Assembly (NCBI GenBank): GCA_914767715.1 | Contig: OU612071.1 | Location: 27,897,681-27,961,680, forward strand | DNA length: 64,000 nt | Direction of reading: 5' to 3' | Source: Membranipora membranacea | Lineage: Eukaryota; Bryozoa; Gymnolaemata; Cheilostomatida; Membraniporidae | Part shown: in pieces, positions 1 through 64,000 of the stretch | Numbering within the stretch: the first letter of the stretch is position 1 | Layout: every line of letters starts with the position of its first letter | The notes under the pieces: generated by a model | The model's database searches: none | What the model was told of the DNA's origin: nothing | The model's input: only the letters and a program-made list of their open reading frames with translations | Position numbers and translations under genes: made by a program

Positions 1-561
1 AATAGAAAGACTTTATGAGTGATCATTTAGATTGAAGTTGATATTATGCATTAATAGAGCATCGCTCTTTCCAATCGAAAACCCCCCTTAAACTACAATA
101 CTCTTTAGCTTGCTGATGAAAGCGAGTGAGGCCATATTCTACATTTTGGCTTGCAGAATGGCCACATCATAAATAAATATTTATATTATACATATATGAT
201 AGAACCCAGCGGGCAATAAGTTGTCTAAACAGAGTTGGAAAGAGGTTACCGGAAGAGGCTGAAAACTGTTGCCAATGGTATATCATATGGACCGGTGGAA
301 GAGGTTGCGAAAAAGGGATTTTTACAAACCTCTTCCAGAAATTTAATATAGGTTTTATTTCCTTATATATATATATATAGGATATAACAGGGGTATTAAT
401 AACTGTCTCTATCCAATTTCGATCTTAAGATTACATAATTCAATTATTTGTTTTATATATTAAGTTTTCTATTATCACACAGAAGGCATGTAGGGGAGGG
501 AGTAAGAGGTACTGGCTGAGTGGGTCTGTAGAATGGCTTCTGCCTTGCTTAGAGCAAATAG

Positions 562-578
562 CCTAGGTATTCAGATAC
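562..578 (+). repeat. Target-site duplication, left copy
   Basis: Reads CCTAGGTATTCAGATAC; it matches 815-831 with one mismatch and borders the 3' end of the U2-headed retroposon. Confidence 0.8.
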
Positions 579-813
579 CCCCCCTGTTTATGACAAAACA
601 GAGGGTGGGCTGCCCCTAAAGAGGGACGCAAGTTGCCTGGAGTCCTCATACTGAGAGTGTGATACATCCTAGTAAACTAGAATGCATCCTAGAGGTGAGG
701 CCATGGTAGACCTCCTAATCATGAGTGTGCAGCAAGCTGCCAGAAACCGAAACAGGCACTAATCAGCAATTGGCCATGACACTTTGATCTTAGCCAATAG
801 GCCGAGAAGCGAT
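579..813 (-). mobile_element. Retroposon with a U2 snRNA-like 5' head
   Basis: Read on the minus strand, the element starts at 813 with ATCGCTTCTCGGCCTATTGG and continues CTAAGATCAAAGTGT, which is the 5' end of U2 snRNA with very few changes over about 35 nt. It then diverges from U2, so it is not a U2 gene. The 3' end near 579-605 is a short hairpin (CTGTTT, loop TGTCAT, AAACAG) followed by a G run, with no poly(A). Both sides carry the same direct repeat, TAGGTATTCAGATAC (564-578 and 817-831), and the right copy abuts the U2 start almost directly. This is the pattern of target-primed reverse transcription of a chimeric RNA. snRNA-headed SINEs are a known but uncommon class; whether this is a multi-copy family or a single template-switch event cannot be told from one copy. 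Confidence 0.8.
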
Positions 814-814
814 C

Positions 815-831
815 CTTAGGTATTCAGATAC
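815..831 (+). repeat. Target-site duplication, right copy
   Basis: Reads CTTAGGTATTCAGATAC and lies directly next to the first base of the U2-like head. Confidence 0.8.
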
Positions 832-1793
832 TAAGCTGGAATCTCTGATTCATGCAGCAACAAGGGTAACATTTCCTGAACACTACTTTTTGTGTTGCGT
901 ATCAGGTGGTGCCAGAAGCAGTTGATTCAATCAATGGCAATGTATTTGCCTATTTCAAAGTTCTTGGATGTGACATTGGTTCACAGGAATTAAATAGGGA
1001 TGCTCCTTTCTTATTTGATTGCTTGGGGTCTGGATATTGAGCATTGTCGAAAATAAACATTTCGCTAGGGGAGATAAATGCTACTTTGGTCTGCAATTAC
1101 ATCGACCTAGCTGTGACATCCATTTTTACACCCAGCCTAGACTTCTAGGATTGTTACCGCAGTAAATATTTTCCATTGAAAACAGCGAGGAATAAACTGT
1201 TCTCATGCTACAGCCATCCTAATAGATGGTAAATACATTAATATTTAAGTGTTTGCTATGTGTTGTCAGTCCAGTAAAGTTATTTCTGCGACAGATAATG
1301 GCCAAAAAATAGAGTATAAAAGTAGAAGCATCTCCAACCACTTATATCTGTTGCTGGGAAACTGGGATATGTGGCTCCCTCTGGCATATCTATCGAAGAC
1401 AGGTAATGTCAGAGGATATTGGCCGATAAAAAGGCTGCCCATTGGCAACCTCTACAGAAGGTTGCTGGCTAAATGGATCGATTATGATTTTTCCCACTGG
1501 CATACAGACTGTGAGCTAATTTCCGCAGACGTCGCATCCTTGCCTTTGTTTATATGCCCCATATTCTTCGGGATGTGGCGAGTAATACGAGCCCTTGACT
1601 TCAACCAATACAACTGAAATTGTTAACACAATGCTGGGGACAAAGACGTATCCTTTAATATAATGTTTCATTCTTACATATCTTACTTCAATAAATTATA
1701 TTAAGGAAAATGAATAGGTCTTTATGTTATGTAGCTCTAAAATTCCCTTTTGTTATGAGAGAGTGTAAGGAACGGAAGAAGTAACTTGAGTTA
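832..1793. other. No gene recognised
   Basis: Two overlapping open frames (1249-1617 plus, 1266-1448 minus) show no recognisable motif and no clear splice partners. Nothing else is supported here. Confidence 0.5.
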
Positions 1794-1911
1794 TTGATGA
1801 GGATGAGAATGAGAATGAGGATGAGGATGAGGATGAGGATGAGGATGAGGATGAGGATGAGGATGAGGATGAGGATGAGGATGAGGATGAGGATGAGGAT
1901 GAGGATGAGGG
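1794..1911 (+). repeat. GATGAG hexanucleotide satellite
   Basis: About 19 tandem GATGAG units with a few GATGAGAATGAG variants at the left edge. The frame translates as an alternating Met-Arg run, which is a by-product of the repeat and not a gene. Confidence 0.97.
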
Positions 1912-2979
1912 TGTTTATATGTCTTTATTTTTCAAATTTATGCAGTGTAACCAACCCAAAACTCATTACCACTAGTGTTGTATTGAGCCAGTAAAAATGA
2001 AAATGAGCCGAGCCACTGAAATTTCCCTAAATTCGGGTACTAGTCGGGTCGAGTCGAAAAGAGCGCGTGTAATGAATTTACATTACGACTTCATAAGTCG
2101 ATGTCCAACTCCTACACTGTCTTCAGATATCACAATTTAAAAGAATGATGGATATTCATCCACTAATCACTAGTGCAATTAGCTAATAGTACATGTTAAG
2201 TTTGATTCAGTTTGTAATATATCTAGACATAATGAACTATAGGCCAGCTATATAGCAGCTATAGCATAAGTTGTTATGGCACGGACAATATTTTATGGCA
2301 GAATACTTCATTGGTGTATGTTCTGTAAAATTCACCGGGTGTACCCAGTTGTAGTGGTCATATTTAGAAATTAAAAGGTGTTTTGTTTTGGCATTATATG
2401 TGTGGGGAAATAACTCCTATTCTATGTAATCTAAGTAATCTAATCATCAGGGAATCCCAGGTTGAAATTGCATTGTGGGATTTTGTTGACATGGCAATTA
2501 ATTCACCAAGTAAACTTGGATAGAAGGCTGCTCGCATCAGACCAGCACAATTGAAAAATTTCAATTGAACTATGTCAAACTTTCTAACATGCTAATGACA
2601 TGATATGTGGATATGCGGTAGCGCTGTCTCTCATCAACCATCTCATGCAATGATAAAACATACAATGTAGAACCCAGTACTATAGTCTTGACTTGTGCCA
2701 ACTGCATCAAACTCTTGACTTCCCAGTAATCACATATCGATAGTGTGAATATTTGGGATATGCAGTAGTGCTGCGGCTGACCTCTTAAACTGGGTACACA
2801 CTTTTTTCCTACATCAAATTTGTCTCACGCTATCATGTTTTGAGCAGTCTTATGTCTAGGCTGCTTTTTGTCTTGTTCTCGTTGAGAAGTAGTGCTGTCG
2901 CTGACCATCTTTTAAAATGATGTGATATAATATCTTGTTAAAATCATACATATAGTCGTGTTTCCTGCTGACCATGTTA

Positions 2980-3620
2980 ATCACTTAACATTTCACTTAC
3001 GTAACCGATTGTGATGAAAATTGAAGGTATGCTGCCGCGCTGCCGCTGACATGGTTGCTACAACCGGGTACACTCTCAGTTTTGATTCAGCATATTGTTC
3101 TACCCTAGATATACCCTTGTTTTAAACTCGTAACATTTCACTTATTATTAGCGATTTTGAGAAAAATTGTGATATGCTGCCGCGCTGCCGATCTTCTGCT
3201 GACATGATTGCTACGACTGGGTACACTAGACCAAAGTTGGTCCATTTGCCTGCATTCCGAGCTGTGGCTTCCGATCCACTGGTCATGCTGCGGCGTGACC
3301 AGTGGATTGGGAGCAATAGGTATGCAGGCAATTGGATAAAACTTGTTCTAGGTTACACCCTATTTCTTTATATTCAGCACGTTGTTATACCCTTGAAACA
3401 CCTTAATATTTCACTCATTAAAAGCAATTTTTAGAAGAAATGAGGATATGCTGCCGCGCTGCCGCTGACATTATCGCTACAACTGCGTACAACCTTAATT
3501 TTGGATTCACCACGCTGTTCCACCCTAGAAACACCTTTTATTGAATTCTTAACATTTCATTTATTATATGCAATTTTGAGAAATATTGCGGATATGCTGC
3601 CGCAAGACAGTATCATACTA
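2980..3620 (+). repeat. Tandem repeat of about 146 bp inside the foldback element
   Basis: The block GCTGCCGCGCTGCCG recurs near 3031, 3176 and 3450, with a shortened form at 3596. Spacings are 145, 274 and 146 bp; the long interval is explained by a small element inserted at 3227-3350. More diverged copies lie near 2610, 2765 and 2890. Confidence 0.75.
3227..3350 (+). mobile_element. Small MITE nested in the tandem repeat
   Basis: A 124-bp inverted-repeat element that begins TAGACCAAAGTTGG and ends ACTTGTTCTA. Flanks are GGGTACAC and GGTTACAC, an 8-bp duplication with one mismatch. Inner inverted parts include TTTGCCTGCAT near the left and ATGCAGGCAATTGG near the right. A second copy lies at 40359-40478, in opposite orientation, just upstream of the chitin synthase start. 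Confidence 0.7.
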
Positions 3621-4070
3621 ACCTAATAAAGATCTGACATTATACTTATTGAAAATTTTAAATTTGTCCTGATCTAACACTAGCAGACTTCTGCAAGTTT
3701 ACTTGGTAAATAAATTGGCAAGTCAACAAAATCCCCGCAATGCAGTTTCAACCTGGAATTCCCTGCAGATTAGATTAGTAAGATTACACAGAATAGGAGT
3801 TATGTCCCACACATATAATGCAAAAACAAAACACCTTTTAATTTCTAAATATGACCACTGCAACTGGGTACACCCGGTGAATTTTACAGAAGAAACATCA
3901 ATGAAGTATAATATGCGATCAGTTTCCTGCCATCAAAAATTGTCCGTGCCATTATTTTATAGAGCAGCTAGGCTGCTTCTGGCCTACTATGAAAACTTGA
4001 AACCAAGTTTCATCAAATTCTATCAAGTATTTATCAAATTATAGATGTCTGAAGAAAGCTTTATGTAGTG

Positions 4071-4108
4071 TTGTAATAATAATAATAATAATATAATAAT
4101 AATAATCA
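4071..4108 (+). repeat. AAT trinucleotide repeat
   Basis: Interrupted AAT run inside the right part of the large foldback element. Confidence 0.8.
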
Positions 4109-4436
4109 CAGCAAAAGCATGACTAATAGCTATATGTTTTATCATCGTATAGTCTCTATTTCCGAAATCATCACCTAAAATCCATACCATAGTGGTTAAG
4201 ATGGTGCACTGTAGTGCACTAGGTCTCAAGTATTTTGACCAACACTTGATAGTTGAGACCCGTAAGGAAGTAGACCTCTGACCCGACTTGACCCTAACAT
4301 GACCCGACCACAGAAACCCTAAACCCGACCAACCCGTTGACTCGACCCTGAATACAACACTAATTACCACATCTGATTGCAGTTGTATATAGCAGAATTA
4401 ATTCAAAGGTGTCAAATATCACTTTTTGAGTATCAA

Positions 4437-4893
4437 TAGACAGTTTTCTGAGCACTGATTTAGGCCTCAATTCAGAGTTGTCCTCTCTCCAGCTTGATAC
4501 TTTTGACCCACGCCGCATAGGAAAAACGTGCTGAAAAGAGGGTTATCTTGAAAAACGCTTATAAAAGGATAAACATTATTTTTGATTCAGAATCTGCAAC
4601 ATTGAAACTCATATGGACAGAGTTTGGGAAATAATTTTAGTAATTGGATAGTCAATTATAGCAGTTTCTGCCTGTTTTGCGGACAATTTGGCAAAATTTT
4701 ACATGAATTTTGTCACTAAAATTAAGATTTATCAACATTCAAGCCTCCAATGATGTCTCACAGGGTTTTCACTGGTGCAGACTCTGAATCAAAAATCAGT
4801 TTCAGTTTCCTATGCGGTGTGGGTTAAAAGTACCAAACTGGAGAGAGGGCAACTCCGAATTAAGGCATAAATAAGAGTTCAGAAAACTGTCTA
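4437..4893. mobile_element. Second foldback element
   Basis: The left arm (4437-4600) starts TAGACAGTTTTCTGA. The right arm (about 4770-4893) is its inverted partner and ends TCAGAAAACTGTCTA. The arms share blocks such as CCTCTCTCCAG and CCGCATAGGAAA, with a middle rich in TTTTTGATTCAGA. Flanks read TATCAA and TACCAA, a possible short target duplication with one mismatch. No coding frame. Confidence 0.7.
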
Positions 4894-5880
4894 TACCAAC
4901 ACCTTTATAAATCAAAATGTAGAGGAATCGCAGCCTTCCAATATATTACTTTGTGTCATTTGTCATTAGTGGCATATAAGCATATGGTATATATAAGTAA
5001 TTTACAGATAGCAGTAGCAGTAGCAAACATCGAAGGTACAACTAAACGTTTAACACAGAAAGTGACCTCAAACTGTATCCTAAGAACGCAAATATGGTGA
5101 AACTCAACTTTGATTTACCAGTGCTATTTGTGAACCAATTCCACGATTGAATAGTCAACAATCAACAAACCTAAAAGTTTACATCAATCATGAGTCATGA
5201 GGGTGGCATGAGTATTTATGTAGCACAGTTACACCAACCATCTTTTACTGCGTAATTGATATGAATGGCAGCCACAGCAACACTATGAGAATCAATAGGC
5301 CCTATACTTAAACATGACAAAATCTATAAAAATACTGCAAAGTTTTGCTATAGTCGTTTGTGAGAAGTGGATTTTTTAGATGGTAATTGTTTGTCTAGTT
5401 CTGAATTCACTGCACTTGGTTAACAAAGCTCTCTGTGAAATATTGGATATCGAACCAGCTCTGAATTCTGATTAGCTGAGCATCGGGAAATTTAAGGTCC
5501 ATTCATTTGAGTTGCCTTGCCTGCTAGCCTATGACAACAGGTAACCAGTAGATAGGTGCATCAGGAGTGGAACCCACAACTCTCAATGCACCAACCCTAT
5601 AATATTTAGATTGATCAGATCAGTTTTTGAGATATGACAGTTTAAAACATCAGTCAAGCATGGCTGCACAGGAAACAGAAAGAGCGCGCAATCGTTGTAC
5701 CCGTAAAACTCAGTAGGGGAATTGCGTCTTTGGGTGGCTAATTGGCAAACATAATGACTCTGAAATTGTGAAGGCTTTCTGCTTTTAAAAACATAATAGA
5801 ACATCTCTCTTTTTCCAAACAGGGAAATTTTAAACAGTATGGGTTCAAAAAAGGACAATCTATGTTAACAATTTTTGTGA
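4894..5880. other. No gene recognised
   Basis: Unique-looking AT-rich DNA. Around 5550-5590 the minus strand has a box-B-like GGGTTCCACTCC that may be a worn tRNA-derived SINE, but no box A could be placed with confidence. Confidence 0.4.
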
Positions 5881-7150
5881 CATCAACCACCTAGCTCTTC
5901 AAAGACCCAGGTGTTCGGGACAATGTGAAACTAGAGAAGACTTTGGTGTACCAGTTTGAGTTACCAATGTCGTCCCATGAGCTGGGGTTCAGAAGCTTAC
6001 TGGTGACAGTGAATTTGGTGCTTGGCCTGACAGTTGGTGATCGTCTGTTACTGTATACCGTTCCAGTATCAGTAGTTATTATGTGAGATCTGTTGGGTAA
6101 GTTTTCAGTAACTTTGCCCGGCCTGACGCCGTCACATACGTAGACAGTCATTTCTGTCTTGTATTGGTATTTTTTTAACCATTGTATTGCTTATCATATG
6201 ATCCTTTCATCTTTGTTTCTAAAATTGCTCTTTTCCACTGATGGTGTTATGTTGTGGTGTATAGGGCTACTAGAGGGTTCTTTGATCCGCAGGAAGATCA
6301 TCCCGCAGTTGTCTGCCAATTTGCATCTTGGCTGGAGAAAATCCATATGTATAGGTGTATTCCGGTACGAGAGTGAAGCCAGATCAGTGGCTTTCTTAAT
6401 GAGGTTTTTTACCGTTTATGTGCATCTCTCCACCATGCAATTAATTAGCCTGAGGTTAATGCGGAAAGCTTGTTACGCTTTGGAAGCAGTAATCAGCTGC
6501 AAATTTCCTGATATCTTGGCTGGCATACCGAGGTCCGTTATCTGACATTACAGTGTATACCGGTCCTGGCGAATATGGATATCAGAGTGTTGATAACAGC
6601 TGTACTTGTCACGCTGGTCAGTTCAGGATAATTGTATATATCATGAGTAAATAATCTACTATGTCAAGGTTATCATCAGGGATATATAACTATAGGTTTC
6701 TAAGGTCTATTGGGAATAAAAGATGGTTTGTGAGGCTCAAATTGATCTGGTTGGTGTTGTAAGCAGGATCGACATTGTTTTACCATCTCGGCTATGTATT
6801 GAGATTTCCTAGGCCACTACACAGATTGATAGGCTCATTCTCAGCACTTTTGCATTCCTAACAGCTGAGTATGCGTTTCATAATGTCATTTCTCTCGCTG
6901 ATCTGTATCAATTTACTTTGGTTGTATATCAGTAGGTTTTCAACACATGGTGGCACAGGATAGTTATTCACTACTCGGAGTTTTGCACTCATAGCCCACT
7001 GCACATTCCATTCTATCATTGCCACCCAACGAAAGGCAGCAAACGTGTAAGTGTTAGGGTTGTTGACTTTACATCGCCCATTGCTGGGACTCTTGGTAGT
7101 TGCTTGTAGCTGTCTTTCCAGCATGTATGCATATCCCGTTCTCATGCTGT
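5880..7150 (-). pseudogene. Decayed Ty3/gypsy integrase region
   Basis: Read on the minus strand, fragments in shifting frames match the integrase part of a Ty3/gypsy pol gene. In order they are a zinc-finger-like stretch (IAEMVKQCRSCLQHQPDQFE, about 6760-6820), a catalytic-core-like MSDNGPRYASQD (about 6525-6560), a PQAN-xx-MVER-like stretch near 6430, a YRNTP motif near 6360, and a C-terminal part ending in a NRRSPTVRP-like stretch (about 6030-6055). Stops and frameshifts separate the pieces, so this is a dead copy. It lies upstream on the plus axis of the lectin exons and has no visible LTR. Protease, reverse transcriptase and RNase H were not found. Confidence 0.7.
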
Positions 7151-8060
7151 CACACGTCTTTCCAAAAGTAAGTCGATAAACACAAGATCGATGAAGAAAT
7201 GTGTGGTAGCACCGGTGTTATCATTTATTTGGACCACATGCCATGGTTGAATAGTGATTAGTTTTTGATTTTGAAAACTGCAATATATTAAGTAGTTTGT
7301 TTGTAAAACTTTGGGAATAAAATTAAAGCAACATTAAATTGATAACAAGATTTTGCTGTGTGTTATGCGATTTCAAACTAAAATTATCATCAAAACTGTT
7401 ATCAGCAAAACACTAGGACTGAGATCAGCAAATCAATCATGGCATCATTGATAATATCCCATGATAGCTCGTACAAAAGCAAAATCTGATGGGGAGATCT
7501 GCTGAGTAAATGCAGCTGATGATAATCCCCGAGGTAAAGATTAACATTTGGAGGATCAAGTCTCTGTATGAACATTAAGCTGTCCTGAAATGACTGGGCT
7601 GTATACAGCTTAAATTTTGTTCATTTGAATATTCATATTTGCATTTGTATAATGATTTGCACAGTCATTGAAAAGAGAAACTGACTAACCAGTTCAAAGA
7701 AAATTGATTGTAACATAAACTTACTCAGAGAAAAATGGGTTATTGGTGGGTGCGTGAGTAATACCATAAGAAATTTATGAAATTCTATAAGCATTACTGA
7801 ATGTCATATGAAAATTATCAAATTGCCCATAGTTTTGAATTTTAATTAATATTTGTCTCAACCTTTCATAAAGGTTGATCAAGTTTGGTGAATATCGTAA
7901 ATGTACAAGTCACTGTAATGTATATAGTAATATTTTATTGTCTTAAAGGCTGATGATGCTGATGCTCAAAGATGACCTCTCCATCAAGCAGTCAATAGAT
8001 TCAGTCACATTGAGAAACCATTTTAATGTCCTTGACCTTCTGACGTCATAGACAGAGGCT
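7150..8060. other. No gene recognised
   Basis: AT-rich sequence between the gypsy remnant and the lectin exons. A third lectin exon would be expected on the minus strand somewhere here, but none was recognised. Confidence 0.4.
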
Positions 8061-8063
8061 AAC

Positions 8064-8139
8064 CGACCAAACCATTTGAATATGCCGGCATCCCCCGTGT
8101 CTCTCCTAGCTCCTATCCAGAGAGTTCCCCGATCCGATG
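8064..8139 (-). CDS. C-type lectin domain exon (second part of the fold)
   Basis: On the minus strand, after the acceptor TTTGTTTTAG, the open frame reads SDRGTLWIGARRDTGDAGIF followed by KWFGR, and ends at a possible donor (G|GTTAGC). The pattern L-W-I-G-x-R-R-D-T-x-D-A-x-F-K-W is the conserved middle of animal C-type lectin-like domains (the WIGL motif region). Its entry phase fits the exit phase of the exon at 8330-8504. The remaining Cys-bearing C-terminal part was not found, so the gene is incomplete here. Carbohydrate binding cannot be judged because the calcium-site motifs would lie in the missing exon. Confidence 0.55.
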
Positions 8140-8329
8140 CTAAAACAAATTGGCATGCAAATTAAAAGTTCAAACGGTGTAAAAACTAGCGTTTATGAGG
8201 AGTCTAGGTATCAACCCTCTCCCCAACCTGAGGGACCTAATCATTTACACTTCAATTCAAGATAATGTCAGCATCCTGTCTGTTTAACACACACCAAACA
8301 GAGAGACGATCAGGTTTACAGACACTTAC

Positions 8330-8504
8330 TTTGTCTACAATGGCGAATATTATCAAACCACTCAACAGACTCCACAGTGTCAAATACAGCCAATCTTCTC
8401 CAGCTTCTTGGCAGAAAGCCGCAGCATCGTCCCAGGTCAGTGGCATGGTACCCGGCGGAAACAGGTGTTCGTATAGGAGTTCTTTAAGTAGTCAGGGGGA
8501 CAAT
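8330..8504 (-). pseudogene. C-type lectin domain exon with two frameshifts
   Basis: The minus strand has an acceptor (TTCTATTATCAG) and a donor (CAAA|GTAAGT). Between them lie three C-type-lectin pieces in different frames: CPPDYLKNSYTNTCFRRVP, then MPLTWDDAAAFCQEAG, then RLAVFDTVESVEWFDN. Each switch corresponds to one missing base, near 8450 and near 8395. Together they match the start of a C-type lectin-like domain (Cys pair, W-x-D-A-x-x-F-C, then a hydrophobic strand). Either the exon is decaying or the assembly has two indels; read data would decide. The 8540-10117 foldback element sits 36 bp upstream of its acceptor. Confidence 0.6.
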
Positions 8505-8539
8505 CTGATAATAGAATTACAATACCAGAGAGTTAGATG

Positions 8540-10117
8540 CATAGAGATATTATATACTCTAGAGTGGACAATGTGTACAAAAATAGCATCAGTTTTTGTC
8601 CTACTTAATTGTTGCGAAATCCATGACACAACGCAATCTGGTTGTGCATGGCTAGTGCCTGTATCATAAAACCTACCATTGAGAATATACGTATTGAGTA
8701 TGGAAACTTAGATTTTTAGCGCGCTTAGAGCCATTTTTTCGGAAATCTTTTTATGTGACACTATGTGGATCACTTGCAGGTATTCTCACTTTCAATTCTA
8801 TGACGTAACAAAATCTGGTTATGTGTGGATAGTGCATGAATAATTGACTTTATCATTGGAAATATTAGAATTTGACATACAAATTTAGTTTACGGAACAC
8901 TCATAGCCATTTTTGTCAGAGAATCTCACATGTAGCACCATTAACATCACCTGCAGGTATTTTCTCTTCCAAAGTTAAAGTCAATGAATGAACGAACGAA
9001 TGAATTTTTGGACACAAATATCCATACCGTGTTTATTCAACCTATTTCCTAATTGGTGGCGTGGCTGAATAGTTAGCGCGCTTGCACACAATGCCTTCAA
9101 AGGGATTACACGCGGGAGGCCGGGGGAACCCCGGCCTGGCCGCGGCAGATTCTTTCATGTTTTTCCCATCATGGGAATGGTTAGAATCCACTGGATTCTA
9201 ACAATTTGAAATTGGAGTGAACCACAAAATCGAAGCATGGAACCATAGTGAATGACAGTGCTAGCTGTTTTCTGCCAGTTGTCAGGCATTTAACTTTGTC
9301 TCTCTGACTAAAATTTTACACCCTCAGTGAGTTCATTTTATCTGTCTGCTATTATGACTTCCAATTATACAAGGTGTACAAGTAACCCGTGGTTAAATAA
9401 TTTTCAGCTTGAAGATCTCGGGTTTTGGTTTGGCTATGTCATTTAAAGCTCCTAATTCCCTCTTCGGGGTGGCCACTTTTTTTTGCCGAAACTATTCAAG
9501 CCAACACAGCAGTTTAAATCAATAAATACATAAGCTCTTCTGCTGAGTCGCTGAGTATCAAGAAAACGTCGAATGGATAACTCAAGATACATGCTTGTCC
9601 AGATTGACTTGTGGCAGAAAACAGCTAGCCCTGTCATGGCAATGAATGTCTTCGCGGTTTATATTTGGCTTATTTTAATGGGAGAATAAGAAAAATTTTA
9701 TACTGACTGGAAGAGCAAATACCTGCAGGTGATGTAAATGATGTTACATATGAGATTCTCTGAAAAAATGGCTATAAGTGCTCCATAAACTAAATTTGTA
9801 TGTCAAATTCTAATATTTTCAATGATAAAGTCAATGATTCATGCACTATCCATGCACAACCAGACTTTGTTGCGTCATAGAATTGAAAGTGAGAATACCT
9901 GCAAGTGATCAACATAGTGTCACATAAAAAACTTCCGAAAAAATGGCTCTAAGCACTCTAAATTTCCATACTCAATATGTATATTCTCAATGATAAGTTA
10001 TAATGTTACAGGCACTAGCCATGCACAACCGGATTGCATTGTCATGAATTTCGCAATCATTAAGTAGGACGTTTTTAGCACTGCATTGTCCACTCTAGAG
10101 TATATAATAACTCTATG
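8540..10117. mobile_element. Foldback element with 8-bp target duplication GTTAGATG
   Basis: The 1578-bp element has inverted ends (CATAGAGATATTATATACTC at 8540; the complement ends at 10117) and exact 8-bp flanks GTTAGATG at 8532-8539 and 10118-10125. Each arm is about 430 bp (8540-8965 against 9715-10117), and a shorter outer pair occurs near the centre (about 9244-9280 against 9605-9640). Within each arm a unit of about 190-200 bp is present twice in tandem. The spacer holds a tRNA-like SINE (9056-9150). No transposase frame. The 8-bp duplication would fit hAT or P-type transposition. Confidence 0.88.
9056..9150 (+). mobile_element. tRNA-like SINE fragment
   Basis: GGCGTGGCTGAATAGTTAGC fits a box A followed by a GCGC stem, as in tRNA-derived SINE heads. 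The expected box B is poorly preserved (the sequence continues GGGGGAACCCCGGCC). It is not a functional tRNA gene because no cloverleaf closes. Confidence 0.45.
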
Positions 10118-10678
10118 GTTAGATGTATGTGATATAGTTATAGTAACAAAAATCACCCATATCTCAAACTCAGACAACTATGACAGATGGAACATACTCA
10201 TCCTTCTAACATCAAGTATGTGTTCTATCAGTTTTAATCAAAATTGACAAGGGGTCTTTGAGGACTATAGGTGTCAATCACCTGTTCTCTGGAGAGTATG
10301 GTCACACTTCCCTTCCCCACAAAGACAAGACAAGTAATATCAATTTATTTTTATTCTCTTTGATTTTGATATTTAGAGGAGTATAAAGACCACAATGGAA
10401 GTTGATGATGCATATGCTGGTCAACACTCCATATGACAACAATAGAATCAACCAGCTAGTCATATTTCTATGTAGCAAGGTGATAAACATACAATGATTA
10501 CGATCTGCAGACCTAAAATTGTCATTGTCTTGTAGGCGTTAGTAATAGTAAGAGTATGAGGCTAGGACTGATATGAACATGAAGTCATTTAGTCGACAGC
10601 CTATGGGAAAATATCATGCTAGGCAAGATAGTAGCTGACTCAAGCTTAGGTCATTAGCATTTGTATTACATATATATT

Positions 10679-10763
10679 AAAATATATACAACAACATATA
10701 TTACATATATATATATATATATATATATTCAAATTTATAATTCACACATATAAATATATATTT
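10679..10763. repeat. AT dinucleotide-rich tract
   Basis: Runs of TATATA with short interruptions, directly after the donor of the minus-strand exon at 10766. Confidence 0.8.
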
Positions 10764-10765
10764 AC

Positions 10766-10973
10766 CTGATGGGGGGGGGGCAGCCGAGTGGGCAGGTTGT
10801 TTGAAGGGGATAGTTACAAGCACATGTGATCGCATCGAATATAAGTCCTGTGGGGCAGGGCTGCTCAACACCTGTGGGATTGGCTGGATCTATGTATTGT
10901 ATAAACTTCATACAGCCCTCTGAGGAGACCGGCAGGTAAAAGTTGCCATTCCCTCCGCATGCACAGGGTGATG
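10766..10973 (-). CDS. Cys-rich chitin-binding (peritrophin-A)-like exon
   Basis: On the minus strand the exon runs from the acceptor TTTCTCTTGCAG to the donor ATCAG|GTAAAT. The open frame has cysteines in the order C-A-C-GGNGNFYLPVSSEG-C, 17 residues, C-PTGLIFDAIT-C-A-C, then two more ahead of a proline run encoded by ten C bases. Spacing and the FD-x-x-x-x-C end resemble the chitin-binding type-2 (peritrophin-A, CBM14) domain of secreted matrix proteins. It may belong with the lectin exons downstream on the same strand, but its exit phase as read would not join the 8504 exon in frame. A length error in the C10 run or a missing intervening exon could explain this. No start codon or signal peptide was identified. 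Confidence 0.55.
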
Positions 10974-12227
10974 CTGCAAGAGAAATGAAAGTCAGTTTAC
11001 GGGTAAAAATGCAACGACTCTAAATGTATGCAATACTGAATTTGTTGACATGAAAAAATTAAAATTTTGCAAAATGGATTTTTTAGATTTAAAGACTTTG
11101 TTTGAGGGCAGGTTAATTAATTTATGATTCTTATTCAGGACTTGATTTGTCATGTGAGCAAGATACAGCCTGTGAAATCACAACAAACTGAAGTTGTGGG
11201 GTCCTGAAGTTTTGGAGTTATGGCCATCATTTCACCTTGGGAACCAGCCGGATGTCATCCGTCAAAAAGTTTACTTGTAACCACGGTGATAAAGCACCGG
11301 ATGTGACGCACCCCAGGAGATTTGTTCATAATCAAAAGAGCAGTCGTCTCTCTGTCATAGTGTTGAGAAATTCACATGGATGTGGCTGACTAGTTTTAAA
11401 ATAAGGTTGAACTAACACTTAACACATATTCACTTATTGTTTGTTGGTACAATCTGTCGGATTATAACCTGTTATTACACTCTCTTCTCTCTCAAAGTCA
11501 AAGACAATCATTGTGACAAGAGGTGAATTATACTGTGAATATTGTGTTTAACTTTGGTAGTAAGCTTGATATGTTTTTTTCTGTTTTCAGAGGTCAACAA
11601 GTTACCTTTTGTTATCTATACACTTTTAAGAAAATCTCTATAAATAAATAAATACTAGTATCACCAGACGACTACTAGGCATCACTTGGATAATACTATT
11701 ATATTCTTAGTCACAGGTCTACTCCAAAACCTGGGATTTTGGAGTAGACCTGTGTTCTTAGTCTTAAAGCAACACAATGCCAATTAATGCTCATCATGAT
11801 GAATTTGTCGTACTTGTGCTCTGGAATTAATTAGTGTGCACAGCAGGGATCATCACAGAGCGCAGGTCTACTCCAAAACCTGGGATTTTGGCAATGTCTG
11901 ACAAGGTTTGGCTGCCCACTTGAGTCTAAGTGCTCATACTCCAGGGCGCAGGAACCTGCGCAGGTAACCTACGCCTGCGAGTCTGAGCACTTACTACATC
12001 AACACATTGGCCCCTGGGACACATCACAAGTGCTTGGATAGTTACTAAAAAACTGTGGTTTTACTGTCAATCTGGAGGAAATAGTGAGATCTGGAGTGAT
12101 AGTGAAATCTGGAGGGTCCCACCTAAATAGGGAGACTTGGCAAGTATTATTCACTGGAACCCGATGCCAGTAGTAACAATAAAAAATTTATGGTGTTATA
12201 ACTACCATCATTATTTTTCTATTTCAG
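10974..12227. other. Intergenic stretch before the THAP gene
   Basis: Contains the perfect hairpin at 11712-11754 and a related half-copy at 11862-11892, and no coding frame of note. A 5' untranslated exon of the plus-strand THAP gene should lie here or further left, because the first ATG sits directly behind an acceptor, but it could not be placed. Confidence 0.4.
11712..11754. repeat. Perfect 18-bp hairpin
   Basis: Arms CACAGGTCTACTCCAAAA and its exact complement surround a 7-nt loop CCTGGGA. The left arm plus loop recurs at about 11863-11892 without the right arm. Confidence 0.9.
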
Positions 12228-13601
12228 ATGCCTAGAAAAGAGTTTTTTTTTTGTGCAGCTGCCAACTGCGAGGAGATACATCACCTGTTTACTTTTCCAT
12301 CCAATGCTATAACTCGCCAAAAATGGGTGGATTGGGTCCGTGAGTCATTCAGAGACTTCAAACTTATCCAAACTAGTCGTTTATGTTGGAGATATTTTCG
12401 CAAAGAGGACATCAGAAATTACACCAGATATGTTCTTGGAGCCGAGAATAGGTGAGTTGTTATACAGTGATCATCATCGGTGACATGCTTTGGTTTTTTT
12501 TTATCCAGTTAAACCATTGCCCCTTTGTTTCATACACTACATTTAATGTCATGCTTTCTTGAATGTTTGGATATGATACGGATATAATATACAAATACTT
12601 TACACCTAACTGTCGGGAAATTCTACCTCAAGTTAGGATAGCCAGCATGGCCTTGTCTTAATTAGTCATAATCACCAACTTGTTCGGATGAACGCGTAAA
12701 GCCTTACGGCAACCTGCCAGCCAAAAAGTCTGTTCATAACAAGGCTACCAGCTAGGCCTAAAAATATGTTGTTTATCAACTATGCTATGATTTTATTTTT
12801 GTACTTTACTTACTATCTAAAACTAGCAGAGAAACTGTATATAATTTTATTAATATCGTAAAAATAGTATGCGCACGTTTGGTTTAGTCCGCTAGCTTAC
12901 ATGAATTGTCAAGTTGTAAGAGGGAAAGGTGTAAGATTTCTAAAAATAGTTACAGTATTGCATTTAATTGTTATGATAAAGGATTATTATAACAGACAAA
13001 ACATAGTTAGAGAATTGAATGTCGTTTCATCAGGATTTGATATTTATGACAGTCAAAGACTGAAATTCTCCACATAACTCCTGTCATGGTCAAAACACAC
13101 TTACCTGTTGTAACATCAGAGGTTATCACAACTATATGTCACCATTGTTAACGCATTTGGTGTCAGCAGCCTCAGCCTATCCTCAGCTGCAACCTCAGAG
13201 TGCAGAGCAGTTTACATGACATCACATTACTAACATAAAAGCGTCTGCTGATCCTCTGTCAGTGTAGCCTTGTACACGTGGCCATGGGTTTCGGTTTTTT
13301 TGGTCAAAACTGGCTGTGTGAACAAGGCTACTGTCAGTGTGTTTAGACCTTTATGATTGATAAAAATAGTGATCTATATGGAAACTACACCTATTAGAAT
13401 CACCTGCACTTTTATAGCCACATTGACAACATTTAATTTTTTTCTTGTTGCCATCAGAATGTACCTGCGCACCGATAGGGAAGTGTTACCGGGATATGTG
13501 GTTCCTGATGATATGCCAACACCAAGAAAGAAGCATGTTTTTACTCCTACAAAGGAAGAGAGAGAGTCTATCATTAGCAGTCTTCTGTCTGACCCTGAGC
13601 C
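12228..13601 (+). CDS. THAP-like zinc-finger module (exons 1-2 of the gene)
   Basis: Residues 1-85 carry the THAP layout: C9 and C14, then FPSN, K32-W33, and a C53-W-R-Y56-F-x-x-E-D-I block followed by VLPGYVVP, which corresponds to the AVPTIF end of the fold. THAP fingers bind zinc through C2CH. Here the last ligand, normally His in C-x-x-H-F, is Tyr56. Either zinc binding is altered, a nearby His (H18, H19) substitutes, or DNA binding has been lost. The module is split by an intron of about 1 kb that contains a 430-bp repeat also found behind the gene. Confidence 0.7.
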
Positions 13602-16600
13602 GTAAGTTTGACACATAAATCATATTAATCTGCAGCTGCTAATCAAAACACATTGACAGCAAAGCCTATCAGGAGGTATACCAGCTTTATAACATGCTAA
13701 ACATGTTATTACCAACTGATGCCTGATATTTTTAGATTGGATAAATAATAAATATAAAAATATGAATATAAAAAATTTACTAATATAATACTAATAAAAG
13801 TGCTGAATGTGCGGTACCATTATTATGAGACAAACCCACCCCTCACCTTATCTATTGCAAATATTTTTATTTATTAGCAGGGTTCCCTTCTAAGAAACCT
13901 CTAAGCTAGTTGATTACTAGCTAATTAATCACAACTAAATATATTCCAAGCTTTTAATGATTTTACTCTGATGAAAAATTCTTATAAATTATCACAGGTC
14001 AGCTAAGAAATCCCGACGAGCGCTTGCACTTGGTGAGGGAACAAGTAGCCAGTCAGATGTACACCAGCAGACGGGAGGCGATTTAGTTATTGGAGAACAG
14101 ACGGGCTCTCCTTCAGAAGTACCTTACTCGGAAACAACTGAGGTGTCTGAAGTTAGCCTTTTAACCCCAGTGACTGGAATAGCTGCACCTGCACTTGACA
14201 TGAGCTCAGACCTTCCCTCTCCATTGCAGTCACAAGTCCCCGATCCCTGTCTGCCCAATCTGGACTTGTATCCGTCTTCCCCGACCAATGTTGAGCCTGA
14301 TGATGTATTGGTTCATACAATACCAACTCTGTCTGAGGCAGTGCCGACGTCTTCAACCCCTACCAACCCAGTACAGATGTTACTTCCCACTCACCAGCCT
14401 CCCGCCATTTCAGTCTCACCTGCTCCATCTTCAGATAATCCAGTCTTCTTGAGATCTCTTGTACAAACAGACAGTCAAACTCGACCTAGAGGGATGGTGG
14501 ATGTGCCTTTGAGAGTTTATGGTGCTGTTCACATGCACAGTCAGGGTAGGTAATCGGTTGCTCAGGAGTTATGTTACAAATTTTGAATGGATGGCATAAC
14601 GAGGATTTTTTTTCAAATATTGCTGCAAGTTATTTGTTTGCCTTGCCTTGACATAATGTTAGCTAACAATCGATCTTGGTTAGTTAGGGTGGGTGTCTAC
14701 GTAAAGTAAAGAGGATGAGAAAAATTTTGATAGAAATAATTTTAGAAATTTCAAGCATCTATATCATGCGAATACGATACTCCTCTATGGTATTCATAAC
14801 AGGTATTAATACCATAGAGGAGTAAAGCATTCATAAAAATAATCATGCATCATGCAATGCTGTAACTCGCTGACTAAATGTTAACCCAACCAGTTGATAG
14901 AAAACTACGGAACATGAAGTGATATGTTATTGCTTTCCCCATCATGCATTGATTTACATTCTCATTTAGATAACTGTTTGTTATTGATATCTGCTGTATC
15001 TTCTACACAACTTTTTTACCTACGCCTGCCCATTGCGTCTATATTCAATTTGGTTCTTATATTTATTATTTCTATTATTATCTCTTTTAGCTTGCCAGGT
15101 TGATATTGTCAAACAAGCAAATATCCACACACAGACAGAATATAATCAGTAAGTTAATTATTCATATTTAAACACATCGCTCCTTCGGAATGAAGCACTG
15201 TCACAGTTTAATGAAGTCAAATTGATACTCTGGGTGCCCAACCTTTTCATTGAGGGCCCCCCCCCCCGCAACCTCACCATAAATTAAACACACATATATG
15301 GGTGTGCAGTATTCCATCTCTGCAGCGGGGAATTTATTTCAAAATACTGTGACTAGATGTACAGCTTTCCTTATTATTGTACAAATGACGAATGTAATAA
15401 ACGTAGGGGTGAAAATTGTTTTCGCTACTACGCGATTTTATCAAAAGGGTTGAGGGCCGCATAAAAATGGGGCCGCATGCAGCCCTAGGGTTACTGGTTG
15501 GGCAGCCCTGCTCTAATTCAATTCACTGCGTGATGCATTATTATATAATTTGTATTGTATTAGTTGACATCACATGACGTAATCCTGTCTGCCAACATCA
15601 TAGTGGGGATGTAAGAACTTACCAGGTTCACTTGAAACCACACTTTTCTTTTAGGACTGGTATAAAGAATTTCAGCGAGACCAGAGCAGATAAAAGGCTA
15701 CAGGAACTTGAAGAGAATAAAACTGTGAAAAGACTACAAAGTATAAAATCTCCTAGTCAGCCAGCTAAACCAGTACCTATAGTTATTGTTCCTGCACCAT
15801 CTAGGCCTTCTGCTGATGATCATCCTCCAGATACTTCCCCAGACACATCAGAAAAAGCTTCATCATCATCATCAGCTCCTACTGTGAGTACCAGTCGAGT
15901 TCTCACAAAAAGATTGGCTTTGTCTTTGTGAAAAATTCAGCAGGGTATTGACACCTTTTTTAACCTCAAAAATGGATTTTATACGCCACACTGATATCCA
16001 GATTAAACTATCAGCATAATATGTCAGTTTAGTCTAAGTCCCTCACATGTACAGATGTTTGTACTCAGGGCGTCATTCCAGACTCCTTGTGAAGATCATT
16101 GGACTTGGCTGCAATAACGGGTTATGGATGTAGTCAATTTTATGAAGATTCCATATACCCTATACTAAGTTTTAAATGTAAACCTGTATTGAGTGCATAT
16201 CCTTGTATTCACCAGATTCATGAATACGGCAGCTCTGAGTACGAGGCGAGCTCAGAAGAAAATGTCCAGTTCATAGATGACATGGAGGAGAATGAATTAG
16301 TGTACAAAACTTTGTGAGTGTAATTATTTTATTGATTTGATATATTCAGACAAGAAATGAAATTCCTCGATAAAAGTAATGGTTTTGTGCTTCAATAAAC
16401 AATGATCGAAAGAAAGTCGAAAATTCTTAAAATATGCTAGTTACTATAAAAAATCATTATAAAAGTAGCGGGAATTTGAAATAATGTTTTTTGATAACAC
16501 ACTGCGTTTTTTTATTGTCGCGAAATAACATAATGATGAATTGTAGAAAAAAATCAAATGAACTGTAAACACTTCCAAGGGAGCTACATATACAAAGCTG

Positions 16601-19600
16601 GTTAGAAAATTGTTCTTACAATGTTGTGTTGGATATTGACAGGTTTTTTTTATATTTACAGGGGAACTTCATGGTATGATGAGAAGAAGTTCATTGTCTG
16701 CCAAGACAACCTCCTTCAACTATTGAAGCCGTGTATACGATGTGGCATGGAGGCTTTGGTGGAGCAGCAGCAGGCATATGGGTGCTACGTGCCTTTCAAA
16801 ATATCTTGCCAGAGTGACAAATGCGGTCATGTTAGAGAGTGGGCTAACAGTGAAAAGGTGAATGGTGTGCCCATTCTAAATCTCCTCCTCTGTGCCACCA
16901 TACTCTTCACTGGCTGCCTTCCGACTAAATTTTTACGAGCCTTCAACTTCCTGAATGTCTCCACAGTGAGCCCCGGTACATTCTTCAAATACCAACGGGA
17001 GTATCTACACGGGGTAAGTCAAGTTTCCAAGAAATCATGTTGCTATGATCCATTATGTTATGTCTTGTGAGGGGGATTGAGATGGAATGGGATAAATCAT
17101 TCCGAATATGGTGATGTATTGCACTCATTGTCTACAAAGGCCGCGGACAAATTTGATTTTGTATATAATGGTAGTAAATCTATCAGACAATTTTATAAAG
17201 TCAGCCAGATCCATCACCTTAATGCAAAGTTGTGTTTTATGGTTTCGATATACTATCTATTTTGAGTGTTTTCTCTCTGAATTTTGAGTAATTTAAGCAG
17301 TCAAAAATAAAGTGAATATTTGTGTTCGATAACGCAGATAAAGCACCGCATTTAGGACAGGAATGTTAGATTGAATTGGTTTTACGGCGTGTATATTGGA
17401 GCTAGATAATCATGACTGAAGATATTAGCTAAGATACCGATTGGTATTAGGCACATGTATAAAAAGGAATCATATGATTGACAAAAAGTATTGACATATC
17501 CCTCCACCAGTGTATGATAACAGTGATTGTTTGTTGTGACATAAGATATAAAAGGCTGGCGACAGGCCGCCTAGAAGTCCGAGTTATTTTAAATTCAGGT
17601 CAGCTATATTTAGCCATGTATTTCAACAAGGAAGACTCGTCAGCGATGTTCATTTGGTTTAAGTGTTCTCTGAATGGACCATGACCTGTGATAGTGTTTA
17701 CAACATATGGCAGATGTGGCCTTCTGAGTTCTAATTATGTTATATTGCTGAAAGAGTAAAAATCTATGATTTCTGTAGCCAGAGATGGTTTTTAGCAGAA
17801 TTTACATTGTGCTATTTCGTTGACTAAGGGATCTCCAGGTTTTAATAGTCTGAATTATCTTTTGTTAAGGTTGTGAGGGAGGTGTATGAGAAGAGGATGG
17901 CGGAGGAGAGAGCCAAACTACAGCAGCCACTAAAACTGAATGGCGATGGGCGGTTCGACTCCCCTGGCCACAGTGCCATGTATGGCATCTACACATTTAT
18001 GTGTGCCGCAACCAGTAAAATTGTTGCAAACAGTTTGGTAAAGGTAAGTTATCTTGCATCATACAGTGAAAATTAAATTGTTTTGGATAAATGTGGATGG
18101 TGACATCAGTGTGATACAGAATCATTGAACTCCATAGCTGGAGTGGTGTAATTACCTTTATTTTGCCCAACAACGGGTTTGCAAAAATAGCCAGTCCCTG
18201 TGGCATTCTAGAAAAGCCCAAATCATCGACGCTGAAAGCAATTTATTACTGTTTGCAGTTATGAAAACAAGATAAATTCCTAGGCTATATTATTAATGCT
18301 AGCAGGGACAGCCGATCAGATCAATGTCAGATCAATCCCTGTGTTGAGTGTCCGAACTGTATAAGGTTATCCTGATAATTCCGTTCTATGAGAAGAATTT
18401 ATTTCAGTGTACACATAACACAAGATCGTCATTGGCTTTATGAATAATTTGATGCCAAAACTTTAGCGCATGAACACATTTTTCTATCTATTTTTCTCAC
18501 AGTGTACAGAGACAACTTCCTCTTCAGCTATGGAACTAGAGGGGCTAAAGCGCTGTAGAGCCTATCTTGATCTAAACAATGTCGCTGTCGAACAGCTTAC
18601 AACAGACCGCCACGTCAGTGTGAAGGCGTATATGAAGAATTCTTGGAAGGCTGTCAAACACTACTTTGATACTTGGCATCTCACAAAAGGTATGCTAGAA
18701 TCTCAAAAAGTAACACTGTATCATGTTTATAGAAGCTTCTATCCTAATAGAACTCAGCGTAAATATTTTATCACCCAAATCTATCCATCCATATCACACA
18801 TGCAGACAGTCATCGCAATAACAATATTATAAATGCACCCTACTCTCATAGCATAATCATATTATCGCAATGTAAACAAGACATGACACTGTGGTTTCTT
18901 CCTGGTCGAAATACCACAAATAAGCAGTAAATAAATGCTGTTGCTGTAGACAGGAGACATGAAAAGTAATCCTACACTAAATGACAATGAATTTTGAAAA
19001 TAGATAGATTGTGACTATGAATTCAGTTATCCTCATCTGATGGATTACTTATTGATGTTTTTGTTAACAAATCTGTTGTAGGACTGCGGAAGAAACTTAA
19101 TAAGTTGTCCACAAAGAAAGTTGGGTTCAAGCAAATTGGCCGCTGGATACCAGCCATTATAGCCCACCTATGGCATGTTATCACCAACACTGCTCCAGGT
19201 GACCAACGGATGGCATGGTGGAAGTCATGCGCAAATCATATTTGCAACATCCATGACTTGGAAGGAGACGGAATCGGAAAATGTAAGCACCCAGATGAAG
19301 AAGTTCGGTACAACGAGCAAGGGGAAGAACTTGTTGTTGAGTGGATTGTTCCAGGTTCGTTGACATTTGAATTAGCCTTTGCTCTGTTTGTTATGATTAT
19401 GCATTTTCCACCCAGATTTGCAAGGAAACAGGCCCACAGATCAGCAAATAAGTGCTATTTAGACACCTGTCTTGAACGTGGCTAATTCTGCAATAAGTTT
19501 CCTTATGCACTTGCCATACAAATGCGTAATTCTGAATCGATGATTTATTTTGAAAGACGAATCAAGTTGCCACATGTGATTCCTTATTACAGATACGCAG

Positions 19601-20995
19601 CTTGACTTGGAAACGAGAAAGGTACTGTGGGAGAAAGGGTTTATGGAGGCAATAAACATGGCCAGTGGGACCTCGACAGGAGAGTTGGAGAGCTTTCATG
19701 GCGAACTCAACCGTAATGCACCCAAAATGGAGGGGTTTTCCTACTCTGGAATGCTTTCACGGTAAGAACTTTACACAGACTGGTGCGCTAACTATACACA
19801 CTAGGTATGCACACATGGCCGTCTGCATGTGGATTACAACAGGGATAATTTTTCTATAATAGTTGTGGGTCCTGTGTAATATGTTGTAACAAATCTTAGG
19901 AACACCAAGTAAGTAAGCCCACTGGTCAATCATGATTAATCCCAAAGTGCCAAACATAAGTTCACAATTCCACTGCCATGAGTAAAGTAAAGCAACAAGG
20001 ATTATGTAAAAATATACTAGAGACCACTAGTGACTTACATAACCCAACTACACTGCAATATATTGGCTCACGAGCATACAGCTTTTTGGTAGTTTACTTT
20101 GATTGGGGATTAATTTTGTGATTGATTTTGTAACATCCAAGCGTGGGAATCACACTGAAATTGCCGTGGGAATCACACTGAAATTTCCGGAAATATCTTA
20201 TTATTTTTCATGTTAAACACCAACGAAGCACTTGAACCAGACAGGTTTTATTTATGAAACCTGTCTGTACAAGTGCTTAGTAGTCTATAGCATGAAAAAT
20301 AGTAATAAATTACTGCGAAATTCACACGCTTGGTTGTTTCATAAATATAATCTGATAAATCTCTACTTATTTTTAGAACACAGCTGACCATTTTACAACA
20401 CAACGAAAATTGCCAACGGTCGGTAAAGATGATGGCAAGTGATCCTACCAAACCGAGGAAAGTAATACACCGCTCGAAAGCCACCAAACAAACCCCGACA
20501 GTTCAGTTTGTAAGAGAGGATGCCACATACAGTGAGTCAAAATTCATTATCATGATGAAATAATGGTAAATTGAAAAAGTTTCCCCAGACAACAAGTTGC
20601 AGAAACATCCAAAACATAATGTTGTATTATTAGTCATTTTGAGGAGCCACAACTACCGGAAACACCCAAATATCATTACCAGCCGACATCAAGTGCTCAG
20701 ACTGCAAACTGGTGTAGTTAGTCAGCAAACATTGATAACCTACTACACTTGACTGGAAGTCCGCTCAACTTTACAAGAAGTTAATTAATTCAATCTAATT
20801 GTTACAGGTTACATAGATGACATGTACAAATGCCTGGATGGTTATGTAAAAAACCGAACACGGCCTCTCCTCAATGATATTGAGCCTCCAACACTCGCGT
20901 CTAAAGGACCTCAATACGATTCCATCGAAGAAGTGGAGGCTGAAATGGAAAAAAAAGACGAGGTGGGTTGGCAAAACCTCACCACATTACGCTGA
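12228..20995 (+). CDS. THAP-like and DDE transposase-like protein, 13 exons
   Basis: Exons: 12228-12451, 13458-13601, 13998-14545, 15091-15148, 15655-15883, 16216-16313, 16662-17013, 17870-18043, 18503-18689, 19082-19354, 19593-19761, 20377-20531, 20808-20995. All junctions keep frame and give 932 residues. Order: THAP-like module (1-85), Ser/Pro-rich linker (about 120-400), Cys-rich module (about 440-490), then a core with GDGRFDSPGHSA (D577, D581), TDRH (D644), FDTWHL and GELESFHGEL (E793, E795). The core fits a widespread animal family of transposase-like proteins; Kolobok-like ancestry is possible but unproven. Intact splicing over a dozen introns argues for a host-used gene and against a fresh transposon. 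The protein would act in the nucleus on DNA. ATG directly follows the acceptor TTTCTATTTCAG, so a 5' untranslated exon is implied. The C-terminus is uncertain because an in-frame TGA at 20993 precedes a second coding-like tail. Confidence 0.8.
12600..13040 (+). repeat. Dispersed repeat in intron 1, also found at 22974-24000
   Basis: Starts TGTCGGGAAATTCTACCTC and ends near ACAGACAAAACATAGTTAGAG. The same start, middle (AACGCGTAAAGCC, ACCTGCCAGCC) and end occur at 22974-24000, where the central unit has been amplified. Confidence 0.75.
14778..14824. repeat. Perfect 17-bp hairpin in intron 3
   Basis: Arms TACTCCTCTATGGTATT and its exact complement, with a 13-nt loop. Confidence 0.9.
15227..15513. 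mobile_element. hAT-like MITE in intron 4
   Basis: Inverted ends CTGGGTGCCCAACCTTTTC and GGTTGGGCAGCCCTG, with an inner GGGCCGCATGCAGCCC, are the layout of a common group of short non-autonomous hAT elements. A poly-C tract follows the left end. A clean target duplication was not found. Confidence 0.6.
16662..17013 (+). CDS. Cys-rich module exon of the transposase-like gene (exon 7)
   Basis: The 352-bp exon encodes YDEKKFIVCQDNLLQLLKPC followed by IRCG, then about 18 residues, a Cys, and CQSDKCGHVREW. The pairs C-x-x-C and C-x4-C-x-H suggest a zinc ribbon. This arrangement (FIV plus a leucine-rich stretch, C-x-x-CG, then C...GH...W) precedes the catalytic core in related animal proteins. The exon also encodes a hydrophobic stretch (ILNLLLCATILFTG) that is more likely a buried helix than a membrane span. 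Confidence 0.7.
17870..19761 (+). CDS. Transposase-like catalytic core (exons 8-11)
   Basis: Exon 8 carries GDGRFDSPGHSAMYG (first acidic pair), exon 9 LTTDRHVSVKAYMK and HYFDTWHLTKG, exon 10 the insertion-like WHVITN region with HPDEE, and exon 11 STGELESFHGELNRNAPK. Together they give a D / D / E series of the RNase H-like transposase fold, with the acidic residues about 65 and 150 positions apart. None is missing, so catalysis is not ruled out. Which Glu (793 or 795) is catalytic was not settled. Confidence 0.7.
18290..18415 (+). repeat. Dispersed repeat, partner at 36280-36405
   Basis: GCTAGCAGGGACAG, GATCAGATCAATGTCAGATC and CCTGTGTTGAGTG match the reverse complement of 36280-36405. It lies in intron 8 of the transposase-like gene. 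Confidence 0.6.
20132..20340. mobile_element. Hairpin MITE in intron 11
   Basis: A near-complete inverted repeat. Outer ends read AACATCCAAGCGTG and CACGCTTGGTTGTTT; the inner stem is AAGCACTTG...ACAGGTTT against AAACCTGTCTGTACAAGTGCTT around an ATTTATG loop. No coding frame. Confidence 0.8.
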
Positions 20996-21294
20996 CACAA
21001 AGATATGCAGAAAGCCGAGGGCGGAGCCGCGGCCGTGGCAGAGGCAATATCTCTTGAGCAGAGCAGCAAGCTACTCCACAGCCTAAAGAACAGCCTGGTA
21101 GAGGAAGACCCAGCTCAGCTGAAGCAGCAGAGCAGCAAGCTACTCCAAAGCCTAAGAAACAGCCTGGTAGAGGAAGATCCAGCTCAGCTGCAGCAGATGA
21201 CAATTTGAGTCAGGTAATTGTTACCTCTAAAAAAGGCAAAGCCAAGGGGAAAGCACCGATGAAGGGCAAATCTCTGTCAAAAAAATCCTCATGA
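20808..21294 (+). CDS. Last exon region and AT-hook-like tail of the THAP gene
   Basis: The exon frame runs to TGA at 20993. Further right, the frame ending at 21294 encodes AEQQATPQPKEQPGRGRPSS and a second copy, AEQQATPKPKKQPGRGRSSS, then a Lys-rich end (SKKGKAKGKAPMKGK). PGRGRP is an AT-hook core, so a DNA-binding tail is likely part of the protein or its ancestor. The same frame upstream reads SRGRSRGRGRG, then a TGA at 21055. Joining the tail needs either a small intron (donor GAG|GTGGGT at 20963, weak acceptor near 21063) or repair of a frameshift, possibly at the A8 run at 20948-20956. The true terminus is unresolved. Confidence 0.5.
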
Positions 21295-22880
21295 CTTTTC
21301 GTTTAAAAAACATAGTCAAGTCAATTTTTATTCCATGTACGCTATATAATTACACATTTTTTATTTTCTACCCGCTGTTGCATCATTTCCAAGGGGAAAG
21401 CACCGATGAAGGGCAAATCCCTGTAAAAGAGATTATCATGACTTTTCATTTTGAAAACATAGTCAAGTCAATTTTTATTCCATGTACGCTATATAATTAC
21501 ACATTTTTATTTTCTACCTGCTGTTGCATCATTTCCAGGGGGAAAGCACCGATGAAGGGCAAATCACCGTCAAAGAAATCGTCGTGACTTTTCATTTTCA
21601 TTTTGAAAACACAGTCAAGTTAATTTTTATTCCATGTACGCTATATAATTACACATTTTTATTTTCTACCTGCTGTTGCATCATTTCCAGGGGGAAAGCA
21701 CCGATGAAGGGCATATCCCCGCCAAAGAAATCATCGTGACTTTTCATTTTCATTGTGAAAACAATTTTGAAAACACAGTCAAGTCAATTTTTATTCCATG
21801 TACGCTATATAATTACACATTTTTATTTTCTACCTGCTGTTGCATCATTTCCAAGGGGAAAGCACCGATGAAGGGCAAATCCCCGTCAAAGAAATCATCG
21901 TGACTTTTCATTTTCATTTTGAAAACACAGTCAAGTTAATTTTTATTCCATGTACGCTATATAATTACACATTTTTATTTTCTACCTGCTGTTGCATCAT
22001 TTCCAGGGGGAAAGCACCGATGAAGGGCATATCCCCGCCAAAGAAATCATCGTGACTTTTCATTTTCATTGTGAAAACAATTTTGAAAACACAGTCAAGT
22101 CAATTTTTATTCCATGTACGCTATATAATAACACATTTTTATTTTCTACCTGCTGTTGCATCATTTCCAAGGGGAAAGCACCGATGAAGGGCAAATCCCC
22201 GTCAAAGAAATCATCGTGACTTTTCATTTTCATTTTGAAAACAATTTTGAAAACACAGTCAAGTCAATTTTTATTCCATGTACGCTATATAATTACACAT
22301 TTTTATTTTCTACCTGCTGTTGCATCATTTCCAGGAGGAAAGCACCGATGAAGGGCATATCCCCGCCAAAGAAATCATCGTGACTTTTCATTTTCATTGT
22401 GAAAACAATTTTGAAAACACAGTCAAGTCAATTTTTATTCCATGTACGCTATATAATTACACATTTTTATTTTCTACCTGCTGTTGCATCATTTCCAGGG
22501 GGAAAGCACCGATGAAGGGCATATCCCCGTCAAAGAAATCATCGTGACTTTTCATTTTCATTTTGAAAACAATTTTGAAAACACAGTCAAGTCAATTTTT
22601 ATTCCATGTACGCTATATAATTACACATTTTTATTTTCTACCTGCTGTTGCATCATTTCCAGGGGGAAAGCACCGATGAAGGGCATATCCCCGCCAAAGA
22701 AATCATCGTGACTTTTCATTTTCATTGTGAAAACAATTTTGAAAACACAGTCAAGTCAATTTTTATTCCATGTACGCTATATAATTACACATTTTTATTT
22801 TCTACCTGCTGTTGCATCATTTCCAGGGGGAAAGCACCGATGAAGGGCAAATCCCCGTCAAAGAAATCATGACTTTTCAT
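21247..22880 (+). repeat. Tandem array of 11 chimeric gene-end units
   Basis: The mark AAAGCACCGATGAAGGGC starts at 21250, 21397, 21543, 21695, 21859, 22011, 22175, 22339, 22503, 22667 and 22831. Spacings are 147, 146, 152, 164, 152, then 164 bp; the 164 form has an extra 12-bp block around AACAATTTTGAA. Each unit has two parts. One is the last codons of the THAP gene (KAPMKGKSPSKKSS plus stop), preceded by an acceptor-like TTTCCAG or TTTCCAAG. The other matches 25825-25900, the exon-1/intron-1 border of the minus-strand P2X7-type gene (shared ATTTTTATTT-C-TACCTGCTG-T-GCATC). A worn extra copy lies at 23040-23140. Confidence 0.9.
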
Positions 22881-22973
22881 TTTGAAACATAGTCAAGGGA
22901 TTTTCAGTTTTGTGCATTATATACTTATATTCCAAACAATAGACTAAGTGTTCTTATTACTTATCTATCAAAT

Positions 22974-24000
22974 TGTCGGGAAATTCTTCCTCGTCAGGAC
23001 AGCCAGCATGGGCTTGGCTTAAATATTCCCGTTGAGTAAGGTAATTGTTATCTCTAAAAAAACCAAAGCCGAGGGGAAAGCACCGATGAAGGGCAAAGAA
23101 ATTATTGTCACAGTTCATTTTCATTTTGAAACCATAGTCATAGCCAGCATGGGCTTGGCTTATTTGCTCCTGTTATCCAACTTGTTAGGATGACCGTGTA
23201 AAGCCTAACAGAAACCTGCCAGTCGAAAAGTCTGTTTCACACGGCTATCAGCCAGGCAATAAAATATGCTGTTTATCAACTTTACTATGATTTTATATGC
23301 ATAGCAAGCATGGGCTTGGCTTATTTATTCCCGCTATCCAACTTGTTAGGATGAACGCATAAAGCCTAACGGAAACCTGCCAGTCGAAAAGTCTGTTTCA
23401 CACGGCTATCAGCCAGGCAATAAAATATGCTGTTTATCAACTTTACTATGATTTTATATGCATAGCAAGCATGGGCTTGGCTTATTTATTCCCGCTATCC
23501 AACTTGTTAGGATGAACGCATAAAGCCTAACGGAAACCTGCCAGTCAAAAAGTCTGTTCCACACGGCTATCAGCCAGGCAATCAGACATGCTGTTTATCA
23601 ACCATACTTTGATTTTTTATGCATAGCCAGCATGGGCTAGGCTTATTGTTCCTGCTATCCAAAATGTTAGGATGAACGCATAAAGCCTAACGGAAACCTG
23701 CCAGTCCGAAAGTCTGTTTCACAAGGCTATCAGCCAGACAATAAATTATGCTGTTTATCAACCATACTATGTTTATACAACTTACTATCTAACGCTAACA
23801 GAGAAACTAACAGAGAAACGGGATGCAATTTGATAAGTACAGTGGACAAATAATATGCACACATTTGGTTTAGTTGGCTACATAAAGTGTCAAGAGTGTA
23901 AGGTTGCTAAAAATAGTTACAGTCGGAACATTTATAATTGTTATAATAAATTATTATTGTAACCTGTTATGACAGACAAAACATATTGAGGGAATTGAAT
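22974..24000 (+). repeat. Amplified dispersed repeat with 161-bp tandem units
   Basis: The mark AGC-A/C-AGCATGGGCTTGGCTTA starts near 23143, 23303, 23464 and 23625, a period of 160-161 bp, with a partial unit at 22999. The flanks match the single-copy version in intron 1 (12600-13040). Confidence 0.85.
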
Positions 24001-24290
24001 GTCAGAATAGAATGTAATGTCCAGTAATATTGCATAATATCACAGTAAAAACCAAGCTGGAGCAGCATAAGTGGCTAAAGGACATACATTGGCACAATAA
24101 GATTTGTATTAACCATCGGTATTCATGCCTAGCACTTTCAGTTGGCAAAGTAATAAAGTCTTTGAATTGAAATTAGATATAATGCTATCTACATGTATAG
24201 AAAAATTAAGGTGGTTTACAATATGAGCTCCTTAAAACTTGACTAAACAGATGGTACAATATTTAATTTTAATATTAATTTAAAAGATTT

Positions 24291-26021
24291 TTAGTTTATT
24301 GTCTCGGGAATATATATAGAAAAGTCATGATTGGCGAACTCCTCATCAGAGTCAGTGTCAAAATAGCAAGCTCTGACCATCATGTATATACATGATGGCA
24401 GAGGTCTTCTCTCTTTCTTCCTTATCTCTGGAAACGTCCAAAAGATGATTGATCTATATGCAGCTAGGCGCTGCTGTCTCCTCTTTAATCTGTTGATCTG
24501 GTCTTCAGACCAGACATTACTGGGGACCAGTGTCTCCGCATCAGGATATCGTTCAGCTATGATAAAAAAAAATATTGGTAGTGAGATTATGAAGCTAAGT
24601 TCAGACATTTATTGAAAACTTCTGAAATCTCTGTTACATGATCACTCTTTGCTGAGTTGGCGAGACTTGCCGGTCTCATTTCCAAATCCCTTCATTGATC
24701 GAACAAGAAACCTTTTCATTCAACTGTTAGCAAATAATTTGGTTGATTGAGAGGCCAGAAGAGTGAACACAGTTAGGAAATTGAGAGTGGTAATCAGTGG
24801 TTTAAAAACCTCTCACATTTTGCAATAAAGAGTGCTCCAGTGATTTCACACAATTAAAATTATCTCCCAACACAAACATGAGCAGATTTTGACTTGCATT
24901 GTTTTGGCAAGTCCTGGATCTGTATTAGTGTGTTTAATTTAAATTGACTGTTGTTTTGGGGAGCGATCAGCAAAATAATTGCTTATTACAACGCTAATAG
25001 TTACTGAGCGCCTGTACCAAGGAGTAACTTACTGTTACTCTTTGCCTATACTTACGATGATGGCAGGCATAATTCCTGTACATAACTCTCAGTGGAGCAG
25101 GTCTTAAGAGGTCGTGTACGTCCTGTGAGTCAGCCATACACCTGATGTCTTCCTCTGGTCTCTTCTGCTCCCAAATCTTGTGCGTAGCACAGCAGTTATT
25201 CATGTGGTGATCGGGCCACACATGACACTTCCCACACAAGCACCATTTTGGATTGAGATCTACAGCCATCTGCTCCTACAAAATCAGCACAGATATACAT
25301 AATATATAATCAAGGAGGAATAGAGGAGTTACTCCTTGATATGATATAATATATAATTATATATTATATACACCAAAGCTGCGATACAAGGGCACAGTCA
25401 AGAGGAGTCTCAAATATCTCGACATTACCAACAAATGGTTGGCAGAAGCTGACAAATAACAGAGCGAGTTAGCGCAAATTGATTCAGAAGCAGAAGTCAT
25501 CATCGGAACCGATGGACTGCCAGTAGTATATGCACCAAGGAGGCAGCTGTAACTCCTTGTATGCAAACATCCAACACTTGCAGTGTTTCGTATAGTTGAT
25601 CGCTCTCTATTAGTCTACAGCAAGCTTTCTGTGCTCTGCTCATTTACTCCAACAATAATGAAGTTACAGTTTTGTCTAGCCCTGTCTATGTTCTGTCAAT
25701 GAACTAAACCTCAATCAATGAACTAAACCTCTGTCAATGAACTAAGGTTTAGTTCATTGGTTCTGTCCTGTCCAATTACTAAGCTTAGTGTTGATAATAA
25801 TTTTGTCATACCAATACCACAAATTTTATTCCCTGTATGCTATTGAATGGAATTACAAGTCAAGTGACATTTTTATTTCCTACCTGCTGTGGCATCTCTT
25901 CTTGTTGCTGCTCTTCCTGCTGCCCAACATTCTCTTGCAGCCTTTGTGCAACAACTCTTCTAGGCTGCAAATCCCAAGGGTTGTCCAGGGCCTCAAGGCT
26001 GGAGGAACTAGATGAAGACAT
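24291..26021 (-). CDS. P2X7 ballast-domain protein without channel, 3 exons
   Basis: Minus-strand exons 26021-25884, 25275-25056 and 24556-24291 join in frame to 207 residues. Residues 1-46 are Ser-rich, then Gln/Glu-rich. Residues 57-78 read WCLCGKCHVWPDHHMNNCCA (C58, C60, C63, C74, C75), the zinc-binding Cys cluster of the P2X7 cytoplasmic ballast. Residues about 141-180 read INRLKRRQQRLAAYRSIIFW followed by RRPLPSCIYMMVR, matching the NR-x-x-AYR...W...RRVIPSC segment that ends P2X7. No membrane segment is present, so this is a soluble protein. In vertebrates P2X7 is thought to have gained this domain by fusion with a P2X4-like channel; invertebrates keep it as a separate module. It is tail-to-tail with the THAP gene. 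The ATG (M-S6-LEALDNPW) is the first in frame, although an acceptor-like CTAG at 26008 leaves an upstream exon possible. Confidence 0.82.
25360..25565 (+). mobile_element. LINE reverse transcriptase C-terminal remnant (tentative)
   Basis: The plus frame reads LRYKGTVKRSLKYLDI, then NKWLAEAD and a stop, resembling the R-x-K-D-x-x-K-R-x-L-K-x-x-D-I stretch near the end of many LINE polymerases. It lies in intron 1 of the ballast gene between AT-rich hairpins, with copies of GGAG-GAGTTACTCCTTG on either side. Short and diverged. Confidence 0.4.
25690..25770 (+). repeat. CAATGAACTAAACCT direct and inverted repeat
   Basis: CAATGAACTAAACCT occurs twice and a third copy runs CAATGAACTAAGG into GTTTAGTTCATTG, making a local hairpin. 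Confidence 0.75.
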
Positions 26022-29000
26022 AATAAAGCAAGGAGTAAATTAAATGTTCTATGGAATGTGTGACTCGTTTTGTTGGATTCTTGTCGATGAATGACTTTTA
26101 ATTTTAATGTCAAATGATCAGTGAATAAATTGCGGGTTGAGGTATTCTCATCCTCACCAATCTTGTTTACAATCAATGAGGAAATAGAGCTATAATTCAC
26201 ACACTTTGATTGGCTACTCCTGAGATGCTGGAAAAAAACTTTGCTCGCTAATTCCCTCGTAGTATGTCATCACAATATGATCACGTGACGTGATCGGCCA
26301 TGTTGCAAATGTTACATAATTCCAAGGGGGTTACACCCACATTTTTCCAGAGATGACAACTCTTGTAAATCAGTGTTTACACCTGCTGTATCTTGCTCAC
26401 ATGGGATATCAAGTCAAGAAACATAATCCTAACATAATTAACCTACCCTCAAACTAAGTCTTTAAATTGTTGTATATTTTGGAGTTGGCCCTCCTTGATT
26501 CACAGCCCCCCCCCCCTCCTGATATGCGTGTCTGTAATGGAGCACAGTCCATGTAGACTAATGTCTAAAAACCTACTTTGAAGTCTGGTATGTGGTCCTG
26601 ATTGGCTAACCAACTACATACATATTGAGGTGCAAAGGTCATTACCTTCCTTTCATTGCTTTACCTCTGACCAAGTGGCAGTGGAGCTCAGAATATTGAA
26701 AAACCCTCCAGCCTCCCCGTTTACCACCCTACATGTCTGTACTCACATTTTGTTTTGTATAGTTGTAGATAGAGTGGAAAGAGTGTCATTGGGACACCAT
26801 GTGGACTGAAAGACCCTTATTGAACGATTTGGAGACCATGCTTATCCTGTTTGAAGGCTGATCATCCCCACGATCTAGAGATCAACAGTTGCGTTTGGAG
26901 ACCAATCTTGAAGCCAGTGACTAACAATCACTAAGATTTAATTTGTCACAGCTGGGGTGAATCGGTTTTCACCAAAATGTCGGCGTCCTATTCTTCGCCA
27001 AAATACCTTACTCAGAATTATTTTTATTCAAAAATGATGACCCTTTACTGGAATGTTTCGATGTGTTGTACAAATAAATACCTGAATCAAATGATGAAGT
27101 TGCAGCCCGTTGATTGATTAGGCAGCAAAATTGACATGAGAAAAAAACAAGTATCAGAAATAACATTTCCAGTAGTAAGCCTTTCAATAGAACTTTGCAA
27201 ATTTGCCTAAATAAGGAGTATTCCAATTAAAACAAGAGTGAAGCCTTTTTAAACCAAACTCTTGCTATCATTGAGTTGAAGTTAACATTTTGGGGACATG
27301 GCCTTTGACAAGTCTCAGAATCTTAGAAGGGAGTGATATGAAATGATCCAGGCAGTTCAAAATTAAAAGGCTCCTTCCCTGCCACTCCCTCTCATCCACC
27401 GGATCCAAACTGGATTCATGTCAAGTTATGTGACTACAAACTACTTTACTGTGGCAAGCATGCACCACATTTTCAATTTTTGTATTTAATGAATTGACCA
27501 ACAAATCAACAAAACATAAATACATAATGAGATAGGTGACACATCATATGCACATAATACTCAAACAATCTACCAGGCTGTCAATATTAAATAAGAAATA
27601 TTGACAAGCTGAATGGACTGGTGTGAGGAGCACCAGTTTAATTGCTGTCCTCTCAGGCAAGAGTCATCAATTCAACTATAATAATCAATTGAGAGAAAAT
27701 TCCCAAAACAATATACTGATAATCCAACAAACCATAAGTCTTTTGAGCAGTGTGAGCCAGAGTCCAGCTGCACTGAAGATCCCTTCCTGCAGGTTAGCGG
27801 CCAAGTGATTTTTTTTGTTGCAGATTGCAACAACTTTTATACACTGTGCACTTAATTCATGACCAAAAGCTGAAGGGCTTTAACCTTTCCAGTCAACAAG
27901 ATAGTGATTTAATTACTGCCTCCTTCCACATGGCCTGGATCTAGGCAAGCACGCAGGTACTTAGTCTACAACATTTGTCACATCATATACTATGACCTAT
28001 AATTTGTGATCCCTAGTAAGGCCAATATTTTTGTTATTTGATAGTAGTTATGCTTGGCCATGTCGCTTGGCTAGTTTCCTATGTTTACTCCCGAAACGAA
28101 AGAGGTTCTGCATGACAATCTATCTAGATGTAATTTGATAGTGATCTGGCACCCATGTATTGACAATGGAACTGCACCAATATTTCAACCCCTAATATTC
28201 TTGGGTTGTGAACTCATACCAGACGGGCTTAGGGATAGAGGTACTTCCTACAGGGAGAATGATCTTATACTCTGAGTCTCTTACTTTTTATCGATTCTCT
28301 GACCATTTATAGTATGAAAATCATGAAAGACTCCAGTATGCTCGAGCCTTGAGTTGCATGTTCTGCAGTCTATTAGGCAAATAAAGATACGCTCTTATAT
28401 ATACCACTTATTACAAGCTTAATAATTACTATGTCATTATCCAATTAATGACAGACAGATGTGCTTCACATTTTTCCTTCCTTAAATCTGAAGATGTCAT
28501 AGGGTTGTGCTTGTAAGCAAACACTTGAAGAACCAATGCGCTTTCATAATAATGAATCAGTACGCTTTGAATTCATTCCTGGGACAATAATTTATTGTTA
28601 CATCATTCAATCATTCTAATGACTGTAGAGGGGTAACAATTATGTTAATTCTAATATTAATAGGGTTGTGGGCTCTGGAGGAGTCCTAGACAATAATCAT
28701 AGTACATTTATTTACTTTATAGATTATTTTTTCTGATAATTCAATGTTGATGATGTTATAGTGTGTGTCAAAGCAGTTAACTTTCTCCATCCTCCTTGGC
28801 AATTAGATTTTCTAGACAGATTACAGAGGAAGAGAGAGGGTCTTGTTGTGAAATACATGAATAAGCACAATTATTATACCAACATTGATGTTGTCAGTGA
28901 TAAGTTAATTTATTTCACTATTTGACAGGTGCCAGAGGTCACATGTACTTTGGTAGCAATAAATTAATTATGTAAGCAAGTTCCCATCACCACCTCAAAC

Positions 29001-29330
29001 TATATATAGAGGTATAATTATATATATTACATGTTTATTCTGGTGAATTATAAGTCCTGGGACTTTTGTCCAGAAATCAAAGATAAAAAGAATATCTTTT
29101 AAAAGAGAAATGCAAATTGAGTAAGTTATTAAAGTGTTCACAAAGGTATAAAAATACAGAGAATACAGGTAAATGAGATTATCGCAACTAAATTTTTTTT
29201 TACTATTTTATGGAGTATTAAAAATTTAACATTTTATGGAGAAAATGAAGAATAAAAATGCAAGTATTAAGAAGTAGAAAGGTTTATACACTAAAAATTT
29301 GGCTTCTGACGGCTAACATGAAAAATAATT
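26022..29330. other. No gene recognised
   Basis: Upstream side of the ballast gene; its promoter should lie just right of 26021, but no TATA box or initiator stands out. Small open frames (such as 27008-27226 minus and 28081-28275 plus) show no family motif or splice partner. Confidence 0.45.
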
Positions 29331-29334
29331 GAGA

Positions 29335-29660
29335 TCAATGGCACAGCTTGATGTTCGGGAGCAAGTCATTGTATAGTTTGGCACCAAAGTTCGCTAGGGA
29401 GAATCTGTGTTTGTCCTTGGATAGCATAAAGCCCTCACTTTTTCCAAGCCGTGTATCAATTTTTAATTTTAAAGGCATAAGGCTGGCATCAATAATTGGA
29501 ACCGATTTGTTTATCAGTTTAAAAAATGTTAGGATGTATAAATAATGGTATCGCTTGGTGATAAAATGAATATTGTGCCTCTGCCTCGTCTCAACTTTCG
29601 GGCAATTTATATTTATGATTTTCAAACATTGGTTCTCGATTTTTAGGACGTCTTTTTTAA
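29335..29660 (-). mobile_element. LINE 3' coding remnant
   Basis: The minus frame reads TRQRHNIHF near its start and FSLANFGAKLYNDLLPNIK near its end. The pair TRQ...N and F-x-x-x-G-x-x-L-Y/W-N-x-L-P is the usual C-terminal tail of jockey/CR1-type LINE polymerases. No upstream reverse transcriptase core is present, so this is a 5'-truncated copy. Confidence 0.5.
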
Positions 29661-29887
29661 TATAATCATTAGATCAATAAAGTAGCGGTGCGCAATATCC
29701 GAGGTTTGGTCTTATTAAACCTGTATACCAGACAGCAGCTTATGATTCATTTAAAAACTTATGATTTCTCTCAAAATTTGCTATGATTAGGTATAACTTC
29801 TGTTAAATCTTTTTGACATGGGATTTAAAATTCAAATTTTCATCTAAAATTACTCCTAAATATTTTAATTTGTCAGACTGTTTGAAC

Positions 29888-30010
29888 TAGTGATGACAAC
29901 GAGACATGACAATTCCCGGTCTCGCGGGACTTGTCTCCTCGGGACAGTATCTCGTCTAGTCGAGAGAGACAACTCTTATTACAGGTCGGGACTACTCGCA
30001 TCATAAATGG
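29888..30010 (+). mobile_element. hAT-like terminus
   Basis: TAGTGATGACAACGAGACATG followed by GGTCTCGCGGGACTTG has the TAGTGATG start and GTCTCG-rich subterminal region typical of a hAT group. Similar GGTCTCGTCCCG blocks recur at 31826-31880. The other end was not delimited, so its length is unknown. Confidence 0.4.
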
Positions 30011-30039
30011 TAGAAGCTGGTATAATATTGCCTTCACCC

Positions 30040-30110
30040 AGACTTGAACCAGTGACCTAGTGATCAGCAGTCCACAGTTATTATATGATGTAAGGTGAAA
30101 TTTTGACTAT
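30040..30110 (-). mobile_element. tRNA-derived SINE fragment
   Basis: The minus strand reads ACTGGTTCAAGTCTGGG, a box-B match, after CTGTGGACTGCTGATCAC in box-A position. No cloverleaf was closed. Confidence 0.45.
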
Positions 30111-30471
30111 CATATAATGGAATATCTCTCAGGTGACCTAAGCTTTACGCCCCTCAAAGAACTTTACATTAGTAAACTCAAGACTAAAAGTCTTCGAATG
30201 GTTGCCACCTCCAGCGAGCCTGTACTGATACTTGACCAACTTCCATCAGGTCGTTACACTGCCATAAGACACTGAATTCAAATCCGTGCCAAATGTTTCA
30301 GGGCAGAAAGTGTCAGACTTTTGAATAGTATACTCTTTTTACTAGATAACTAAATAGATTGTGTGTCTTTTATGATATTTTTTATTATTTTTGGTGCAAT
30401 ATTTTATAAGTTTTTACCCAGAGCACATTACACAAACAATTTATTTCTCAGTGAATGAGATGAATACAATG

Positions 30472-31276
30472 ACATACATACATACATACATACATACATA
30501 CATACATACATACATACATACATACATACATACATACATACATACATACATACATACATACATACATACATACATACATACATACATACATACATACATA
30601 CATACATACATACATACATACATACATACATACATACATACATACATACATACATACATACATACATACATACATACATACATACATACATACATACATA
30701 CATACATACATACATACATACATACATACATACATACATACATACATACATACATACATACATACATACATACATACATACATACATACATACATACATA
30801 CATACATACATACATACATACATACATACATACATACATACATACATACATACATACATACATACATACATACATACATACATACATACATACATACATA
30901 CATACATACATACATACATACATACATACATACATACATACATACATACATACATACATACATACATACATACATACATACATACATACATACATACATA
31001 CATACATACATACATACATACATACATACATACATACATACATACATACATACATACATACATACATACATACATACATACATACATACATACATACATA
31101 CATACATACATACATACATACATACATACATACATACATACATACATACATACATACATACATACATACATACATACATACATACATACATACATACATA
31201 CATACATACATACATACATACATACATACATACATACATACATACATACATACATACATACATACATACATACATA
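30472..31276 (+). repeat. CATA tetranucleotide microsatellite, about 201 units
   Basis: An essentially pure CATA run of 805 bp, followed to 31324 by units with extra A insertions. Long frames on both strands here are repeat translations and not genes. Confidence 0.99.
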
Positions 31277-31361
31277 ACATACATACATAACATACATACA
31301 TAACATACATGCATACATACATACAAAGATGGTTATTAGTCATGCTTTTGCTGCAATTATT

Positions 31362-31550
31362 AAACGGAAATGTTATCTGATTGGCTGTCTGTTTTGATTG
31401 ATAAGTCAAGCCATATCTATGTAAACAACTTCCGTTAAAAAGATGGAATGAATGATCAATGTGGAGCTTTCTCATTGGTTAGGACCTGGGGCAAGAGGGA
31501 GAAGGGATACAATGACTAATGGGGTATCAAATTGTATAAATATGAGGAAA
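31362..31550 (+). repeat. Dispersed repeat, partner at 60375-60905
   Basis: GGAAATGTTATCTGATTGGC, CATATCTATGTAAACAACTT and ACAATGACTAATGGGGTATC all match the reverse complement of 60375-60905, where a LINE fragment interrupts it. Confidence 0.8.
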
Positions 31551-31719
31551 TAATTTAGCCTAAGTATATCCAGAAGCTGAATCACTGGACTGGTTGGTAT
31601 AATAAATTAGAAGAAACAGCTTCTCCTTGGTTTAACTATTACTTATCACTATAGATAGGCCTATGGTTTAGATTGGCTGAGGAGGATGACAGTAGGATAA
31701 CACCCATAAATCATGAGTA

Positions 31720-31885
31720 CGAATCAAATGTACTATTAGCTGATTGCACTAGTGATAGTGAATGAATATCCACAATTCTTTTAAATTGTGATATCTAAAG
31801 AATGTTTTATCGGCATCGATATATGTCTCGGTCTCGTCCCGGTCTCGTCCCAAATTTTCTTGCTGTCTCGGTCTCGTCCCGTCTC
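31720..31885 (+). repeat. Relative of the 1973-4362 element
   Basis: 31724-31805 matches the reverse complement of 2112-2195 (shared CTTTTAAATTGTGATATCT and GCACTAGTGAT). It is followed by GTCTCG-rich DNA. Suggests a second, partial member of that family. Confidence 0.6.
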
Positions 31886-34260
31886 GCCAAAATCTGACAA
31901 TTTGCCATCACAAGGACTAAGGTCACGCACTGCAATGAGTGACTTTTTGCTTTTAAAAAAAAAAACCCACATCAAAGAAAAGAATACCATAACCATGATT
32001 ACTAATTCTTGTGTACAGAGCAAAATTCAGTAAAATTATAGTTTCACAATGTGTGCAAGACCAGGTGTCAACCTTCAGAGATTCTTCACAGGGAGGGGTG
32101 CAGAGGACGGAATATTTGCCCTGCTAAAGATCAGTTCAAACAGTGTGTCATGTGGACAATTTTTTGAGCTGATTAATTCATATTTTATTCATTGGTGGGA
32201 GAGGAGGGGTTTATTTGGGGACAAAGATTCTTCCAAAGTACAGCTGTCTCATTTCAACAGGACATCTTTTCAGAGGGATGTCCGCTTTACATCAAAAAAA
32301 AAATTTGGCAAACTGGGAGAATTCAGGGAGCTTTTTGCAACACATGGGGTATGCCCTATATACTGGAATAATTGAATTTTCCAGAATGATTATTCTTGTT
32401 GGTTGATGTCATAACTAACTGGGGGAGAGGGGAACTTTAAATATAGTGGTCAGTCACATACATCATTTTTAAGTCTACAGTAATACTCCCTATTTTGTTA
32501 ACCCCATATGATTACTCGGGTCACGTCTTTAAGTCAAGGCTGGAACTGAACCAAGGTAACCCTTTAAGTAAGGTACTTATCTGAGATATCGGTCAGCGCT
32601 TAAACTTGTTGTATAACTACATCATCACATGAAAAACTAAAAGCTGAACGCCATTTTGGATTGCAATGAGCTGAACCACTGACACATCATGCTCTAGGAA
32701 GACCCAACAGAACAAATGCAAAACATGAAGGCTGCCAATGTCGCCTAGAGCTATCTTAGGTGTAAATAATGGTTATTCGTTCCGGAAGATTAACTATATT
32801 GTAAGTTATTTTGTTATTTCATTTGAAGCATAGCAAAATAAATTAGCCGTATATCTCTCAATAAAAGAACCTTTTATTACAATTTTGCATTGAGATAACA
32901 AAATGATTTATTATATAATATGTGATCACCACGATATTCTGGGTCATCTTGTCCTTGGTGCAGGTTCTTGGATCTTCTTTTATCCTCTTTAACTAAGAAA
33001 TGAGAAGCAGACACGTTATACAACCATGATTCAACTGAACATATGTTATAATCATATTACAATATGTGTACAGCAACTCCAGTTTATATCTTGTATAAGG
33101 AGAAAATAGCAATCTTACTCATAGCCTAGAGAAATAACTCCAGGCAGTGTAGAATGAGGCAATCTTATAATGATACCATTACATCTTCCACTCCTGAGGT
33201 GGTATAGAGACTGAGGAGATTGATCTGTAAATCTGCTCTGATATGATAACGAATTATAGTCGACTACTGAGCTGGTATATAGAAGATGCTTTGTGCTGAC
33301 TCGCTAAAGGTTGATCAGCTATAGAGGATACAATGGCTATCAGGTATCAGCTATGGTGATTGATTGGTGTAAAACTACCGTCAGCTTATCTGCTAATATG
33401 GTACCGTTGAACCATCCGACCCGGAGGTGGTAGGTCCTATAGCAATCGTTGGGTGACAATCCGCTGTCAGGTAATCTTCCTTGGGTGATACTAGGCATCT
33501 GGTATCTGGCATATGTGCTGAACTTTTATCTGGTAATCTGCTTACGTGGTACCTTGGTACCGCCCAACCATGAGGGGTATAGCGTTTTCCTGATGCTGAA
33601 CTGCTGTAAGCGAATCTGCTATTATGTAATACCGAAATATCATATAGCGATAACTTGACGCCGATAAGCTAGTACATTCCATTGTACTGATATCAGCTGC
33701 CATGAGATATGTAGGCAACCTCCACAGATGGTCTATAGTGATTGCACTGTGAGCTGATTTTATAAATTGATACACGTCACAAACTAACCTAAGCTTGAAT
33801 ATGATTGACCTACTTGGTTAAGTGAGAGCAGAAATGAGGCCAAGGAGATTGAGCTGGTATAAATGGCTGCGGTCATAATCACCCATTTCTCCATTATGGC
33901 ATTCATTGAGCATCTTCAATGACATATTACAAATGTTGGCTGATATGTATAACTGATGATGAATCTCATTTGTGCTTTCAGTTGATGTCTCAATGCATAA
34001 AGTGGTAGAGAGCAGGAGATCAAGGAACCAAGTGCTTGAAAACTGCTAAGCAACAGCAAAAGTTTGTCATTATAGCTGTCCAATTAGTGTAATAAGGCAT
34101 AAAGTGACTATCAGAGTTGTGCGCTTCTGTTCTGGGAGAGGACAACTCATTCTAGCTCTGCCTAGAGGTTTATCCCCGATATAGTACAGGTACAGTGTCC
34201 AATGGTACTCAAGCCGCTCCCTATACCTGCCAGAATACCTCCTAATCTTTTTATGGAAGC
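31886..34260. other. No gene recognised
   Basis: 33180-33800 holds loosely repeated motifs (GAGGTGGTA, CTGGTAATCTGCT, ATCAGCTAT) that may be an old tandem duplication, too diverged to define a unit. The 32049-32375 plus frame has no recognisable motif. Confidence 0.4.
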
Positions 34261-34329
34261 GTCAGGGGGGGGGGGGTGGATTTTTTTACTGCATGTTTTG
34301 TGTGCAAACATACAATGGACCTCCTGAAC

Positions 34330-34475
34330 TTTTAGTCCCGTTCCGCAAGGACCTGGCTAGTATGAATGGCGTGCCAGTACCAAACCAAGAGTGACTGCCA
34401 GCGCCCGGAATGAAACCTGGAACTCACAGATCACAAGTCCAGACCCTTAACCATCAGACCACTCCTAGTTCTCCC
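34330..34475 (-). mobile_element. tRNA-derived SINE
   Basis: The minus strand starts near 34475 with GAGTGGTCTGATGGTTAAGG (box A) and has GGTTTCATTCCGGGC (box B) near 34405-34417, then an unrelated body with GTTTGGTACTGGCACGCC. Typical tRNA head plus tail. A C run precedes it and a G run follows it on the plus strand. Confidence 0.7.
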
Positions 34476-34479
34476 CCCC

Positions 34480-37400
34480 CCCCCAGTACTTAACACTAAA
34501 TGAGAATCAAATTGGATTCCCTTTTTTTAGTTCACTTCTCCCTCAATTGAATCATCTTGATGCCAGTATCAATCATAGTTGATTATTATGAACTATCAAA
34601 TCACAGCTGTTTTTTCAATCAAAAGGAATGTCAGCCTCAAACATGATTCAAGACTGACATTAAGCAGGACAGCCATGGCAGCAAAAAAACAACGCTATTT
34701 TCCTGTGTGTACTGAGCCACATGATGTTTCTTCCTTCCCAGACCTATCATGGCGAACTAAAAGATTACAGTAGACTGGAGAAGAGAACAACAGATCAGCA
34801 GTCTATGGCATAAAAACTTTTAGATCAATGATTTACCCATTTTAAATATGATTATGTAAGTACAAGCCACTTGCACGGTGAAACTGGGGACAGCTCATTT
34901 ATTCAGAACTATGACTTCACTTGGCCCAGACTCTCTATCTGGATAGTGTGCAGTAGCTCTGGTGCTACTAATTTATGCAACTAGTCTCCGACCTCGACCA
35001 GGGGAAAGGTGCACTTATTAAGTCGCTTGGGCTTATCGCACAGCCTGATATATCATGCTGTTGACGGCTGTTACTATGCCAACCATGGCATTAACAGATA
35101 ACAGAGAATCTTGGTTCATTTCTGGAGAGGCCGCATGAGAAAAAGTGACCACATCCAAGTTAGTCAGCAGGCGCAGATTATCCACTTTGGAACGAGTAGC
35201 TTGAACAGCTCAGCTTGGTATTATAGAACATGGGCTTGTACTCATTTTGTCAGTTCTGGAGCTTGCGTGCCGATGATAAGCAGGAACTGGCACGGACCTT
35301 TTTCAAGCCAGGCAGTCTCGACCTAGCCTCTTTCTGACAGCCTAAGCATGGGTGATTAGCTCAATACTAATAAATATTTTCCACAATCAAGGGTGATCTG
35401 GTTGGTGAATGTTTTTGCCTGCTCAGTGCTCATCCCAATTGCTGGCCTGTGCCACATCTGCACACTGTTGAATGAAGTGCTCAGCACCTGGATTTACTTT
35501 GTACCGGGGGACTCTGATATTTCCTGTTCTCTCTCTGTCTGTAGGGAGTCCCAGTTGCAGGGTCACCCGATGCTACTGCCATCCTTCTTGTCCTCATATT
35601 TATGTGTAGTGATACCCAGTCCTAGCATCAACACCAAACAGTGGTGGTTAAAATTCAGACTAACAAACTTACGATTTTGATATCAAGGTGAGGATAGTAC
35701 AATAACTGAGACATGCTTGTTCCACCAAGCTGCTAGAAGCTCACCGATCAGCATACCTGATTCCGATTTTTCTCGGTGTATCAAGTGAAACCCACAGGGC
35801 TACTAAAGCTCACAAAGACTTCAACCAAGAAAGGCATCATACATAAGTTTAATTTGGACTTTACCATATGTCATCAACCCTCCAGCTTAAGATAGCACCA
35901 CACGTATCAACTCAGATCAGATCACTAAACTCTTTCTAGTCTTGGTTTCAAATTATTTCCATTGTTTGCATTTTTGGGGAGTTGTCTGCATACAAAACTG
36001 ATAACGCGGCGACCTCCGTAACATTGTAGTTTTTTGCTGATGTTTGGTGTTTTCGAACAACAAATTTCAGTGAACACATAATCTCTTACACCATTAGATT
36101 GAGTTCAAATCGAATTGATTAAGCTTATAATTAATCTATTTATAACATAATTAAGTCTATCATAAGAGTATATCATATTACGTTGGTGACCATTACCTTT
36201 GTTATATTTGCCACTTTGTTACACTTTGTTAATGTTGACTACCAATTCGGGTGTTCAATGCTCAATCTTAGTGTTATAGTCACTGCATTAAATTCATCTT
36301 ATGGATCAGAAATATTAACGTAATCTTATACAGTTAGAACACTCAACACAGGGACTGATCTAACTTTGATCTGATTGCCTGTCCCTACCAGCATGAATAA
36401 TCTAGACTGAGATATTGTCTTGTTAACAAAACTGCAAACATTAATTTGGGAATACCGATTGAAGATATATTTTTACCCATGAGTTGCCAGAGCTTTCAGC
36501 AGCATGTAAAAAGTGTTAGCACCGATTGCAACTTGCAATCTTTCTCTTATGCACAACTAGAGACAGCAGAGATCATTGTTAAAATTACCAATGAGCAATC
36601 ATTTATCACAGCCCATCCTTTATAATACGCTGATGGTGAGGGGAAAACTCTGAGGGGAAAACTCTGATTTCAGATAATCAGAGGTAAAGATTAATGGACA
36701 AAAGGCAAATGATCGGGTAACAGTTTAATAAGTACTTAGTCTGAGGAAATGGTCAGCTCACCACCTTGACTTGTATTTGGTAGCAAATCATATACTCCAG
36801 TGATATGTCATCACCTTTTCTGCTTTATTAATCATAAGCCCATCTTGTGTACAAAGTGTTTTTTTTCTTCTCCATAACTATATTTGAGGGTAGAACAAGA
36901 CTGGCATATGTGAAATTGACATTTTTATTGCGCTCTCAATTTTAAACTTGATGAGTTGTCTTCTCTCTACCCATGGTGGGATAACTCCTTCTCACAATGA
37001 CAAAAATTGATTTCTATCCGATATAATGCAATCAAGAAAACACTTCAGGCCTAAGAGCATAAGAAGTACACAATTGGCTTGATATACCAATTCCACATTG
37101 CGTCGATGAGTTGTGCTTATGTAGCAAAATAAACTTGCATAACCGGTTGATTCTTTGAGAGCTTACTTTTCATAGTGATTAAAACTAAACGGCGTTTGTT
37201 TATAGAAAAAACCCTACGCCGTCTGAGTGTACCGAGAGTGTACTACTACAACTATTTCTTGAATTGAAATGTTTTTTGCTCATTTCTGTTATCACATGAT
37301 ACCTCCAGGTCTCTCAATAAACTATCCCAAATTATGGGGGTGAAATTTCCCCAACTTCATCACGATCTGAGAGGTATAATAATGGTGACAGTGATTGGTA

Positions 37401-40358
37401 GATTATGGGCGTTGTTGACTTAGAAACTCTCTCAAGGTCAGTCACTGTAAACTCAACTGGTGATAGCAAATAATCACAGGATGTACTGAAGTGAATGTAC
37501 TCAACATTATATTTTTCGTTTAAATCACAGCCATGATGATGTATATTTTGGATTACGGGCTTAAATATCAACACAATGCAAGATCCAGCTTGAATAAAGT
37601 AGACATACCAGGCAGGGGGAGGGGAGTGAGGTACTTCAACTTATTGTTGGATGTGCCATTGTTGGATTTTAGGGCCAAACCTTTTTGGTCTGCAATTGGG
37701 TGTATAACGACTGAGATGCTGTCAAAGGGACCTCTTATTAAAACAAACATTTTACTTAGAAGCCGCTTTCAAGAACCATTGTGCAAATAGATATACCAAC
37801 CGACTTTGATGCTGCAGGTCAGTTTTCCCGATCAGTTTTCCTGATCAGTTTTCCCGATCAGTTTTCCCTAGATTGCAAACATCATAATGCTCAAAACCAC
37901 TTAAGATACCCCCTAAAAATGGCACTGTATGTAGCACTCTACCTAAATTCAGTATCTTTGATGTAAGGGAAGTCTTCAGAGGTCAGAGGTCAGACCCTGT
38001 TTAATAAAACAGGGTAAAGAGATGTCAAGAGATTCTTTTTATTCAGAGCAATGAGTTAGAGATGATGAATGTTTATAAGATTAAAACAACATGTATTTGC
38101 TTATGCTCTCCCCTCCTCCCATCAGCTGATAACTTCAGTACACTCTTCTTTCTATAAACTGTCAAAAGTCGGTATAGTGCCCCCCTCCCCTCCTTGCCAC
38201 TTCAATTAACTTGTATCGATGGATTTAATGACTAGCTGATGTGCATGTTTGGGTGGGTATGATTATTCAAGAGATAAACGATGATAATACTGAATTAGTC
38301 AACCCTAAAATAATAAAGGCAATTTCCTACTGCTATTTGCCTGACAAGGTTAAGAGGATTGAGAGCCCAAAACTTCCTCAATAATGAAGTTTGCAAATAT
38401 AATCATAGCATGCAAAGTAAGTCTAACTAATACAAATATAGAAATAATTGGTCAAATAATAAATCAAATGTACCATAATTTTGGTCACTTTCTCTGTTGT
38501 GGGGGCAAAAGACTTGGGGGGGGGGGGGGCTCAGACTACTTTGGTCATTATGTTATAAATCATTTTCTCGCCTGCCAATGATATGTAGATGATACTAGGT
38601 TGTCGCTCAGATTCAATTTCGGTGGAAAATGATTATGATTACATGGATGGTGGATGGGTTGGTTAAAAACTGATTGTTCTCCAGCACCTAACACTCTAGG
38701 GTGTTTACCGCTCCTGAATGGATGGAAGGATAAAGCCAAGCACTATTCAATTTACAAACATGTAACAAGCAAACTGTTTGTGGTTTTTTAAATTTCTGTG
38801 ATGAATCAATGTATAAGAGAGATATTTACAATTCTCAGTGTTGGCGATAGTAGGTGTGACAAATTGGAATGTGTCAATGGAGGGGGTTACAATACGATCG
38901 ATCGTGTTAAAATAGTATAAAATATTCTCAATTTGATACCCAGCCAATTAGTCTTGATATGATACTTGATTAGCTTGAGTGGGCTCAGTGTTACGTCACA
39001 AAATTTCCGTGAGTTCGTATGACACATTATTGTATTACTCATTAAATAGTGATTGGCGCAAAGTCACATTTGCATTCATTGGAGAATTTTGCAAAAATGA
39101 CCCACATATTTTCAAATGAACTTGAAAAAATTATTTATAGCTTGTTTTGACACTTCTTCCTGTTAAAGAGCCACTCTAATTTTACTGAAAAATGCATAAC
39201 AAATCACCCGGACTATCTTTTCTCATGATGATTAATCCAAAGCAGTTCCCAACTGTTAATATGTTACCAACAAAAATGCCGAACCGATAATGTTTAAGTT
39301 ATCTTCATCAGTCACACAAAATTGGCTATACCATATAGTAACCTAAAAACTCTGTTGATGGTTTTACATGCACAAGAAAATTGCCTAAAATTTATTTCAC
39401 AGCCTTTGAAAGCCAGTGTACCCCAACAAAGTGTCAACCTGATCTTCATGACGAGTGAATGACTGAAAAGTAGTATTCAATCAGCATGCGCTTTAATCAT
39501 GGTACATGTGTGGGCCATCCCCACAAAACATCCTGATGTGGTCCCAAGTACATGGCGCAACCCACTCAGACACATGACACTGCAGTGTACTTTGCGCCAA
39601 CTGCAACATGATTGTATGACTTGCCACACATCCTGCCCGTAACGACACCCAAATACTAGGAATATTTGTCACCTCAACTAATCAGCTGTGATTAATAGTG
39701 ATAATTATTATTAGTAACCCAAACTATTACATCCTTGATTGCGTCTGAACAAAGCACTCCATTCAAACTTCATCTTATTCCTTGTCTTTTTTATATAATA
39801 CCGCAATTCTTCTATAAACACTTGAGGAAAAAACCCTTGAATCCAAACCACTAACAGGCTATCTTTGAACTGTTGTCATGGTAGTGTGGTTATTTCTCAG
39901 GACCTGCTGGTACGATGTACAAGTTACAGTTGAATGACCTTGTAGGGCTTTCACTAGACTAGTATTATGGAAATTATCATATTTGTCACAAGAACATTGA
40001 CACTAAATTTAATACATTTTTGCAAATTTAACTGGCCTAAGTTACTTTCCATCGAGGTGTCATAATTTTGCAAGTCGGGCGACAGGTGAGACTTGTTATA
40101 GCTGAACCTGGATACATGAGCTTGATCACAGAGATCCCACAAAGCTGTTAGAAAGAAGCAACACCAACACAAAACCAGGTATCAGACAGATTCCAGTTTC
40201 AATTTTCAGTCCAGTTTCCAGGTTTTCAATACGAAACTTAGACAAACTCATTCTAAGAACTGTTTCAGGAATTAGGCCGTAATCATCTATATATTGAACA
40301 TGTCAGCAATAAACTGATTATCTGCTAGAGCCAAATGGAGTATATGTATGTATGAAGA
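34480..40358. other. No gene recognised
   Basis: About 5.9 kb of mixed sequence upstream of the chitin synthase. On the minus strand, 35000-35330 has fragments faintly like a retroelement integrase, but they are too scrambled to call. 36280-36405 is the inverted partner of the repeat at 18290. Regulatory DNA of the chitin synthase may lie here, but nothing specific is visible. Confidence 0.4.
37819..37869 (+). repeat. 15-bp minisatellite
   Basis: GATCAGTTTTCCCGA-type units, about 3.5 copies in tandem. Confidence 0.85.
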
Positions 40359-40478
40359 TAGATCAAGGTTAACCCAATTGCCTGCATTGCAGTTGCTCAC
40401 TTCCGCTGTTCACACCGCAGCGTGACCAGTTGAGGGGAAGCAACTCGAAATGCAAGCTAGTGAACCAAACTTGGTCTA
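40359..40478 (-). mobile_element. MITE copy just upstream of chitin synthase
   Basis: Reverse-complement copy of the 3227-3350 element: ends TAGATCAAGG and CTTGGTCTA, with CCAATTGCCTGCAT and the central GCGTGACCAG shared. It ends 89 bp before the chitin synthase ATG, so it occupies the 5' leader or core promoter. Confidence 0.7.
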
Positions 40479-40567
40479 GTATAAGGATGGAAGATTGTTC
40501 TATTGTAAACTGTATATTTCAAGATAAGTTGATAAGCTGATTACAAGATAAGAACACATCAGCAGAC

Positions 40568-43500
40568 ATGCCGACCCCAGTAGATGAATTTCCTGCTATC
40601 CCTGAAGATGATGGGTCTGGAGGCTCAGGTAACGAGAGCCAGGAGAAGACAATATCCGATACAAACAACAAACAATCAGATCACCATCAGAACACTCAGA
40701 GAAAGTCATCAGATCAACATAGTCAGCCAGAGAGGAAAGGATCTAGCAAGCACCCAGCCGCAGAGAGAAAAGGGTCAAATAAACTACAGAGACAAGCATC
40801 TCTCAGAAAACAGGTATGTTATGATTGAGCTAATATCTGTTTTAGCACTCAAACTTTGCCAGGGTCACTGATATCAGCATCACACTATCAGCAATATGGC
40901 GAGGTGGTTGGTCACTTAGTGCCAGTACAAGTTACTCCCGCAAGTCGGAGCACCTTACTTAACTATATACACATGTTTCTCCGTGCTGCAGGTCAGGGGT
41001 ATATAGCATTCAAATATAAATCCGCCACAAGGAAAAGCAACTTCCGAGAAGAAATTTTATGTTACTCATTTAAATATGATAAAAAGTTAGCTCGAGTTGA
41101 GTTTAGCAAGAGCAGTGGGGATGAATTGCCATGAGTTAGCAACCAATCTTGACTAGCTTAGGTGGGTGCCATTATCAAGTTAAGAGGGTAGTTAATGTTG
41201 GCTAACTTCAAATTGAATTGTTTGAAGCCAGCGCAGAAGGGCCAAATTTTCCTCCTACGAGATACTCCTCTAGCGCGATAATAAGTTATGTACGCAAGAT
41301 GATCAATCACATCAAAGCCACCATCAGCGGCTGAAGCGATCAATCAGGTACGAGGTGCATGCAGCGTGTGCGTAAACAAAGATTATACAAGTATCAGATG
41401 GGTACTTTATTACCCTCTTGATCCTCTCCAAAATTATCTCAGCACGGTAACAAAAGTAGACTCAAGTGTTTTAAAATACTTACGGGGACAGGTATGAATA
41501 TTATTGAATACCCAGGTCAAATAATGATGGTTATCCATTGGTTATTCATCCACGCCTACTAGGTGATGACACTAGCCCTTGGTGAAAAAGATATATTGTG
41601 AGCTGATTTTTGACCTGAAGTTATATCAATGTATAATGAGGAAACTGCAGATAGTCTAAAATTTGAATAGTAACTAGAATAGCTTCAGTTTAGAGTTACC
41701 TAAATCAGAGAAAGGTCATTCACCCTCACATTTACTGTTAGGATATGGCTCATATCTGATGGACTTAAACAATAACAAGCCACGGCTACACAGGAGGGTA
41801 AGCGTAACTTACACATCAAACATGGCAGCAAAACAGTTTTTACCCATGGCGGAGAACAATTCCCTGATAATTTATTGAATTATGTCAAATATGATTCTTC
41901 AGATTTTATGGGCACCTGAATATTGTGCTATCACGCATAATCCTACAAAATTAAGATTTGCCTGCACATGATCGCTAATGCAAAGTGACGCGTTCGATGC
42001 TAGCTGCGTATTATGTGAAACTCTGCTGATCAATCATCATTCAGCATCATTCATATGATGATTTAAATAGGACAGAAATTTGAGAGTTTTTTTGAATGAA
42101 AATAATTTGCAGATTTTTCGTTTTTTGTAATGTTGACTGACTCTAGCTAGGGCCATTTTATTATTTACATGAGGAATGTGCAGTGTGCAATAACTAGGGA
42201 CCTTAGACTCAGACTATGATACCCAGATTCATTCATGAGCAGCTCCTCAAGAATTCTTCATAAATTTTAAGGATTAGGCTGATTAAACAAAGTTATCATG
42301 ACCTTGAGCTCTTTGATTGTGCGTGTTAAAGGTCTGCTCGTAGCCTACTAGGTAGACCTGACAAAGACAAACAGGCTTCAAATAGATTCCCACTAACCCC
42401 GCGCTTCCCATCGCTCTGTGCCCATCAGATCTCAGATCAATGGTTATGAATCATAGCATAGGGCTAACCTAACCTCTGTGATGAGGGTCGCGGGGAACCA
42501 TAGGTGCCCGAATCTCTACCAGCATATCAATAAGGTGAACCATCTAACATCATCTGTGTGTGTGTGTGGGCGTGTGCGGACATTGCTCTCGGTAGGGCTG
42601 CACCAGTGTACTAAGACCCTTCACAGCTCGAGCGGATGAGGAGTAGATTTAGACAAGCTGAAGCTCATGCCAGTTGCATTGGTGATATTAATTCTTTTTC
42701 CGACACAGGTCTCTTACGGGAGTTTGGCAGCCTTTGATTGTCAATGCCTGGAGATTCGAGCAACAGAATCTGTGCCAACAAACAAGTTCTTGCTCTGTTA
42801 CACTTGATGTTTTCCCTCCCTTAATTGCTAACAAGGTGGAAGAGAGAAGTGGCACAGCACTAGAGAAGCACTGACCTCAGAATCGGAGGTCACGTTTACC
42901 TTCAGCTATCACATAGTCTGAGGTTATCTACGCCTTGTAAAGGATGTCATACAATGTTTTGTTTCGTATGCTGATTTAGATACCTGCAGATAATATGAGC
43001 AGATCTAAGATACGGTGTGGTTGCTAACATGTTTGTAGGCTTCAGTAGAAGGTAGACTGGTGAGTAGACAGAGGACGTTCAGTAGAGGCAGCTCTGTGGA
43101 GTCGGATAGTTCAGTACAGGCAGCATCAAGTAAGTCATCACTATCTACTCAGAAATAAACTACGAGATATTGTTTATTGTGAACAAATAATCGTTGATTT
43201 GCATCCACTGATAATTTATTAGGGTTATACGATAATGATATATCAAGTTTATTATCATTGATAATTGATAGGAAGTAGGGGATTCTTGGTGGGTTACCCT
43301 TATGTGGACTAGACGATTCTGTATCATGTATTGTAAACCATCATCAATAATTGATCTATCATGATAATCAGTGATTTATTGCCTATTATCAGAACAAGGG
43401 CTGAGACATATTTCGATGTCATTGACTTGTTTATTTATTACCCCATGTATTTAATATTTTATGAGGGGAGTTGGTATAAGTTCTTGCTTTATTTTTACCC

Positions 43501-46478
43501 TCATTTATTTGGAAGTCTTTTATCCATTGATTATATTTTTAGAGTAAATACTTTACCTGTCTCATGGCTCCTGCGTTGCCTCAAGTGAATTCCACCATTG
43601 AACTTCCCTTGGAATTTAAAAAAAGTTTCGTAGGCAAAAAGAATTTATAGAACAGGATAACCCTTCAAATTTAGCAATGCGGGTCATGTAGCATATTCTC
43701 AATTTTCTAAGTAGGCTGCAAAACAACAGATTGCAGATGTTAATGCAATTTTAAAGGTTGATCCACTACCCCTTCAAACCAAAACAATTCATTCTCCATC
43801 ACAAACAAATAACAAACATAAATTACATTATTAAGGATATAGAATTTAATATCTGAGTCATTGCTTGTTCAGAAATTTTTGGAATTTCTTTGAATAATAT
43901 TACATTTAAACTAATATGCAGCATCACTCTAGCTCAATGCGTTCCAAGTGAGTTATTGCGCAATTGCTGGGCAAATACATATTATTATAAAAGTGTTGAT
44001 TATATTTGGCTTTCTATTAGACTCAGGAAAGCTGAGCACAGTTTAACTACTGTTAAAAGTTTTAGAGGATGTTACACGAAGCAGTTGCGAAAAAAATATC
44101 TGTAAATGACGAGGGCCAGTATATGTGAGGAATTTCCACTAATGCACTTTTATTTGCTGGACCTGCTGAGAAGGTCACAAACCATAAACATCAATAGAAA
44201 GTGAAGGTTTAGTCATTGCTTACTAAAACTTGAGCAATTGTTTTCACCACAACATTTTCAAATCAGCAATAATGAAATCAATATTATTTTGCTGCAAATT
44301 GCATCATTATTTCTGAAGTCAATATTCCGAAATTTCAGGGAATTTGAAAAATTGTACACAGCTATGTGTCATTTTCTGAGAATCGCTAAGTCTACTTCAG
44401 AACTCTCCGGCTTCCTCATACTCCCCTTAGTTGTATGCACCAGTTTGCTCTTATTTATCTTTATTCATGAGTTTAAAAGTACATCACTGATAAAGTTCAC
44501 TTGATACTCAAGAAGAGCCCGGTGAGGAGGGATCATATACAGAAGGCTCTCATCTGTAGATTCTAGCCTTTACATGCGGCCATGGTGCCGCGTGACAAGA
44601 CTTTGTTGTTTCCGATTAAAATTCTAACCTGCAGAATTCAGCATGGACATCATGACAGCATGATTTTAATCTACCTCTTGTGCAAACTTGCTATTTTGGA
44701 ACTCCACTGTGAATTTCTGACTCGTTTAGCTTTGTTACACTCTCTTCATCACATATTTTATTTTATTTGAAACAACAAACTAAATGGAAAAGCTGTGATC
44801 TTCACGTCTTCTACCAACTCTTTGAATGTCTATTTTAAGCTCATCCTAGACTTGGCCGTAGGAGGAGTGGTTCTGTAAGACATGATAATAACACTGACGA
44901 GGCCGCTGCCAGGAGACAGATAGACCAGGGATATATAGTCAAGAGCGATCGTACAAGAGAGACAGCTGACTCTGGTAAGACATCCTGATTTTCTTTTATT
45001 TTCCTTATTTTTAAGCTATTTTTCTTCTGTTCATTGCATGGAAAACATTGAACATTTTGTTGTAGACTTACAATAAAAAGTGTATAAATATATAGCTGCC
45101 TCAGGTAAGGGTAACAAGTGATCGAATAAGAGCATCAGATAAACCATTCTGACATGACGCCACTCTGAGCTACAGGCAATATGTGTAGCAATGATTGTTT
45201 AACCTCCAAATTGATTTTCAAGATTATTCACCTGGGTAACTTCAAAAAACATATGGTGGTAGGAATTTCAAACTACAAATCTGTTCTTTGATGATTTATA
45301 CTGTTCAAAAATATAGCATTGGCTGTTTGCTAGTGGTGTCATTTCATAGTTTGACATTAAAATTGATTGAATCAATTGATTACTCAAATTTCTGCCAGCC
45401 CGCGAAAAAGTGGTTTAAATCATTGTCAGGGTCCAACTGCCCCAAAAGGTTTTGCTGGGTGGGTCTCAACCCAAAATTTTTTTAATGTTTTAAAATACTA
45501 TTGTGCAACGGTTAACTCTCATATTTGGTACATACGATAAAGAAAAATGTCATTGAAAGTAAATTTATGTGTAAAAATAAAACTGAGTATTTGAAAAATT
45601 TCAATTCGCCCTAAACAGCTATGTTTATGTCAACAATATCAGATATATTCAGGTCATATTTAGGAGCCTAGCCCGGAAGGACATGGGTGGATAATAATCA
45701 CATATTTCTACTACAACCAAAGTACTCATAACATAATCTGTCTGCCAATATTGTGATAAATTGGTGACAATAAATCATGAATGCGTAAATAAATATCAGA
45801 TCTAAGTTTTACTCCTACATATTTATCTTCGTCACTGCAAATAATAATTCTATAATATCCATGACCAGTGCATTCATCCAAGCATTCAAGTGACAAGAGT
45901 CATTGTAAAACATTGTGTGGACAGTAATTAGAGAAATTCTAGGATAAAGTATACTCAGACTAAGTATACTCACGCTAAGTATACTTAGTCTGAGTATACT
46001 TAGTCTGAGTATACTTAGTCTGAGTATACTTAGTCTGAGTATACTTAGTCCTTTCTCAGATCTCATGTGCTCGTATCATTACATCACAGAGTAAGGATAT
46101 ATCCTTACTCTTTGATTACATATTATTATTGTAAGAGCTAATGGACTTTAATCCAACATTGGCTTAAATCATCTTGTTGTCAAACACTTAGGTGTGTCTT
46201 ATGGTTCAAGGATGCAAACTGTGCATTCAGTGAAAGTATTTTCATTGATAATTAAAATCCCGTGGAATTAGAACTCAACTTTTCACCTCACTGTACATTA
46301 TGATCCTCACTGCAGGAGGTTACCTTGGAGGGATCACAGCTGACAGTATGGGGTTTAAAACTCTACTAGAAGAAGGAAGCTTTGTACCGAGGTTTATCTT
46401 CCCAGAAGAGACAAAAGCCAATAAGAAGAAGATAAATAGCGATGATATATCCTCCTTCACCAAAGACTCAACTAGCAG
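40568..46478 (+). CDS. CHS: Chitin synthase N-terminal polar region (exons 1-4)
   Basis: Encodes about 211 residues rich in Ser, Lys, Arg and Gln with repeated RKGS-type stretches (ERKGSSKH, ERKGSNKL) and RRRSGSVRHD. It has no membrane segment and should be cytoplasmic. The RKGS and RRRSGS motifs look like basophilic kinase sites; that is inference from motif shape. Introns here are the longest at the 5' end (2.2 and 1.7 kb), a common place for regulatory DNA. Confidence 0.75.
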
Positions 46479-49400
46479 GTAGGTTGATTAAAATCAGATG
46501 TCTTATCACACGCCACATCCCGTAGCATGAGCGGCGAAATTAAAGTGCCTTAGTGGCGAGTCCGCAATATCTGCGCCAGGTTGCTCTCTGTTTTCAGGCA
46601 GGTTGGAGCATACCTGGGGGCCAACCAAACCCCAGTAGTTGTTGGACTGCAGTAGGATTCAAACCCACGACCTTCAAAATTTGTGGTGCTATAACAAACT
46701 AAGCTACCTCCTATTCCGAAAATTAGATAACATGCATATCATGGAAATGGCTTGGTGTCAGGCAGATATTTTAAAATATTGCACTCTACACATTTCAACA
46801 CCGATTACAGGATTGTGGGCGATTTTTGACTGATCATTTGGTTATGCTTCTTATTTGCAGAGTGACCTGTAATAACAACATCACACATTCGTTAATTATT
46901 TACTTTTAATGATTTCAGGATGAATGTTCCAGTATCGTAATTTCTCCTTATCAGCAGAAAATCTTAAGCTTCAATTTTGTGAATTTTGGAATCCCGCTAA
47001 TTTCAGGACTTGAGCCAATTTTCTTTATGATGATTTATGTAGGGTTACAATGGTAAAGATGCAGTTGTTATACAAAACAGGAACTGATTTTTAACGAATC
47101 CCTCAAGAACAAGCCTAAGAAAAGATTAGGTGTCTCGAAGTCTGGAGGATAACCCGGAGTTGTTGTCGACTATTCAATTTTTTACATCTTTAGAGATTTC
47201 TGGGATGCGTTTGAGGAGGATGAGGTAGATGATGATGTATTTGCTGAACACGAGATATTTTGGTCTCCTCGTGACCTAATTATCACTTCTCTACAGATAA
47301 GCGCTGCCGCTCTGCTGCTTCTAACTACTCTCTGTACACTGGCCGGTATACAGCTATCACTTATAGTCCTCACCAGATCATCAAATGATAGCAAGGTATG
47401 TATCCTAGAGGAGTATAATATGTTTAGGAAAAATGCTTTTCATTCGGGCATGCCACTCAACATAGTATTGATATTTTTCATTGACATTTATTGCCTTTTT
47501 CTACTTCTGATTTCCTACTTCTCATTTTTGCAGGCACTGTCTCTGTCTCAGTCAGTAGTTCTTATTGCTTCCTGTATCCCAGTTTTGATCTCCTTTCCCT
47601 TGCTTTGTATCGATGCGATAAGGAAGAAGATGAGATGGCCTAACTTTAGACAGGGCCTGGTGGTAAGTGTTGTGTAGATATATAATGGTCTGAGGCAAAT
47701 CAATTAATAACCTCTATAAATTTAGAGCAGTTATCTAAAAGCTCCAAAAACTTTTTCCTTTTCCTTTTCCTATTACATCTATAATACAGTCCCCATTTAC
47801 TCTGATCTAATGGTATCTGCTTAACTAGATATATTTGGCAGTAGGAGACTAATCATTAGAATTTATACACCTCTTGTCAATGCCTTGTACATTATACTAT
47901 AACAGCGAATATTTGTTGGGAGATAGAACATAGTACATGGCTTTATGCTGCCGATAGACATGATTATATTATATATTATGTTGACGATATCAGTGTGCAC
48001 TCTTCGGAAGAAAGTACCTGGCTACTGTTGGTAGGCATGTTTATATTCTGTGTGTTATAGGCAGTGCTTGCCTCGCTGCTGGATTCCTACAATCTTTTAC
48101 TTCTCTGTATACTTCTACTACCCAAACTGAACCTACTAGAATCCGCCCTAGTACTAGCAGCTACTAGTAGTACCTCACAGTCACTACGACTACTGATCAG
48201 TAACTGTAAAGAGGCCGGTGACTCACCGACTGTCTTCAGTGAGACGACTCTGGCTTCGATCATACAACTCTCTACTGGTGTCTGTCTCTTCATCAGCTGC
48301 TACTATGATCAGAACAGTGAGTGAACTACTCATCAGGGCTGTTAACCTTTAACTTTATCAGGCATCATTGTCCAGTGATATGCTGTGATCGCATGGACTA
48401 GGGTGTAATTTTTGACGCAAAACTATTGGGTTGTCAAGATTCAGGCTGACTACAACCCTAGCATCTAAAAGTATGTAAAAATCACTTTTTACAGAATACA
48501 ATAACAAGAAGTTATCGAAGAAAGTCTCTTCAAGCCTTTGGGTGTACTATATTGGCTCAAAATTGTGATACCAATACATTTGTCAGACAGTATAATCTAG
48601 GTAGTGGCTATGAGAGGTTTGCTGCTAACTTGCAATGTGTCTAAAATTGTCCCAATTTTCTTCTCCACTTTTTGTGTAGTTTGGGCTGCAGTTTTGATTC
48701 CGATGGGACTATTAACATCTATTATATACGAGCTACTGAAGACAAGCAGTGAGACTCACACCTTGAACTCTCAAAGGTCAAAAAGAGGAGTTAAGTTTAT
48801 CTCAGGCATTGCTAAGGTAAGATAACCTCTCCCCTCTCCAAACATCAATCAGACTTATTCTCTGGCAAGGGTAGTGGCTAAAGGAAATCGTAGACACAAT
48901 CCATTATTCCTTTGTAGATTATGATGTGATTTCAACTGATAGATTTGCCACCAGCAAACATAATCTCAATGATGTGTTATTTTTTAGATTTGTTTCACAG
49001 CAGCGCTTGGATATTCATTCATTGATACATCTGCCCTGGATATTGCCTCCGTACCAAACTACATACAAATATTCGGTTCTCTGCTCATGTGTCTGCCTTT
49101 TGTTTACTATCTTCTGCTCCAGACTATAAGCTACTTCAAACTGAACAAGGTGAGCTATTTGATCAGTGGATTAGGATCATGTCTGTCTGATTTTTCAAGA
49201 TTTTTGTTATTTTGCATTTGATCAAGTATACTGTAGGTATTTGGACAATTTAAGGCTGTGAAGACATGAAAACAAGTCTGTTAGTGGTCCCAACTCAATT
49301 TATAACAAAGACCTCTAGGCTGATTGATACCTTATAGCCACTAGTTATATTCATTACTTTCTTGCAGAACTGAAACTTGAACTGCCAAATAATTTGATGC

Positions 49401-52400
49401 TATATTTTTCAGGGGGCTACATCAATGCTTCTGTTCTGCTTGCCACTCTTTCTATCCATAGCAGTGATAGTAGCCTTGGTTCATTCTCCTGAATTCTGCC
49501 TAATGAGTAGACAAGATGGGGACGAGTGTGAGACCACCCTCACCATAACCAAAGCTATAAGTGTGAACTGGCCATTGTTGATGGTTTTGGCCGGTTGGGT
49601 TTGGTCGTACAGGGTGCTCACCACAGCCAGTGAGTCACGGAACGACTTTAGGTGAGCCTAAGTCTATGTCTAAGTCTGAGTCAGCTTCAGGTATTTGGTG
49701 TTATTTTCTGAGTATGTATTTGTAAATTAGTAACCTTGAGATGTTGATGAATGGGCAGCCGTTTCAATACTGAAAATCTGAGGCTATTTCTTTGCTTATT
49801 TGCGTCAGTGTAGCAGAACCCTGGCTGTTATAACAACTGTTACAATGATCTTCTTTTCACTACAAGAGCAGACCTAAAATGTCATTTCTTTTTTTCAGTG
49901 CAATGCTGTTCTATAAAGCTGATAACTTTGCGGTTGGAATCTTGAGCGACGAATCCATCGTACACAAAGAGAAGACTCACACTCTCAGCGTGTCTAATTA
50001 TCTCCCTCTCTATAAAAAGGTAAACGCTGCCGGGATAAACTCATCACCATACAGTGAGGCAGCTGAGGGGGAGGAGGTAACTCCTAAAGTCTATCTTTGT
50101 GCGACCATGTGGCACGAGAACAGAGAGGAGATGACTCAGTTACTCACCTCAGCCCTGAAGTAAGTGTGCTAATAGTAAATACATAATGGGGGGTGTAAGC
50201 TATATTCCCAAGATGCAACTTTAGCCTACAATGCAGGAGAGAAGATCATGTTAATCTAGTATTAAGTTACGTTTTCATTTACCCAATCTCACTGGGAGAT
50301 ACAGAACATTTTATTGTGTCTGAAATCCTTTCATCTGACTTGGAGAAGCTTACATGCCCAGGACTGATGATCTCATACCATTCGTTAGTCTCGAAAATAA
50401 AAGTTAATTTTTAACTTTTGGTGGCTTAAGATTGTCTTCTCTACTAATACCAAGACACATGTCCAGTTTAATCCTGAAATTTAAAAATCTAGAAACTTCA
50501 CAGTTTTTGAGCTAATTACCATACACAAAATATTTAACTGCTCCTTTTTCTCCTTAGATTGGATGAATATCAGTGTATGAAGAAACAGACAACAGAGTTA
50601 CTCTCACACACAGAGCTGGATATCACAGATCCTGAGTACTTTGAGTTTGAGACTCATATAATGTTTGATGACGCGATGGCATGGGGAGACACAGCCGGAG
50701 AACGCAACGTCAACACTTTTGTGTCAGAGTTTGTAGAAATAGTGCAGGAGGTAGCTGTTAACCTCCATGGATTCAAATGTGAGTTCATGTATTATGAGAC
50801 AGCATAATGGATAGTACAAAATGACATACGATTATCAATGATTTGCCAATGACATGCTAACCATTGTGAGTGTCTACGACATGATAGCAGTTCCAAGTTT
50901 TTAGTTTATCTTTCTGCATGTTAGTTCTAAGTCAGCTACTGTGAATGCCCACAACAGCTTGATTTGGTATAAACTCTGAAGAACAATTGAGCTCTAAACA
51001 ATTGCCATGATCATTTTTACCTCTTTTTTGCAAGGTGGCTCTTATCTACCTATTATCTACCTATTATCTACATCTTACCCACGTATTGGTTACAGGTATG
51101 GTTGATCCGCCTCTGAAGTACCCCACACCTTACGGAGGACGTCTGGTGTTTACTCTACCGGGAGAGAATAATCTGGTTGTACATCTCAAGGATAAACTAA
51201 AGATTAGAAACAAGAAGCGCTGGTCAATGGTAAGCCGACCTCCACACCCACTGGTTTGTTTTTAGGTTGATTTCTCTACAACATTACTGGCATGCCCGTG
51301 GTTCCGGGAAGCAGGAGGCTTTGCCGCCCCTAGAAAGCTAAATAGAGTGGCCTTAAAACAATATTATTGAATAGTTTTTGGATGTGAAGTTTTTTGGCTT
51401 TGAGTTTGTATGAATCAGAGATCACATGACCTGCAATGAAGAAACATGACTTCCCTCCGCACATCTATAAAAACCTTCCACAGACAATAAGTTTCCTCTA
51501 TTGCGTTGGCCACTAAAGTTATATTAAATGTAATCACGGTTTCTTTTAAATCAAAAGTCGTTATTGTGTCTTGCTGGAAGTATATTCTTCAAATTTTCAA
51601 AGCAACATGTCAGTGGCGTTGTATGTTTTTTTAGCAGTGTGCATTAATTTACATACTATGAAATTATATTAAGATTTATAGAGTACATGTAACATTTGGT
51701 TGTATAGCAGTTTCCTCACATTATTATTGACCTGTTGAGGTATTTATGTGGTAAACGCTGAGGGTATACATTTTTAAGGATGATGATGGTATTTACCAGA
51801 TATTCCGGGGTGTGCAATCAGTTACTAGGATGTTCTTACACTTACATTCCTAGCATGTGTGTAGACATAGGTTGGCTGGGTGTGCAGGGTCCATATCAAG
51901 GTCATAGTTTTGTATATCTTGTAAAACCTGGCACGCCAGGAAGTCATGATAGTTTGCGATCCTTCAAAATTATAATCTTGGAAAGACCCTTGTTTGTTGG
52001 ACTCTTACCAAATTTTGATTTGATCCAAGAAGAAGATTATTGGACCTGATATTATTTCACTCCCTTGACCAGCTAAAATAATTCCACCTGGTCTTTTTTT
52101 GCAAATACAATAAAATTTTGATTGTAATTTTTAAGTTATCATTATTTTGAGGCATACTGCAATTCTAATATTACACGAAAGATGTACAAATACACCATTA
52201 TATCCGAAGGATTGCTCTAATAAGTTGCTCTCTTCCCATGATGATGACCGCCATGTTGTTTATATTACAGATACAGTATATGTATTACCTGCTGGGTTAT
52301 AAGCTTCTATCAGAGTATCCTGAGGACTACAATAAGCTTAGGTATCAGAAAATGCCTTGTAAGTATCACTCTGACCTACCATGCCTCTTTACTATCATCT

Positions 52401-55400
52401 CAACAAATCAAATCGTCGTCCATCGAAAAAATAACTAGCTGCTTTAGTTGTGACATTGCTACAACTTGGGTACAACCTTTGTAGGGCCTGGGTACAACCT
52501 TTGTCGGGCCTGGGTACAGCCTTGGTACATTATGGGTACGGCATAGGTACGCGCTTGCTACAGCCTCGCTAAAAACTCACTAAAATCTCCGGTCAGTTCA
52601 GTCAGTTCATTCACCGAGGCTATGTAAAGCTTCAATAAGCAGGTCAAGTTCTCCTCAACTGATAAAAGACTGCCCTCATAATATCAGTCAGTTTATTAGA
52701 CAAACAAACAGGTTGGACCCACTCTGATTGAAGTTTCTGCGTCAATAACCTCCTAATATATGTTATGCTTTACATACCAGGTAAAAATATGATATTGATA
52801 AGGAGACATCATTTTAACAGCACGTCAGTAAGATGTTTTTAAGCTGGTTGATGATCGGAAAAGTATATATCGGAGTTGCCCTTCATCTTCCCTTTTACTC
52901 CTCTATTTTAATATGATTGTTTCAATGAGCAGAAAAGTGTACATGATCAGTTAAAAGAATTGATATTATACTCGCAGTAGAACCCATATTTCTTATACTT
53001 AAACTTATATTTATTTACACTTGCAGGTAAGACACATATTTTTATATACTTGCAGGTAAGACGCGTATATCTGCCGATAACACATTCGTTCTAACAGTGG
53101 ATGGAGATACTGATTTTGAGCCTCAAAGTATACAGAAAATGTTGAATCAACTCAGAAATAACAAAGAAGTGGGTGTGGTCTGTGGGAGAATTCATCCAAT
53201 CGGGGAAGGTAAATTTAACAGGACAGGTAACAGATCAATCTTGAAGGTCATTCATTGCTGTGCTGATGGATTTATTCAACCTGGGTTTGATTGGGTAAAA
53301 ATAAAACCTTGGATTTTGCGTTATTGATGCATCCAAAGTTGCTTTTACAAAGCCTCAATCTTTTGATTAAGTTAGATTTGCACGATTTGACAGTAATAGC
53401 TAAGCAAAAGATGAAGTCGCGAAAGGTCAAAGTCCTCACCTTGTTGATCCTCACTTCATCCTGATGTGCTCAATGACATATTTTTGCCCTCATATCATTC
53501 TGAACATTCCTAATAACTGATTGATTAACACATTTTTTGCAGGTTGGCTTGTTTGGTATCAGAAATTTGAGTATGCGATAGCCCATTGGTTACACAAAAC
53601 AGCCGAGCATGTTATGGGGGTGGTGCTCTGTACCCCCGGCTGCTTTTCCATGTTTAGAGCCTCAGCTCTCATGGACAATAATATCATAAAGACATTCACA
53701 AGAGAGGTAACTATAATTGTCTTGAAGAATTAATCCCGAGGAAGTAGTTTGAGTTGTGTTTACATACATAAAGAGGCGACAATCCTAAATGAACAGGGTT
53801 ACTCGTATCACTTATCATAGTTTTATCAGGGGATTAAATGCTCATCATCATTCTAATAAATACCACTAATTTTTCCTAAAGTTCCATCCACTCTCACTCT
53901 CAAAATGCTCAGATCGTTTTTCGGCCATGACTTACACGATGGCTGAAAGCTCACCAAGCTATGACAATTTAATACTCGACACTAATATGACAGGATTATG
54001 TGATTTGACAGGTTAAGTGTGGACGTGACGCCTTACAGTACGAGCAAGGAGAGGACAGGTGGCTCTGCTCTCTAATATTCCAGCAGGGCCATAGATGTGA
54101 GTACACCCCTGACGCTTCAGCTTATACATTCGCTCCAGAAACGCTCAACGAATTCTTTAATCAGGTAAACATTAGCTACTATATTATAGTACAATAAAAC
54201 ACGATATTGTATACCCAAGAAATAAAAATTATTAGCTAGAACTAGCTCTGCTAGTTAGGTCATTATTCAAGCTACCATAATATATTATCAGACACCTTTG
54301 AAGATTGAATAGCAGCTCGAGCTTGGTCTAGATACTTTTAATAATATAAGCTACGGTAGCCATAAGTTTCACCAATCCAAGCTGAGAGAGAGAAAATTCA
54401 AAAATAAGATTTTGCAATCACATTTTTGTCAATCACTGACTGACTGATTTTGTAAAGTGAAATGGCTATCCGTAGTACGAGGACGCAACTGTATTGATAT
54501 GCCTATATTCGCTGGTTGTCATTTTTTTTGTCTTTCTCATGAACTCATTTTCTGGTGTCCTCATTATCAAAGGTCACAAATTTAATCCACATCGTTCCCC
54601 CACCGCCGATATCGATTGATGTTCCACTCTAATGCTTGGTTCACATTGTCCCAGATGACACTAGGATACCATCCCAGATGCTTATCCCAGTCACATTATA
54701 ACATTCATCCCAGATAGCCATCCCAGATAGCCATCCCAGATAGCCATCCCAGTCAATGTGAACCAGAAAATGACACAATCCCTGACTGTCTGGGTCCGTC
54801 TGGGATAGCATCGGGAAAGTTTGACGCTTACAAACCTTCCCGATGCTATCCCAGGCGGACCCAGATAGTCTGGGAAGACTGTCTGGGTCCGTCTGGGATA
54901 GCATCGGGAAGATCATCTGGGACAATGTGAACCGAGCATAAGTAACACCATAACAACAAGATAAAAGCTTTTGTATTCTAGTCACTTTGGTCACACAGAG
55001 TTCAGTGCATTATTCATAAAGATGAATGAATGACTTCTGTGATTGTTGTTTGTTTGACAGACTCCTAATTTCCCACAAACAAAACACATATTTGTCAGCT
55101 TTTTACCGGTGCCTTTCATAAATTTAAAACAACAGGTACCTGCATAACAAGAAAACATACAGCCCTCATTAAATCATGTCTGCCTCTTTAATTGACCAAT
55201 CATTGAGGTTTCATGACATCATCACACCACTTAAAGATGGTCTAGATACTTCTCAATACCAGAACGATCACAATACCAGCAGAAATATAGCTAGTCAGTG
55301 CTTGGAGGCGGTGAGGGGGAAGGGATAGAGCGGCATCAAATAGATGAAATTTACTAACTCAAATGAATCATTTCTTACAGTTATCAGATTGTCGATAGGT

Positions 55401-58400
55401 TACAACTTTGTACCCTGCGTATAAAATGGTAAGTGGGAGTTAAAATAGCTATTTTTATTTAGTGACAAAATAATATAAATAGCCTGAATCAGATTTGAAA
55501 TCTGTACTCAAATTAAACATATTTTATTTGCTTTCAGAGACGACGTTGGGCTCTGTCTACTGTGGTGAATCACCTTGATCTCCTAATAAAATGGAGGAAC
55601 TCATATCTCAAAAACAGGGACATATCATTGGTCTATGTATTCTTCGAAGCGATGCTCTTCCTCACGACGATACTGGGCCCAGCCTATGTACTGTTAGTGC
55701 TAGCCTACGCCAACTTTCTGGTGAGTAGACGGTATAACATACTCAGCATGGTGCTGAGATAGATACTTATTTCATACCTAAGTATTAGACCTAACCGTAG
55801 TGTGCTCTAACCGTGTTTGACATGTGCTCTAGTGATGGGAGACATGTGCACTCTTCGTGTCTGCGTTCTAAAATAAATTTCTGATGGTCGAGCAGCCCTC
55901 ATTTTACACATTTATGAGAATCACGGTTGACTTGACATTGGGGCCTGGTACTTGTATACCTGGCAAGCTATGTAGAATGTCAGTGTTCTACACCATAAGG
56001 TCATGTTAGATAAAGATAGTCTGACATTCATCCAAAACACATGGCTGCCCAGTCCAAAACAACTATAAACTGCTAGCATAGGATCTAAGACTAAATATTC
56101 TTATATCCATGTTTAACACCGTCAAGCAACTTGTAATTTACCAGTTACATGATTACTTTGTGCATATAACAGGTATTCGGTATGGAGTTACATCTATCTT
56201 ATGCTGCCGCGATAGCTCCACCCCTAATATATAGCGTCATGTGCTGTCTCACTAATATGAAGGTTCAGGTACGGATAGCTCAGATCATGTCTATATTCTA
56301 CGGCTGTATCATGGGGAGTTATCTTATCTGGAACCTGTTTGTAGCTGTGGAGTATAACAAGCTATCATCTCTCGGCATACTCATGTTCTGTAAGTCGGGC
56401 GTCACAGTCCGCCCTCCCCTCTTTCCCTAATACGGAACTCTGGCACCCAAATATATCTTGATCATAATAGATTATTGTAACCATTTATGATAATAATTCA
56501 ATACAGTTCTGTGCTAGAACTAATCCAACACGAATATCAACTAGCATCAACTAGATTATTAATAACTCAACTGAGAGCAACTTCTATCAGAGACCAAAAT
56601 AATATCAGGCTACCTGGATGAGTTGCGTTAAATCGTAGCCGCCAAGTGCAAAATCATCGCTCGATGACATTGGCAATGAATGATATGTACTTTTCATATT
56701 TTAGTGCTAGGGTGCGTGTTTGCCCTTACTGCAATACTTCACCCTCGAGAGATTACAGATATCCTCCCCCTCTCCCTATACTACCTGCTCATACCGACTA
56801 CATACATGATACTGATGATATACTGTGTGTTTAATCTGGACAATGTGAGCTGGGGTACAAGAGAAGTGGTGGATAAGAAGAAGAAGGAAGGGGGTGATAA
56901 TGGTGTAGTCAGAGATGATCTCGTCAATCCGAGCTGGGCTGAGAGTAAAGCTCTTGATTCATTCCAGGTACCTACCAGCATATCACCTGCTGAATATGTG
57001 TGCAGATATACTCTCTGTGTGCAGATATACTCTCTGTGTGCAGATATACTCTCTGTGTGCAGATATACTCTCTGTGTGCAGATATACTCTCTGTGTGCAG
57101 ATATACTCTCTGTGTGCAGATATACTCTCTGTGTGCAGATATACTCTCTGTGTGCAGATATACTCTCTGTGTGCAGATATACTCTCTGTGTGCAGATATA
57201 CTCTCTGTGTGCAGATATACTCTCTGTGTGCAGATATACTCTCTGTGTGCAGATATACTCCCTCTCTCTGTGTGCAGATATACTCTCTGTGTGCAGATAT
57301 ACTCTCTGTGTGCAGATATACTCTCTGTGTGCAGATATACTCTTTGTCACATTTGTGGCATATCTCCATAGAGTCATTATATACTCTATGCATATATCTC
57401 AGTTTTGATTACAGCCAGCACCTTGTGCTGTTAATGAAGCTATATATACCATCATATTTAGCGTCAAATTGCAACAAACCAATTTGAAATAACCTCTCAG
57501 CAAGTTCATTATGATATTTGCCTATTTTTATTGTTGTTCTCCCGTTTGCTGGCAGTGCCTTTCCGATGGGGTATGAACCAATTGAAATCCAAGCAACTTT
57601 TACCTGACTTTCCAATGAGATTTTTTGTGAGTGAGTGAGACCTTCACACGGATATTTTTTCTACAATTGACAGAAGCTCACAGTTTAATGAATGATAACA
57701 ATATCATGTTTGTGTATAACTGTTGTATTCTGGGAAGGTTTTAGTTGTTAACATTTCATCAATCTTTCAAACAGATGGAATATTTGGATGAGAATGAGAT
57801 AATATTTTGGAAGCGTCTGATTGGCCGATACCTGGAGCCTCACGCACATACTGAGGAGACTAAAGAAGCGCTCAAGGTAGAGTAATTACATTATGTATAG
57901 TGTTATAATATAGGGAGCCCTGTAAGATGTGGAGCCCTATAAGATATGGAGCCCTGTCAACGAGTTCACTCAGGTCTCCTAAAAGTCCCAGGGCTCTAAC
58001 TGTGCCCCTAACAACAACTCTTAGACTTGTATGACTTGCTATCATCTACAGTAAACAAGAAATAGTGAAAGCAAGGAGTAAGGAAGAAAGGAGATGCAAC
58101 AGCCATGTGTTGATTAATGTTGTCTCGGTATCAGAGAGTTATCCCATCCTGTCAAGTAGTGTTTTATTATATACACTTTATTATGAAAGAGACTGAAGCC
58201 ATTTTTGATGCATCTCCTTTCCTTTAACTCTTTTGGGAAAAGGATGGTGAGACTGGAGGAAAAACCACTTTAAATGGGAATATTTGATAAGAACACTCTT
58301 TTTGAAAATAGTGAGTTTATTTTCGGAAACGGCAGCCGTTACATGAATATCGATGCCAGTCTGGTTAGTGGAAATATTGTGTGTGGTAAGCTCTAAGACT

Positions 58401-61324
58401 CCAGATAGCCGATTCATTTACTAGGATCTAATTGAACTTCAGTGCCTGTGATCTTCAGTCTGAGACTTGAAAGCCAGACCGTGCTGATAGTGTGTATATT
58501 TATATTCACAGTCTGATCTGAAGTCTCTTAGAACTAAGTCTATAGTGGGATACTTTTTACTGAATGGATTTCTCCTCTACACATTCTATATGATGCAGAA
58601 GTACTCAGGAAGCCTACATATCGGGGGAGATGACTCCGGAGATACTGTCGAACCTGTCGGTCAGTATATCAAAAAGAAAAACTGATTTCATTAGTCTTGT
58701 TTGGGACCTGGAGTAACTCTCGAGCAGGCTCATCACTAGGCCCCGTACTTTCTTATTGCCGTTACTCTCAGGCTATATTTTTTTTGCCCTCCTAAATTAA
58801 CCTCATGCTTTGAAGTCAATAAATATTTTACTTAGCAGCTTGTAGGATAAGATTTCCCTGGCAGCATATTTGTATTGATATCTACTGGGTCTATTCGATC
58901 CCGATATCTACAGGGTCTATTCGATCCCTATCTTGTTGATGAAAGCACTAAATGTTAAACATTTTCCAACCTGTCAGCCTATGTTACCAATTTTCCTTCT
59001 TTGTTATGCGAATATTTGAGGAAACAGCGATAACCAATTTTCATTTGTTGGTCCTCTGTCAGCAATCTACCAATTCTAGATCTAGCTAGATAACAGTTCT
59101 CCAATAAAAGCAATTTCAACCACCCTTAACATGAGGCATCGAAGGCTCAAAATTAATACCAAGTTGGAAGTAATTCAGTTGTGTAGGTAGGAGACTTTTC
59201 ACATAATAAATGATGTGCGTGGTGATGTAGTAAATGTATTATATTATTGTTTCTCTCAGCCCTGATGTGTGTGGTGATGTTTGGACTCCTGGTACTCGCT
59301 CAGTTTGTCTGTCTCATATGGCAGAGATTAGCTCAAATAACAAAGGGATGTGCAGCTAGGCTCAAACTTAGACACAGTTCTGTAGATGAAGTACATCCAG
59401 ATATATACACAGCTAAACAAGTCGTCGAACATCTCAAGAAACTCAAGCTAGCAGGTCAAAACAGTATATCATTCTCTATAACCCATTGAAAATATTCACT
59501 TTTGTCGATGGGAGTAGATCATGTTTGATCCATTTTATTCTGCATTCATGGAAACACCAATTTAACCCGCCAGCCACATGCACAGGCTTGACCGGCAGCT
59601 GCAAGAGGAAGCAACTTCAAATGCAAGCAAATATGTTCACTCATTATCTAACAACAGATGATATTTTGCAGATTACCGTATAATAATTTGATTGTCAGCA
59701 TTATTTATGTGAAGACAACCCCCATCACACTTGTGCAATCCTACTTGTGCAATTATACTTGTGCAATTATATTTCAAGTTAATATACCCCATGTAAGTAA
59801 ATTATAGCTGGAATTTGGTTTAGCTATTTAGGGAGAAACTTACCCTTAGGTGGGATGTTAAAAAGTGTGAAAACGTTATGTTAGCTAGCTTTAAACTGAG
59901 CTATAACCAGCCTGCCCAAATAGAGATTTTCCTTCTCTGAATATTTTACACCTATACGGTAATACACTTAGCTGAACATCACCTTCTAATAAGCTGCAAT
60001 ATGGTATATAACCAGTTGGGTGGGTCTGTTTTGCCTGAGCCTGCACTTCTCCATAATTTAGAAATGCTTCATAATAATCTAAATACGGACATATTTTAAT
60101 ATATTATAGCTCTGTCTCCACCCTGGCGGAGTCAATTTTTCGATGTCAGATGAGCTCATCATTTGTAAAGGCTTAAAATAAAGGGTAGCTGATATTTAAT
60201 CAATCTGATTACTTAACACAAACTCCCGGGCTGGTGGAAAATGTTGGTAGCTAACATTATATCACCCCCAAATGAATGAGCTACTTATTAAGCAGAGGCC
60301 ACATGATCGTGAAAATCTCCACTAATTCTTGCAAATTTAATTTTGTACGAATAGTTGTACGGATTTGCTCAGGCTCGACTATCTCCTCATATTTATTCAA
60401 TTTGATACCCCATTAGTCATTGTATCCTTTCTCCCTCTTGCTCCAGGTCCAAATCAATGAGAAGCTCCACATATTGATCAACCATTCCATCTTTTTAACC
60501 AAAGTTGTTTACATAGATATGGCCGTGACTCAATCCAATCAATCAAATCAATTATATCCAATAAACGCCGTTACCAGATGAGAGACACGCATTATTTGAA
60601 ACCTCCATCAAACAATTTTCTCTGCAATCTTTCTATAATTTTCAATAGCCTTCCGCAACATATCAGGTCTGCTAAAAATTTAAAGTCATTCCAAAAATAT
60701 GCATTTATGTATTTCATGTCTAAGACATAACCATTTTCATTGTCAGTCTTTATCTTCCATATTTCTTCGTTATTTATTTATTCCATATTTATTTTTTGTA
60801 TTATTTTGGCACAATAGGAAGAACATCATTTTAATGATGAAGACTGCTTGTCAATAGACGTTTGAAAAAAAAAAATCTGACAGCCAGTCAGATAACATTT
60901 CCTGAAAATTTACACGATTTTGTTTCGTGCATGGTGAACATCCAACGTTTCACGAAATCGTGGGAATCCCTATTTGTACGAAAGTATTCGTGAATAATTT
61001 ATATGAATCGTGAGAAATCAACCAAGTGTGGCCTGTCCTTTACTCTGCTAAGGTATGTAGAAGAGGGACAGAAACATCTATAGATATTGACTGCTACTTT
61101 ATTTGTTGTATTTGATATTAACTGTTACTTCTTTCGTTGTAGGCACTGGTCTGAAGAAGGTATTCTCAGAGCGTTCTATGAATACAGACCTGACAGATAA
61201 AATAGAGAATATAACAGACCTGCTAGCCTCAGAATCTAAACAAAAGAGAACTAGTCGTCCTAACAATCGCCATAGCAACAAGAAGAAACACCAGACTATA
61301 AACGATAAACTGATGGATGTTTGA
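40568..61324 (+). CDS. CHS: Chitin synthase, 24 coding exons, 1407 residues
   Basis: Makes chitin from UDP-N-acetylglucosamine at the plasma membrane. Exons: 40568-40813, 43039-43129, 44840-44974, 46316-46478, 47194-47395, 47534-47662, 48061-48316, 48680-48816, 48988-49149, 49413-49651, 49899-50159, 50558-50778, 51096-51229, 52271-52358, 53056-53208, 53543-53706, 54012-54164, 55538-55720, 56173-56389, 56705-56967, 57775-57876, 58512-58659, 59260-59454, 61143-61324. Every junction keeps frame. Layout: polar Ser/Lys-rich N-terminus (1-210), membrane segments (about 235-585), glycosyltransferase-2 domain (about 640-985) with VDGDTD (D837, D839, D841), GEDRW (941-944) and Q978-RRRW, then more membrane segments with WGTRE (1161-1165) and a basic tail. 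Length fits animal chitin synthases. No myosin head is fused, unlike the molluscan shell-associated form. Exons 22 and 23 use weaker donors (GTCAGT, GTCAAA). Confidence 0.95.
43880..44140 (+). other. Intron 2 AT-rich segment, possible LINE debris
   Basis: Open frames in 43361-44504 show no convincing family. A stretch ending KSFRGCYTKQLRKKYL faintly resembles a LINE C-terminus, but is not enough to call. Confidence 0.2.
45943..46052 (+). repeat. 15-bp minisatellite in intron 3
   Basis: About six tandem units of GAGTATACTTAGTCT, near-palindromic inside (AGTATACT). Confidence 0.9.
46500..46720 (-). mobile_element. tRNA-derived SINE in intron 4
   Basis: The minus strand begins near 46715 with GGTAGCTTAGTTTGTTATAG (box A) and has GGGTTTGAATCC (box B) at about 46655-46667, then a body including GGCCCCCAGGTATGC. 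Clear tRNA head, not a functional tRNA. Confidence 0.7.
49899..55720 (+). CDS. CHS: Chitin synthase catalytic domain (exons 11-18)
   Basis: In order: KVYLCATMWHENREEMTQLL (start of the GT2 fold), FETHIMFDDAM, KKRWSM-IQYMYYLLGY, VDGDTDFEP (UDP and metal-binding acidic residues), GWLVWYQKFEYAIAHWLHKT, CTPGCFSMFRASAL (acceptor region), YEQGEDRWLCSLIFQQG (catalytic Asp) and QRRRW, split exactly between exons 17 and 18. All diagnostic chitin synthase residues are present, so the enzyme should be active. Confidence 0.95.
52440..52560 (+). repeat. GGGCCTGGGTACAACCTTTG minisatellite in intron 14
   Basis: Three to five degrading units of about 20-23 bp; later units read GGGTACAGCCTTG and GGGTACGGCATAGGTAC. 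Confidence 0.75.
53019..53062 (+). repeat. Duplicated splice acceptor before exon 15
   Basis: ACTTGCAGGTAAGAC occurs at 53019-53033 and again at 53048-53062. Only the second acceptor keeps the reading frame; the first would add 29 nt and shift it. Confidence 0.85.
54633..54938. mobile_element. Harbinger-like MITE in intron 17
   Basis: The 306-bp element has 26-bp terminal inverted repeats with one mismatch, beginning TGCTTGGTTCACATTGTCCC on the left and TGCTCGGTTCACATTGTCCC on the complement of the right. It is flanked by TAA on both sides (54630-54632 and 54939-54941), as expected of PIF/Harbinger. Inside are four CATCCCAGATAGC-type units and an inner inverted pair around GATGCTATCCCAG. Confidence 0.85.
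56173..61324 (+). CDS. CHS: Chitin synthase C-terminal membrane region and tail (exons 19-24)
   Basis: Encodes the hydrophobic spans after QRRRW (LSYAAAIAPPLIYSVMCCL, IFYGCIMGSYLIWNLFVAV, ILPLSLYYLLIPTTYMILMI), the conserved NVSWGTRE, a charged cytosolic loop (KKKKEGGDNG), the FWKRLIGRYLEP stretch, two more spans (GYFLLNGFLLYTFYM and ALMCVVMFGLLVLAQFV), and a basic tail KRTSRPNNRHSNKKKHQ. This is the usual post-catalytic arrangement, thought to form the chitin translocation path. Confidence 0.9.
56998..57342 (+). repeat. 17-bp minisatellite in intron 20
   Basis: About 20 units of TGTGCAGATATACTCTC, starting 31 bp after the exon-20 donor, with one irregular unit near 57260. Long frames on both strands here are repeat artefacts. 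Confidence 0.97.
60375..60905 (-). repeat. Dispersed repeat, interrupted by a LINE fragment
   Basis: Reverse-complement match to 31362-31550 in two blocks (60375-60570 and 60880-60905), in intron 23 of the chitin synthase. Confidence 0.8.
60575..60877 (+). mobile_element. 5'-truncated LINE insertion with poly(A)
   Basis: The plus frame reads NSLPQHIRSAKNLKSFQKYA followed by FMYFMSKT and a stop, the usual end of a LINE polymerase (N-x-LP-x-x-I/R...F-K). An untranslated tail and an 11-12 base A run near 60866-60877 follow. It sits inside the dispersed repeat, so it is younger than that copy. Confidence 0.7.
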
Positions 61325-61790
61325 GGAAGTATTTACAGTTTTTCCGTGGCGTTGTGATTTTGTTTGACCTTTGCCCCTGAGGTAGCACAAGCTGTAGAGA
61401 CAGTACATGGCTAGTTGTGTATCTAAGTTCTCAGGCTAGACACACTAAATGCAATGTGTCGACCTGCTCTCCCATACGACCGACTAGTAGTTAATCAGTT
61501 TTACATCCGAGGTCACATAACCAGTGATGATATGCAGTAGGACATAAAAGTTATTTGACGATAATTTATTGCATCGGACCAGTTTTGTGCTTAAGAATAT
61601 GGAAACAAGTTGAAATGTTATGACCTCACAGGAGAATCTTGATTCCCCTGTTGACAGGTTCAAGGTTTCCCTCCGCTGAGCCTGACCTTGACCTTGACAC
61701 CATTTGATATTACGTTCTTTTACATTTGTCGGTAATACTTCAGTATTTGTTGGCAGCACAGAAGTAACTTGCACAATGTTCTATGTACTC

Positions 61791-61796
61791 AATAAA
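61791..61796 (+). terminator. Polyadenylation signal of chitin synthase
   Basis: AATAAA lies 467 bp after the stop codon, in a T-rich context (ATGTATCTTTTAAATATTTTT) that fits cleavage shortly after. Confidence 0.65.
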
Positions 61797-61829
61797 TGTA
61801 TCTTTTAAATATTTTTATTATTATTAAGC

Positions 61830-64000
61830 CTCAATCCAATTCTCAATTCAATTAATGTCTTATTATAAATAATATCTTACATTATAATGATATTCTATAC
61901 AATAATTTTCATGTAATGGTATTTTATATATAGAAACAATTATTATAATTATTATTTCTGTGTAAATACAGGAGCGATTATCACAACCAACTTTGATTGC
62001 CTGGAGTCATGATCTTACCTAGTTAGACCTGACACATTCCTTTTGATGTGAACAGAAAGGACCCGACCTTCGACCTTTGAAGTCATCGCGGATTACTGGA
62101 TGGAATGTATCCTTATTCAGTTATAGGAATTCTTCCTCCAATCCTGACATGATAAAGGACAGCGATTAGACTAGAACATTTGGTTGATGGCTCCAAATAT
62201 CCCATGTCCGTGTTTCAAATCCATGTGACAAATTACTGACATGTGAAGCGTATGGTATGAGGGGAAAAAAGCCATGAAGCTGAATCTGGCACTGTGGTGA
62301 TAAATCCTATTAAGGCTGTAAGTTGAATGGAAGAAAATAGTTTTGAGTTCATGTGACATCAATACACCCTGTGACTATGTGGTGATCACTAAATCAAGTT
62401 CACACTAACTGAGCAGCTAAGTCAGCAAAGCCCGTAATCAATGTATACGCATCAGCATTACAATATCCTGAATGGTGATGGAATTGAGCAGATTTTACCC
62501 TCATAACTTGGTTAATGTTTATCATGTACACCTGGTAATGTCAAGTGATATCGCAGCCACCCGAACAGGTCAACAGCCGCTTTGGTCCTTGTAAGGATTA
62601 CATTGAGGGGATTAAGTGATGATCAACAAGCTGCTCGGACAGAAGGCTAAGCAAGATTATGACTTTAATACTCAAATTAAAGTAGTTTAATCTCTGCAGG
62701 GTGAAAAATCAAAGTGAGACTGAGTTAGATCTGAGGTATTACAAACATAGGATGAAAAACGTTGCCCTCGCATAAAAGGCTGGCAGAGCGAGATAGGAGA
62801 TCACAGTCAGCCCACTTTGTATGAGTTGCACTATGCTCAAGATGGCAAATTTGAGTAGTGAACTATGGCATGAGGGGCGGTTGCTTTAACAAAATGCACT
62901 GAAGGATCGATGAGATTGATTGAGATGCTCATCAACACACAGGGGTAGCTTTATGCTGCTGGGGCCGGCCATTAGAAGGTTATACTAGAGTACGCATCGA
63001 AACAGCGCTTGACTTATGGTTTCTAGCTGAAGGCTTGTGTGTTGTGCAACAGTATACGCACAACTGTATGTTGTATCTTTGTCCCCCTAATTGCCACATT
63101 TAGGTCCTGAAATCCATCGTTTTCTATCTGTTGGTGAGTTTTCTTACCATGTATACAGAGAAAACAACTCATTGAGCTGGAAATTGAGAGCGCAGCAACA
63201 TTTTGTTGACCTTAATTAGCAAATGGCAATTGGCTTGGTAGCCCTGTTCTACCTTCGAAAACAATTGCGAAAAGAAACAGAAATTAAGCTTACACAATAT
63301 AAATCTTCTGCATTTTGTAGAAACACAGCAATAGTTAGAGCATTTTAATGACATGGCCATTTATAGCCATAGGAAAACTAATTCTTCCAAATACAAGTTA
63401 TCTGTTTCCTTCTGAGCTGTTCAGGGTCAGGGAACATAAATTGAAAATCTCTCACTGGTCACCTCTGCCTTGTATCCATAACTGGTACTTGAGTATTTAA
63501 GATCAGCGTATAACCTGGTTTACAGGGCTGTCTGCTCTAACCAAAGCATTTCAATGCAAGCAAATGAGCATGCCTCTGTTGATTGGCTGTCGGAATGCGA
63601 TTCTCTAAACATCAACATATGAGCTATGAGTACGAATTAGTAATTTTAGCAATGGCCTACAACTGGAAAATCCTTCAGATAAGTTGCCTGATAGCCTTCT
63701 AGGGTTGCCCTCATTAGAACCCCTGGTAGCTTTTAAGTCCAACTATAGTTTTGTATAAAGGAAAAATCACAAGCATCAGTCGATGCTATCAAATCATTAC
63801 AATATGCTGTTGACATCTTTGGCAAAATCAGTTCTCACTTGGTACTTGGTACTATGATATACTGGGAATTTACACCATGTTTTAAAACCATACTTTGGAA
63901 ATTCGATTGGGAAATCCAAGTCAGGGTTTCTACTCTCACTTTGTCAAGCTATATAATATACTCTGAGCTCACTCGCCTAGTTGTATTTCTACCACTTCTA
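61830..64000. other. No gene recognised
   Basis: Downstream flank of the chitin synthase: AT-rich at the start, then unique sequence. Small frames at 62171-62362 and 63169-63360 (minus) have no motif. Confidence 0.45.

Follow-up and report, generated by a model that had tools for sequence, protein, structure and literature searches.

A tandem array of chimeric units in Membranipora membranacea, very probably a hypervariable minisatellite carried inside a Kolobok-type DNA transposon

Results

The array lies within a multi-copy DNA transposon

We have analysed a 64,000-nt stretch of Membranipora membranacea DNA (contig OU612071.1; hereafter the window), in which a tandem array is located between a THAP-type gene and a gene for a P2X7-like "ballast" protein. 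We conclude that this array is very probably a hypervariable minisatellite carried inside a Kol0-type DNA transposon of the Kolobok superfamily. The transposon, 15.4 kb in length, corresponds to window positions 11093-26462, encloses both genes as well as the array, and has terminal inverted repeats of ~90 bp (inverted match 11087-11181 / 26373-26467 at 82%, the outer bases of which include the target site). A previous sequence-only reading had treated the genes as two neighbours, a description that does not hold, since both are the interior of one transposon with TTAA duplications. The boundaries are as follows.

11089..11092, unstranded: left target-site duplication TTAA (comparison of 11 element copies)
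11093..11181, plus strand: left terminal inverted repeat, starting AGACTTTGTTTGAGGG (inverted-repeat match and 11-copy comparison)
26373..26462, minus strand: right terminal inverted repeat, final bases CT (17 genomic matches at 96-100%)
26463..26466, unstranded: right target-site duplication TTAA (comparison of 11 element copies)

A search of the species' own genome with two array units yielded 102 matches, which we assigned to 16 arrays, that of the window among them, plus a single isolated fragment. For 10 of the 15 non-window array loci, all picked for having an array, we retrieved the surrounding 20 kb and observed that these 10 copies match the window from 11083-11089 through 26464-26468, with internal gaps, so that the genes and the array recur as one unit of 13-17 kb with common ends and target duplications. 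The flanks differ from copy to copy; of the 11 copies compared, 10 are bordered by TTAA at either end and one by TTAT at either end, and the termini are AG...CT in all 11. In an independent search, 16 of the 17 genomic matches to the right end were array loci. A right end at C5:28829917 was without an array match in the two-unit genome search.

The two genes of the element

The genes converge on the array, which lies between them. Their features are listed here.

12228..21293, plus strand: THAP/DDE transposase gene, 13 exons inferred (Pfam THAP, PF20700, homologue alignment)
12228-12451, 13458-13601, 13998-14545, 15091-15148, 15655-15883, 16216-16313, 16662-17013, plus strand: transposase exons 1-7
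17870-18043, 18503-18689, 19082-19354, 19593-19761, 20377-20531, 20808-21293, plus strand: transposase exons 8-13
21057..21196, plus strand: two 69-bp repeats in the transposase tail, encoding AT-hook-like PGRGR motifs
25884..26021, minus strand: KolX (ballast gene) exon 1; the second part of the array unit matches 25821-25901, which comprises the 3' end of this exon and ~60 bp at the start of intron 1
25056..25275, minus strand: KolX exon 2, the cysteine-rich ballast part (PF20478 match of the joined protein)
24291..24556, minus strand: KolX exon 3

The predicted transposase has a THAP domain (PF05485, 27.3 bits against a cut-off of 23.9) and matches PF20700, "Mutator-like", at 41.3 bits. A Mutator-type element (MuDR/Mutator), for which the target duplication is 8-11 bp, was ruled out by the 4-bp TTAA duplication. 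Visual examination of the translation pointed to a C/DxxH DDE signature and an H2CH zinc motif (LTTDRH, FDTWH, HICNIH...CKH and ELESFH), and to a Tyr at the histidine position of the THAP C2CH motif in the window copy (LCWRYF). A homologue from Watersipora subatra (P0002) is 41% identical over 98% of the transposase query.

The window copy of the transposase gene is broken twice upstream of the tail, by an A-run frameshift near 20953 and by a stop codon in frame at 21055-21057. That the tail might be spurious on this account was ruled out by two relatives: P0008, which is 97% identical to the transposase and probably from the same species, reads without interruption through its tail, and a similar KKSS tail is present in P0009 (56% identity over 60% of the query). 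Also, the array peptide is the tail of the THAP gene in other element copies. Judged from these comparisons, the repeated codons of the array are the true C-terminus of the predicted transposase.

The joined KolX protein, in which we counted 7 Cys, matches PF20478 (P2RX7_C) at 29.8 bits against a cut-off of 23.5; a PDB sequence search with KolX gave no meaningful match, and no P2X7 was among the results. Comparison of the older element copy with one young copy gave dN/dS values of 0.42 (transposase body) and 0.30 (KolX).

Structure and parentage of the array

21242..22898, plus strand: tandem array of chimeric units, ten of them full and the eleventh truncated
21242..21304, plus strand: unit 1, transposase tail part, formed by the final codons of the gene itself with its stop (21291-21293)
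21322..21388, minus strand: unit 1, KolX exon-1/intron-1-like part, which recurs in units 2-10
23032..23138, plus strand: degenerate copy of the transposase tail, the twelfth, extended on the 5' side (found in 10 of 11 element copies)
23139..23771, plus strand: second internal array, with ~4 copies of a 161-bp unit

The copies of the tail begin at 21242, 21389, 21535, 21687, 21851, 22003, 22167, 22331, 22495, 22659 and 22823. The spacing of 146-164 bp agrees with the sequence-only reading, which had counted eleven units; the eleventh (22823-22898), however, ends before the ballast part and thus lacks it. The central observation of that reading is borne out for the ten full units: in each, the end of the THAP gene, with its last codons and stop, is joined to sequence from the ballast gene on the minus strand, at the border of exon 1 and intron 1. 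A search within the window aligned the unit with the ballast border (25821-25896) at E 2.7e-8, and for unit 5 the alignment holds 56 identical and 5 mismatched positions with 15 gap letters. Unit 3 scored 70 against the border, compared with a maximum of 32 among 2000 dinucleotide shuffles; its ballast-like part reached at best 33 in 1364 other comparisons, made with window tiles of both strands outside the array, the ballast border and 23000-23150. All 10 full units carry the minus-strand donor-like site that had been noted, whereas the acceptor-like site said to precede each tail is present in 10 of the 11 units and missing from the first. An exact-pattern scan of viral and prokaryote collections with a 24-base unit pattern gave 0 matches. 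For the second array, a tRNA or Rfam origin was rejected, with no match at the thresholds used.

We suggest that a single ancestral rearrangement within the element gave rise to the chimeric unit at a time when the young copies and the older one had not yet diverged. It could have been, for instance, a tandem duplication whose breakpoints fell at ~21242 and ~25901, accompanied by a deletion that set KolX intron 1 beside the transposase stop. The acceptor-like site would be a by-product of this event, because antisense, pyrimidine-rich KolX exon sequence was thereby set ahead of the tail. The idea of a neutral satellite born at a gene-gene junction accordingly stands as to origin, with the decisive further point that one multi-copy transposon holds the two genes together with the array. 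That the ballast match might be a separate dispersed repeat present genome-wide, which the sequence-only reading had named as evidence against itself, is touched by the same result: the ballast border does recur, wherever the element does.

Unit number varies between element copies

Changes in unit number can be measured because one genome holds an older copy and ten young copies (window included) with 6-21 units. The tail copies per element, excluding the degenerate one, number 11 (window), 9, 11, 14, 8, 21, 11, 8, 8, 6 and 7. Three element copies that are only 0.11-0.19% apart in the rest of their sequence hold 8, 11 and 21 of them, and it is this range of unit number, although some copies differ so little elsewhere, that leads us to regard the array as a hypervariable minisatellite. 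Within units 3-10, identity was 98.95% at lag 2 versus 97.38% at lag 1 (permutation p 0.0085). Probably, unit number was then altered by recombination between units or by repair-linked slippage, partly in two-unit steps, while the array travelled with the element. The array is probably functionless. In most element copies the two units at the start of the array and the one at its end are alike, which could hint at constraint.

Could the array have a function?

The sequence-only reading had proposed that the units serve as alternative last exons, by which the transposase would exchange its basic tail. We consider this very improbable, although several features are compatible with it. Seven of the acceptor-like sites score 9.81, at the 99.3rd percentile among AG sites of the window, and three score 6.16, values as high as those of the 12 inferred acceptors of the same gene (3.90-10.17); position 21213 has a good donor-like site, from which splicing to CCAAG-type sites would keep the KAPMKGK frame; and in the older element copy all seven units are of the CCAAG type with open tails. 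However, the CCAG-type units shift the frame; 7 of the 10 acceptor-like sites have moved by one base and, from the donor at 21213, would leave the KAPMKGK frame. An intact in-frame tail would be obtained in the window from units 5 and 7 only, unit 2 being in frame with an early stop. None of 11 forms of the poly(A) hexamer was found on the plus strand within 21290-22937, the first AATAAA being at 23258; as alternative last exons, the units would each carry a poly(A) signal of their own besides an acceptor. Also, the tail columns were more variable than the rest of the unit (units 1-10, 12/53 vs 8/111, p 0.009; units 3-10, 6/53 vs 3/111, p 0.059).

The excess of synonymous change that had been suggested as a check on the tail codons was seen in one of two counts. 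Within the array (units 2-10), 3 of 9 codon changes were synonymous, as expected without selection (24-29%); once the copy in the gene itself was added, 12 distinct changes from the unit consensus were counted, of which 6 were synonymous against an expected 23-27%, a mild excess that favours the alternative exons. When the changes were split by an array root of our choosing, the gene copy had 3/3 synonymous and the array 3/9; these proportions do not differ significantly (Fisher p 0.18) and so give no proof of relaxed constraint in the array. In the aggregate, codon changes of the kind seen without selection, off-frame acceptors and the lack of a plus-strand hexamer argue against the proposed alternative exons.

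No more probable is a proposal by which the array would be self-referential and kept on purpose, every later unit being a copy of the 3' end of the transposase gene, headed by an acceptor-like site and sharing 21-31 exact bases with the tail, and unit number setting the choice of tail or the degree of self-silencing; if this were true, array length would be a dial on transposon activity. We also regard as very unlikely that the array is a source of antisense small RNA against its own transposase, or of dsRNA between the convergent genes. Each of the 10 later units has 21-31 exact bases in common with the transposase tail, the convergence of the two genes on the array suits such a role, and the minus strand of the array contains 20 AATAAA; moreover, Su(Ste)/Stellate is a known precedent for a repeat locus that silences a gene resembling it (PMC8412255). 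Yet the exact matches of KolX to the array units are 12 bases at most, and the sharing with the tail is explained by descent from it and homogenisation. Finally, an ordinary satellite between two unrelated host genes, which is what the window taken alone resembles, has next to no probability, being ruled out by the 10 fetched copies in which genes and array recur together with common ends and target duplications.

Discussion

The minisatellite-bearing element appears to fit the Kol0 lineage of Kolobok, a placement based on architecture and motifs. Kolobok termini follow the rule 5'-RR ... YY-3', and Kol0 encodes a transposase and KolX, a protein with the ballast fold (PMC9587614); THAP and H2CH motifs are given as Kolobok features in PMC6004289. 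We found the 4-bp TTAA duplication, RR...YY ends (here AG...CT), a THAP domain and the C/DxxH and H2CH motifs, together with a second protein, KolX, whose P2RX7_C match and seven Cys suggest the ballast fold. Kol0 likewise has TTAA duplications, RR...YY ends, a DDE transposase with DxxH and a separate seven-cysteine ballast protein (PMC9587614); the element here differs in holding two internal arrays, one of them a chimera of its own two genes. KolobokP, of the same superfamily and also listed for Membranipora membranacea, has terminal direct repeats of 450 or 660 bp and a His-Me nuclease (PMC9587614). Neither is seen in the present element, and KolobokP was ruled out by ends that are inverted over ~90 bp and a second protein that matches P2RX7_C. 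The element is apparently recently active, and is a candidate bryozoan member of the Kol0 lineage.

The array illustrates well a phenomenon that is known and not new, tandem repeats inside transposons, Kolobok-type included, having been described already. Here it lies within the element ends, in many copies, with a variable number of units. The Xstir repeats of the Xenopus Xmix/T2 MITE are likewise an array amplified in a TTAA, AG-ended Kolobok-type element (PMC6004289, PMC9659126), and they are described as an internal segment in one source and as TIR-derived in the other; Xmix/T2 is nonautonomous, whereas the element described here bears genes, and its unit derives from both coding and intronic parts of them. 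Other DNA transposons reported to have tandem repeats inside are Tetris (PMC4079207) and Galileo (PMC3573991), those of Galileo reportedly being located in long terminal inverted repeats and not, as here, between two genes.

What appeared to be amplification of a gene end becomes the birth of a satellite for which the parent sequences, the junctions, an older copy and ten young copies are visible. KolX of the Kol0 lineage has been proposed as the source of the ballast domain of vertebrate P2X7 (PMC9587614), and the present case suggests that, where invertebrate annotations list a THAP-plus-ballast pair of genes, the pair may be a transposon.

Array structure and parent sequences

The tandem array at 21242-22898 comprises 10 full units, each 146-164 bp long, followed by a shortened eleventh. 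A unit starts with CCAAGGGG or a near variant, followed by the codons KAPMKG...KKSS-stop, which are altered in some units; in the 10 full units a spacer then leads to 60-odd bases matching 25821-25901, the exon-1/intron-1 border of the minus-strand gene. This identity, proposed in a sequence-only reading, was tested and lies far above chance, since the unit scored 70 against the border and the maximum among 2000 dinucleotide shuffles was 32. Within units 3-10 of the window, units two apart were more similar than adjacent ones (p 0.0085), which suggests that unit number changes in two-unit steps.

The same reading was right in taking the repeated codons as the last codons of the plus-strand THAP gene. 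Upstream of the tail, the window copy is disrupted twice: its reading frame shifts within an A-run near 20953, and a stop codon lies at 21055-21057. P0008, an ENA protein (157 aa, 97% identical), is open across both defects and reaches KKSS, and a comparable KKGKAP...KKSS stretch lies close to the end of P0009, a more distant relative. At the position of 21055-21057, the nine young element copies fetched have no stop codon, nor does the translation of an older copy (C7_5.32); among the fetched copies an A-run of the window's length was found only in the older one.

The surrounding transposon

Two units used as query against the same genome returned 102 matches on seven contigs, which we grouped as 16 arrays (window counted) and one isolated fragment. 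For 10 of the 15 arrays not in the window, we aligned the surrounding 20 kb to window positions 5001-32000, listing matches of at least 150 bp; the copies were picked for having an array, so its presence in all 10 is uninformative. All 10 align from 11083-11089 through 26464-26468, some with internal gaps, and beyond the element span the matches listed include a single other repeat, in one copy. The boundary is TTAA in 10 of 11 copies (window counted) and TTAT in one, with AGAC (AGAG in the older copy) inside the target site at the left and GTCT at the right; flanking sequence differs from copy to copy in these 11, and the element ends form an inverted repeat (82%). Queried on its own, the right end matched 17 genomic places at 96-100%; array loci account for 16. 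From the shared span, ends and target sites and the right-end search, the interval 21247..26021 singled out by the earlier reading is part of a 15.4-kb transposon. At C5:28829917-28830011 (minus strand) of the same genome, the right end is present at 96%, and the two-unit query matched no array there; this copy may lack the array or have an internal deletion.

In the plus-strand gene, a THAP domain is joined by a Pfam 'Mutator-like' transposase match; its product, in which DxxH and H2CH motifs were judged by eye, aligns across 98% of the query with a Watersipora subatra protein at 41% identity. The match of the minus-strand gene is to the intracellular (ballast) domain of P2X7, and the matching domain has seven cysteines. 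Kojima and Bao (PMC9587614) describe a transposase plus KolX pair for the Kol0 lineage of Kolobok, a superfamily with TTAA duplications and RR...YY ends; the element described here has a gene pair of this kind, a transposase and a seven-cysteine ballast-type protein, and likewise TTAA and RR...YY ends (AG...CT).

Tandem repeats within transposons are a well documented phenomenon; PMC9659126 lists cases, and PMC6004289 names Xstir repeats in a TTAA, AG-ended MITE. We found no description of an array for which the two genes of a Kolobok element itself supplied the sequence in the literature searched, mostly at listing level and including parts of PMC9587614, PMC6004289, PMC9659126 and PMC12628747.

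Unit number and sequence divergence

Leaving out a degenerate twelfth, tail copies per element numbered 11 (window), 9, 11, 14, 8, 21, 11, 8, 8, 6 and 7, and 12 in one additional copy covered over its array only. The 6-tail copy lacks the stretch corresponding to 22104-24346, array end included. Outside the array, divergence from the window was 0.24-0.61% in nine copies and 4.12% in the older copy. Since 8, 11 and 21 units occur in copies only 0.11-0.19% apart, unit number evolves much faster than sequence. The older copy has solely 146-150-bp units, every one of the CCAAG type, which would place the chimeric unit before the split of young and older copies; the 152/164-bp types probably arose later.

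Exon use or neutrality

The earlier reading had offered alternative last exons or a neutral satellite. Acceptor-like sites in the array score strong by a consensus matrix, as exon use would have it, but the common CCAG form breaks frame from the donor at 21213, and a search for 11 poly(A) hexamer forms found no plus-strand instance within the array. Minus-strand donor-like sites score 3.97-5.58 in the array versus 9.39 in the parent. An excess of synonymous change was absent within units 2-10 (3/9 codon changes, as chance predicts; P 0.37-0.50), which speaks against exon use, and a mild one appeared when gene and array were not split (6/12 versus 23-27% expected), a count leaning the opposite way. 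Changes in the gene's own tail copy were 3/3 synonymous (P 0.013-0.023); with the root of our choosing, its difference from the array is not significant (p 0.18). Also against exon use, tail columns vary more than the remaining unit, not less (12/53 versus 8/111 in units 1-10, p 0.009; 6/53 versus 3/111 in units 3-10, p 0.059). When the older copy is compared with one young copy, the transposase body has a dN/dS of 0.42 and KolX one of 0.30; these are free of stops and missing codons in 6 and 5 of 10 copies, respectively. The simplest account is a neutral minisatellite carried by a recently active element.

Other features

The element contains a second array:

23139-23771: about four copies of a 161-bp unit

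Within it, AATAAA on the plus strand at 23258, 23419 and 23740 could be a transposase poly(A) signal. Segment 12608-13023, in intron 1 of the transposase gene, resembles pieces of the sequence around this array (22971-24003) at 70-83%, in the same orientation, a likeness that reads as an internal duplication or nested repeat in the transposon.

Elsewhere in the window we observed:

2276-3952: inverted-repeat structure, aligned arms 308 bp
8540-10117: inverted-repeat structure, aligned arms 434 bp
30472-31325: ACAT microsatellite, 854 bp, about 213 units, 99% matches, open in six frames
34848-35169, plus strand: fragment of eukaryotic SSU rRNA, diverged (89.6 bits over model positions 51-430), outside the transposon
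56997-57347: 19-bp tandem repeat after an open frame, inside 56680-57408

The inverted-repeat structures look like additional transposons, and the rRNA fragment is apparently a pseudogene or repeat. The open frame before the 19-bp repeat presumably resembles part of chitin synthase.
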